DNA from: Deroplatys truncata
Lineage: Eukaryota; Arthropoda; Insecta; Mantodea; Mantidae
Direction of reading: 5' to 3'
Length of the DNA: 64,000 bases
Assembly (NCBI GenBank): GCA_030765065.1
Contig: CM060990.1
Location: 498,160,190 to 498,224,189, forward strand
Shown here: positions 1-64,000 of the stretch, piece by piece
Numbering within the stretch: position 1 is the first letter of the stretch
Layout: each line of letters starts with the position of its first letter
Translations under genes and position numbers: made by a program
The notes under the pieces: model-generated
The model's database searches: none
What the model saw: the letters and a program-made list of their open reading frames with translations, nothing else
Told to the model about the DNA's origin: nothing

Positions 1-1045
1 TCACCTTTTTCCCTTTGCTGGTCACATTTTTCCCTTTGCTGGTCACCTTTTTCCCTTTAGTGGTCACCTTTTTTCCCTTTGCTGGTCACGTTTTTCCCTT
101 TGCTGGTCACCTTTTTCCCTTTGCTGGTCACCTTTTTCCCTTTGCTGGTCACATTTTTCCCTTTGCTGCCCACCTTTTTCCCTCTGCTGGTCACCTTTTT
201 CCCTTTGCTGGTCAAGTTTTTCCCTTTGCTGGTCACCTTTTTCCCTTTTCTGGTCACCTTTTTCCCTTTGCTGGTCGCATTTTTCCCTTTGCTGGTCACG
301 TTTTTCCCTTTGCTGGTCACCTTTTTCCCTTTGCTGGTCACATTTTTCCCTTTGCTGGTCACCTTTTTCCCTTTGCTGGTCACGTTTTTCCCTTTGCTGG
401 TCACGTTTTTCCCTTTGCTGGTAACATTTTTCCCTTTGCTGGTCACGTTTTTCCCTTTGCTGGTCACGTTTTTCCCTTTGCTGGTCACCTTTTTCCCTTT
501 GCTGGTCACATTTTTCCCTTTACTGGTCGCATTTTTCCCTTTGCTGGTCACGTTTTTCCCTTTGCTGCTCACCTTTTTCCCTTTGCTGGTAACCTTTTTT
601 CCCTTTGCTGGTCACATTTTTCCCTTCACTGGTCACCTTTTTTCCCTTTGCTGGTCACGTTTTTCCCTTTGCTGGTCACCTTTTTCCCTTTGCTGGTCAC
701 CTTTTTCCCTCTGCTGGTCACCTTTTTCCCTCTGCTGGTCACCTTTTTCCCTTTGCTGGTCACGTTTTTCCCTTTGCTGGTCACCTTTTTCCCTTTTCTG
801 GTCACCTTTTTCCCTTTGCTGGTCACGTTTTTCCCTTTGCTGGTCACCTTTTTCCCTTTGCTGGTCACCTTTTTCCCTTTGCTGGTCACCTTTTTCCCTT
901 TGCTGGTCACGTTTTTCCCTTTGCTGGTCACGTTTTTCCCTTTGCTGGTAACATTTTTCCCTTTGCTGGTCACGTTTTTCCCTTTGCTGGTCACGTTTTT
1001 CCCTTTGCTGGTAACATTTTTCCCTTTGCTGGTCACCTTTTCCCT
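1..1045. repeat. 21-bp minisatellite array, about 50 copies
   Basis: Head-to-tail copies of a 21-bp unit close to CTTTTTCCCTTTGCTGGTCAC, continuing from before the window start. Copies differ mainly at one or two sites (cac/cat/cgt before the T-run, ttt/tct in the CCCTTT block) and a few carry an extra T. Because 21 is a multiple of three and the unit contains no plus-strand stop, all three plus frames and two of three minus frames stay open for hundreds of bases; the heptapeptides (LVTFFPL, FAGHLFP, SLCWSPF and minus-strand VTSKGKK, GDQQREK) are a by-product of the period. The array degenerates at about 1,045. Confidence 0.97.
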
Positions 1046-1329
1046 GAATGGGTTACGTGATGGGCACGTCAAGAACATTGACATGAAACAGTTTTCCACT
1101 AAGTTCACGTCTAAAGTCGCTTTCAAAGTCTAACATATGAATAGGCTGTGAGCATTCTTGTTTCATCCGCTCTGGCTTGACAGCTAAAATAAAATAAATC
1201 GCTCTTAATGTATATACGCTAATGAGAAAGTATAAAAGAACTATCCCGAATAAAATCGATTAGTATAACGTGAGAGCTAAGGTGGTTAAGCTCGCAAGGG
1301 CCCTCGGTTTAATTAACTCTCTCACTAGC
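1046..1329. other. unassigned spacer
   Basis: Moderately AT-rich sequence between the minisatellite and the PLA2-like remnant. I see no ORF of interest, tRNA-like box or repeat here. It may be decayed sequence upstream of the capsid-associated gene that follows. Confidence 0.5.
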
Positions 1330-1590
1330 CTGCAACCGTTGAAGTACATTTACCTGCTTACATATACTGAGGAACTGTGGTAAAGCTAGAGAAAAATTAA
1401 AGAGAGGAGATCCTGGAATTATTCCGTTAGACGAATAGTGTAATCTTAGCGACATTGCCTACGCTCAGCATAAGGTCTCTGCTTCGAGAAACATTGCTGA
1501 CAAAATCTGGCTGAAACGATTTGGAAAAGAGTGCAAGCATCTGATGTTACATTAGGTGAAAAAGTTGGCAGCGTGACTAGTAACAGCAAT
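1330..1590 (+). pseudogene. PLA2-like domain remnant, Polinton/adintovirus capsid-associated protein
   Basis: Conceptual translation around 1,395-1,530 gives the arrangement KLKRGDPGIIPLDE-stop-CNLSDIAYAQHKVSASRNIADK, which resembles the phospholipase A2-like domain found in capsid-associated proteins of densoviruses and insect Polinton/adintovirus elements. The catalytic His-Asp pair of that family, which follows the Cys, here reads Ser-Asp, so the general-base histidine is gone. There is an in-frame TAG between PLDE and CNLS and there are frame changes on both sides (the Ca-loop region upstream and the join to the next ORF). It lies directly upstream of the core-type ORF at 1,592, and in related elements the two form one protein. 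Seen: motif order and lesions. Known: the family architecture. Inferred: that this was one gene. Confidence 0.55.
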
Positions 1591-1591
1591 T

Positions 1592-2098
1592 ATGAAGGGA
1601 AAAGTAGCTCCAGGTGCAGGAACCACGAAGAAGAAACGAGGAGTATTTCTACCTCTCATACCAATTATTGCAGCTCTAGGCGCTGCTGCTGGAGGTGCAG
1701 CCCAAATTGCCTCAGCAGTAAATAAGAAAAAGGCAGCAGATAAACAACTTGCCGAAATGATGAGGCATAAGAGAGAAATTGAGAGAAAGGTATCTGTTGG
1801 CGGCGGGTCCAAAACGAAGAAACGAGGAGGATTTCTACCGCTCATACCAATTATTGCAGCACTAGGAGCCGCCGCTGGAGGTGCATCACAAATTGCTACA
1901 GCTGTAAATAAGAAAAAAGCTGCTGATAAACAACTTGCTGAAATGATGAGACGTAACAGAGAAATGGAAGCAAGAGGGAGAGGTTTTCGCGTGAAGAAGA
2001 ATAAGGGAAGAAACACCGAAACGAAGAGGAGACAGAGCCTGAACGGGAATTCAAAAAGCTCAGGTAGAGGGCTATACTTGTCCCGGAAAAAGCATTGA
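1592..2098 (+). CDS. virion-core-type basic/hydrophobic protein, C-terminal part of a broken gene
   Basis: A 168-aa open frame. It has two tandem copies of a module: Lys/Arg-rich stretch, Gly-Phe-Leu-Pro, hydrophobic Ala/Gly segment (FLPLIPIIAALGAAAGGA), then AVNKKKAADKQLAEMMR. The copies lie at about residues 13-62 and 75-124, roughly 190 bp apart, and are very similar at DNA level. The C-terminus is strongly basic. This basic plus Gly/Ala-hydrophobic pattern is typical of the small core/pX-like or PLA2-linked capsid-associated proteins of adintoviruses and related parvovirus-like proteins, where one copy of the module is usual. Upstream sequence in a shifted frame encodes the PLA2-like remnant, so the ATG at 1,592 is probably an internal methionine. 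Exact family assignment is inference; the internal duplication is directly visible. Confidence 0.6.
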   Translation: MKGKVAPGAGTTKKKRGVFLPLIPIIAALGAAAGGAAQIASAVNKKKAADKQLAEMMRHKREIERKVSVGGGSKTKKRGGFLPLIPIIAALGAAAGGASQIATAVNKKKAADKQLAEMMRRNREMEARGRGFRVKKNKGRNTETKRRQSLNGNSKSSGRGLYLSRKKH

Positions 2099-2176
2099 GT
2101 AACATAGACCTTGATTTGTATGCCCTACGTTTAAAGATTCCTCATATTAGGATGCGAATGTCTTCTTTATTAGATC

Positions 2177-2178
2177 AG

Positions 2179-2236
<58 letters not shown>

Positions 2237-2250
2237 TAATAATAATAATG
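2177..2250. repeat. (AAT)n microsatellite
   Basis: Nearly uninterrupted AAT/ATA trinucleotide run with one TGATAAT interruption toward its end. It lies just downstream of the core-type ORF. Confidence 0.97.
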
Positions 2251-2429
2251 TCATTAAAATGCCCTTTCACTCTTGATTTTTACCAGTGATTGTTCTATAG
2301 GAACGTTCTGTGGCCCTTCAGTGACAAAGTTATTCCATCTAATCAGCTGTCTGAATCTGATTTCCTAGTGAATATATTTAGCTTGAGCATCATACGAATT
2401 TAGCGCAGTATTGCATCAGTCTCCTTCCT

Positions 2430-2757
2430 CTATAGTAAAAGTGGACACTCCATCTACCAGTTTTCCCATCTGTTACGCCTGGATACCGTATTTCACAGGA
2501 ACCATCAAATCAAATTTTACCTGTTGTTCATAAACATCCGCTTCATAGAGCAAACAGGGGAGCATAACAGCAATATCATTGCCTTTAGAAACAAGGATAT
2601 AAGCATAATGCCTATAGATTTTAGAAGAAGTCAACGACGTCGAGGATATAATAATGGAATGATTCGACGCACACATCATGTTCTGCCCTTGACGCCCATC
2701 AGGTTAACATCACGCAATCAGCAGTTCCTACAGTTATTGGGCTTCAGAATCCTATGA
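2430..2757 (+). pseudogene. fragment of a Polinton-type structural gene (open piece 2,524-2,757)
   Basis: The 77-aa open piece ends in an Arg-rich tract (RRSQRRRGYNNG) followed by PLTPIRLTSRNQQFLQLLGF and a stop. A basic patch followed by a short LTxxNxxFLxxLG terminus occurs in small proteins next to capsid genes of insect Polinton-like elements; I recognise it only as a pattern, so the assignment is tentative. It sits between the core-type ORF and the putative major capsid remnant on the same strand, the order expected for a structural-gene block. Sequence upstream of 2,524 looks like decayed coding sequence in other frames. No promoter was identified. Confidence 0.35.
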
Positions 2758-3164
2758 TCATGGGACATCTTCAATGTTACCGACACCTCAATGACACCGA
2801 GATTCGACGACAAGGTCACTAAGAAGAGGAACATGTGTTTTCACCATATAATACATCAGTTCTGGACTCTAACAACGAGTTTAGAATCCCTTGTCAAGTT
2901 GAACATTTATATACTTTACACCGTCTCAGGGTGAAGAGAATGCTGTTGTTAAACCTGTACTCATCGAGTGGAGAAGGCCTGTTATTCGACTTTCTGATGC
3001 TGAGGTCCTCAAGACTGTTAAGCTGGATAAGACTCTGTTTCACCATTTAGGACCATGGATCTGCATACTCAACCTGCTTTGTGTTACAGGAATTTACCTG
3101 AATAGTGACACCACATCTAAATGGAGAAGCCGTGATTTGTCATTTTTTGGTGCTCTGACTTAAG
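2758..3164 (+). pseudogene. internally deleted major-capsid-type gene remnant
   Basis: Three short pieces in different frames follow each other: 2,762-2,822 (WDIFNVTDTSMTPRFDDK), 2,823-2,920 (includes FSPYNTSVLDSNNEFRIPC and VEHLYTL) and about 2,925-3,164 (includes IEWRRPVIRLSDAEVLK and LDKTL, ending at a TAA). The second piece resembles the N-terminal part of the double-jelly-roll capsid protein of insect Polinton/adintovirus elements, and the third resembles a more C-terminal portion of the same family. The whole is about 400 bp where the family usually needs well over 1 kb, so most of the middle is missing. Family resemblance is from memory of motif patterns; the frame breaks are seen directly. 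It cannot encode a functional capsid protein. Confidence 0.42.
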
Positions 3165-4140
3165 ATCGAGTAATGCATCTAAAGACGGTTCTCTTTTTGA
3201 TCGTTGTGACATAACTTAAAGTAATCATTATAATGATTTATTTTTCATTAGGAATGCAAGGATTTTTAATGAATAAAAACACTATGTAAAAGCATACCTT
3301 AATTCCTTTTATTGTTATTATTTATCTTACATTTCCATCACTTTCTCATCCGACTCATTGTTTCTGTATATGTCATTACACTTGTAACAACAGGTTATGC
3401 AAATTTCTTTATTATTTAAATGAAAGTCTTTTTATTTTCATAATTTGTATTCCAGTGTGTCAAACGGTCTTAATACTGTTAATGTATACAGGGCTCAAGT
3501 CTTTTAGGATACAAATTTCACCATTATTTAAAGTATTTTCACAGTCATTTAAATTATTGCTCACAATGCTTAATTTCAGTGAATATAGGTAGACTCGCTC
3601 GAGCTAACTCTCAGCTATGCATTGAATTGTATACAAAATTGTCCGTATTTTTTCATCGTATATCCTGTAATGTTATATAAGGATCCTGTCTTAACGTGTT
3701 TCGGTGATGTAGATGTCTCAGCACCCGCTTCTTGCCGAAATGTTTCTTGTAGGTGCCGATGGTGCTTATTCTACCCTCCAATAGCGTCAGCATCCTTTGC
3801 ATGGTTGCAAAGCTGTTGCTCTTATTCTTCCTCTTATTGCACAGCCAGAAACATTGCACAATGAAAGTCTTAGAAAACTATCTTGGTCAAGTACAGGCAA
3901 CCTAAAAAGAATTACATTTTTTGTTATGATACATGTAAAATGAAGCACAAAGATTTGTATAAACATTCGGATATTTAGAGTTACTTCAATGCGCTAGATA
4001 TAATTAAACTCAAAGCATGTGATATTGTGATTTCGTAAATTTTTTATGAAATTCTATAATATGCATCTTTTGTATCTTTATATGTAATATCAATGAGTCA
4101 GTTGTTTTATTTATGAATTTTTCATTGTGAAATAGAAGAA
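3165..4140. other. AT-rich spacer, no gene seen
   Basis: Strongly AT-rich with short open stretches that show no family resemblance on either strand. It separates the plus-strand structural remnants from the convergent minus-strand ORF. It may be decayed element sequence, but nothing in it is diagnostic. Confidence 0.6.
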
Positions 4141-4143
4141 CAT

Positions 4144-4497
4144 TCAATACTTAAGTTTGACACTTCTACGCACCTTCTTTGCATGTAAAAAAGACAATTT
4201 ACATGTCTTAAATTTCCCCATCTCTGCCATACCGTTATACTGGAGGTATACGTTCCCAGGTATTTCTGCAATCTCTTGATAGGTTAACGAATTATAGCGC
4301 TCTGGTAAGAACACTTGACAATCCTCCAGCGAAGATACGATCCTGGTACCATATCTAGTTTGAACTTTGGTTAAGGACTTTATCTCATAGTTAAGACCTA
4401 TTTCGAGATCTTGAACTCGACGAGTCGGTAGGAAACTACGCTCTTCAGCCATCTTGTTAAGTCTATCAGCTAAACAATCTGTAACAGACATTGTCAT
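4144..4497 (-). CDS. intact 117-aa ORF, possible small Polinton-type DNA-binding (OB-like) protein
   Basis: Complete ORF from ATG at 4,497 to TGA, with no internal lesion. The N-terminus is polar (LADRLNKMAEERSFLPTRRV). A central block reads DLEIGLNYEIKSLTKVQTRYG, followed by IVSSLEDCQVFLPERY, then an aromatic stretch and a basic tail (HAKKVRRSVKLKY). The pattern L-x-x-G-x-x-Y-x-I-x-x-L...T-R-Y-G...V-x-L-x-x...V-F-L-P-x-R is that of small beta-barrel (OB-like) proteins often annotated as hypothetical in insect genomes and Polinton-like elements. It faces the structural remnants at 1.3-3.2 kb and could belong to the same element. Being open while its neighbours are broken, it is either younger, selected or lucky. 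The function (ssDNA binding) is inference only. Confidence 0.5.
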   Translation of the reverse strand: MTMSVTDCLADRLNKMAEERSFLPTRRVQDLEIGLNYEIKSLTKVQTRYGTRIVSSLEDCQVFLPERYNSLTYQEIAEIPGNVYLQYNGMAEMGKFKTCKLSFLHAKKVRRSVKLKY

Positions 4498-4559
4498 GAA
4501 TTATTATTTTCACTACATTATTCAAGTTGAAGAACAAGTTATACACTTCTTTATATTAG

Positions 4560-5010
4560 AACTAAGGTGTGTGTATGTTTTGTAAGTATGCCTATGAAAG
4601 TGTAGAGAAACAAAGAATAAGTACAGAAAATCGTGTGAACGTTCATTGAAGATGAGCCAGCAGAGAACCAAAGAATGAGTAGAGGAAATCGTGTGCGAAT
4701 GTATAGTGAAACAAAGAATGAGTGGGGAAAATCGTATGAATGTTTAAGTAAGAAGAATGTGTAGCGAAGATCGTGTGAATGTTAATGGAAGCAAAGAATG
4801 TGCAGAGAAAGTCGTGTGAATGTTAACAAAGCATGAACCTGCAGGGGAACAAAGAATGAGTAGAGGAAATCATGTGAGTGTATAGTGAAACAAAGAATGA
4901 GGGGGAAAATCGTATGAATGGTTATGTAAGAAGAATGTGTGGCGAAAATCATGTGAACTGGAGAAGAGTATGCAGTGAAATCCATGTGAATGTAAAGCAC
5001 AGATTAGAAA
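4560..5010. repeat. degenerate short minisatellite (GTGAAACAAAGAATGAG family)
   Basis: Diverged repeats built from elements such as AACAAAGAATGAGT, GGAAAATCGTATGAATG and AAGAATGTGTAGCGAA recur every few tens of bases. No coding signal; the open stretches here are products of the repeat. Confidence 0.8.
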
Positions 5011-5269
5011 ATATGATGCTCTTTGCAACGAATCGTCTTTCATGTACTGTAACGTTTAAACAAAATTAAATGTATTGTAAAAGCCAACAGTGATTTTGTA
5101 TAGTTATGTAAAACTCACCTTGCATTGTCACGTTTTGATATGTGCTGAATGTGTAGACGGCCTGCAGCTCACGTTGCTTTTAAAGCTCTTTAAAACTTGA
5201 ATGTAAAGTTAATAAGTACACAACAGTTCTAACATGGGCAGATATCTGTTTATATAGGGATCTAAACCC

Positions 5270-5470
5270 CCTCCAGGCGATGCCGGCACGTCATCATGGC
5301 TGTGATGCTTACACAGCACATGATTATTGCAGCCAATGACATCATCTCTTGCTGCGCATGCGCAGAGGCTCTCAACACTTCTATCCCTACTTGTTTCACT
5401 TCCTCTCGCTCTCTCTCTCTCCCTCTCTCGCTTTCTCTCTCTCACACGGAGTACATCCATAATGTCGTTA
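5270..5470 (+). promoter_or_regulatory. promoter-like GC-richer patch with NRF-1-type, CCAAT and CRE-like motifs
   Basis: Within an AT-rich background this patch holds CACGTCATCATGGC at about 5,287, AGCCAATGACATCATC at about 5,330 (CCAAT plus ATF/AP-1-like site), and the perfect palindrome TGCGCATGCGCA at 5,353-5,364, matching the NRF-1 consensus. A CT-rich tract (5,402-5,443) follows. Together these resemble a TATA-less Pol II promoter. No ORF is convincingly placed downstream, so it may drive a noncoding transcript, be a repeat-borne promoter, or be chance. Confidence 0.35.
5402..5443. repeat. CT-rich simple repeat
   Basis: Runs of CTCTCTCT interrupted by CGCT, CCCT and TTTC, forming a polypyrimidine tract on the plus strand. 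Confidence 0.9.
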
Positions 5471-5481
5471 CACAAAGCTGC

Positions 5482-6300
5482 ATACAGTTAAAGCATCAAT
5501 CTAAGTGATGTATTCTAGAGTACAGAGGAAAATCAGTGAAGGCATTGAAAGATTGTGATTCGAACTAGTGGCAACTGATTGAAAATTATATACAGCATTA
5601 ATTGTTCATTGTATGAGCTATCAAACATGCTTTCGTCTACAGCTCTATCTCTGCTAGTTTCTGTGATAATTGAGATTTAAGCTTAAGGATCGAACCCTGG
5701 ACGTCGGGTACCCTAATATACGCCCGCAAGATATTATCTGATGACATAAACGTAATAGGTTTTTTTGGTGCCTTTGTCTTAATTATTTACTATGTTATTA
5801 AATTTATAAGTAAACTTCATTGAATCGGTATTCGAACTCAGAACGCCAGAAACAAAATTATTTATAATATTAGTTTGATGTGTTTAAAAGACCTGTATGC
5901 AGTTACAGCATCGATCTAAGTGATATATTCTAGAGCACAGTGGAAAATTAAGGAAGTCACTGAAAGATCGGGATTCGAGCTAGGGACAACTGATTGGAAA
6001 TTATATAAAGCATTAACTGTTCATCATAGGAACTAAAAATCGTGCTTGGGTCCGCACCTAAATCCCTGCTAGTTTCTGAGATAATTGAGATTTTAAAATT
6101 AAGGATCGAACCCATGACACCTGGACTCTAATATACAAGCACAAGAAAGGAACTAATGACGTAAAAGTAATAAAGTTTATTTACTGTCTTGATTTTAATT
6201 CGTTTTGGAGTTATTAGAAGATGAATTTGTAATCCCTCCTAGGATTCGAACCCATGCATCCAGACCAGTTTCGAACAATTCGTAAATGACGCGTCGCATC
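5482..6300. repeat. two diverged copies of a ~412-bp tandem unit
   Basis: Sequence starting near 5,482 (CAGTTAAAGCATCAATCTAAG) recurs at about 5,894 (CAGTTACAGCATCGATCTAAG) and the similarity runs through the whole unit with clear divergence. Each unit contains sequence such as GGATCGAACCC that looks like the reverse complement of a tRNA T-arm, so the unit may derive partly from tRNA-related sequence on the minus strand. I do not see a foldable tRNA. Confidence 0.8.
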
Positions 6301-6349
6301 CCGAGCTATAATTAGTTTTTATTGCATCATTTTGTCTCTTTTCATTCAG

Positions 6350-6760
6350 GGCATGCGCGTGAGTTTGTGTGTACGTGTGCGGGTTGGTGCTGTTGGGTGT
6401 AAGTGAACAGACATATGTGCTTGCGCGCGAGTGTGTGTGTGTGTATGTGCAAGTGTAACGGTGTATGTATGTACGTGAGTGTGTGTGCGTGTATGTGTGT
6501 ATGTGTCCATGTATATGTATGTGTGAGTGTAAGAGCACTGGTGTATGTATGTATACGCATGAGGTGCGTGAATGCATGTGTGTACTGGTGTATGCATGTA
6601 TGTGTGTGTGCTGGTGTATGTACGTGCGTGTGTGTATGTGCTTGCGTGTGTGTGTACTTGCATGTACGTGTGTGCGTGTGTGTGCATGCGTGCACCAGTG
6701 TATGTTTGCTGATGTGTGTACAAGTGCTCGTGTATATGTGAACGCCTGAATGTGTACAAG
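6350..6760. repeat. GT/TGTA-rich degenerate microsatellite
   Basis: About 400 bases of interrupted GTGTGT, GTATGT and GCGTGT on the plus strand. Long open frames on both strands (Thr/His-rich on minus, Cys/Val-rich on plus) are low-complexity artefacts. Confidence 0.95.
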
Positions 6761-6869
6761 TCGTGGAGAAAGAAAGAGATAGAAAGAAAAAGAGAGAAGA
6801 AGAAGAAAGAATGGTGTCTAGGCATCGGGATATCTAAGTATACGCGGTGGTTTAATATAAACAATGATA

Positions 6870-7575
6870 GTTGTTAAATGCAATTTTAATCCGACCGCCC
6901 GCTGCTTCAATATTTTAATAGTTATTATAGCGTTTCGCAGGGTAAGATTCAAACTAGGGACCTCTGGTTCCTAACAATACAGCTCGTTAAACATTGTAAT
7001 GTTGTATAAATTAAATTATATTTGTTAAACACGTTTTAATCTGACCGCCCAATACTCGCATAGTTTAATATTTATTAAGCATTAGAGTTTCGCAGATTCG
7101 AGCTAGAACCCTCTGAACGCTCTTTCATTAATTAGGGTAATGATACATAAAAATTAAATTATATTTGTTAAATAAATTTTAATCTGGCCGTGCATAGTTT
7201 AATAGTTATTACACATTAGAGTTTCACTGGGTAAGATTCGATCTAGGACCCCCTGAGCACCTTTTATTAATTAGGGTAATGATATATACAAAAATTAAAT
7301 TATATTTGTTAAATGCATTTTAATCTGACCTTTTATAGTTTAATATTTATTAAGCATTAGAGTTTCGCTGCGTAAGATTCGAGCTAAATCCCTCTGAACA
7401 CCCTTTCATTAATTAGGGTAATGATATATAAAAAAATTAAATTATATTTGATAAATACATTTTTAATCTGCCCGTGCATAGTTTAATAGTTATTACGCGT
7501 TAGAGTTTCACTTGGTAAGATTCGAGCTACAATCCTCTGAACGCACTTTTATTAATTAAGGTAATGATATAATAA
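6870..7575. repeat. tandem array of ~142-bp units, about five copies
   Basis: The unit start TTTGTTAAA recurs at 7,021, 7,164, 7,305 and (as TTTGATAAA) 7,447, i.e. spacings of 143, 141 and 142 bp. Each unit also carries TTTAATCTG, CATAGTTTAATA, TTAGAGTTTC and GTAAGATTCGAGCTA in the same order; the first copy (about 6,875) is more diverged. The GATTCGAGCTA box resembles a reversed tRNA T-arm. Confidence 0.9.
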
Positions 7576-7934
7576 TATCAATCATTAATTTCTCATTAGC
7601 AATAAACTTTTGATTACAGTAAGAATCGAACACCGATCTATGGATATCCACGCAGAGGTTTAATGTATGTAATGACATAGGTTAAATACATTTTTATATC
7701 GTGATTGAAAAGTCAACTGCATAAACAGAGAGCTTGTTTAACTATGCTCGGATATATTCGTAGGATCTCGTAAAACATCGGAGAGAACAGCCCCTCAGGG
7801 CAAAAAATCATTATGACCGACTCTGACGTTGTTACGCAGAGTTGGTAAACAGGCTTCTCTCTCTTTCACGCGAACAAGGACAGGACGAGCATGAGGCAAC
7901 CTTCAGATTCTTTTGTTAAGCTAGCAGGTGCTCG
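7576..7934. other. spacer between tandem arrays
   Basis: AT-rich sequence with one more GAATCGAACACC box near 7,623, perhaps an outlying degenerate copy of the preceding repeat family. No gene seen. Confidence 0.5.
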
Positions 7935-8230
7935 ACAAACAATGGAAAGGGACCGGCTTTGTTATGGAGCAGTAGAATGGGAACGCCGCAGGTGTCTTTC
8001 TAAACTAGTCTTGCCCTGGACAATAGAAAGGCACACAATAGAATCTCTTCCACAATGGAAAGGGACCGGCTTTGTTATAGGGTTGTGGAATGAGTATGCC
8101 AGATGGTCTTTCTAAAGAAGGCTTGCCTCAGACAATAGAAAGGCACACACAATAGAATCTCTTCCACAATGGAAAGGGAACCGGCTTTGTTATGGGGGCA
8201 GTGGAATGAGAAATAAATGCTTGCACCGGA
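7935..8230. repeat. ~114-bp tandem repeat, about 2.5 copies
   Basis: AATGGAAAGGGACCGGCTTT recurs at 7,941, 8,054 and 8,168, with GACAATAGAAAGGCACAC between copies. The short open frame across 7,891-8,115 is repeat-derived. Confidence 0.88.
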
Positions 8231-12618
<4,388 letters not shown>

Positions 12619-13039
12619 TGAAAATAATTATTTTTATCCCTTCCAGAAAAAATGTGGATTTTTTTAAATTAAGGGCATGTTTAAATAATTGTTCATTTCT
12701 TTGGCGTATTTTTATAATATACGTTTATATTTGTAATTTTAGTGAAACATAACCTCGTGGAGAAGCACTGGTCATATGCTTTAAAATAGTACTTAACTGT
12801 GTTTATCTCGAGAAAATAAAATAAACAAACGGCATTCCTTTGTCAACCATAGTTCTGGCAATAACGTAACGCACACTCTTTCCCGTCTCTGAATATCCTT
12901 TTTGCTTAAAACCGGATAAAGCAAACCTTAATACCCAATTCTCCATATTCCCTACACAGCTGATACGCATTCTCTAGGCCGGTGCGCTGGGAACGCTAGT
13001 ATTCCAAGTCTGTGCTTTTTCGGCCGAGTTTCGTGCATT

Positions 13040-13860
13040 GTGCTGAATGGTATTTGGGCATACACATCAGTAGATCATCTATCTGTTGGCAGTAGCATCA
13101 GAAAGCAACTTTCCACGTGTACAACAACAAAACAAGAAGTACTCATTACCAGCATATTCTCTCCAGCCTTGATCCCTTTAAATCATTATTCCAAGCTATG
13201 GCACAGCGGCACTGGGGCACAGAATCTCGGGTTCTACTCCGCCTGTTTGCCCCGCTGATACTCTCCCGTTTGGAATACAGCCTTTTGCTGGCACCGTCGC
13301 CGATTAAAGGTATTCTGATACGACTCACCTCTTTTTTTTATCAGCTCTATAATATTATTTTTCATATTGTCGGTCGTCGAACTCAGCGTCTGCATAGCCT
13401 TTATTTTCCTTATTACGATACCGAGAATCGTCAGCTGGCTCAGGGCTGTCGACAGCTCGCTGAGTTGCTGGCACATTCACACAAGCCCCTTTTACCGAAA
13501 CTCACTCAATTATACGAACTTCTCCGGAGCACCCAACCGAACATTGGCGGACTCTTCTTACCTCTGGTCAGGTGTATGAAATATCTCCCTCGTCGTGAAC
13601 ATATTAACCGAACGCCGACCAGATCGGTATACCTGTTATATATGTCGGCTTACCCGGTACCTACTAATGTGATCATTGGCACACACACCTATCGAGAAAT
13701 TTGGGTTAGCTATTCGAGCGTATGACTGGACTTTATTTCCCCGATAATTTCGTCCTTGCCCTCAGATTTCCTCCAGAATATTTTTACATACGACTCCAAG
13801 GTCGATCACGGGGTCGGCTCGCATATATATACGGTTTTAGGGGTATGACTGCATAAGCTT
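13040..13860 (+). pseudogene. LINE retrotransposon fragment: end of RT region and start of RNase H
   Basis: From about 13,180 the plus strand encodes QAMAQRHWGTESRVLLRLFA, then ILSRLEYSLLLAPSP. This is the thumb/connection pattern (HxxWGxxxxxLLRLYxxLxxSxLDY) that follows the reverse transcriptase domain in RNase H-bearing LINEs of the Jockey/R1/I groups. Near 13,770-13,840 a new frame reads IFTYDSKVDHGVGSHIYT, matching the first RNase H motif in which an Asp starts the Asp-Gly-Ser-Lys signature; here Gly is missing. Frames change several times and the N-terminal RT catalytic region is absent. The RNase H domain resumes about 2 kb downstream, so the element is split by an insertion. Confidence 0.75.
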
Positions 13861-14304
13861 AAAGCGCGGCTTCTTGATGTTAAACTGAAACATTACTTCC
13901 TATTCCATTTTTCCTCCAGAGAATTGTATAATAAATAAAAAATAAAACGTGTCTACAGTTTTACTGCCATTATGTCAACACCACTTTATCTTTTTTCCTT
14001 GAAATTAACATAGTTAAGTAGGGCTTAAATGGATAAATCATTTATGTCGTTACCATTTACTAGTAAAATGGCTCATTTAGTCATAAATTTATATTACATA
14101 TGTGATTGGCTTTCCGTGTGTCTGCTGAAATAAAGTCGTGGGGTTACGCTTGACAATTGCGCTACAGTGGCGTGTGTTTAGAGAGGAGGGTAAGGCGTGT
14201 TGACACAACTACCTACCTGCCTCGCTACCAGCACCAAGTGCTAGGTCTGTCAGTGTTTCAGATGCGTTGGATGCCTACGTGATTCGAAACAGAGCATTCA
14301 GAGT

Positions 14305-15375
14305 ATGACAGTGTTTACAAATCAAGGGTATCTAGATATGCTGCTTACGTATGGCAAAGCTGAGTGCAACGCGCGTAAAGCCCAACGCTTGTATAGGGAT
14401 AAGTTTCCTAACAGGATTCCAAATCCAAGATAACTTACCGCAGTAGCTCAATGAGTACGAGAGTCGGGAAGTATGATTCCACACCCTGAAAGCCGAGGTC
14501 CACAGCGCTCGAATGCGGTACTGCAGGTGAAGGAAGCAATTTTGCAACTAATAGAAGAGGATCCAGGTGCTACTACCCGCGGTATTGCAAGTAATGTTTG
14601 TGTATCAAATTGGACTGCTCATAGAACATTAAGGGAACAGTTACTTCGCCCACATCATATCCAAAGAATGCAACTTCAAAGTGAAAATGATTATCCTCCT
14701 AGAGTAGCATTCTGCCAATGGTTGAAAGATCAGTATTTGCGTAATGCTATTTTTTCTTCACAGATGCTGGTAACTGATGATGCGTGTTTCGCGCGTAATG
14801 GTGTTTTGAATTTCCACAACAACCATACGTGGGCTCTAAAATCCACATACAGTGCGACAAGATCATTTCCAGCACCAGTTTTCACTGAATGTCTGGGCTG
14901 GAGTAATTAGAGATAAGTTGATAGGTCTTGTTGCATTACCCACAAGAATGACTCGAGCAACGTATAGGCAGTTTCTTATAAACATACTGCCCACCGATTT
15001 GGAGGATGTCCCTCTTCAAACAAGGCAAAATATGTGGTTTATACATGACGGGGCGCCCCCTCACATTAGTACAATTGTTCGGCGACATTTTAGTCGCACG
15101 TTTCCTGATCGCTGGATAGGACGATTTGGACCAGCACCTTGGCCTGCAATATCCTAGAACTTAATTCATTGGATTTTTTCCTGGGAACATTTGAAGAGCA
15201 AGGTGTACCATGAGGAGGTTACTACCATTGTAATCTTCTCACATGTGTATTTGAAGCAGCCCTAGAGATTGGGCAGAGCGCAGAAGCGCTAGCAAGTGTA
15301 GGACAAAATTGGCTTAAAAGATGTGATACTTGCATAGATTCTAACATGCACATTTTGAGCATCTTCTCTAAATAA
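14305..15375 (+). pseudogene. Tc1/mariner-related DDE transposase pseudogene with DUF4817-type N-terminus
   Basis: ATG at 14,305 starts TNQGYLDMLLTYGKAECNAR..., a DUF4817-type helix-turn-helix region, stopping at a TAA after IPNPR. Coding resumes in another frame with GPQRSNAVLQVKEAILQLIE (about 14,500), then the first catalytic block VTDDACFARNG (about 14,770) and, after a further frame change, VWAGVIRDKLIGL and the second block FIHDGAPPH (15,037-15,063). The expected third acidic block after RWIGRFGP is destroyed by a stop and shift at about 15,155-15,180; weak downstream similarity ends at TAA 15,373. At least three frame breaks make it inactive. It lies within the gap between the two LINE pieces, so it or a larger element containing it inserted there. 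Terminal repeats could not be fixed by eye. Confidence 0.85.
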
Positions 15376-15954
15376 GCATACCATGGTGTTCATGTTGCCC
15401 AACAGTTTTGCGTAATAAATTTACTGAATTTAAAAACGCTGAATTTGTTTTAATATTCACCTTACACCTGTATACGTTACTTACAAGTCGCATTTGAGTA
15501 TTCTTTATTTGTGATCTTCAAACTAAATGCTGTTCTTGTACGTAGGTCGTTTCATACAACCCGCTCACGCACGTTTTACCTCAACTTTCGGAAACACTGC
15601 AGGGATAGTGTGAAAAACCACCTCTCCTCTTCTTACCTGCAGTAGCTGATAAGTTAAGATATGTGGCGAAACCTGTTTTCGAGGGCAGACCTAATAGCCT
15701 TACTATTAAACAGTCGTAGGTGTAAACGCATGTATGGTAGCGGAAAAACATTAGTAAACAAAACATTCTCTCTTTAGTCCTGCTCTGTTGCAATGTTGTG
15801 TAGATCATGTGTTCGACCATGTTCAGTTATCTCTTTGACCTTTCACAGTAGTTGCATTGTTCATATGCACGTTTTTATTCGTCATATTTCAATCTATCAG
15901 CTCGCGAAATTTGTGCACCCATACCTCAAACGCTCTATATATGTGGTATACGCA
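15376..15954. other. spacer between transposase remnant and LINE RNase H piece
   Basis: No gene seen. It presumably contains the 3' end of the inserted transposon and its boundary with the LINE, but I could not place the junction. Confidence 0.5.
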
Positions 15955-16346
15955 GGAAACTCACAACTGGCGCTTACTTTGACACCATCACTATTTATAT
16001 GGCAGAAGCTATAGCTATTTTATAGGGCATTGAAACTCATTCAACGGCAACCAACACCGTGCGTATATATTTTTTCCGACTGTCTCTACCTTTTGCTCGT
16101 CCTTCATCGTCCTTACAGATAAATCAAACGCCAAATATATGAGATCCTTATCCTTTGTTTACTCCACCAACTCTGTTGTACTGTTTCCTTTCATCTTATT
16201 TGGATACCCAGCCATGTCGGCATATTTGGAAATGCATTCTTTGATACTGCCGCTATAACTGCGACTTTTGCAACTTCTATCACCCCTGATATTTTATCCT
16301 CCTCAATCCTGCCGTCTCCCCTGGAGACAATAAACAGTATGTCATT
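15955..16346 (+). pseudogene. LINE retrotransposon fragment: rest of RNase H domain
   Basis: Plus-strand frames give LALTLTPSLF, then LFYRALKLIQ...CVYIFSDCL (the Glu-helix and SDS-like Asp region of RNase H) and, after frame changes, LIWIPSHVGIFGNAFFDTAA, which is the diagnostic end of LINE RNase H (W-x-P-S-H-x-G-x-x-G-N-x-x-A-D-x-A-A). In-frame stops and shifts are present. It continues the RNase H domain that starts at about 13,770. Similarity ends abruptly near 16,346, where a tRNA-derived repeat begins. Confidence 0.8.
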
Positions 16347-16555
16347 TCTAAACAATTTGTGATCCCCTTGTAGTTTACCGGAAAAATGCGAGTCAGATGG
16401 AGAACTTAATGTCCTACTGGTATGTTGTCATGGTAGCTCAGTAGTTAGAGAAACCGCACGGAAACTGAGAAATCCGTGGTTCAAATCCCAGCTATGGCAT
16501 TTAATTTTTCAGTCCTCTGGCTCTACCTTTCCAACCTTGTCTTACACAAATGCCA
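16347..16555 (+). mobile_element. tRNA-derived SINE-like repeat, copy 1
   Basis: Shares its full length with a second copy 318 bp downstream. The tRNA-like part at about 16,428-16,500 has an A-box-like TGGTAGCTCAGTAGTTAGAG and a B box GGTTCAAATCC, followed by CAGCTATGGCATTTAATTTT. An extra leader (AAACAATTTG...TTTACCGGAAAAATGCGAGTCAG) precedes the tRNA-like part, so the unit is not a plain tRNA. Confidence 0.65.
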
Positions 16556-16665
16556 GTGTAGAGGAACAAGTAATTTATTAATTGACGTGATAGAGGCTAA
16601 ACTAATGAAGCCCGGGACTTAAAATACGTACGGCATTGTTAGCCGCCATTGGGGTATGGCACCTC

Positions 16666-16855
16666 AAAACAATTTGAGATGTTCTTGTGGTTTACCGGAA
16701 AAAATGCGAGTCAGCTGGAGAATTTAATGTCCTACCGGCATGTTGCCATGGTATCTCAATGGTTAGAGCAACTGGACGAAAATTGGGAGATCCCTGGTTC
16801 ACATTCCGGTTGTGGCACTGATTTTTTCAGTCCTCTGATTCTACCTTTCCAAGAG
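16666..16855 (+). mobile_element. tRNA-derived SINE-like repeat, copy 2
   Basis: Diverged copy of the preceding repeat with the same leader (AAACAATTTGAGATG...TTTACCGG), A-box region GGTATCTCAATGGTTAGAGC and B box GGTTCACATTCC. Its end abuts recognisable piggyBac coding sequence. Confidence 0.65.
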
Positions 16856-17864
16856 ACAGGTACTTTACTATCCGAAACAACTTGAAGTTAAGAGATGACC
16901 TTACAGTTACAGCAGAAGAAAACGTCAAGGATAAATTCTGGAATGTCCAATTCCTTCTTCACTCAGTGTGGTCAGGATGTTTATCAAATGAAACATAGCC
17001 TAATATGGCCACTGATGAGCATACTATTCATTCTATGTTCATGTACCAGCAAGGTGATACATCACTGGGAAACCCAATCCTTGTGGTGCGAAGTGCTTCG
17101 TTGTCACAGCTTCCGACGGTCCTCCATTATATTTCTGCATTTATCAGGCATCTGGAGATGAAATACACACATTTCAGACAATGACATCAAGGATTTAGAT
17201 ATAGATGGAAGAGTTGTGCTGAGGTTGTCTGAAAATACACCTCCTTGCTTTACATTGTACATATTTTTTCGCCCCCATACGGTTATTAGACATTTCTCAT
17301 TACGAAACTCAGTGCCAGGCTACAGGAGCCCTTTGCAAATCCAATATACCACCAAATATTACCTTCAAATCTAAAAGTGATATGAGAAAAACTGGCCGAG
17401 GCTCACTTGGTGAGAAAGTTCGGAATGACGGATAAATATGTATCTTGAAATGATATGATAACAAACCAGTAATTCTAGCTTCATAAGTACAAGGTAAAGA
17501 TCCTGAGGATAAGTGTCAACGTTGGTCCAAAAATAAGGAATATGTTATAGTTAACTATGCTACCATAGTGAGAAATTACAATATGTTTATAAGAGGAGTT
17601 GATTTTCTGGACAGAGTGACCAGTTATTACAGCATTCGTGCCAGGACCAAGAATGGATAATTCGAATGAATATGCGTTTTTTTTATTTCGCTATAGCAGT
17701 TAGCTGGATTGAACATAGAAGACATCAAGGAATCCTAAAATCTCCAAAAAGGACACATTAAACTATTTGAGTTTCAGGATTCTGCTACAAAAATAGCTGT
17801 GTAAGTTCCCAGGTGAATGCACTCCATCTGAATATGAACCAAGTGAACCATCACAGTAGTATTA
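16856..17864 (+). pseudogene. piggyBac-family transposase pseudogene, 5' segment
   Basis: Plus-strand pieces match the piggyBac/PGBD layout in order: LKLRDDLTVTAEENVKDKFW and VQFLLHSVW (about 16,890-16,980), a degraded DDE core, GRVVLRLSENTPP (about 17,205), SDMRKTGRGSLGEKVRNDG (about 17,377), DPEDKCQRWSKNKEYVIVN, the conserved VRNYNMFIRGVDFLDRV (about 17,570) and the hydrophobic FFYFAIAVSWIEHRRHQ (about 17,680). Several stops and shifts interrupt it. The reading continues to PSEYEPSEPSQ and is then cut at 17,864 by the 17.2-kb palindromic element; the Cys-rich C-terminal domain resumes at 35,050. Confidence 0.88.
17860..17864. repeat. target-site duplication TATTA, left copy
   Basis: TATTA directly precedes GTCCCGGATGAGCC; the same five bases directly follow CCGGGAC at 35,049. 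The piggyBac frame continues across if one copy is removed. Because the site is symmetric, a 3-bp duplication (ATT) with AG...CT element ends cannot be excluded. Confidence 0.75.
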
Positions 17865-18013
17865 GTCCCGGATGAGCCAATTGTTTTAACGATAATCCTG
17901 CCGCTAGGGGCGCTCGTGTCGCTAGTGTCGCTGCGTGCGACGGCTGCGGCGGTAAGTTTGAAAAGCGCCCTGAGCGGTAGGATTATCGTTAAATCGGTTG
18001 GCTCATCCGGGAC
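17865..18013. repeat. 149-bp terminal unit, itself an inverted repeat (left end)
   Basis: Starts GTCCCGGATGAGCCAA and ends TTGGCTCATCCGGGAC. The inner parts also pair (AACGATAATCCTGCCGCT with AGCGGTAGGATTATCGTT), giving arms of about 50 bp around a GC-rich middle. This is the structure of a small MITE-like unit sitting at the very end of the large palindrome. Confidence 0.93.
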
Positions 18014-18190
18014 GAGTTGAAAGAATTGAGGAAGTGACGTGTAGTGTTTTGATTGGTTCGTTAATTTGGGGTGGGAGATGGAGGAAGGGAGATGGAGGAG
18101 TATGGAGGTCGCGTGATGGAGAGGAGCTGGGTGGCGAGGTGTTGTGTGTGCGGAGGTCGGTACTGAAATGGGGGAAAAGATGGGGAGCGA

Positions 18191-18316
18191 GGGATAAAAA
18201 GTGTAAAGGAAAGTGACGTGTGAAGTTGTGATTGGTGGGAATAAGAAGTGATGTTATTGGTGGAAAGGAGCAAATGAAGGTTGTTGATTGGTAAGAATAA
18301 GAGGGATTATGATTGG
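18191..18316 (-). promoter_or_regulatory. CCAAT/CRE/TATA-like module, left arm, outermost full copy
   Basis: Minus-strand CCAAT boxes at 18,312-18,316, 18,287-18,291, 18,256-18,260 and 18,231-18,235, then CACGTCAC at 18,213-18,220 and a TTTTTATCCC box at about 18,191. CCAAT spacing is about 25-31 bp. Mirror of the module at 34,598-34,725. Transcription would run toward the left end of the element. Confidence 0.5.
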
Positions 18317-18834
18317 TGGAAAAGAAAAAGTTGTGGGAGTGGGGTATGTTGGAGGTGATGGGAAAGGTGAGTTTTGCTAGCAGCAAGATTTGCAAAAGCC
18401 TGTCTTGAACTGATCAGCAATTTTTGAACGTCGGATGGTAGTTTTCTTGAGTGGATAGAGAGATGGGGGCGATATGAGATGCGGTGGCGAAAATGGGGAC
18501 TAGACAAGGTTGTTGAGACAAGAGGTTTAAGGACGAGGAAATTTGGAGGTTAGTGGTGAACACGGCGGTCGCAAGAGGTGGGGGTAAGGAGATGCAGTGG
18601 TGAGAATGGGAACTAAAAGAAGATGGGGGTAGCAAGAGTTTTAGAAGAGTAGATTTTGAGGTTAAAATAGTGGGAACTAAAAATGGCGGAGGGTCTACGA
18701 CAAGGAGATGCGGTGAGAACTAAACAAGATGGCGGTCGCAAGAGGAGGGTAAGGAGATTTGAGGTTACAGTACGAAAACACGAAAGGATATATTCCTACG
18801 CCAAGCAGGTCCGAAAAATAATTATGCGTGTGGT

Positions 18835-18843
18835 ACTTACCTG
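18835..18843 (-). other. splice-donor-like CAG|GTAAGT
   Basis: Plus-strand ACTTACCTG, a perfect 5' splice-site consensus on the minus strand, about 350-400 bp downstream of the promoter-like module at 19,264-19,388. Mirror of 34,071-34,079. Confidence 0.4.
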
Positions 18844-19263
18844 TTACCGGTGTGGATGCGTCACCAAAAGCGCGGCACGCGAGGCGGAAAAATAAAAGCA
18901 AACTGTTTTTGAAAATGCTTAACCAGCTTTAAGATCAACCAACATCACTACGCACTGATATACCTAGGTTTTTAAAGCGGTACAGACACCCTTTGCAGAG
19001 GCGTAATTTAACTATACCAAAAACCTGGTACTGGACCATCGTGATGGTCGCTAGCGTACGTAGGAGCAGGGTTCTCAAGCCGGTCGAAAGCGGTCAAAAA
19101 CGTGTACGACGTAGGTGTTCGCAGTAGCTGCTGTCGAGTCAACCGTCGAGGTGTGAATAAACGAGATCTGTTCTCGCCGGCAATTTGGTTCGGAGATGTG
19201 AGCAGCGGCGAGGTGTTGTCTGTGCGGAGGTCGGGACTGAAAGAGGGAAAAGATGGGGAGCGA

Positions 19264-19388
19264 GGGATAAAAAGTGTAACAGAAAGTGACGTGTGAAGTT
19301 GTGATTGGTGGGAATAAGAAGTGATTTTATTGGTGGAAAGGAGCAAATGAAAGTTGCTGATTGGTAAGAATAAGAGAGGTTATGATTG
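19264..19388 (-). promoter_or_regulatory. CCAAT/CRE/TATA-like module, left arm, second copy
   Basis: Four minus-strand CCAAT boxes (outermost 19,384-19,388), CACGTCAC at about 19,287-19,294 and a TTTTTATCCC box at about 19,264, in the same order and spacing as the other modules. Mirror of 33,525-33,655. Confidence 0.5.
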
Positions 19389-19898
19389 GTGGAAAGAAAA
19401 AGGAGTGGGGTATGTTGGAGGTGATGGGAAAGGTAAGTTTTGCTAGCAACAAGATTTGCAAAAGCCTGTCGTGAACTGATCAGCAATTTTTGAACGTTGG
19501 ATGGTAGTTTTCTTGAGTGGATAGAGAGATGGGGCGATATGAGATGCGGTGGCGAAAATGGGAACTAAACAAGGTGGTTGAGACAAGAGGTTTAAGGACG
19601 AGGAAATTTGGAGGTTAGTGGTGAACATGGCGGTCGCAAGAGGTGGGGGTAAGGAGACGCGGTGGTGAGAATGGGAACTAAAAGAAGATGGCGGTAGCAA
19701 GAGGTTAGAAGAGTAGATTTTGAGGTTAAAATAGCGGGAACTAAAAATGGCGGAGGGTCTGCGACAAGGAGATGCGGTGAGAACTAAACAAGATGGCGGA
19801 CGCAAGAGGAGGGTAAGGAGGTTTGAGGTTACAGTACCAAAACACGAAAGGATATATTCCTACGCCAAGCAGGTGCGAAAAATAATTATGCGTGTGTT

Positions 19899-19907
19899 AC
19901 TTACCTG
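19899..19907 (-). other. splice-donor-like CAG|GTAAGT
   Basis: Plus-strand ACTTACCTG, perfect donor consensus on the minus strand, downstream of the module at 20,387-20,512. Mirror of 33,007-33,015. Confidence 0.4.
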
Positions 19908-20386
19908 TTACCGGTGTGGATGCGTCACCAAAAGCGCGGCACGCGAGGCGGAAAAATAAAAGCAAACTGTTTTTGAAAATGCTTAACCAGCTTTAAGATC
20001 AACCAACATCACTACGCACTGATATACCTAGGTTTTTAAAGCGGTACAGACACCCTTTGCAGAGGCGTAATTTAACTATACCAAAACCTGGTACTGGACC
20101 ATCGTGATGGTCGCTAGCGTACGTAGGAGCAGGGTTCTCAAGCCGGTCGAAAGCGGTCAAAAACGTGTACGACGTAGGTGTTGGCAGTAGCTGCTGCGGA
20201 GGCAACCGTCGAGGTGCGAATGAACGAGATCTGTTCTTGCAGGCAATCTGGTTGAGAGATGAGAGGCGCGGTGGTAAAAATGTGAACTAAATAAGATGGC
20301 GGAGGCACGAAGTTGAGGTTAAGGAGCGGCGAGGTGTTGACTGTGCGGCGGTTGGGGTCTGAAAGAGGGGGAAAGATGGCGAACGA

Positions 20387-20512
20387 GGGATAAAAAGTAT
20401 AACAGAAAGTGACGTGTGAAGTTGTCATTGGTGGGAATAAGAAGTGATGTTATTGGTGGAAAGGAACAAATGAAAGTTGCTGATTGGCGAGAATAAGAGA
20501 GATTATGATTGG
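20387..20512 (-). promoter_or_regulatory. CCAAT/CRE/TATA-like module, left arm, third copy
   Basis: Minus-strand CCAAT boxes from 20,508-20,512 inward, CACGTCAC near 20,410 and TTTTTATCCC at about 20,387. Mirror of 32,402-32,530. Confidence 0.5.
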
Positions 20513-20640
20513 TGGAAAGAAAAAAAGGTGTGGGAGTGTGGTATGTTGGAGGTGATGGAAAAGGCAAGTTTTGCTACCAACAACATTTGCAAAAGCCTAT
20601 CCAGAACTCATCAGCAATTTTAAATAACTAGTGTTTCGGG

Positions 20641-20955
20641 GGTTTTCTCTGGTTGGTAGACGAATGCAAGCTGTTTCTACCATACTTATATTATTCGTCT
20701 TTTTCCTTTTTTTTTTTTAAAACGACTAGTTTTTTTTTTTTTTTTTTTTTTTGGGAGTTTTCTGCGGATGGTAAACAAATGCAAGCTCTTTCTGCTTTTT
20801 CATAGGTTTTCCCTGGTTGGTAGGCGTTTTCTGTACTGGTTGACGAAGGCGTTTCTAATTTTGGAGGTTTTCTCAGGTTTTTAGCGGTTGTCCCTGCCCG
20901 GTAGGCAAATGATGAAGTTTTACCTTGTCGGCGCACGGATACTAGGCACGTACTG

Positions 20956-20986
<31 letters not shown>

Positions 20987-21180
20987 GAGAGACAGACAGA
21001 CACACAGACAGGCACACACACACGGACATGTTTCCAAAAATTCTTTTTTTTTTTTTTTTTTTTTTTTTTTTGATTCAGGAGGTCTCAAAACGTGTATTTC
21101 CGGTGAAATCTCGGTATCGAATTTTTGGGCGGAATGCAATACTTCCCCTACTTACTATACGTAGTAGAGAAAGTAAAAAA
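20641..21180. repeat. poly-T, CA-repeat and dispersed-repeat tail (left arm)
   Basis: Several related boxes of the type TTTTCCCTGGTTGGTAGGCG / TTGTCCCTGCCCGGTAGGC recur, with two long T-runs (about 20,710-20,752 and 21,045-21,071), a CA/CAGA tract at 20,961-21,023 and, at 21,141-21,174, an imperfect hairpin with the core TACTATACGTAGTA. The CA-tract, T-run and hairpin order recurs at 22,070-22,240, as in 3' ends of dispersed arthropod repeats. Confidence 0.7.
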
Positions 21181-21391
21181 GTATTGAAAAATTTAAGGAA
21201 ATAACAAGCAATATCTCAAAAGTGTACTATCTTGTTTTCAAGGGTTTTCCAGATCGGCAAGCGTTAGAATACTCTTAGAGCTTTTTTCAGGTTTTTTAGC
21301 GGTTGTCCCTGGCCGGTAGGCAATTGATAAAGTTTTTCTATAACGACGTCGTTTTGGCTTGTGGCGCACGGTTCCTAGGCACGTACTCGCG

Positions 21392-21448
<57 letters not shown>

Positions 21449-23870
21449 ATAGTAGCGTATAAAAAAACTGATTTGTTACACTCACATAACTTTCTCTACT
21501 CTTGTACAATCTAATTGGTAGCTTTTAAGCGATAGTCAAATATTTTAACGCTGGTTGCTATGTGGCGAATTCCATTCTGTTTGCATGTTCAGGACATAAA
21601 AAAAATGAATAAACGAATTTGAGAAAAAGTATAAGTATTGGAAAATTTAAGGAAATAACAAGCAATATCTCGAAAACGGTTCACTCAACAAAAGAAACGT
21701 ATATGACATAAGTTGTGTATTTTAACGCGATCTACATTTTTTGTGTAGTAAAATTTTGTCTATCTCTTATGGTTTACCAGTTATGCAAAAAAGTCGTTCA
21801 CAATGAAGAATATTTTTGGAGACATTCCCAGAAAATTCGAGATATACATTTTATTTGACATGACAATATCTTAAACATATTATGTTTTAATCAAAATCGT
21901 TAGAGCCGTTTTTGAGAAAATTAAAATTTTCGAAAAATGTTCCATGTAAAGGGTAGTCTGGGGTGGGGGGATTTTCTTGAAAACCTTCGTGTCGCATCTC
22001 TGGAAGATACTGAACCTAAATACCAAGTTTGGTGTTTATCCGACTGTTCGTTTTTGAGTTATGCTGTTCACAGACACACAGACACACAGACAGACACACA
22101 CACGGACATGTTTCCAAAAATGCTTTTTTTTTTTGGATTCAGAGATTCTCAAAACATGTATTTCCAGTGAAATCTCGGTAACGAATTTTTGGGTGGAATG
22201 CAATACTTCCCCTACTTACTATACGTAGTAGAGAAAGTAAAAATGAATAACGCATTTGAGAAAAAGTATAAGTATTGGAAAATTTAAAGGAAATAACAAG
22301 CAATATCTCGAAATACGGTTCACTCAACAAAATAAATGTATATGGCATAAGTTGTGTATTTTAACGCGATCTACATTTTTTGTGTAGCAAACTTTTGTCT
22401 ATCTCTTACGGTTTATCAGTTATGAAAAAGTCGTTCACAATGAAGAATTCTTTTGGAGACATTCCCAGAAAATTCGAGATATACATTTCATTTCTCTCGA
22501 CATTATCTTAAATATATGATATTTTCATCAAAATCGTTAGAGCCATTTTTTAATACAAAGAGAACGGGATTTTACAAGTGAAACAGTACTGTGATAACGA
22601 TACCACTGAAACAAAAAAAAAAATCTGATGTGTAACACTCACATGACTTTCTCAACTCTTGTACAAAGTATTTTTACAAACGCTTATTCCCCATCTAGTT
22701 CATGTTAATCGAGATAAACATTTGCAAAATCTATTTTATTGCTAATTTTCTTGTATAAAAAAAAAATCTGATGTGTAACACTCACATGACGTTCTCTACT
22801 CTTGTACAAAGTATTTTTACAAACGCTTATGCTCCATCTAGTTCATGTTAATCGAGAAAAACATTTGCAAACTCTATTTTATTGCTAATTTTCTTGTAGA
22901 TGTAGGGGAAAATATATTTACAAGGGGAATATAGAAAAACAGTAGCCTTTAAGCACATACATATCTCTTAATAGCTGGTTGCTATGTGCAACACCATTCT
23001 TTTTGCCACAGATTAATACTGTTTGCATATCAAAGACAAAAAAAAATGAATAACGAAGTCCCATTTGAGAAAATAAATATTGGAAAATTAACAAACAATA
23101 TCTCGAAAACGGTTCACTCAACAACAAAAATGTATATTACATAAGATGTGTATTTTAACGCGATCTACATTTTTTGTGTAGTAAAATTTTGTCTATCTCT
23201 TACGGTTTTTCAGTTATGAAAAAGACGTTCACAATGAAGAATACTTTTGGAGACATTCCCAGAAAATTCGAGATATACATTTCATTTCTCACGACATTAT
23301 ATTAAACATACGATATTTTTCATCAAAATCGTTAGAGCCATTTTTTTTTTAATACAAAGAGAACGGGATTTCACAAGTGAAACAGTACTGTGATAACGAT
23401 ACCAACAAAACTAATTATTATTCACCCACTGAAACACATAAAAAAAATCTGATGTGTAACACTCACATGACTTTTCTCATCTCTTGTACAAAGTATTTTT
23501 ACAAACGCTTATTCCCCATCTAGTTCATGTTAATCGAGATAAACATTTGCAAACTCTGTTTTATTGCTAATTTTGTTGTAGATGTAGGGAAAATATATTT
23601 ACAAGGGGAATATAGAAAAACAGTAGCCTTTAAGCACATACATATCTCTTAATAGCTGGTTGCTATGTGCAGTACCATTCTTTTTGCCACAGATTAATAC
23701 TCTTTGCATATCAAAGACAAAAAAAAAATGAATAACGAATTCCCATTTGAGAAAATAACTATTGGAAAATTTAAGTAAATAACAAGCAATATCTCGAAAA
23801 CGGTTCACTCAACAATAAAGATGTATATGACATAAGTTGTGTATTTTAACGCGATCTACATACTTTCGTA
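21181..23870. repeat. four diverged copies of a ~0.6-0.8-kb repeat (left arm)
   Basis: The string GCAATATCTCGAAAACGG (or close variants) followed by TTCACTCAACA...ATTTTAACGCGATCTACAT appears at about 21,663, 22,296, 23,094 and 23,783. Between copies are GACATTCCCAGAAAATTCGAGATATACATT and AATCGTTAGAGCC blocks. An alternating CG/CA tract lies at 21,388-21,444. No coding potential. Confidence 0.8.
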
Positions 23871-24329
23871 CTCACCTATAAGATATAGAGGGTAGAGGTC
23901 GTACGAACGTAGCACTTTGAGAATCTATATTCAACAGTTGGTGTTACTCCTTAGAAAGGAAGTATCTGCTGATTTTTATTTAATTCTTTACATTTTACAT
24001 AGCACGTATGCACTGGCACAACACAAAAGCACTACACACAATACTCAGTTTTAATATTTGCACTAATAACATCAGGAATAACTGAAGTCTGCAAACAGTC
24101 ATTTCCCATGTGCAGCCTTACGTACAGAAAACGTGTGTGGCTGATCTATGTGTAAAAAGAGCCTGAGAGCGGATGTACGTCAGCGGTAAAATCTTTTAAA
24201 TGCATTTTTATTGGCGATGGTAGAAATCGTGCAGTGGTGGATCGTGAAAATTCATATAAATGGATGTATCACCTCATAATAAGCCTCTATATACCAAGAA
24301 TATTGAGTTTTTAAAAAGTCAGCAACTGT
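23871..24329. other. unique-looking segment of the left arm
   Basis: No ORF or repeat. On the minus strand a donor-like ATAG|GTGAGTAC is present (plus-strand mirror at about 29,044-29,055), so this could be a captured exon edge. Confidence 0.4.
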
Positions 24330-25885
24330 ACCTGTGTTTCTATACGTGAACGTCAGATGGCAGCTTCGATACGTGTCCACGGAGACCTTAGTGCTAGGCA
24401 ACTGTACCTCTGTTTCTATACGTGAACGGCAGATTGCAGCTTCGATACGTGTCCACGGAGACCTTAGTGCTAGGCAACTGTACCTCTGTTTCTATACGTG
24501 AACGGCAGATTGCAGCTTCGATACGTGTCCACGGAGACCTTAGTGCTAGGCAACTGCACCTCTGTTTCTATACGTGAACGGCAGATTGCAGCTTCGATAC
24601 GTGTCCACGGAGACCTTAGCGCTAGGCAACTGCACCTCTGTTTCTATACGTGAACGGCAGATTGCAGCTTCGATACGTGTCCACGGAGACCTTAGTGCTA
24701 GGCAACTGTACCTCTGTTTCTATACGTGAACGGCAGATTGCAGCTTCGATACGTGTCCACGGAGACCTTAGTGCTAGGCAACTGTACCTCTGTTTCTATA
24801 CGTGAACGGCAGATTGCAGCTTCGATACGTGTCCACGGAGACCTTAGTGCTAGGCAACTGCACCTCTGTTTCTATACGTGAACGGCAGATTGCAGCTTCG
24901 ATACGTATCCACGGAGACCTTAGTGCTAGGCAACTGCACCTCTGTTTCTTTACGTGAACGGCAGATTGCAGCTTCAATACGTGTCCACGGAGACCTTAGT
25001 GCTAGGCAACTGTACCTCTGTTTCTATACGTGAACGGGAGATTGCAGCTTCGATACGTGTCCACGGAGACCTTAGTGCTAGGCAACTGCACCTCTGTTTC
25101 TATACGTGAACGTCAGATTGCAGCTTCGATACGTGTCCACGGAGACCTTAGTGCTAGGCAACTGCACCTCTGTTTCTATACGTGAACGGCAGATTGCAGC
25201 TTCGATACGTATCCACGGGGACCTTAGTGCTAGGGAACTGCACCTCTGTTTGTATACGTGAACGGCAGATTGCAGCTTCAATACGTGTACACGGAGACCT
25301 TAGTGCTAGGCAGCTGTACCTCTGTTTCTATACGTGAACGGCAGATTGCAGCTTCGATACGTGTCCACGGAGATCTTAGTGCTAGGCAGCTATACCTGTT
25401 TCTATACGTCAACGGCAGATTGCAGCTTCGATACGTGTTCACGGAGACCTTAGTGCTAGGCAACTGTACCTGTGTTTCTATACGTGTCCACGGAGACCTT
25501 AGTGCTAGACAACTGTACCTCTGTTTCTATACGTGAACGGCAGATTGCAGCTTCAATACGTGTCCACGGAGACCTTAGTGCTAGTGCTAGGCAACTATAC
25601 CTCTGTTTCTATACGTGAACGGCAGATTGCAGGTTCGATACGTGTCCACGGAGATCTTAGTGCTAGGCAACTATACCTGTTTCTATACGTGAACGGCAGA
25701 TTGCAGCTTCGATACGTGTCCACGGAGACCTTAGTGCTAGGCAACTGTACCTGTGTTTCTATACGTGAACGTCAGATGGCAGCTTCGATACGTGTCCACG
25801 GAGACCTTAGTGTTAGGCAACTGTACCTCTGTTTCTATACGTGAACGGCAGATTGCAGCTTCGATACGTGTCCACGGAGACCTTT
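24330..25885. repeat. 76-bp tandem array, left arm, about 20 copies
   Basis: Unit begins CAGCTTCGATACGTGTCCAC; successive starts at 24,361 and 24,437 give a period of 76 bp. Most copies differ by one or two bases; late copies carry small deletions and one CTAGTG duplication (about 25,575). The period is not a multiple of three, so apparent frames rotate. Mirror array at 27,038-28,593. Confidence 0.97.
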
Positions 25886-26448
25886 CGCTTCAGGTGACAA
25901 AATAACACTAGGCACTTGTGTGCCGTGGTGTAAGCCGCAATCACGGTATTGGTAGCGTGGATCTCCTTGGGGCTCTCCTCGGAGTTACCTCAACACCACG
26001 TACATGACCTGGTTCGTCACGGGTACGCAGGTCTGCACTACCACTTCCTCGGCGTTGAGCAGGCCCAGGAGGCGATCGTACCGGTACACCAGCTAGCACG
26101 TGGACATGTTATCGCGCTGTGGTGTTGCGTGTGCGAGGTATGGAAACTCAAGGACGCAAAACATGCACGACCGAGGGTTAAAAAGCAGAACAAGTAGTGA
26201 CGTGGAGCGTTGTGATTGGTGTAAATAAGACGATCTCTGATAGGTGGACAAATTGAAATAACGTGATGTGATAGGCGAAAATAAAATCAAAGGTGATTGG
26301 ATGAAAAATGACGAGAAGGAATTAGCGGTGAATTTGTGAACTAAGATGGCGAAGATTTTTTTTTTTTTAAAAAAAAAGGATAATATAAGTACGGCAACTG
26401 TAACGGTTTACGGCAAACGCGCGCCGCGCAATGCGTCACGCCCGGGCA
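25886..26448. other. GC-richer centre of the palindrome, left side
   Basis: Higher GC than the rest of the arm between about 25,925 and 26,160, where several frames are open on both strands. An 82-codon open stretch (25,949-26,197, plus) lacks an ATG start. On the minus strand a stretch ending VVLR-stop has a strong preference for G/C at third positions. This could be a captured piece of a host or viral gene; I do not recognise it. The inner part returns to CCAAT/CRE/YY1-like motifs. Confidence 0.5.
26174..26300 (-). promoter_or_regulatory. CCAAT/CRE module nearest the centre, left side
   Basis: Minus-strand CCAAT at 26,296-26,300 and near 26,214-26,218, CACGTCAC near 26,197-26,204 and a TTTTTAACCC box at about 26,174; AAGATGGCG lies inward at about 26,345. 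More diverged than the other modules. Confidence 0.4.
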
Positions 26449-26475
26449 ATAAAACAAAAATCATATTGAGCAAGA
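26449..26475. other. 27-bp loop at the palindrome centre
   Basis: Non-symmetric AT-rich 27 bp between GCGTCACGCCCGGGCA on the left and its near reverse complement TGCCCGGCGTGACGC on the right (one C differs). It is the only non-paired sequence at the axis. Confidence 0.9.
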
Positions 26476-27037
26476 TGCCCGGCGTGACGCATTGCGCGGC
26501 GCGCGTTTGCCGTAAACCGTTACAGTTGCCGTACTTATATTATCCTTTTTTTTAAAAAAAAAAAAAATCTTCGCCATCTTAGTTCACAAATTCACCGCTA
26601 ATTCCTTCTCGTCATTTTTCATCCAATCACCTTTGATTTTATTTTCGCCTATCACATCACGTTATTTCAATTTGTCCACCTATCAGAGATCGTCTTATTT
26701 ACACCAATCACAACGCTCCACGTCACTACTTGTTCTGCTTTTTAACCCTCGGTCGTGCATGTTTTGCGTCCTTGAGTTTCCATACCTCGCACACGCAACA
26801 CCACAGCGCGATAACATGTCCACGTGCTAGCTGGTGTACCGGTACGATCGCCTCCTGGGCCTGCTCAACGCCGAGGAAGTGGTAGTGCAGACCTGCGTAC
26901 CCGTGACGAACCAGGTCATGTACGTGGTGTTGAGGTAACTCCGAGGAGAGCCCCAAGGAGATCCACGCTACCAATACCGTGATTGCGGCTTACACCACGG
27001 CACACAAGTGCCTAGTGTTATTTTGTCACCTGAAGCG
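26476..27037. other. GC-richer centre of the palindrome, right side
   Basis: Mirror of 25,886-26,448. On the plus strand, about 26,830-26,935, codons ending in G or C dominate (LVYRYDRLLGLLNAEEVV and onward to VVLR, stop TAA). It begins right after an in-frame TAG, so if coding it would be an internal exon or a gene fragment. The opposite strand is also open. Confidence 0.45.
26623..26748 (+). promoter_or_regulatory. CCAAT/CRE module nearest the centre, right side
   Basis: CCAAT at 26,623-26,627 and 26,704-26,708, CACGTCAC at 26,719-26,726, TTTTTAACCC at about 26,739; preceded by CGCCATCTT. Mirror of the left-side module and oriented outward. Confidence 0.4.
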
Positions 27038-28593
27038 AAAGGTCTCCGTGGACACGTATCGAAGCTGCAATCTGCCGTTCACGTATAGAAACAGAGGTAC
27101 AGTTGCCTAACACTAAGGTCTCCGTGGACACGTATCGAAGCTGCCATCTGACGTTCACGTATAGAAACACAGGTACAGTTGCCTAGCACTAAGGTCTCCG
27201 TGGACACGTATCGAAGCTGCAATCTGCCGTTCACGTATAGAAACAGGTATAGTTGCCTAGCACTAAGATCTCCGTGGACACGTATCGAACCTGCAATCTG
27301 CCGTTCACGTATAGAAACAGAGGTATAGTTGCCTAGCACTAGCACTAAGGTCTCCGTGGACACGTATTGAAGCTGCAATCTGCCGTTCACGTATAGAAAC
27401 AGAGGTACAGTTGTCTAGCACTAAGGTCTCCGTGGACACGTATAGAAACACAGGTACAGTTGCCTAGCACTAAGGTCTCCGTGAACACGTATCGAAGCTG
27501 CAATCTGCCGTTGACGTATAGAAACAGGTATAGCTGCCTAGCACTAAGATCTCCGTGGACACGTATCGAAGCTGCAATCTGCCGTTCACGTATAGAAACA
27601 GAGGTACAGCTGCCTAGCACTAAGGTCTCCGTGTACACGTATTGAAGCTGCAATCTGCCGTTCACGTATACAAACAGAGGTGCAGTTCCCTAGCACTAAG
27701 GTCCCCGTGGATACGTATCGAAGCTGCAATCTGCCGTTCACGTATAGAAACAGAGGTGCAGTTGCCTAGCACTAAGGTCTCCGTGGACACGTATCGAAGC
27801 TGCAATCTGACGTTCACGTATAGAAACAGAGGTGCAGTTGCCTAGCACTAAGGTCTCCGTGGACACGTATCGAAGCTGCAATCTCCCGTTCACGTATAGA
27901 AACAGAGGTACAGTTGCCTAGCACTAAGGTCTCCGTGGACACGTATTGAAGCTGCAATCTGCCGTTCACGTAAAGAAACAGAGGTGCAGTTGCCTAGCAC
28001 TAAGGTCTCCGTGGATACGTATCGAAGCTGCAATCTGCCGTTCACGTATAGAAACAGAGGTGCAGTTGCCTAGCACTAAGGTCTCCGTGGACACGTATCG
28101 AAGCTGCAATCTGCCGTTCACGTATAGAAACAGAGGTACAGTTGCCTAGCACTAAGGTCTCCGTGGACACGTATCGAAGCTGCAATCTGCCGTTCACGTA
28201 TAGAAACAGAGGTACAGTTGCCTAGCACTAAGGTCTCCGTGGACACGTATCGAAGCTGCAATCTGCCGTTCACGTATAGAAACAGAGGTGCAGTTGCCTA
28301 GCGCTAAGGTCTCCGTGGACACGTATCGAAGCTGCAATCTGCCGTTCACGTATAGAAACAGAGGTGCAGTTGCCTAGCACTAAGGTCTCCGTGGACACGT
28401 ATCGAAGCTGCAATCTGCCGTTCACGTATAGAAACAGAGGTACAGTTGCCTAGCACTAAGGTCTCCGTGGACACGTATCGAAGCTGCAATCTGCCGTTCA
28501 CGTATAGAAACAGAGGTACAGTTGCCTAGCACTAAGGTCTCCGTGGACACGTATCGAAGCTGCCATCTGACGTTCACGTATAGAAACACAGGT
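27038..28593. repeat. 76-bp tandem array, right arm, about 20 copies
   Basis: Reverse complement of the left array, with the same copy-specific variants in mirrored order (including the duplicated CACTAG at about 27,335), showing that the arms were copied as a whole and not built by independent array growth. Confidence 0.97.
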
Positions 28594-29050
28594 ACAGTTG
28601 CTGACTTTTTAAAAACTCAATATTCTTGGTATATAGAGGCTTATTATGAGGTGATACATCCATTTATATGAATTTTCACGATCCACCACTGCACGATTTC
28701 TACCATCGCCAATAAAAATGCATTTAAAAGATTTTACCGCTGACGTACATCCGCTCTCAGGCTCTTTTTACACATAGATCAGCCACACACGTTTTCTGTA
28801 CGTAAGGCTGCACATGGGAAATGACTGTTTGCAGACTTCAGTTATTCCTGATGTTATTAGTGCAAATATTAAAACTGAGTATTGTGTGTAGTGCTTTTGT
28901 GTTGTGCCAGTGCATACGTGCTATGTAAAATGTAAAGAATTAAATAAAAATCAGCAGATACTTCCTTTCTAAGGAGTAACACCAACTGTTGAATATAGAT
29001 TCTCAAAGTGCTACGTTCGTACGACCTCTACCCTCTATATCTTATAGGTG
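28594..29050. other. unique-looking segment of the right arm
   Basis: Mirror of 23,871-24,329. An AATAAA-containing run is present near 28,940, and a donor-like ATAG|GTGAGTAC ends the segment. No ORF. Confidence 0.4.
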
Positions 29051-31475
29051 AGTACGAAAGTATGTAGATCGCGTTAAAATACACAACTTATGTCATATAC
29101 ATCTTTATTGTTGAGTGAACCGTTTTCGAGATATTGCTTGTTATTTACTTAAATTTTCCAATAGTTATTTTCTCAAATGGGAATTCGTTATTCATTTTTT
29201 TTTTTGTCTTTGATATGCAAAGAGTATTAATCTGTGGCAAAAAGAATGGTACTGCACATAGCAACCAGCTATTAAGAGATATGTATGTGCTTAAAGGCTA
29301 CTGTTTTTCTATATTCCCCTTGTAAATATATTTTCCCTACATCTACAACAAAATTAGCAATAAAACAGAGTTTGCAAATGTTTATCTCGATTAACATGAA
29401 CTAGATGGGGAATAAGCGTTTGTAAAAATACTTTGTACAAGAGATGAGAAAAGTCATGTGAGTGTTACACATCAGATTTTTTTTATGTGTTTCAGTGGGT
29501 GAATAATAATTAGTTTTGTTGGTATCGTTATCACAGTACTGTTTCACTTGTGAAATCCCGTTCTCTTTGTATTAAAAAAAAAATGGCTCTAACGATTTTG
29601 ATGAAAAATATCGTATGTTTAATATAATGTCGTGAGAAATGAAATGTATATCTCGAATTTTCTGGGAATGTCTCCAAAAGTATTCTTCATTGTGAACGTC
29701 TTTTTCATAACTGAAAAACCGTAAGAGATAGACAAAATTTTACTACACAAAAAATGTAGATCGCGTTAAAATACACATCTTATGTAATATACATTTTTGT
29801 TGTTGAGTGAACCGTTTTCGAGATATTGTTTGTTAATTTTCCAATATTTATTTTCTCAAATGGGACTTCGTTATTCATTTTTTTTTGTCTTTGATATGCA
29901 AACAGTATTAATCTGTGGCAAAAAGAATGGTGTTGCACATAGCAACCAGCTATTAAGAGATATGTATGTGCTTAAAGGCTACTGTTTTTCTATATTCCCC
30001 TTGTAAATATATTTTCCCCTACATCTACAAGAAAATTAGCAATAAAATAGAGTTTGCAAATGTTTTTCTCGATTAACATGAACTAGATGGAGCATAAGCG
30101 TTTGTAAAAATACTTTGTACAAGAGTAGAGAACGTCATGTGAGTGTTACACATCAGATTTTTTTTTTATACAAGAAAATTAGCAATAAAATTGATTTTGC
30201 AAATGTTTATCTCGATTAACATGAACTAGATGGGGAATAAGCGTTTGTAAAAATACTTTGTACAAGAGTTGAGAAAGTCATGTGAGTGTTACACATCAGA
30301 TTTTTTTTTTGTTTCAGTGGTATCGTTATCACAGTACTGTTTCACTTGTAAAATCCCGTTCTCTTTGTATTAAAAAATGGCTCTAACGATTTTGATGAAA
30401 ATATCATATATTTAAGATAATGTCGAGAGAAATGAAATGTATATCTCGAATTTTCTGGGAATGTCTCCAAAAGAATTCTTCATTGTGAACGACTTTTTCA
30501 TAACTGATAAACCGTAAGAGATAGACAAAAGTTTGCTACACAAAAAATGTAGATCGCGTTAAAATACACAACTTATGCCATATACATTTATTTTGTTGAG
30601 TGAACCGTATTTCGAGATATTGCTTGTTATTTCCTTTAAATTTTCCAATACTTATACTTTTTCTCAAATGCGTTATTCATTTTTACTTTCTCTACTACGT
30701 ATAGTAAGTAGGGGAAGTATTGCATTCCACCCAAAAATTCGTTACCGAGATTTCACTGGAAATACATGTTTTGAGAATCTCTGAATCCAAAAAAAAAAAA
30801 GCATTTTTGGAAACATGTCCGTGTGTGTGTCTGTCTGTGTGTCTGTGTGTCTGTGAACAGCATAACTCAAAAACGAACAGTCGGATAAACACCAAACTTG
30901 GTATTTAGGTTCAGTATCTTCCAGAGATGCGACACGAAGGTTTTCAAGAAAATCCCCCCACCCCAGACTACCCTTTACATGGAACATTTTTCGAAAATTT
31001 TAATTTTCTCAAAAACGGCTCTAACGATTTTGATTAAAACATAATATGTTTAAGATATTGTCATGTCAAATAAAATGTATATCTCGAATTTTCTGGGAAT
31101 GTCTCCAAAAATATTCTTCATTGTGAACGACTTTTTTGCATAACTGGTAAACCATAAGAGATAGACAAAATTTTACTACACAAAAAATGTAGATCGCGTT
31201 AAAATACACAACTTATGTCATATACGTTTCTTTTGTTGAGTGAACCGTTTTCGAGATATTGCTTGTTATTTCCTTAAATTTTCCAATACTTATACTTTTT
31301 CTCAAATTCGTTTATTCATTTTTTTTATGTCCTGAACATGCAAACAGAATGGAATTCGCCACATAGCAACCAGCGTTAAAATATTTGACTATCGCTTAAA
31401 AGCTACCAATTAGATTGTACAAGAGTAGAGAAAGTTATGTGAGTGTAACAAATCAGTTTTTTTATACGCTACTAT

Positions 31476-31520
<45 letters not shown>

Positions 31521-31745
31521 CGCGCGAGTACGTGCCTAGGAACCGTGCGCCACAAGCCAAAACGACGTCGTTATAGAAAAACTTTATCAATTGCCTACCG
31601 GCCAGGGACAACCGCTAAAAAACCTGAAAAAAGCTCTAAGAGTATTCTAACGCTTGCCGATCTGGAAAACCCTTGAAAACAAGATAGTACACTTTTGAGA
31701 TATTGCTTGTTATTTCCTTAAATTTTTCAATACTTTTTTACTTTC
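29051..31745. repeat. four diverged copies of a ~0.6-0.8-kb repeat (right arm)
   Basis: Mirror of 21,181-23,870, with a GT/CG tract at 31,480-31,527 whose length differs from its left partner. Confidence 0.8.
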
Positions 31746-31841
31746 TCTACTACGTATAGTAAGTAGGGGAAGTATTGCATTCCGCCCAAAAATTCGATAC
31801 CGAGATTTCACCGGAAATACACGTTTTGAGACCTCCTGAAT

Positions 31842-31879
<38 letters not shown>

Positions 31880-32285
31880 ATTTTTGGAAACATGTCCGTG
31901 TGTGTGTGCCTGTCTGTGTGTCTGTCTGTCTCTCTGTGTGTGTGTGTGTGTGTGTGCGCGCCAGTACGTGCCTAGTATCCGTGCGCCGACAAGGTAAAAC
32001 TTCATCATTTGCCTACCGGGCAGGGACAACCGCTAAAAACCTGAGAAAACCTCCAAAATTAGAAACGCCTTCGTCAACCAGTACAGAAAACGCCTACCAA
32101 CCAGGGAAAACCTATGAAAAAGCAGAAAGAGCTTGCATTTGTTTACCATCCGCAGAAAACTCCCAAAAAAAAAAAAAAAAAAAACTAGTCATTTTAAAAA
32201 AAAAAAAGGAAAAAGACGAATAATATAAGTATGGTAGAAACAGCTTGCATTCGTCTACCAACCAGAGAAAACCCCCGAAACACTA
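31746..32285. repeat. hairpin core, GT-repeat and poly-A tracts (right arm)
   Basis: Mirror of 20,641-21,180. The homopolymer and GT runs differ in length from the left arm, as expected for slippage after the arms formed. Confidence 0.7.
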
Positions 32286-32401
32286 GTTATTTAAAATTGC
32301 TGATGAGTTCTGGATAGGCTTTTGCAAATGTTGTTGGTAGCAAAACTTGCCTTTTCCATCACCTCCAACATACCCCACTCCCACACCTTTTTTTCTTTCC
32401 A

Positions 32402-32530
32402 CCAATCATAATCTCTCTTATTCTCGCCAATCAGCAACTTTCATTTGTTCCTTTCCACCAATAACATCACTTCTTATTCCCACCAATGACAACTTCACAC
32501 GTCACTTTCTGTTATACTTTTTATCCCTCG
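32402..32530 (+). promoter_or_regulatory. CCAAT/CRE/TATA-like module, right arm, inner
   Basis: CCAAT at 32,402-32,406, 32,427-32,431, 32,458-32,462 and 32,483-32,487 (spacings 25, 31, 25), CACGTCAC at 32,498-32,505, TTTTTATCCC at about 32,518. Regular CCAAT spacing upstream of a CRE and an AT box is typical of NF-Y/CREB-type Pol II promoters. Confidence 0.5.
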
Positions 32531-33006
32531 TTCGCCATCTTTCCCCCTCTTTCAGACCCCAACCGCCGCACAGTCAACACCTCGCCGCTCCTTAACCTCA
32601 ACTTCGTGCCTCCGCCATCTTATTTAGTTCACATTTTTACCACCGCGCCTCTCATCTCTCAACCAGATTGCCTGCAAGAACAGATCTCGTTCATTCGCAC
32701 CTCGACGGTTGCCTCCGCAGCAGCTACTGCCAACACCTACGTCGTACACGTTTTTGACCGCTTTCGACCGGCTTGAGAACCCTGCTCCTACGTACGCTAG
32801 CGACCATCACGATGGTCCAGTACCAGGTTTTGGTATAGTTAAATTACGCCTCTGCAAAGGGTGTCTGTACCGCTTTAAAAACCTAGGTATATCAGTGCGT
32901 AGTGATGTTGGTTGATCTTAAAGCTGGTTAAGCATTTTCAAAAACAGTTTGCTTTTATTTTTCCGCCTCGCGTGCCGCGCTTTTGGTGACGCATCCACAC
33001 CGGTAA

Positions 33007-33015
33007 CAGGTAAGT
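33007..33015 (+). other. splice-donor-like CAG|GTAAGT
   Basis: Exact consensus, about 480 bp downstream of the module at 32,402-32,530; would end a non-coding first exon. Confidence 0.4.
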
Positions 33016-33524
33016 AACACACGCATAATTATTTTTCGCACCTGCTTGGCGTAGGAATATATCCTTTCGTGTTTTGGTACTGTAACCTCAAACCTCCTTA
33101 CCCTCCTCTTGCGTCCGCCATCTTGTTTAGTTCTCACCGCATCTCCTTGTCGCAGACCCTCCGCCATTTTTAGTTCCCGCTATTTTAACCTCAAAATCTA
33201 CTCTTCTAACCTCTTGCTACCGCCATCTTCTTTTAGTTCCCATTCTCACCACCGCGTCTCCTTACCCCCACCTCTTGCGACCGCCATGTTCACCACTAAC
33301 CTCCAAATTTCCTCGTCCTTAAACCTCTTGTCTCAACCACCTTGTTTAGTTCCCATTTTCGCCACCGCATCTCATATCGCCCCATCTCTCTATCCACTCA
33401 AGAAAACTACCATCCAACGTTCAAAAATTGCTGATCAGTTCACGACAGGCTTTTGCAAATCTTGTTGCTAGCAAAACTTACCTTTCCCATCACCTCCAAC
33501 ATACCCCACTCCTTTTTCTTTCCA

Positions 33525-33655
33525 CCAATCATAACCTCTCTTATTCTTACCAATCAGCAACTTTCATTTGCTCCTTTCCACCAATAAAATCACTTCTTAT
33601 TCCCACCAATCACAACTTCACACGTCACTTTCTGTTACACTTTTTATCCCTCGCT
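33525..33655 (+). promoter_or_regulatory. CCAAT/CRE/TATA-like module, right arm, middle
   Basis: CCAAT at 33,525-33,529, 33,550-33,554, 33,581-33,585 and 33,606-33,610 (again 25, 31, 25), CACGTCAC at 33,621-33,628, TTTTTATCCC from 33,641. Confidence 0.5.
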
Positions 33656-34070
33656 CCCCATCTTTTCCCTCTTTCAGTCCCGACCTCCGCACAGACAACA
33701 CCTCGCCGCTGCTCACATCTCCGAACCAAATTGCCGGCGAGAACAGATCTCGTTTATTCACACCTCGACGGTTGACTCGACAGCAGCTACTGCGAACACC
33801 TACGTCGTACACGTTTTTGACCGCTTTCGACCGGCTTGAGAACCCTGCTCCTACGTACGCTAGCGACCATCACGATGGTCCAGTACCAGGTTTTTGGTAT
33901 AGTTAAATTACGCCTCTGCAAAGGGTGTCTGTACCGCTTTAAAAACCTAGGTATATCAGTGCGTAGTGATGTTGGTTGATCTTAAAGCTGGTTAAGCATT
34001 TTCAAAAACAGTTTGCTTTTATTTTTCCGCCTCGCGTGCCGCGCTTTTGGTGACGCATCCACACCGGTAA

Positions 34071-34079
34071 CAGGTAAGT
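34071..34079 (+). other. splice-donor-like CAG|GTAAGT
   Basis: Exact consensus, about 420 bp downstream of the module at 33,525-33,655, in the same relative position as the donor at 33,007. Confidence 0.4.
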
Positions 34080-34597
34080 ACCACACGCATAATTATTTTT
34101 CGGACCTGCTTGGCGTAGGAATATATCCTTTCGTGTTTTCGTACTGTAACCTCAAATCTCCTTACCCTCCTCTTGCGACCGCCATCTTGTTTAGTTCTCA
34201 CCGCATCTCCTTGTCGTAGACCCTCCGCCATTTTTAGTTCCCACTATTTTAACCTCAAAATCTACTCTTCTAAAACTCTTGCTACCCCCATCTTCTTTTA
34301 GTTCCCATTCTCACCACTGCATCTCCTTACCCCCACCTCTTGCGACCGCCGTGTTCACCACTAACCTCCAAATTTCCTCGTCCTTAAACCTCTTGTCTCA
34401 ACAACCTTGTCTAGTCCCCATTTTCGCCACCGCATCTCATATCGCCCCCATCTCTCTATCCACTCAAGAAAACTACCATCCGACGTTCAAAAATTGCTGA
34501 TCAGTTCAAGACAGGCTTTTGCAAATCTTGCTGCTAGCAAAACTCACCTTTCCCATCACCTCCAACATACCCCACTCCCACAACTTTTTCTTTTCCA

Positions 34598-34725
34598 CCA
34601 ATCATAATCCCTCTTATTCTTACCAATCAACAACCTTCATTTGCTCCTTTCCACCAATAACATCACTTCTTATTCCCACCAATCACAACTTCACACGTCA
34701 CTTTCCTTTACACTTTTTATCCCTC
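34598..34725 (+). promoter_or_regulatory. CCAAT/CRE/TATA-like module, right arm, outer
   Basis: CCAAT at 34,598-34,602, 34,623-34,627, 34,654-34,658 and 34,679-34,683, CACGTCAC at 34,694-34,701, TTTTTATCCC from about 34,714. A further CCAAT and CACGTCAC pair lies at about 34,858-34,881, close to the terminal unit. Confidence 0.5.
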
Positions 34726-34900
34726 GCTCCCCATCTTTTCCCCCATTTCAGTACCGACCTCCGCACAGACAACACCTCGCCACCCAGCTCCTCTCCATCA
34801 CGCGACCTCCATACTCCTCCATCTCCCTTCCTCCATCTCCCACCCCAAATTAACGAACCAATCAAAACACTACACGTCACTTCCTCAATTCTTTCAACTC

Positions 34901-35049
34901 GTCCCGGATGAGCCAACCGATTTAACGATAATCCTACCGCTCAGGGCGCTTTTCAAACTTACCGCCGCAGCCGTCGCACGCAGCGACACTAGCGACACGA
35001 GCGCCCCTAGCGGCAGGATTATCGTTAAAACAATTGGCTCATCCGGGAC
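34901..35049. repeat. 149-bp terminal unit, itself an inverted repeat (right end)
   Basis: Reverse complement of 17,865-18,013: starts GTCCCGGATGAGCCAA and ends TTGGCTCATCCGGGAC, directly followed by TATTA. Confidence 0.93.
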
Positions 35050-35054
35050 TATTA
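35050..35054. repeat. target-site duplication TATTA, right copy
   Basis: Right-hand partner of 17,860-17,864. With one copy removed, the target reads AGTAGTATTACTACT, a near-perfect palindrome, inside the piggyBac frame. Confidence 0.75.
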
Positions 35055-35290
35055 CTACTCATCACTCACCCCAAAATGCAGGTATAATGCAAAAACTCCT
35101 CTACCGTTTAGTTTTTTGAGCACAAAAAAATGTTATGCATTTCCCTGAAATTCCCTCACCAGGAACAAAAATCGCTATGGAATGCCGGGCTGTAAAGGCA
35201 ATTGTAAAATAATTAGGTGTACCAAGTGTAAAGTTAGTATGTGTATGCTGGAGGAAAGACAGTGCTTCAAACTTTTCCATCAACCCTGAT
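35050..35290 (+). pseudogene. piggyBac-family transposase pseudogene, C-terminal Cys-rich segment
   Basis: Continues the frame cut at 17,864 (SSLTPK...NAKTPLP) and, after a shift, reaches NRYGMPGCKGNCKIIRCTKC followed by VSMCML and CFKLFHQP-stop. Paired cysteines ending in a CFxxFH motif are the C-terminal zinc-binding domain of piggyBac transposases. Same strand and order as the 5' segment, so the 17.2-kb element lies between two parts of one gene. Confidence 0.87.
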
Positions 35291-36099
35291 TATAAGTGTT
35301 AAATAACTGTCATTCAAGTTAGTAGTTTTCATTTATTATTTTAAATCACTAAATCATTGTAATATGATTATATATTCAATCTAGGTTTAATAATGGCACT
35401 TCATTAGGTTTTTGTGAAAGTGAATGTCATTTTCCTTTAAACCTACAGTAAATATACTTTGTAAATATAATTGCATATACAATAAACTTTCATATTTCAA
35501 AAATAGCGCACGTAAACCACGTGCACTAGAATCCTGCAACAAAGACCATTGACATTCTAATTTACCCTACCTTTATTCTGTTGTTTTAACTAGGCATTGT
35601 TCAATTTAAAAAAATTATGTTTTGCTCAAAAGTACACTTTCTCAGTATTATTAAAATCTGTTTTAAGGCTAAATGTACGAGCCCCTGACTACCAATCAAT
35701 GCTGTGAAAACTGCACAACAATAGCACTTTCCATTTCCGAAATATTTGCGGTATAAGTTTAAGGTGATTCACCCTGTATATTTTGTGCCTAAGTATCACT
35801 CTGAACATCATGTAATCTGCGTTGCTGAGGAGTTCGATTTTTACTATAACAACTAATGTCTCGCACAGCAGGCACTAAATTTTGGACATTAGGCAACTTT
35901 AAAAAATATTTTTCTACTAACTTTCTTATCATTTGGAACAATTCTCAACATAAAATAGCAGAATTTAAAACTCAAAATTATTCTCAGGTCTGAGGAGGTT
36001 AATAGCTGCGTGTGGTTGTGGACGTCATAGGTAATACCACCTCTTGACTTACTGAACAGACTGTTGATGTCGTGGACACCGCTTAAATTTTATTTCTCA
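35291..36099. other. AT-rich, probable piggyBac 3' flank
   Basis: No gene seen. A TTAA at about 35,999 followed on its minus-strand side by CCTCCTCAGACC could be the piggyBac 3' terminus (family inserts at TTAA), but I could not find a matching left end. Confidence 0.35.
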
Positions 36100-36390
36100 T
36101 AACTCTCACCTCTCTAAACTTGCTTATTCGTATTACTTTCGCGCCTTATTAAGTGTGGCTTTGACCCCGGCATATTTACAGCGCATCCACTGTCGCGAAT
36201 GCAACACGTATATATGTGGTCACGTAGGGGATCTCAAGTACGTTTTCTTTGCTTGCCCTTTATATTCTGCAGTGACTGTTGTCGTTCTGTCTCAGTTGTA
36301 TCAGGTTTACTCTACAGGCTCTTTTCAGTTTCCGTCCATTCTGATTTGTAAGGCTTTATTTGTCTTTATGACACTCACAGGATGAAGCTG
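36100..36390 (+). pseudogene. LINE 3' coding end (Cys/His tail after RNase H)
   Basis: Reads LTPAYLQRIHCRECNTYICG and then HVGDLKYVFFACPLYS. The C-x2-C...H...C-P-x-Y/F arrangement is the usual C-terminal tail downstream of RNase H in Jockey/R1/I-type LINEs. It follows in the order and strand expected for the LINE pieces at 13-16.3 kb, and may be the far side of that same copy, separated by the piggyBac and its 17.2-kb insert. Same-copy identity is inference. Confidence 0.6.
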
Positions 36391-36739
36391 TGTAATACTG
36401 TTTTGTACTCATCCCCTCCATGTCGCGTACTACCGTGTTTTATTTTCACACCTACTATCGTTATCTTAGGCGCTGTAGCTATAGTCTATGTACCTTAAGT
36501 TGTCACTCATTTTGTGGAAAGAGAATGAGAATACTCACCTGCTCTAGCTGTCTCTGTTATACTTTGTGGTCAGTCGGCTAGTGGTGTAGAATAGAAATTC
36601 CTTCAAAAGAACAAGGGCCAGTGGCGTATTCCTAACAGTTTGGTAATTGGTATGCCTCCTCCTGTTTTATATCGGGTATTTCCAAAATCTTCTTCGCAGT
36701 CACCGTCTGAGTCTTCTAAATTTATTACAAATCGATCAC

Positions 36740-37960
36740 TAATTTTATTTGTTAAACCGTCCTTGTTTCAGTAAAACTGTTCAAGTTTTTGCACACGTTC
36801 GCACGCTTTTTTCTGTTTTCCACGGACACTTTTTGCAATGCACAATCAAACAATTCCTTTACATTGTTGTTCTTAAACAAGGTATTGTGCATTGCAATAC
36901 CGTTTTTTATCTGGGCCCATATCAGCTCCATCGCGCTTAAATCGCAATGATACTGCGGTAATCGTACGACGGTATGACCATGCTCTTCTACTATGTGATA
37001 TATTTGATACAGTTTGAGACGGCCTTCTTCAACTTTATAAGTTCATATAATACAACTTTAGTATAGTATGTGTCAAATTCGATGTTGTTATTATCACAGA
37101 TCCAGGACTACATTTCTGATTTAAGGGATGCCGAAGTAGGAGCCTTGTTTGTTTCTATAGAACGATAGGAAGCATCATCGAGAACAGTGACACTGTTGAA
37201 GGGAATGTTTGGTAATAATTGGTTAACAAGCAAGTCCTTAAGAGCTTTACTGTACATTTCTTCGTGATAGTCTATGCTAGATTTCGATTTAAAGCTCAAT
37301 AAGGCGGTGGGAATGAAACTTGCTGAACATCCTGCATGTAAAATTATAAAACGCTCACCTTTTCCTATGGAAGTTCGAGGGAAATTTAGCTCGTCTCCTT
37401 TGCAAATCCAAACTTTACTTTTAGTGTGGTTAAAATTAATTCAAGTTTCATCCAGGTAAATAATTGGACGACTAGTGGATTCCAATTGTTTCATTGTCAG
37501 TTAAAATGTATAGCGTTTCGAATCAATGTCGAGTCTTTCCATTAAGAATTTTCTCCCGTTTCGTTTTTTACAAACCTGAAAATTATTTTCCTCAAAACTT
37601 TTCTTAGAGTACTTATGCTTCAATTGAACAGGTTGTGTTCTTTTAATGCCTTATTTATATCTACTAAACTAGGTAGAAAAACCGTCCTATACAACGAATA
37701 AATCATGCTTGTGATCGCGGCACAAAACGAGTCAATGATTGTCTTTTTGTACACCCTATTGGGACGATTTCCCCCAGTCTCCAAAAGGCTAGTTGCTTGC
37801 ACTTTATTTTGTTCTTTTAGCCTCCTTTTAGCAGTGGGAGAAGATACATCTGTAGCTGTAGCAGTTCTTTCGATTATACTCGTCGCTGAAATTGCTGGCT
37901 TTCCGCATTTTAAGACTTCACATTCATCGCTTAAGTATCAATGCGTATGAACTATTACTT
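36740..37960 (-). pseudogene. IS630/Tc1-mariner-type DDE transposase pseudogene
   Basis: Minus-strand order: N-terminal DNA-binding region (about 37,940-37,650), RPIIYLDET with an immediate TGA stop (about 37,440-37,460, first catalytic Asp), KGERFIILHAG (about 37,350), SIDYHEEMYSKALKDLLVNQ and LPNIPFNSVTVLDDASYRS (about 37,165-37,280, second Asp), then after a shift LPQYHCDLSAMELIWAQIK (about 36,910-36,960, third acidic region). Matches the DDE endonuclease superfamily common in insects. Multiple stops and shifts make it inactive. No TIRs were located with confidence. Confidence 0.85.
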
Positions 37961-38374
37961 TCCGGCCATCTGATTTTATAGGATTTCCTTTCTTTCCAAC
38001 ACCGGCAATAAATATCACGAACACAATAAAAACAGCAAACGCAACATTCACACTCTAAAGGCATTTCGCAAATTTGTTTGATAACGCTGTTAATTTATCC
38101 TTATACTCTTACAAAAATAAGAATTTACGTCTCTCACGGTCGCAAACCATCACTGTTACTTTCTCTGTCAAACAACCTGATTTTGGCAAGCAAAATAGGG
38201 TGTGAGGAAATGGTCATTTAAAGCCAAGGTTAGTACAATGGGCTTTCCTCACTATCCTGGTAGACAAGGACAGAACTAGGGTTGCCATAAAGGTGAGTTA
38301 AGAATTCAGGGCTCTATCCTAACGTGTAATTTATCACTTCATTTTATATGCTCATAAATTACACACAGTAACTT

Positions 38375-38515
38375 TGAAAACTTTGTATGTATGTGTGTGT
38401 GGGTGTGGGTGGGTAGGTGGGTAGGTGGGTGGGTGGATGGGTGGATAGGTAGGTAGGTAGGTAGGTAGGTGTGGGTGGGTGGGTGGGTGGGTAGGTAGGT
38501 AGGTAGGTATGTGCA
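38375..38515. repeat. GGGT/GGTA microsatellite
   Basis: Interrupted GTGGGT, GGTAGGTA and GGTGGGT runs. The Thr/Pro-rich minus-strand frame across it is an artefact. Confidence 0.95.
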
Positions 38516-38560
38516 GGGGCTACAAATGTCATATTTGAATGCATCAGTAAGTTTGTTATT

Positions 38561-39079
38561 TTATTTATCATTCTTAGTCTTACACCAATCACATTTTACT
38601 AAAGATGAAATCTGCTTCAGCAACACATTGTTTTGCATCAGATAGCCATGAAATACCGAGCATGACATGCTTTTCAAATTATATTGAACCATCGGGATTG
38701 CTCCAATGGATTTAATTTTTAACCTATTCCTGTCATCTGTCCATTGTGCATTTATAAGGGAGAAAATCATTTCCATCAATGCATTATGGGCAGGCAAACA
38801 GAAATAGAATTGAGCAATCTTTAATAGTTCTGAATATTGCTCACTGTTCTTACAAGAACTGAAAAATTCCACCCATTTGCCAGTAGCTAGTTTTTGTATG
38901 AAATTACCGCCAGAGTGGGACTCATTCAGTTTTACTTTTACAAAGTTTATTAAACACACCGATTGGTTGAATGCCAATGAGCCATCAACGTTGTAACCAT
39001 GCTTCATAAATATGTAACAATGCCTTCTGTATGCCCACCCCAGGTTGATGTTTCTTTCAACAGCAACCAATTGAAACAC
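38561..39079 (-). pseudogene. hAT-type transposase C-terminal dimerisation region (172-codon open frame)
   Basis: Uninterrupted minus-strand frame from just after a TGA to its stop near 38,561; there is no ATG at its start (it would begin GTG). The diagnostic part is YSELLKIAQFYFCLPAHNAL, then MEMIFSLINAQWTDDRNRLK, the hAT C-terminal dimerisation signature (P-x-S/H-N-A-x-x-E-x-x-F-S-x-x-N-x-x-W-x-x-x-R-N-R-L), followed by SMSCSVFHGYL and a short tail. The N-terminal zinc finger and catalytic core are missing or unrecognisable upstream. It could be an exon of a domesticated hAT-derived gene, but isolation among dead transposons favours a relic. Confidence 0.75.
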
Positions 39080-40129
39080 TTGAGATCAGTGAAAGAATAT
39101 AACCACTTTTATAAATAATCAAGACAAGCGATAGATATAGAAATTTGTTGCTTCTTGTTCAAAAGTTGTTACAATGGCTGAGTTATCTATGTATTATAAA
39201 ATGTCTTGCATATTAAGAGACGGAAAATTTTGGTCGTTCCTCTCTTTAATGATGTATCAACAAAATTCAATTCATTCACAACCTCAATTACACATACAAA
39301 TTCTTTATGCTCATTACAGATTTATAAAGACATGAGAGTGACAAAATAAAATAAAGAAAAGCCTTGCCAAGTGGATTCTGAGAAAACCTTAAAATTCTCC
39401 AATGCATTGGCCCTAACGGCATAGATTGAAAATATTACCTAATAATTTGAGTTGCTACATCAACATTTAAAAGACATCAGTCAGTACCAACATGTACTGA
39501 TAGACCACGAGAAGAAGGCAAGCGAGAGGAACGTGTAACATCAACACTTTCCTGCGTCCGTATCATATTTACGCTCGCCGTGTGGATACGATAAGCATGT
39601 TAGGAGGTTATAAACTACTACGCAGTGTTGTCAAGTATTCACCCACGGCAAGAGCCAATGCGTTAACACCTATTACGGCGGTTGCTGTTCTACTAGTATC
39701 AGATCTGGCAGCATGAGTGGATCATTTGCACACATAAACATATTTCGTAGTAAACAACATAGGGGTGATGGTTGTCTTGGATAAGTGGAAACAGAGGGCA
39801 CTAACTCCACACATGAACACGGTGTGTCACTAGTTGTACTTTTGCGGGAAAGGCGAATTTTCTGATTGGCTGTTTCAAGTTTCGAAGTTCGTAACGAACT
39901 AAATGGCAGGCGCGAAGAAAGGAACCATCTTAGATTTTTATAGCTGGAAGTTTTCGTCCGAAGTTTTTTCACCAGGAACAAAGCCGAGACGGTAATAATA
40001 CATTTACGCTATTTCTGATTGAATGTATATTTGTTGTAATATTGGTATTTTCTATTAACTTCAGTGATATTCGTAGAATGAGGTAGAAAACTGATAGGTT
40101 ATTGTGTGTAGCAACATTTTTATATAACG
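39080..40129. other. unassigned; slightly GC-richer patch at 39,500-39,980
   Basis: No recognisable gene. The 39,500-39,980 patch contains ATTGGC (reverse CCAAT) and more CpG than its surroundings and could be a promoter or first exon, but nothing specific supports that. Confidence 0.35.
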
Positions 40130-40440
40130 AATTAATTTTCAGATACATTGAGCCGCCCAGACAGAGGGGATACGCCTACGATTTACATACCTTCCAGTGT
40201 TGTGGTTCGAGTCCCGAATGGTGACATAGAATCTGAAGGTATGTTATTAAGTTTCCAGCATGAGAGTGCTGGATGAAAGGTTAAGTTTTTAAGAGCTTCT
40301 TAGTGTTGCTGAATTTTATATTGTTCTGATTTACTTTTCAGATATTGTGAGTCATCCAGACAGTGGAATATACGATTAATTTTCGTGTTTGCACTTCATA
40401 ATTGATGGGTGGAGATCACAGCCAAAAGTAGGTAAGGTAA
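40130..40440. repeat. two diverged short repeats with a tRNA T-arm-like box
   Basis: TTTTCAGATACATTGAGCC...CCAGACAG at about 40,137 recurs as TTTTCAGATATTGTGAGTC..CCAGACAG at about 40,338. The first contains GTGGTTCGAGTCCC, B-box-like. Too diverged to define boundaries. Confidence 0.4.
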
Positions 40441-41159
40441 AACCAACCTTTAATGCAAATTAATTAGCATGTTACTGTGCTAATATTCAAACACATAGAT
40501 GTAGATCATGCGAGTGATACACGTGTATAATTAAAAAATGTAGGATTATTGGTGGACTGACACACTAACTGTCAAGGATAACATGCCAATGATACTATAA
40601 TTCTTTTAAGACAGTGCCCAAATGAAATTTTCTAATACAGAAGGAAGAAAGATATTTGATAACATTCACATATATTTCAGTAATTCACCCTCTTTTGGGC
40701 ATTTTTATCTAACTGCCACTATGTCCTTTTTTGAACTGGGCATGGTGTATGAAAATAGAAATTCTGGTAGCTTTTTTGACAATTAATGTCCTTGTAATCT
40801 GTTATTACAGATGCTCAAAAGCGTTTGTTTCCAAGAATAACTGAAGTGTTTGTTTTGAGTGAAATTAGCAGCTTCAGTATGTGCTCTGAGGCTTTGAAAT
40901 TCCAAAGTGGTTTCAATCTTTCGTGTCTGTTTTTTACCATTTAAATTTTATAGCAATTTTGATGATACAAAATCCTTCACTTAAAGATACATTGTGCAGT
41001 AGTAATTAAGTTGCAGGATATTATAGGAAATGTATAGGCATTAATATTTCTTAAATGTATTGAAGCCTTTTAAGTTAACACATATGATAAACATGAAGTT
41101 GATCACGATATATGATGAATCATTTGTAGAATACTTATGAAAATACCTTACTGTGAGTA

Positions 41160-41245
41160 GAGAAAGTCTTAGATGGCAGAGCAGTGGTATGGCAAGTTAA
41201 AGATTGCTGGTTTGAATCCCAGGCATGGCATTGAATTTTTTGTCT
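41160..41245 (+). mobile_element. SINE-like fragment related to the 16.4-kb copies
   Basis: GGCAGAGCAGTGGTATGGCA...GGTTTGAATCCCAGGCATGGCATTGAATTTTTT parallels the tRNA-like part and tail of the repeats at 16,347 and 16,666, with a B-box-like GGTTTGAATCC. Confidence 0.5.
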
Positions 41246-41270
41246 CATTGTATATACTCATGCACTATTG

Positions 41271-41670
41271 TGTATATGCAAACAACCCATGGCTCTTTTC
41301 AGTGAAGGTTCCATGAATCTTTTCAATGAATTGGATCTTCTGAATGATCCTTTGATCTGTTATTTATAGTGAACATTTTAACACACTGAGTATTTTAAAC
41401 GCTTTTCATATACAGCGCATTGCATCCGAGGTACTATGGGAAGTTAGGTTTTTTTTATATAAGCTTAGGTTTCTGAATTTATGGAAGGTTAGCATTAGGT
41501 TAGTTTATTTATATATATATAATCTTAGTTTTCTGAATTCACAGAAGGTTATTAATTTTTTTAATGAAAAGCGTTTAAAATTGCACTATAAACAACAGTT
41601 CGAAGGATCCTTCAAAAGATCTGATTCATTGAACCTTCAATGAAAAGATCCATGGATCCTTTGCATATAC
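41271..41670. mobile_element. ~400-bp fold-back MITE
   Basis: Left arm 41,271-41,410 and right arm 41,563-41,670 are inverted copies (GTATATGCAAA...CCATGG at the outer edge; TTTTAAACGCTTTTCAT at the inner edge). The left arm carries a short extra segment (ACACACTGAG). The loop is AT-rich with an internal direct repeat around TTCTGAATT. Non-coding. Flanks give no clear target duplication. Confidence 0.65.
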
Positions 41671-44600
41671 TGAATTTTATTTTGTTCAAGTAACACAAAG
41701 TGGTGGTGGTTTTACAATAAAAAGTGTTATTTCCTTCTCATTTAGCACTTTATCAACCAAACTTTTTTGCCACTTTTTAACGGTTTCCCAGTTTTGTGTT
41801 AAAACAGCTTATTCACACTACGCACTTCTTCCTTTGTCATGGCAACTCAAACACTAACTGATAAAATCGAAGATTTGACCTGAGCGCTAGCGTATTATGA
41901 ATGATTGTTTGCTTATCATATTTCCTGTGTTATGCAAAGAGTTTATTTGGTACTCAGATAGCACCGCTGCGAATTCATTGCTGCATTTCTCATATAGGCA
42001 AGAGAATAGCGGTCATCCATACAGTTGGTAATTAACAAAAAGATACTCTTTGATTGTAAATGCAATAGCAGGTAGAATTAAGAAAATCATATTTTGTCAT
42101 CTCTTAACAGTTATTATATATCCATTACTTTTAACAATGAGTTCTTACGATAACCGCAATAAAATGTGTAGTTCTATGCCTTTCCTACTCCAATATTTCA
42201 TGATACAATACGTTTTAAGGAACTATTGACATTGGCGTAAGCGTAGTGCTTAGTTTCATGACAAGAGGAAGCATATGCTTTGTCTACATCAGAGAGAACT
42301 CTGGTTCACAGTGGATAGTGTGTGTAATATGATCACAAGGTGTTTGTAACCACAAATTTTTCCTTAATGTAAGCAATTTCTCTTTTCAGAAACCTACTTT
42401 TAAGGATAGTTTAAACAAGTGTGTTCTATTTAATTCTAGGATGTACACAATGGAAAGTTGGAGTTAAGTTGTGGCTATTTGTGTCCAGTGATGGTGCTTC
42501 AAGAGCACAGAGAGTGACAATGATATTAATAGTATTAAATGGTGTGGTGAAACTTGCTAATGACATTTATTGCACTGCTAATAGCGATTTAGTGAATGAC
42601 AAACAATAGCTATACTATTGCATATAATGTGTGCAGAAGTTTCTTTGTAGGAAATGGAATTAAGTTATTCATGTCAAATTGTATTGTGCTATCTAGAGTA
42701 GAATAAAATATCAAGTGTCAAACATGTGTTATTCTTCCAATTTTCCTGTCAAATTCCACATCCTACTGTTGGTTGGTTGCAAGTTCAAACAAACCATGGA
42801 GGCAGTTTAAGTGCAAAAGATTTTACTATGAAGCATGCAGAAGAAATTATTGCAAGGTGCTTGATCTCATTCACTCTAAAAAAATTTAAATGTGACCATT
42901 ATGTATTATGACATAGAAACATTCAGCAACCACTATTAACCCCAATAATATTATATAAAAAGCAATGTATGCGCCGACTATTGGATAATTTAAATAAGTT
43001 ACACAGGAATAAAAAGTTGTGTTTTTCAACTAGCCTAGCTGTGAGGTGTTCAACTGATCATAATTGTGTTCTAATATTGTATTGCTACAGATGACAGTGA
43101 CAAGTTATTTTATGTGAGCTTTAATAGACTCCTTTAAAAAGAAACATGCATAGCTCAAAGTGCAATCACGATTATTGAAGCTTACGTAATTAACTTTGTA
43201 CGTCGTCAGTAGCGATACAGTATTGGAACAGGTATGAAAAATACATCTGTAGTAGTTACGAGTGACGCCATCATCCGAGAGCACGATTTTTCATAGTTTA
43301 GTTCCATCCCAGATCACTACTCACGCTGCGATCGCCCTCGTGTTTCCAACGTTTAACATGAGAGTTGCACTTCTAATACTTTGCTGTTCTGTGGTAAACA
43401 TTCGACAGTACGTGAGCAGATAAACGGGTAAATTGTCATACTTTTGCCTGCATTGTGTCACTTTTGCCCGCATTAGGTCTTACGCTTGCTCTAATGTAAT
43501 GCTGCCAACATATGAATAATGCCTCCGAAGCCGGTAAGATACTCAGCCTCAAAGCGTAGCCGAGAGATTGAGGGCCCTCAGCCTCAAAGCGTAACCGAGG
43601 GATGTTTTTAGGAGAGGAGTGTAGCAAGTTGCGGCCGATAGCAACTGCGAAGCGACGACAGACGACAGAGCGTAAAACTCGAATGATTCACGTTCGCAGA
43701 AACAACAGCACATCGCATATTCAGTGCAGTTCACTTCTTATTTAGGTTGGCAGTACCCACTTTGCATGGAAAAATGGCTACGTTTGTTGGCTTCCTCACG
43801 CTATTTGCCTATATAAGTGAAACACCTAAAACGGGTGGGTAGGTGAGCACCAGATATTGGAGAGACCACATCATGTTCTAAACTCACTCGTAAGGTAATT
43901 TATTTCATTATTTTTCACTTCCTTATTCCTAATTTAGGTGGGCAAAAGTATGAAAATTTAGCCGGTATCACTATAAACTCCTACATTTACACAATTGCTC
44001 GTTGATACGTAAATTCAGCTTTATTTTTATATTTTCGGCATTGCTATTTTATTAGCTGACTTCCATCTTAGTTTCACGCCTCAGCAATCAGCATGGCAGA
44101 GGTCGCGCTATTCGCTCTGGAAGCTCCGGACACGTCCGTTTACCTTCGGGTGTTCCGTCTCCAAACACTTGTATCCACTGTGTTTCTGTAAAGGATTATA
44201 TACCTGGAAAAGCTTGCCATTTTTAGGAAAGAATACCTTTGGCCCGCATTACATGTATTTTCATGTGCAGACATATGAGTCGGCCTACCTGCCAAAAAGG
44301 AAGTTCTTTATATTCCTCAGGAATACCTATTAAACAGCATAATTGTGAGCAGAAGCTATTTGAAGACCAAGTATCATATAAGCACGGCCCGGATTCTGAT
44401 GACATGCCATCTTTAATTCTTGCAATAAAGGTATTGCTTAAGTGTACATAAATCCTTATCCTGAGTCCCATATTAAGAATATATAAGATCATTTTGGTAG
44501 TTTCAAGTTTCATACCATTTTCTATTTTGTATCATCTTTCTTTCGATTTTACATCATTAATTTGTAATTTCCTTGTCCTTTGCCTCTTTATTTGATAATT

Positions 44601-46659
44601 TCCTTGCATAAGAATAGAGTATATAAAGATTTTTGATTGGTGTGGAAAGAGTTCCTTGAGGGTGGAGGGATGGTTATTGTCAGGGAAACAGGTATAATTA
44701 CTGTTATGAATTCATGTCTAAAATTAGGGACGAGAAGGTCAGTTTTCCCTTTTTTGCGTTAATAAGTGCGTAGAGTCAGGTTGCTAATGTTCTTATTTAT
44801 GTATGGCATAGGCTGTGAAGTCCTCTTCATTCGCAATGCATATTGCATAATCTGAGTTTTCAAAAGGGTTAATGCTATACTTTTGTAAGCCCTGTTTCAA
44901 AACACAATGAGTTAGAAAATTAATTGAATATATATTTGTTCTATGTTCTTGTTTGGAGAATCTGAAAAGGAGAGATTTTCACTACTCTTTTACCTATTTT
45001 TTCTACTTGTATAGGAGTTATATGCATATATAAATTAAGTTATAACTTTATGTACACTAATTTTCGTAAATCAAATAAACCTCATTTTAGATCATTTTTT
45101 TTGTAATTACTAAGTCATTTGAAAACAAATATACTCCTTTTTTTAAAAAATTGTCATCATTGATTAAAAAAAGTCATCAAAATCCGGGCCTTACTTATAA
45201 GCCACCGCTCTGACCTTATTTCCTCTCGTGTATTTACGTTCATCTCCCCTATATTTGCTCACAAAATATTGATTTGTTTCGTAAAGCCTCTCCTGCCAGT
45301 TTGGCGTGAAATGTGTCCATGTTTTATACAAAATAACGAAAACTAAGAAACTAGTAACTTATTGGATTTTCCTTGCATAAATACTAAATAATATATGTAC
45401 CCAAATACAATTGGCAGTTCCTTAGACCTGCCTCCCTTTAAAAAGGTCAGTGTAACTTGTTTCAGTGATCGCCAGTGTAATTCACTAATACACCTCCTTT
45501 TAACAAAACCTACTTCCCCGTGGGTGAAAACATTAAATTTGTGTGCTTTTTAAGGGTATTAGCTGCGAGCGTATACTAAAGCATACAACAAAGGTGGTTC
45601 TAAAATTAATATCTACCAAAATATTACGGCTAGACGCATCCTTGTTCTCACTCTTTCAAGTATGGAGAATCAAATGGGAACTATATACAATTAATTATTA
45701 ATTAATTAAAAAAGTAAAACAATTTTATACTAGAAATAATTAAGAAACTAGGTTTATATAAGCACATTTTCGGCCTAAATAATAATGCCAAAATATCCAA
45801 ATTCTGAGCACATCATTCAGAATGTGCACTATTCTGTCTAAAACTCAGTCTATTTGAAAATTAGAGGATATTTGCAAGACGTTCCGTACAGATAACTATT
45901 TTTCAGAATGTGTACACAGTTTCATATGTATAAGTCGATTATTCATGTTTTACCTAAAAAGAAAGTCTCGGAAAAAATGCACATATATCAAGTTTTCTGC
46001 TATCATTACAGCTTAAAACTGCTATATCATATTACATAATAACATGATTAACATACAGTTTCCCTCATTAAGCTGCGTTTTTCAAAATCCATAAAAAACA
46101 ATACAATTTAATTTCGAATCAAAGTTTAAGACCCGATAGCGTATAGCGTTGAATATATTTTATTTTCGTTGCTAAAATTGGCCGAATAATGCGTCATTGG
46201 TTTTCTTTAACATAATATAATTAAAGTCGAGCAACAGCATAAAGTAAGAAAAATGGTTTTAAAGCTTGCAACTTAGAACTTCTGAACAACTTTAATATGA
46301 CAAATATCTTTGAATAACATATATGCTGTAAGTCATCCCTGAAGACCAACTTTCATATATCGACAGCTTTTTAGCGAATATTTCAAGGGGAAACGAAATT
46401 GGCGCCAGTTGCGTATTTAACTGTAAAAAGACAGGTTTGTGCTTATTATTTCCAAGACTAAGTCTAGTTTATGGATGCGATTTTGCTTCAAGTAGTGTAG
46501 GATCGAATCAAATCGTATAACGAGAATATTATCCGAACTTTCATGCCGAAAAGTACGGTGCAGAATACTGGCTGGCTAAAACTTCACTCTCGATGACGTC
46601 ATGCAGCAGGCGGACCAAAAGCAGAACAAGCGAAAACGGTGCGGGAAGAGACCCCCCTG
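41671..46659. other. AT-rich region with no supported gene
   Basis: I checked both strands and see no family motif in the open frames. Minor observations: a repeated CAGCCTCAAAGCGTA(G/A)CCGAG at about 43,545 and 43,580; a GC-richer patch at 44,060-44,170 including a 32-codon ATG frame from 44,093; and a perfect CRE palindrome TGACGTCA at 46,594-46,601 just before the satellite. Confidence 0.5.
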
Positions 46660-48688
46660 GCTCCCATGATCAGAAGTGGCCGACTGGTTCCTCGTAGTGT
46701 TGTCCCTATGCGACTGAGTGTGGTGGACTCTGGAGTAGTGATTACACTGCATAATGGCTTCGGTGGCGGCAATACAAAATTCATCACATGGTGTTAGGTT
46801 TTTGTCTTTAATAACTTTTCCCAAGTATCGTTCCACGGAATTATGTGTTGAAATTATGTAACTCTAGTCTTACTTCCATTTCCGCCAATTTTGTATAATA
46901 TGAAGCAGCAGTACCACGTGATCGTCAACACGGAAGTTTGCTTATATGACCTGTTAGTCACACGAAAATTATATAAAATATGGATAAGCTAGTAATAGTA
47001 ATGTGAATTTGAAATTATATAGAAAATTTGAGTAGGGATTGAAACACATAACGTCAGCTGCATGTTTTAACCTTTGTCCGGTTTCAGGAGCTAATTGCTC
47101 CCGTCATCGGAAGTGGTCAACTTGTTCCTCATGGTATGGTCGCGTATGCGTCTGTGTGTGGTGGACACTCGTGTAGTGATTAAACTCCATAATGTGGACG
47201 GTGGCGGCAATTCAAAATTCATCAAATGTGTTTACGTTTTGCGATTAATAACTTTTCCAAGTATCGTTCTACGGAATTCTCTGTTGAAATTATGTAACTC
47301 TAGTCTTAGTTCCATTTCCGACAACTTTTTATAATATTAAGTAACAGTACCACGTGGTTGTCAACACGGAAGTTTGCATATATGAACTAGTCACACGAAA
47401 TTAGTATAGAATATGGATAAGCTTGTAACAGTGATGTGAATTTGAAATTATATAAAAACTTTTTGTCGGGATTGAAACACTTAACATCAGGTACATGTTT
47501 CACAACTTGACCGGTTTTAGGAGCTACTTGCCCCATCATCGGAAGTGGCTGAATGGTTCCTTGTGGTGTGGTCCCGTATTCCTCTGTTCCTAGTGGAATA
47601 TGGTGTAGTGATTGAACTCCAAAGAGTGTTCGGTTGCGGCTTATAAAATCCATCACATAGTGTTTATGTTTTGTGATTAATAACATCTTGCAAGTATCGT
47701 TCCAATGATTTCTGTATTGATATTAGGTAACTCTACTCTTACCTACATTTCCGCCAATATTTCATAACATGAAGTAACAGTACCACGCTGTCGACAGGAA
47801 GGATGTTTGCTTATATGACCTGTTAATCACACGAAATTAGTATAAGGTATGGATAAGCTGGTAATAGGAATGTGAATTTGAAATTACATACAAAGTTTGA
47901 GTCGGAATTGAAACACTTAACATCACTTACATGGTTTACAACTTGACCGGTTTCAGAGGCTAATTGCTCCAATCTTCGAAAGTAGCCGAATGGTTCCTTG
48001 CGGTGTTGTCCCGTAGGTATACTTTTTTGTCTGGTGGTATATGGCGTAGTGATCAAACTTCATGATGTGTTCGGTGGCGGCAGTTCAAGTTTCATTACTT
48101 GGTGTTTAGGTTTTGCGATTAAAAACTTTTCCTGCGTAGCCTTCCACTGAATTGTATGTTCAAATTTTATAACGGTAGTCTTACCTCCATTTCCGCCAAT
48201 TTTTATATGAAGTCACAGTACCACGTGGTCGACAACATGGAAGCTTGTTTATATGACCTGTTAGTCACACGAACGTAGTATAAAATTCGGTTAGCTAGTA
48301 ACCGTGATGTAATTTAATGTTATATAGGAACTTTGAGTCGAAATTGAAACACTTAACATCACCCACATGTTTTACAACTTGACAGGTTTCAGGTACTAAT
48401 TGCTATCATCGGAAGTGGCCGACTGGTTCCTTGTGGTGTTGTCCCATATGCGTCTGTGTGTGGTAGAATCTGGCGTAGTGATTATGCTCCATTATGGTTT
48501 CGGTGGCAGCAATTCAAAATTCATCATATGGTGTTTATGTTTTGTGATTAATAACCTTTCCCAAGTATCCTTTAACTGAAATCTGTTTTGAAATTATGTA
48601 ACTCCAGTCTTCCCTCCATTTCCGGCAATTTTTTTATAATATGAAAGGACAGTAGGACGTTGTTGTCAACACGGAAGTTTGCTTATAT
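46660..48688. repeat. ~435-bp satellite, left block, about 4.7 units
   Basis: The landmark GAAGTGG(C/T)(C/T)...TGGTTCCT recurs at about 46,672, 47,109, 47,540, 47,977 and 48,410, i.e. every 431-437 bp. Other fixed points per unit are ACCACGTG(G), GGAAGTTTGCTTATATGACC, TATAAAATATGGATAAG and GAAACACTTAACATCA. Units differ noticeably from one another. The block is interrupted at 48,694 inside TATATGACCTGTTAG by the palindromic Polinton. Confidence 0.93.
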
Positions 48689-48694
48689 GACCTT
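48689..48694. repeat. 6-bp target duplication GACCTT, left copy
   Basis: GACCTT precedes the element; GACCTG follows it at 60,910-60,915. Uninterrupted satellite units read GACCTG, so the left copy has one later substitution. Confidence 0.7.
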
Positions 48695-49960
48695 AGGAGA
48701 ATATACAGGAGAAACCTGGCACAGAAATGCGTTTATATGGGAGAGATAGGGAAAACGAGGGTAGATGCGACTGTTCAAGGAGGAAAATGCGTTTATATGG
48801 GAGAGATAGGGACTGCGAGGGTCGATGCTAGGCTAGACAGGTGCTGAAGGAGCGGAACGTACTTTATATGAGAGAGGTGGGAAATACGCGAAGTGCTAGA
48901 CAGATATTTGAGGTATGAAGTATGCGTTTATATGGGAAAGATGTGGGAAAATGTGCACAGATAATAGGCTATACAGATGCTGAAGGAGGGTGAGATACGC
49001 TTTATACGGGAGAGATAGGGAATACGAGGAGAGATGCTAGACTAGACAGGACTTGAAGCGTAGAATATGACTTTATATGGGAGAGATAGCAAACCGAGGA
49101 GAGGTGTTAGGCTAGGAGGGTTTGAATGACAGAGTATGCGTTTATGTGGGGAGACGACGGAAACGATGGGAGTAGCAGGGTTGGAGGAGCGTTCAAGGAA
49201 AATACGTTTATCCGAGAGATAAGGAAGACGAGGCCCGATACTAGGCTAGACAGGGTCTGGAGGAGGGGAATGCGCTTTGTATGGGAGGTAGGGAATACGA
49301 GGAAAGTGCTTGGCTAGACAGAGTTTGAGGTGTGGAGTAGGCGTTTATATGGGAAAGATAGGAGAAACGTGGACAGATGATAGGCTAGATAGATACTGAA
49401 GGAGCGAATATGGCCATATATACAGGAGAGATAGGGAATGCGGGAAGACGTGATAGAGAAGACAGCACTTAATGGGTAGAATATGTCTTTTATATGGGAG
49501 AGCTAGCAAACCAAGCAGAGGTATTAGGCTAGGAGGCTTTGAATCACAGAGTACACGTTTATATGGAGACATGGAGGCAGATTCTAGGTTGAGAGAACCT
49601 TCAAGGAGGAAAATGCGTTTATATGGGGGATATAGGGAAAACGAGGGAGTTTCGAGGTAGAGCAGGGGTTGAAGGAGGGAACACCCTTAATGTGTTAGAG
49701 ATAGGGAATACGAGAAGAGGTAGTTAATTAGACTGAGGTTGAGGTGTAGGATACGCGTTTATGTGGGGAAGATATGGAAAACGGAGAGAAATACCATGCT
49801 AGGAGAGAGTTGAAGGAGGGCAAAGCACTTTATATGAAAGAGGAGGGAATGCGAGGAAAGGTGCTAATCTAGACAGAGGTTGAGGAGTAGAGTATGCGTT
49901 TATAAGGGAAAATATAGGAAAACGGAAGAGAGGCTAGGGAGATCAGTGTTCATGTATGTG
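48695..49960. repeat. subterminal 60-75-bp minisatellite, left end of the Polinton
   Basis: Diverged tandem units built on ATGCGTTTATATGGGAGAGATAGGGAAAACGAGG, sometimes with CTAGGCTAGACAGGGTTTGAGG. First spacings are about 61 then about 73 bp. Short Gly/Arg-rich frames here are not genes. Confidence 0.88.
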
Positions 49961-50609
49961 TAATGTTCATCCATGCATAATATAATTTATACTCATTAAC
50001 TTCAAGATTTAAATGCTAACAAAGGCTATATTGCGTTCTAACGTCCCGGGATCGGGCCTCTAAAAGGCTGCACGCAGACCCTCGATCGAAGTACCCCACC
50101 TGTGTATTTTGATTGATTAATGTAATTAAACGCTGCTCGTCGATTGATGAATATAATTATTCCAATTAAGCATTTTTATTGCTACAGTATAAAGAGTAAT
50201 TCGGATAGTATCGTAGTTATGTAGGGTAAACCGGGTAGTATCACAAGTATTCATAGCAATTCAGAGCAGCGATTCGTACCAGAGCTATTAAGGCAATTTT
50301 CGTATAATTCGGGTAGCATGTCGGGTATTTAAGTCATTTTAACAGGTAACTCAGGTAGAGTCACATGTATTTGCGATAACATAGAGAGTAATTAGATTAT
50401 AAACATTTCTCATCCCACGTTACAACACTTTAATATACCTTTTTCTAAATCTTACAAACTTTTATGTGTTAAACAATTAGTGTGCGAGATGGAGAGGGAT
50501 AAACTGCATATTCGTTTACAGTGAAGGTATATAGAAATATTCTAAACTATCCCCACACCGAACGACCTAACCTATCCCTAACTAGACTTCTCATCGTCTA
50601 TTCAATCTT
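49961..50609. other. AT-rich spacer in the left Polinton arm
   Basis: Non-coding; mirror of 59,400-60,060. Repeated GGGTA/ACCGGGTAGTATCAC-type words occur at 50,195-50,400. Confidence 0.6.
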
Positions 50610-50880
50610 ATCATCATCTAACCTAACCAAAGTAACAAGACATAGCACCACGTAACAAGACGTAACGTAACCAAACATAAGCACGTAACCACGTAACAAG
50701 ACGTAACACCGCGTAACATAACCACGTAACAAGACGTCACACTACGTAACATAGACACATAATCACGTGACAAGACGTAACAAGACGTAATACCAGGTAT
50801 CATAACCACGTAACATGACGTAACACCCTGTGATAGGACGTTACCAGAAATGTAACAAGACGTAACACCACCGAATCTCC
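50610..50880. repeat. ACGTAAC short-repeat block, left Polinton arm
   Basis: Repeated ACGTAACAAGACGTAACACC and ACGTAACATAACC words. Mirror of 58,920-59,390, which is longer. Confidence 0.9.
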
Positions 50881-51205
50881 CTAACCAGAGAGAACCTCGA
50901 GTTTCTCTTAATGAAATTGCGGCGTTTTATTCAGGTTTTATTATTTGAGAGTCTTAATTTAAATGTTTTACATCAACATATCTTCATTTTAGTTCGTTGT
51001 AAGCGCCTCTCTCCTTTATCTAGGCTTGAGACTAGCACTAGGATTGCTCCTAATGGCAGGGTTAGCGCCTCCCCTTCCATCTTATTCTTCTTTCTTTATC
51101 AGGTGTCTGCTAGTTGTATACACATCACATGGACAAACGTCCATTTTTTTTAAATTGTAGACTCACGGAGATAATCTTCATCCTTAACTTACATTCTCTT
51201 AAGCA

Positions 51206-54200
51206 CTATTTGTAATACCCATATGCATATGTCGTTATTCCATCCTCGGCAATAACTCTTTTGTCATCATACGTAGTCAATGTAATTTTATTCACTTGCA
51301 CTGTGCTAACAGCATACTCCCGAGACAGGATCAGATTTATGGGGGTTCTGATGATTTCACGGGTTTTAAGACAGTGTATATATCGATCAAATGTAATGTA
51401 CTGCTTAATTGCACTACGTTTTATGCCTTTAATCTTTTTTATCATTGAGGCGTGGATATCTAGTACATACATCTTAGGTCGTAGTCCGACAAAGCGTTGG
51501 ATGATTTTACAATTAGTCTTATCTTTAAATTTTCCCAACACCTTTTTGTTCTAAGTGGAGTGACATATATGGTTGACAGGATAATCAGATGTATCCAGGT
51601 GTTCGAGAATAAGTAGCTTGTCCTAGTACACATCTTCAGTTGTCACACGATGAATGAACGAATCAGTGTCCATATACATAAGCTTCAGGTTTTCAGCTCC
51701 ATAATACGGTAACAACACATCATAGGGATAGTGATACATTAATGGAGATGTCCAACACACTCATACCGATGTATATAAGCTTGTTAAACACAATCTGTCG
51801 GGATTCCATATGAACAGCAGCTAGGTTGGTAGCATATATTGTTCGATCGATAAACATAGGCTAAGCAATCAACTTTTCCAGGGTCTTCTCATTTGTAACC
51901 AGGTATATCCATACGATTACGCAGGTTCTCCACAGTTTTTCTGAACATAGCATTGTTGAACAGTTTGTAGAGGCCCTTCTCAAAATCATCCGCAGCCTGC
52001 TGTCGTAGTCTGTTGTTAAATTCCACATAAGGTTTTAATCACTGTGACTGTCGGAATTGTAGCACACGATGCATTTTTGTTAGCCGTAGTCCATGATTAA
52101 GAGCCTGCTTCAAGGTCATGTAATGTAATACATACTTCTTTCGAGGTCCAAGATGGGGTATCAGTTTCTTTGTACTCGAGTTCTTAGGCTTCATACACTC
52201 AGGCAGGAAATGTAGATCGTCGTGTAGATCGTGAAGTTTTGCAGGATATTCGATGTCGACGTCTAATATGTATCCATGAGTATCATCCTCTTGCAGTCTT
52301 TCTAAGTTGATTTTTTCAAATGCCACCCACTCAAATCCACCATAAGGGAGGGCGTGGCACATAACCCAACCATATTTGTTATTGGCGTCCTCATATGTAA
52401 TAAATTGGGTTGGTCTTGACGGATCATACTTCTCCATGTAGGCGCTGTTTCCTTCGGCAAACCGGTGGGAAACTTTACATAAACATCCTTTTATGCCGGA
52501 TTCCACCATGAATAATTGGTCATGATGCTGTATCAATTCCAGATGAATTCCAGTATACAACAACATGGCGTCGCATGTAAGTCCTGGAGGGGTTAAATAA
52601 TGGGCTGGGTAGAATTTGTGTGTTTTGAGGGTTTGATCTCAAAATATCTCAAAGACATCAGCTAGAAAAGTACATGAGAGCTGTACTCGTCCAAGTTTCT
52701 TACATTAAACAGCTCCCATACATTTATTACATTATCGTAGTCAACATCACTAATTTCTTCTTCATTTAATCTATTGTATTAATGTATTGTAGATTTCGCT
52801 CAAAACATCCCATGAAATGACGTAATCATAGAGAAATGCTATAATACGAGTCATCAACTTCAAATTGTCTTCTCCGAATTGTTTCAGTGTTTCAGGATAC
52901 GATGTTAGATTTTTCACCAGCTTATCCAAGCTTGTACTGAGAAACCGAGAGCTATCCATAAACTGAAGCTTTATATCTCCTACGTACTTGGAGAATGATA
53001 TATAGCATTCTTCACAGCTAGGAATTACTTCCAACAGCTCACGTGTACATCCCAGCTCTTTAACAATGAAGTGTGGGTCATACCCACTGAGATTGTGCAT
53101 GAAGACTTAAATATATTTAGGTGTTTTGTAGGCTAAATTACATTCATTATGTAGACTTCCACGATATTCACCACTGATGTGGTCATGGTCACGTACTTTG
53201 TAGTTCAATTCAGTAAAGTTGTTTCCACACAAGAAGCATACTGTAGAGGAGTTTAAATCCATCTGCTGCTGATCTGTAAGTTTTAGAGGTATCACAGATT
53301 TGTATATATATTATTAATTTCCTTTTCAAGGAACGAAAGGTATTCCATAAACTTCTGAGCAGCATCAACACCACGATATACATATGGAGCTTAGAAAGAC
53401 CAGTTTCCAGATGTTCAATGTTGGATGACTGTTTAACGTAAATGCAGAAACTCATGGGTACAGGCTGCTGATAAGGGGTTGTATATGAAGTTTCAGGATT
53501 GGGTATACATGTATGACATGCGGCGAGAATGCTTCCAAAGTCTGTGTAGTTGACGTAAGGTAGTTTCAACATCCTTTCAAAATTTTTAAACTGTACAATG
53601 GATTTCTCCTTGGTAGGCATAACTGACCTTGCAACATTATGATGATTACAGGTGGCAGCATGTTCTTGTAGTTTTTCCAGTCCACTGCGTCCATATCGAT
53701 CATCAAAATGGGTAAAAGAACGCTTACAGGTTTAAACACGCCCATTACGCAGTCTTCTGACGTCGAATACGTTTTTCAAAATTCTTTATATAAACGTAGT
53801 GATATTTTCCACTACTGTCACTCAATAGTAGGAGGTCACGGTGTTCAGGTAGTTCAGTCTCAGTGACCTTTATTGGATACATTTCATGCTTCTCATTAAG
53901 GCCGAAGACGTTGATAGACATCCTGTTAAGCTTCTCAATTTTAGATATTTGAGAAAGTGGAGTTGGATAAGTAGCACAGCTGAAATCATATTTATTTTTA
54001 AGTTGTTCGTATTCGTTCACGCGTTGTGCATTCTTCTCAACAAATCTGTCTAACATAGAATACATAAAGCATAGCTCATCAGCATAATTGTGGATGTTAA
54101 TGCAGGCTTTTCTTGCAACAACAAATGGAGGCAGGGGTATCTAGCTACTTCCTCGTAACGGACTGTACCTGTTAATACGAAGACGAACCCCTTCCACAGC

Positions 54201-54636
54201 AAGCAGAGCCCAGTTGCTGCCCTTAAGTTGTGATTCCTCCATTTCAGTAACCAGTTTCTTCATTTTCGTTTCCAGCATAGAGTCCAGATCCGTTTCTAGG
54301 AAAACAGCTTGATTCGGGTTTTAAATGTTTTGTCGCAGGTTTCTCCGATACTGTTAGCAATTCTACACTCAGCCAGCAGATTAATTTTCACACTCTTGTG
54401 AATACCAAGCTCTTTATGTACAGCCTGGATTGTCCGCTGTTTTGCCTCATGCAGGTACATATTCAGATCCTTGGTTGATTCACAGCATAAAAATATGATT
54501 TCAAGCGTCCATCGAATGAAGCCTCATATTCTTTCATGTCGTACTCCTCCATTGTAGAAAATAACTCTTGTTTAGTAGGTTCTAATCTACGTTTATTCTC
54601 AGGGCTGTTTATTTCGCACGCATCTTCATGTCGCGT
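51206..54636 (-). pseudogene. protein-primed DNA polymerase B (Polinton type), left copy
   Basis: Read on the minus strand the order is: truncated N-terminus at 54,636, a Cys/His region, exonuclease block YTDFGSI (about 53,550; the second acidic residue of the exo motif is Gly here), a zinc-binding CFLCGNNF...RDHDHISG block, exonuclease block HNLSGYDPHFIV, the PolB block YEDANNKYGWVM (about 52,385-52,420), KLFNNAMFRKTVEN, motif C region, and the C-terminal RFVGLRPKMY...YAYG ending at 51,206. Stops and shifts divide it into about eight open pieces. It lacks the start and first zinc finger of the right copy. At least three stops are shared with the right copy (see findings). Confidence 0.9.
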
Positions 54637-55131
54637 TGGACTTCATTCTGCTAATCATCTCCGAGGTGTCAACATCGTTGTTCTCTCAGAAAATAATCGG
54701 CTTTCTAAAGTGTTATCAAGGTGAAGAAGTGTACATTTCCTTGAAGAAGGATTAATACGTTATATAATTGATCTAAACATGGTTCGTGCCTCCTTTATAA
54801 ATAGGGTGATCTCGAGCATTGGACTTCATTCTGCTAATTATCTCCGAGGTGTCATCATCGTTGTTCTCTCAGAAAATAATCGGCTTTCTAGAGTTTTATC
54901 AAGGTTAAGAGGCGTACATTTCCTTGAAGAAAGGTTAATACGTTATTACATCAAAGTAAAGATGAATATGTCCTCATATAAGGATATCATTCCTAGTGCA
55001 TTAGGATATTCTTGTGGTAAATGTGGAAAGACATTTCTAGGGTATGATAAAAGACGGCACGAGCTACGTTGTAAGAAGCTCTTCAAATGTAAATATTGTA
55101 ATGTAACCTTCAAAGAGAGTTATAAGGGTCG
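54637..55131. other. asymmetric centre of the palindromic Polinton with a direct repeat
   Basis: About 495 bp present once. It holds two direct copies of about 140 bp (starting TTGGACTTCATTCTGCTAAT at about 54,638 and 54,818; ending near TTAATACGTTAT), which would be 5'-flanking sequence of PolB, followed by the PolB start and zinc finger codons of the right copy. The left arm begins abruptly at the codons for the second part of the zinc finger region. Confidence 0.8.
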
Positions 55132-58100
55132 ACGACATGAAGATACGTGCGAAATAAGCAGCCCTAAGAAGAAACGTAGATTAGAACCTACTAAACAAGA
55201 GTTATTTTCTACAATGGAGGACTGCGACATGAAAGAATATGAAGCTTCATTCGATGGACGCTTGAAATCATATTTTTATGCTGTGAATCAACCAAGGATC
55301 TGAATATGTACCTGCATGAGGCAAAACAGCGGACAATCCAGGCTGTACATAAAGAGCTTGGTATTCACAAGAGTGTGAAAATTAATCTGCTGGCTGAGTG
55401 TAGAATTGCTAACAGTATCGGAGAAACCTGCGACAAAACATTTAAAACCCGAATCAAGCTGTTTTCCTAGAAACGGATGTGGACTCTATGCTGGAAACGA
55501 AAATGAAGAAACTGGTTACTGAAATGGAGGAATCACAACTTAAGGGCAGCAACTGGGCTCTGCTTGCTGTGGAAGGGGTTCGTCTTCGTATTAACAAGTA
55601 CAGTCCGTTACAAGGAAGTAGCTAGATAACCCTGCCTCCATTTGTTGTTGCAAGAAAAGCCTGCATTAACATCCACAATTATGCTGATGAGCTATGCTTT
55701 ATGTATTCTGTGTTAGACAGATTTGTTGAGAAGAATGCACAACGCGTGAACAAATACGAACAACTTAAAAATAAATATGACTTCAGCTGTGTTACTTATC
55801 CAACTCCACTTTCTCAAATATCTAAAATTGAGAAGTTTAACACGGTGTCTATTAACGTCTTCGGCCTTGATAAGAAGCATGAAGTGTATTCCAATAAAGG
55901 TCGCTGAGACTGAACTACCTGAACACCGTGACCTCCTACTATTGAGTGACAGTAGTGGAAAACATCACTGCGTTTATATAAAGAATTTTGAAAAACTTAT
56001 TCACGTCAGAAAACTATGCGTAATGGACGTGTTTATACCTGTAAGCGTTGTTTTGCCCATTTTGATGATCAATATGGACGCAGTGGACTGGAAAAACTAC
56101 AAGAATATGGTGCCATCTGTAATCAACATGATGTTGCAAGGGTAGTTATGCCTACCAAGGAGAAATCCATTGTACAGTTTAAAAATTTTGAAAGGATGTT
56201 GAAACTACCTTACGTCAACTACACAGACTTTGAAAGCATTCTCGCCGCATGTCATACATGTATACCCAATCCTGAAACTTCATATACAACCCCTTATCAC
56301 TAGCATGTACCCATGAGTTCTTGCGTTTACGTTAAGTAGTCATCCAACGTTGAACATCTGGAAACTGGTCTTCCTAAGCATCCCTATGTATATCGTGGTG
56401 TTGATGCTGCTCAGAAGTTTATGGAATACCTTTCGATCCTTGCAAAGGAAATTAATAATATATACAAATCTGGCATACCTTTGAAACTTACAGATCAACA
56501 GCAGATGGATTTAAACTCCTCTACAGTATGCTACTTGTGTGGAAAAAGCTTAACTGAAGAGAGCTAGAAAGTACGTGACCATGACCACATCAGTGGTGCA
56601 TATCGTGAAAGTTTACATAATGAATGTAATTTAGCCTGCAAAACACCTAAATATATTTACGTCTTCATGCACAATCTCAGTGGGTATGATTCACACTTCA
56701 TTGTTAAGGAGCTGGGATGTACAAGTGAGCTGGTGGAATTCCTAGCTGTGAAGAACGCTATATATTATTCTCCAAGTATGTAGGAGATATAAAGCTTCGG
56801 TTTGTGGATAGCTTTTGGTTTCTCAGTACAAGCTTGGATAAGCTGGTGAAAAATCTAACATCGTATTCTGAAACACTGAAACAATTCGGAGAAGACAAGT
56901 TGAAGTTGATGACTCGTAAAGGAGTATTTCCCTACGATTACGTCACTTCATGGGATGTTTTGAACGAAACCTGCTTGCCTCCTAAGCAGTCCTTCTACAA
57001 TAGATTAAATGAAGAAGAAATTAGTGATGTTGACTACGATCATGTAATAAATGTATGGGAGCTGTTTAATGTAAGAAACCTGCACGAGTACAGCGAACTT
57101 TACTTAAGCTCTGATGCGCTTCTACTAGCGATGTCTTTGAGACATTTAAAGATCAAACCCTCAAAATACACAAATTCGAGCATCCCCACTATTTCACCTC
57201 TTGGTACTTACATGGGACGCCATGTTGCTGTATACTGTAATTCAGCTGGAATGTTTACAGGATCATGACCGATTTCCCTTGGTGGAATCAGGCATAAGAG
57301 GAGGTTTATGTAAAGTTTCCCACGGGTATGCCGAAGCAAACAACGTCTACATGGAGAAGTATGATCCGTCAAGACCGACCCAATTTATTACATATGAGGA
57401 CGCCAATAACAAATATGGTTGGGTTATGTGCCACGCCCTCCCTTATGGTGGATTTGAGTGGGTGGCATTTGAAAAAATCGACGTAGAAAGACTACAAGAG
57501 GATGATACTCATGGATACATATTAGACGTCGACATCGAATATCCTGCAAAACTTCACGATCTACACGACGATCTACATTTCCTGCCTGAGTGTATGAAGC
57601 CTAAGAACTCGAGTACAAAGAAACTGATACCCCATCTTGGACCTCGAAAGAAGTATGTATTACATTACATGACCTTGAAGCAGGCTCTTAATCATGGACT
57701 ACGGCTAACAAAAATGCATCGTGTGCTACAATTCCGACAGTCACAGTGATTAAAACCGTATGTGGAATTTAACAATAGACTACGACAGCAGGCTGCGGAT
57801 GATTTTGAGAAGGGCCTCTACAAACTGTTCAACAATGCTATGTTCAGAAAAACTGTGGAGAACCTGCGTAATCGTATGGATATACCTGGTTACAAATGAG
57901 AAGACCCTGGAAAAGTTGATTGCTTAGCCTATGTTTATCGATCGAACAATATATGCTACCAACCTAGCTGCTGTTCATATGGAATCCCGACAGATTGTGT
58001 TTAACAAGCTTATATACATCGGTATGAGTGTGTTGGACATCTCCATTAATGTATCACTATCCCTATGATGTGTTGTTACCGTATTATGGAGCTGAAAACC

Positions 58101-58582
58101 TGAAGCTTATGTATATGGACACTGATTCGTTCATTCATCGTGTGACAACTGAAGATGTGTACTAGGACAAGCTACTTATTCTCGAACACCTGGATACATC
58201 TGATTATCCTGTCAACCATATATGTCACTCCACTTAGAACAAAAAGGTGTTGGGAAAATTTAAAGATAAGACTAATTGTAAAATCATCCAACGCTTTGTC
58301 GGACTACGACCTAAGATGTATGCACTAGATATCCACGCCTCAATGATAAAAAAGATTAAAGGCATAAAACGTAGTGCAATTAAGCAGTACATTACATTTG
58401 ATCGATATATACACTGTCTTAAAACCCGTGAAATCATCAGAACCCCCATAAATCTGATCCTGTCTCGGGAGTATGCTGTTAGCACAGTGCAAGTGAATAA
58501 AATTACATTGACTACATTTGATGACAAAAGAGTTATTGCCGAGGATGGAATAGTGACATATGCATATGGGCATTACAAATAG
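54962..58582 (+). pseudogene. protein-primed DNA polymerase B (Polinton type), right copy
   Basis: Most likely start is MNMSSYKD (ATG 54,962), followed by a C2H2-type pair GYSCGKCGKTFLGYDKRRHE and LFKCKYCNVTFKE, a basic tract KKKRR, then shifts. Further blocks: CKRCFAHFDD (about 56,040), exonuclease YTDFESI (about 56,220), zinc-binding CYLCGKS...RDHDHISG, exonuclease HNLSGYDSHFIV (about 56,670), the polymerase block YEDANNKYGWVM (about 57,391), KLFNNAMFRKTVEN (57,826), motif C LMYMDTDSFIH (about 58,105) and the C-terminal FVGLRPKMY...YAYGHYK ending at 58,582. Catalytic DTDS is intact in sequence but frames are broken by several stops and shifts. Such polymerases prime from a terminal protein and copy linear DNA from its ends. 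Confidence 0.92.
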
Positions 58583-58919
58583 TGCTTAAGAGAATGTAAG
58601 TTAAGGATGAAGATTTGCTCAGTGAGTCTACAATTTAAAAAAATGGAAGTTTGTCCATGTGATGTGTATACACCTAGCAGACACCTGATAAAGAAAGAAG
58701 AATAAGATGGAAGGGTAGGCGTTAACCCTGCCATTAGGAGCAATCCTAGTGCTAGTGTCAAGCCTAGATAAAGGGGAGAGGCGCTTACAACGAACTAAAA
58801 TGAAGATATGTTGATGTAAAACATTTCAATTAAGACTCTCAAATAATAAAACCTGAATAAAACGCCGCAATTTCACTAAAAGAAACTCGAGGTTATCTCT
58901 GGTTAGGGAGATTAGGTGG
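58583..58919. other. 3' flank of the right PolB copy
   Basis: Non-coding; mirror of 50,881-51,205. No terminator or poly(A) signal stands out beyond AATAAA words near 58,844. Confidence 0.5.
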
Positions 58920-59390
58920 TGTTACGTCTTGTTACATTTCTGGTAACGTCCTATCACAGGGTGTTAGTCATGTTACGTGGTTATGATACCTGGTGTTACG
59001 TCTTGTTACGTGATGTTACGTCTTGTCACGTGATTACGTGTCTATGTTACGTAGTGTGATGTCTTGTTACGTGGTTATGTTACGCGGTGTTACGTCTTGT
59101 CACGTGGTTACGAGCTTATGTTATGTCTTGTCACGTGGTTATGATGCGTGGTGTTTCGTCTTGTTATGTGATGTTACTTCTTGTCACGTGGTTACGTAGC
59201 TATGTTAAGTAGTGTGACGGCTTGTTACGTGGCTATTTTATGCGGTGTTACGTCTTGTCACGTGGTTACGTGTTTATTGTTGGTTACGTTACGTCTTGTT
59301 ACGTGGTTATGTTACGCAGTGTTACTTCTTGTTACATGGTATGTTACGTGGTGCTACGTCTTGTTACGTTGGTTAGGTTAGATGATGATA
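58920..59390. repeat. GTTACGT short-repeat block, right Polinton arm
   Basis: Many copies of GTTACGTCTTGTTACGTGG and GTTATGTTACGCGGT words at roughly 10-25-bp spacing, often with CACGTG. About 200 bp longer than its left partner, indicating post-duplication copy-number change. Confidence 0.92.
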
Positions 59391-59770
59391 AGATTGAATA
59401 GACGATGGGATGTCTAGGTAGGGATAGGTTAGGGCGTTCGGTGTGGGGTTAGTTTAGAATACTTCTATATACCTTCACTGTATGTCAATATGCAGTTTGT
59501 CCCTCTCTGTCTGACACACTAACTGTTTAACATATTAAAAGTTTGTAAGATTTAGAAAAAAGTATATAAAAGTGTTGTAACGTCGAATGAGAGATGTTTG
59601 TAAACTAATTACTCTCTATATTACCGTGAATACCTGTGACTCTATCTAGTTACCTGTTAAAATGATTAAATACCCGACATACTACCGGAATCATATAAAA
59701 ATTACCTTAAATAGCTCTGGTACGAATCCCTGCTCTGATTTACCATGAACACTTGTGATACTAACCGGTT

Positions 59771-59801
<31 letters not shown>

Positions 59802-60059
59802 CGATATTATCCGAATTACTCTTTATACTGTAACACTAAAAATGCTTAATTGGAATAATTGTATTCATCGATCGACGAGCAGCGTTTAATTACATTAATC
59901 AATCAAAATACACGTGGCGGGATACTTTGATCGAGGGTCTGCGTGTAACCTTTTAGAGGCCCGATGCCGGGACGTTAGAACGCAATATAGCCTTTGTTAG
60001 CATTTAAATCTTGAAGTTAATGAGTATAAATGATATTATGCATGGATGAACATTACACA
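59391..60059. other. AT-rich spacer in the right Polinton arm, with (TA)n
   Basis: Non-coding. A (TA)n run sits at 59,776-59,800 and is absent from the left arm. Confidence 0.7.
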
Positions 60060-60909
60060 TACATGAACACTGACCTCCCTAGCCTCTCTTCCGTTTTCCT
60101 ATATTTTCCCATATAAACGCATACTCTACTCCTCAACCTCTGTCTAGATTAGCACCTCTCCTCGCATTCCCTTCTCTCTCATATAAAGTGCATTGGCCTC
60201 CTTCAACTCTCTCCTAGCATGGTATTTCTCTCCGTTTTCCATATCTTCCCCACATAAACGCGTATCCTACTCCTCAACCTCAGTCTAACTAACTACCTCT
60301 TCTCGTATTCCCTATCTCTAACACATAAAGGTTGTTCCCTCTTTCAACCCCTGCTCTACCTCGTAACTCCCTCGTTTTCCCTATCTCTCCCACATAAACG
60401 CATTTTCCTCCTTGAAGGTTCTCTCAACCTAGAATCTGCCTCCATGTCTCCATATAAACGTGTACTCTGTGATTCAAAGCCTCCTAGCCTAATACCTCTG
60501 CTTGGTTTGCTAGCTCTCCCATATAAAAGACATATTCTACCCATTAAGTGCTGTCTTTTCTATCACGTCTTCCCGCATTCCCTATCTCTCCTGTATATAA
60601 GCCCATAATCCCTCCTTTAGCATCTTTCTGGCCTATCATCTGTCCACGTTTTTCCTATCTTTCCCATATAAACGCCTACTTCACACCTCAAACTCTGTCT
60701 AGCTAAGCACTTTTCCTCGTATTTCTTACCTCCCATACAAAGTGCATTCCCCTCCTCCAGACCCTGTCTAGTCTAGCATTGACCCGCTTAGTGCCTAGCG
60801 CTCCCATATAAACGCATTTTCCTCCTTGAACCGTCGCATCTACCCTCGTTTTCCCTATTTCTCCCATATAAACGCATTTCTGTGCCATGTCTCTCCCATA
60901 TATTCTGCT
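60060..60909. repeat. subterminal 60-75-bp minisatellite, right end of the Polinton
   Basis: Inverted counterpart of 48,695-49,960 with fewer units. Recurrent CTCCCATATAAACGCAT words. Confidence 0.88.
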
Positions 60910-63025
60910 GACCTGTTAGTTACACGAAATTAGTATAAAATATGGATAAGCTAGTAACAGTGATGACAATTTGAAATTATACAGAAACCTTGAGTCGCAA
61001 TTGAAACACTTAACATCACCTGCATGTTTTACAACTAGACCGGTTTCAGGAGCTAATTGCTCCCATCATCGAAAGTAGGTAGCTGACTGGTTCCTCGTGG
61101 TGTTGTCCCATAAGCGTCTCTGTGTGGTGAAATCTGATGTAGTGGTTAAACTCCATAGTGAGTTCAGTAGCGGCAATTCAGAATTCATCACATGGTGTTT
61201 CTGTTTTGTGATTAATAATGTTTCCCAAATATCGTTCCACGATATTCTGTGTTGAAATTTTGTACCTGTGGCCTTACTTCCATTTCCACCAATTTTTATA
61301 ATATGAAGTAAGAGTAGCACGTGGTCGTCGACATTGCATAATATGAAGTAAAAACACCACGTGGTCGTCAATAGGGAAGCTTGCTTATATGACCTGTTAA
61401 CCACAAGACATTAGTATAAAGTAAGGATAAGCTAGTAACAGTGAAGTGAATTTTAAATTATATAGAAACGTTGAGCCGCAATTGAAACACTTATCATCAC
61501 TTACATGTTTTACAACTTGACGGGTTTCAGGAGCTAATTGCTCCCAACATCGGAAGTAGCTGACAGGTTCTTCGTGGTGTTGTCCCATATGCGTCTGTGT
61601 GTGGTGGAATCTGATGTAGTGATTAAACTTCATAGTGGTTTCTGTGGCGGATATTCAAAATTCATCACACGGTGTTTATGTTTTGTGATTAATAACTTTT
61701 CCCAAGTATCGTTCCACGGAATTCTGTGTTGAAATTATGTAACACTAGTCTTACCTCCATTTCCGCCGATTTTCCATATTATAAAGTAACAGTATTACGA
61801 AGTCGTCAACACGGAAGTTGAGGTTGTACAACTTGACCTGTTAGTCACACGAAATTGGTATAAAATGTTGAATTGTAATTTTAATTGAGTTTTACAAATG
61901 GACGCTCTTTAACAGCTGTGGTCCTTAGCGTCCCAATCTATATTGGGCATGAAATACCGGAAATTTTGCTCAGAGGCGTCTCTATCAGCCTTGAGGTTCT
62001 TTTACGTGCCGTAAATCTACGACACGTAACCACCGGCTTTTCTTTCTCTCCGGAGGAAGCCATGCTAAGGATTTTTACGCCCGAGAAAATCCATCGCCCT
62101 CCGCCGGGTTTTAACCCGCGATCTCGGGAGCTGAAGGCTAGCATGGTAACCACTATACCATGGAGGTCGACTAGTATAAAGTATGGATAGTTTAGTAAAA
62201 TGATGTAAATTTGAAATTATATAGAAAATTTGTGCCGGTATTGAAACACCTCTCATCACTTACATGTTTTGCAACTTGACCAGTTTCAGGGACTAATTTC
62301 CTCCATCTGTAAAGGTGATCGACTGGTTCCTCGTGGAGTTGTCCCGAATGCATCTGTGTGTGATGGAACCTGGTGTAGTGATTAAACTCCATACTGTGTT
62401 CGGTTGTGGCTTTTAAAGTTCATAACATGCTGTTTATGCTTTGTGATTAACAACCTTTCCCAAGTATTGCTCCAACGACTTCTGTATTGAAATTATGTAA
62501 CTCTGGTCTTGCCGACATTTTCGTCAATATTTCATAAAATAAGTAAAAGTACCACGTGGTCGACAAGAAGGAAGTTTCTTATATGACCATTTAGTCACAC
62601 GAATCTAGTATAAAATATGGATACGCTAGTAATAGTGATGTGAAACACTTAACATCACTTACATGGTATACAACTTGACGGGTTTCAGAGGCTTATTGCT
62701 CCCATCTTCGAAAGTGGCGGAATGATTCCTTGTGGTGTTGTCCGTATACGTCTGTGTGTGGTGGAATATGGTGTAGTGATGAAACTCCATGATGTGTTCG
62801 GTGACGACAATTCAAACTTCATCACATGGTGCTTAGGTTTTGCGATTAGAAACTTTACCCGAGTACCGTTCCACTGAAATCCGTGTTGAAAATATGTAAC
62901 TCTAGCCTTAGCTCCATTTCTGTCAGTTTTTCATAATATGAAGTAAGAGTACCACGTGGTCGTCAACAGGAAGTTTGCTTATATGACCTGTTGGTCGCAC
63001 CAAAGTAGTATAAAATGTGGATTAC
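60910..63025. repeat. ~435-bp satellite, right block
   Basis: Resumes with GACCTGTTAGTTACACGAAATTAG in the same orientation as the left block. It contains about five units, one with a small internal duplication of the ACCACGTGGTCGTC segment (about 61,314-61,362), and a SINE insertion at 61,868-62,173. Confidence 0.93.
61868..62173 (-). mobile_element. tRNA-derived SINE inserted in the satellite
   Basis: On the minus strand the head has an A box TGGTATAGTGGTTACCATGC (62,141-62,160) and a B box GCGGGTTAAAACCC (about 62,106-62,119; one base off GGTTCAAAC), then about 200 bp of unrelated body with GGCACGTAAAAGAACC and an AT-rich tail. It interrupts the satellite, with GTATAAAATG on one side (61,858) and GTATAAAGTATGG on the other (62,174) as a plausible target duplication of about 10 bp. 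Insertion by LINE machinery is inferred. Confidence 0.75.
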
Positions 63026-63889
63026 CTATACTCGTTGCCAAAGAAGAAAGGAATTGACACTTAGCGAGAGAGAGAGAGGGAGAGGGAGAGAGAGAGAGGC
63101 GACGTTGCCGATTATCGTGACCACGTGGAGAGCGCCTTAAAATTGTATACGAACTCGACAGTGTTGCATCTGCATTGTAGGGCGGGTATTATTTATATGC
63201 GTATATGAATACAATATGCGTATATGCATCTGCATGCAAAGGACAGAATATGCAAGAATATATCTGTTAACAAGAGAGACATACCTGTGAAATATTGATA
63301 CTTATTCTAATGGGAAAATGGCACTGATTCTATCACAGAACATATTATTTCCTGTGATTGTCCTTTAGTTGGGATACCTTTACCAAATACATTTTATATG
63401 GTTACCGAGTACGCTCAGTTTTTCGTTGGCTCGCTGCCTCCGTAACCATTTTTTGGATATTGTTAAATATCCATTTTAAAATGTTAACACAATTTCAAAT
63501 ACTCACAACTCACGCACAGATACATGGACCTAAACACACCTAAACACAAAACAAATAACCGTACGTATAGAATGATGCAAAATAACTTGTTAGTACTCAG
63601 GCAATCTCTAAACTGATGTAAATACATTAAGCTGTGGCGACAGCAAAAGATAAGACGCAAAGTACAGATTACTGCACCTGCAACAGTCACTCACCAAGTA
63701 CGTCATACTAATCACGTGTTACAGTATCACAAACAAGATTTTTGCATCTATTGTTGCTATGGAAACGTCCTAGTTCTAATTGGTCCTTCTAATCAGTTTT
63801 ATCACGACCTCTAGACCTCCCATTCATTTAAAAATTTCCGACACGTGGTTAGTAACTGTCAATCACCTTTTGATTGGCGCCGACTATAG
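63026..63889. mobile_element. 864-bp non-autonomous element with terminal inverted repeats
   Basis: Begins CTATACTCGTTGCCAA and ends TTGGCGCCGACTATAG; the ends pair with three mismatches. It splits a satellite unit between TGGATTAC and TAACCGTGATG, where intact units read TGGATAAGCTAGTAAC. TA duplication (Tc1/mariner-like) is possible because CTATA lies at both ends. The interior has a GA-rich run (63,068-63,098) and no ORF of note. Confidence 0.65.
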
Positions 63890-64000
63890 TAACCGTGATG
63901 TAATTTGAAATTATATAGAAAATTTGAGTCGGAAATGAAACACCTAACATCACCTATATGTTTTATAATCTGACAGGTTTCAGGAACTAATTGCTATCAT
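63890..64000. repeat. ~435-bp satellite, continuing past the window
   Basis: TAACCGTGATGTAATTTGAAATTATATAGAAAATTTGAGTCGG matches the corresponding part of the other units, so the array extends beyond the right edge. Confidence 0.9.

Follow-up and report, generated by a model that had tools for sequence, protein, structure and literature searches.

Protein priming is the presumed mode of replication of Maverick/Polinton elements, which may also form virions. Other protein-primed linear DNAs give rise to symmetric molecules that carry the same replicon end twice, as in adenovirus SYREC and the pGKL1 hairpin plasmids, and Vierula and Bertrand reportedly described in 1992 a kalilo deletion derivative that is a palindromic or hairpin form of a protein-primed replicon. 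The SYREC, pGKL1, and kalilo derivatives are extrachromosomal or found in virions. Foldback elements, such as FB, Galileo, Tc4, and the Mutator foldbacks, have very long inverted repeats, internal tandem repeats, and a short unique middle or none; those known to us are smaller than the element described here.

In vertebrates, intact Mavericks measure 12,723 to 24,620 bp (mean, 16,862 bp), their modules generally point inward, and the commonest ends are (AGT)2//(ACT)2, with 6-bp target site duplications (TSDs) (PMC8097293). Published terminal inverted repeats span 46 to 1,447 bp. According to the same source, the repetition at the ends is expected to serve jump-back initiation, and Polinton particles are so far unobserved.

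Results

The window, that is, the whole 64-kb stretch of DNA that we analyzed, contains a giant palindrome of 17,205 bp (element 1; 17855 to 35059, unstranded), delimited by self-blastn, a two-arm alignment, and extension of the ends. Self-blastn gave an inverted match over exactly this interval at 99.495% identity, with 27 mismatches and 20 gap openings, and this match and the two-arm alignment both bear out the near-perfect hairpin reported in a first-pass annotation of this DNA. By the alignment, the left arm occupies 17855 to 26448 (+ strand) and the right arm 26476 to 35059 (− strand); the unpaired center between them, read by eye and by folding, is 27 nt long (26449 to 26475, unstranded), as that annotation had it. 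The two-arm alignment held 12 substitutions and 10 gaps in total, from which we counted 6 substitutions (18146, 20539, 20723, 21411, 22732, and 26369) and 7 indels as arm differences; the remaining 6 substitutions and 3 gaps, all from 26443 onward, fall where the aligned pieces overran the palindrome center and were left uncounted.

All 7 indels lie in mono- or dinucleotide runs, and this, together with the near identity of the arms and the very short loop, is what one might expect of an assembly or library artifact, in which a single-arm element, made chimeric by fold-back or amplification, had been stitched to the right flank. We consider such an origin quite unlikely. Two of the 6 substitutions (21411 and 26369) are at run borders, but 4 are away from simple runs. 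The flanks are not mirrored, with 3/20 and 41/200 positions identical going outward, which upholds the earlier argument against a simple fold-back. The boundaries also coincide with a known end motif and with a duplication of 6 bp. A read artifact would, moreover, hardly account for a second palindrome in the window (element 2, below), which has its own duplication and arms that are ~94% and 89% identical.

Near each end of element 1 is a 149-bp subterminal unit (GTCCCGGATGAGCCAA ... TTGGCTCATCCGGGAC; 17865 to 18013, + strand, and 34901 to 35049, − strand, with 0 differences between the two) that itself folds as a hairpin, a property absent from the first-pass annotation. The left arm also contains two copies of a 1.07-kb direct repeat (18133 to 20265, + strand, which is the G-rich strand), each arm has a 76-bp tandem array (24322 to 25884, + strand, and 27039 to 28601, − strand), and a short inverted repeat, CCGGGCA/TGCCCGG, adjoins the 27-nt loop. 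The idea that the 149-bp unit is an independently inserted MITE was rejected: the sequence flanking it on the outside does not recur at its inner border (GAGTTG), so that no duplication of its own is seen. To our knowledge, a nested hairpin of this kind is not a feature of Polintons, and it counts against relating element 1 to them.

The ends had been placed at GTCCCGG...CCGGGAC, which proved 10 bp too short on each side. The inverted repeat continues for 10 bp beyond them, with 1 mismatch in those 10 bases, and stops exactly at direct repeats of CATCAC (17849 to 17854 and 35060 to 35065, both + strand). The termini are AGTAGTATTA (17855 to 17864, + strand), which contains (AGT)2 as in the motif given in PMC8097293, and TATTACTACT (35050 to 35059, − strand), which contains (ACT)2, so that the element reads AGTAGT...ACTACT. 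With these corrected ends and a 6-bp duplication it matches the published Maverick/Polinton motif, where the first-pass annotation could match neither ends nor target duplication to a known superfamily. Identical 6-bp flanks were found for 1 of the 35 AGTAGT/ACTACT pairs lying 100 to 40,000 bp apart in the window, namely, element 1, and among 200,000 random pairs of positions a 6-bp direct repeat occurred 84 times and a 10-bp inverted match with at most 1 mismatch 11 times; these chance figures are not a priori, because the end motif was recognized after looking. The mismatch rate in the 10 added terminal bases is higher than that in the arms, which counts against a Polinton-type reading.

The duplication originally proposed, TATTA, does indeed occur as a direct repeat at the shorter ends, and 5-bp direct repeats occurred in 263/200,000 random pairs, a point against the reading based on CATCAC. 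If TATTA were the duplication, the palindrome would be a giant foldback DNA transposon with GTCCCGG...CCGGGAC ends, mobilized by an unknown transposase binding the 41-bp or 149-bp end repeats. The 149-bp unit does resemble a MITE with inverted repeats of its own, and insertion would have been into AGTAGTATTACTACT, a perfect odd palindrome of 15 bp, which is the kind of target that might suit a symmetric integration complex. We nevertheless regard this explanation as unlikely: the palindromic target (13/63,986 window positions) and the outer CATCAC repeats would both be coincidences, and the empty piggyBac-like site would contain an in-frame stop, although the gene was already damaged. No transposase was seen in the frames scanned. 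Element 1 shares with foldback elements long inverted repeats, internal tandem repeats, and little unique middle, but the length of its duplication and its end motif fit Polintons better. TATTA, which falls inside the imperfect terminal repeat and leaves a stop at the joined site, was set aside as the less likely target duplication, and we prefer the 6-bp CATCAC. The empty site expected under CATCAC is ...GAACCATCAC joined directly to TCACCCC..., and under TATTA AGTAGTATTACTACT would be kept. Further copies of element 1 could be recognized by AGTAGTANTAGTCCCGGATGAGCC and the 149-bp unit.

On its left, element 1 adjoins a degenerate piggyBac-like coding relic with stops and frame changes (17094 to 17854, + strand, start approximate), which continues on the right as a Cys-rich stretch (35066 to 35286, + strand, end approximate). 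The relic matched the Pfam family DDE_Tnp_1_7 at an E value of 0.0072, below the cut-off, and the piggyBat chain 9c0f_C at an E value of 0.0015; the Cys-rich part had no Pfam match, and a protein search with a 359-aa composite of the relic gave no homolog at an E value of ≤1e-5 among 270 candidates, and further searches with it gave nothing at ≤0.001. Judged from sequence, then, its piggyBac identity is supported but weak. The proposed insertion into a piggyBac gene stands insofar as a relic is interrupted and lies on the same strand on both sides; the matches to piggyBac are weak, and the Cys-rich part adds none in Pfam. It had also been proposed that the empty site should restore the piggyBac frame. 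Joined on CATCAC, the site reads EPSLTPKC in one frame with no stop, whereas joined on TATTA it reads EPSQ-stop-YYYSSLTPKC. The damaged piggyBac-like frame is thus continuous across the empty site deduced from CATCAC.

Element 1 is without a recognizable gene in the frames tested. Its longest open frame wholly within an arm encodes 141 aa, which is no longer than shuffled sequence yields, because 135/200 block shuffles reached that length or more. The arms hold 72 frames that reach 55 aa; a Pfam scan of 13 of these returned only matches below the cut-off (best, DUF4183, E value of 0.021) and no recognizable gene for a polymerase, integrase, ATPase, protease, or capsid. Integrase, ATPase, and capsid were likewise without a match in 30 window frames scanned, a small part of all frames, and RNA families gave 0 matches at the gathering threshold in the window. 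Blastn at an E value of ≤1e-3 showed no homology between the arms and either element 2 or any other part of the window, and neither the 76-bp repeat nor the end repeat had an exact match in viral_contigs. The first-pass annotation had found no coding gene inside, which agrees with the frames tested here, and had concluded that the element was moved in trans, which the absence of a recognizable gene makes probable.

Element 2, absent from that annotation, is an older palindrome of 12,215 bp (48694 to 60908, unstranded) within a 436-bp tandem array, flanked by TGACCT duplications (48688 to 48693 and 60909 to 60914, both + strand). Its empty site, TATATGACCTGTT, is kept exactly in 5/7 intact array units. 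Matches to a polymerase B family (PF03175), all below the family cut-off, were obtained for 3/10 pieces tested, with at least one per arm: one in the left arm (52042 to 52638, − strand) and two in different frames in the right arm (56729 to 57746, + strand). One polymerase piece had 26 homologs at an E value of ≤1e-5 among 49 candidates, 8 of which (8/26) carry PF03175, and no match in viral_contigs. Elements 1 and 2 are alike in being giant palindromes with a 6-bp duplication; element 2 differs in its polymerase B-like pieces, its more diverged arms, and its ends, and the two have no DNA in common by blastn. Several points here count against a Polinton-type reading: this lack of shared DNA, the ends of element 2, which are not AGTAGT, the orientation of its polymerase-like pieces, which face away from the center while vertebrate Maverick modules generally point inward, and the position of all PF03175 matches below the cut-off.

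Discussion

Compared with Maverick/Polinton elements as described in PMC8097293, element 1 has a 6-bp target duplication (CATCAC on both sides, a 5-bp TATTA reading being less likely) and lies within their length range (17.2 kb, against ~12.7 to 24.6 kb and a mean of 16.9 kb). It also has the terminal motif, (AGT)2//(ACT)2 from the alternatives (AGT)2//(ACT)2 and (AG)3//(CT)3, a motif published for vertebrates. It departs from them in that its inverted repeat of ~8.6 kb leaves a 27-nt center, where theirs, of 46 to 1,447 bp, enclose unique coding DNA. Because none of their polymerase, integrase, ATPase, protease, or capsid genes was recognized in the 13/72 arm frames scanned, we do not file element 1 as a Polinton, only as bearing Polinton-type ends.

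We think it fairly probable that element 1 is a nonautonomous mobile element, built entirely as one inverted dimer and bearing ends of the Maverick/Polinton type. This reading draws on the extended inverted repeat, the (AGT)2//(ACT)2 ends, the CATCAC duplication, and the lack of a recognizable gene in the frames tested, as well as on the piggyBac-like frame being continuous at the empty site and on the nearby element 2 with its 6-bp duplication and polymerase B-like pieces. The ends and duplication suggest that it is a symmetric parasite of a Maverick/Polinton element and does not represent a new superfamily of transposons. Against this, element 1 is known from one copy. Among the papers listed on foldback elements and large palindromes, none matched the ends of element 1, and among those listed on Polintons, none dealt with palindromic or nonautonomous forms. 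Exact phrases for nonautonomous Polintons or Mavericks were not found, only "polinton-derived," although Repbase may hold such entries, and the passages of PMC6431247 with "Polinton" and "nonautonomous" make no mention of nonautonomous Polintons.

Such a dimer could have formed if a linear precursor with one Polinton end folded back during protein-primed, strand-displacing synthesis, with priming at CCGGGCA/TGCCCGG beside the 27-nt loop. The product would be symmetric, with one and the same origin at either end and arms of repeat-rich DNA. It would then be replicated, with jump-back on AGT AGT, and inserted in trans, a helper Polinton supplying both the polymerase and the retroviral-type integrase. 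Each round would copy one arm from the other and so keep the arms identical; the few differences between them would therefore postdate insertion. Like the SYREC, pGKL1, and kalilo derivatives, element 1 is symmetric with the same end on both sides, but it differs in being integrated, with a 6-bp duplication.

Alternatively, a single-arm element may have inserted first and only afterward, once in the chromosome, become palindromic through a process such as gene conversion or origin-dependent inverted-repeat amplification. In yeast, such inverted dimers arise at short interrupted inverted repeats (PMC4689423), and element 1 has a short inverted repeat at its center beside the loop. Matching termini and a single 6-bp duplication exactly at both ends would be unexpected, however, and we hold this route to be highly improbable.

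Extending the inverted-dimer reading, we tentatively raise the possibility that animals harbor symmetric Polinton satellite genomes: gene-less, head-to-head palindromes of packageable length, protein primed from identical end origins, perhaps virion borne, and reintegrated with 6-bp duplications. On this view, element 1 would belong to these satellites, and element 2 would be a palindrome that has kept remains of a polymerase.

If the inverted-dimer reading is true, element 1 would be a genomic fossil of Polinton replication, recording the fold-back of a displaced strand and jump-back at the ends, and would parallel the palindromes derived from adenovirus and from linear plasmids that were mentioned at the outset. 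It would also mean that Polintons can mobilize large, gene-less DNA in trans and that some giant palindromes are mobile elements, not assembly faults.

Structure of element 1 and its host sequence

Element 1, a giant palindrome at 17855-35059, has arms that are 99.495% identical in a self-comparison of the window, and its centre, read from the sequence, leaves 27 nt unpaired, which bears out the near-perfect palindrome proposed in the first-pass annotation. Alignment of the two arms gave 6 substitutions and 7 indels, a count that leaves out 6 substitutions and 3 gaps at or beyond 26443, where the aligned pieces overrun the centre. All seven indels fall in mono- or dinucleotide runs, and four of the six substitutions lie away from simple runs. 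Adjoining the outer end of each arm, 10 bp from the end of the element, is a 149-bp unit that is itself a hairpin with a near-perfect fold (17865-18013 and 34901-35049), and these two units are identical. Inward of the unit, each arm carries two copies of a 1.07-kb direct repeat with strong G skew, followed by diverged repeats and a 76-bp tandem array; the stem at the centre is GC-rich. A profile scan of 13 of the 72 arm frames yielded no recognizable gene, and the length of the longest open frame within an arm (141 aa) was reached in 135 of 200 block shuffles.

The host sequence had been called a piggyBac gene. A piggyBac-like relic is what remains of that claim, with a sub-threshold Pfam match (E = 0.0072) and a piggyBat chain match (E = 0.0015); the composite, a 359-aa piggyBac-like translation, had no match at E ≤ 0.001 or E ≤ 1e-5 in other searches. 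Also present in the window were a weak hAT dimerization-domain match (38564-39085, reverse strand; E = 0.0021, below the cut-off) and a 21-bp tandem array of ~50 copies at 1-1045, reaching the window edge.

Ends and target duplication

The earlier ends, GTCCCGG with a TATTA duplication, had to be revised, as the inverted repeat extends 10 bases past them with one mismatch (AGTAGTATTA versus AGTAGTAATA) and stops exactly where a 6-bp direct repeat, CATCAC, stands on both sides. Among random position pairs in the window, 6-bp direct repeats occurred in 84 of 200,000, 5-bp direct repeats in 263 of 200,000, and 10-bp inverted matches allowing up to one mismatch in 11 of 200,000. Taking CATCAC as the duplication requires one substitution in one terminus, and with the corresponding cut the damaged piggyBac-like frame runs from EPS straight into LTPKC without a stop; because further stops interrupt the frame to the left and right, what the cuts do to it is supporting evidence only. 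Taking TATTA instead, with ends GTCCCGG, requires that the empty target was a 15-bp odd palindrome (found at 13 of 63,986 window positions) and that the flanking CATCAC repeats arose by chance, and its cut leaves Q-stop-YYYSS in the frame. We consider the TATTA reading the less likely of the two.

Comparison with Maverick/Polinton elements

According to PMC8097293, the commonest vertebrate Maverick ends are 5'-(AGT)2//(ACT)2-3', and intact vertebrate elements have 6-bp target duplications and span 12,723 to 24,620 bp (mean, 16,862); repetition at the ends is expected to permit jump-back initiation of protein-primed replication. Bounded by CATCAC, element 1 resembles these elements in its (AGT)2//(ACT)2 ends, a motif described in vertebrates, its 6-bp duplication, and its length of 17,205 bp. 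Of 35 AGTAGT/ACTACT pairs lying 100 to 40,000 bp apart in the window, only element 1 itself had matching 6-bp flanks. Its inverted repeat is far longer than those published for Mavericks, and it failed the coding tests, in which 13 of 72 arm frames were scanned; for these two reasons we do not class it as a Polinton. It is probably a non-autonomous mobile element with Polinton-type ends, the body of which is one inverted dimer. No publication on non-autonomous or palindromic Polintons was among those listed in searches of open-licence papers.

A second, older palindrome

Element 2 (48694-60908; 12,215 bp), an older palindrome found by self-comparison, has arms that match at ~94% identity in one block and ~89% in another, and a stretch of several hundred bases close to the outer end occurs in the left arm alone. 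It is flanked by TGACCT and splits a 436-bp tandem array (46660-48693 and 60909-64000) with copies mostly 74 to 84% alike. Seven intact array units were located with two short patterns. Five contain TATATGACCTGTT exactly and align without gaps at the joined empty site; of the others, one has two mismatches at this site and one has a 5-base insertion just before TGACCT.

Three of 10 scanned element 2 frames, from both arms, matched polymerase B (PF03175) at E values of 0.0004 to 0.005, all below the cut-off. One polymerase B-like frame had 26 homologs at E ≤ 1e-5, eight with PF03175, and the sequence examined contains YMDTDSF, which we take to be polymerase B motif C. The ~500-bp centre (54634-55132), which lies 5' of the polymerase-like frame, is non-palindromic and on visual inspection contains a pair of similar sequences in direct orientation. 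The ends of element 2 differ from AGTAGT, and blastn found no DNA common to the two elements.

Possible origin and life cycle

Element 1 has established boundaries, duplication, and symmetry, and a gene was recognized in none of the tested arm frames. Such a structure probably arose when protein-primed synthesis started from one Polinton end and folded back at a short inverted repeat beside the 27-nt loop, which would yield a symmetric molecule with identical origins at both ends that a helper element then replicated and integrated. Palindromic derivatives of protein-primed replicons include adenovirus SYREC and the pGKL1 hairpin plasmids; a kalilo deletion derivative (Vierula and Bertrand 1992, cited in PMC11071308) is reportedly another. 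A host route can also make inverted dimers at short inverted repeats, according to PMC4689423.

At 1577-2098 (forward strand), an adenovirus core-protein-like open frame with an internal duplication (Adeno_PX, E = 2.2e-7, above the cut-off) is perhaps a Polinton- or adintovirus-like relic, and adds to a Polinton-like neighborhood. Both giant palindromes of the window have a 6-bp duplication, and one contains polymerase B-like pieces; this co-occurrence gives the strongest local support for connecting palindromes with a Polinton-type life cycle.
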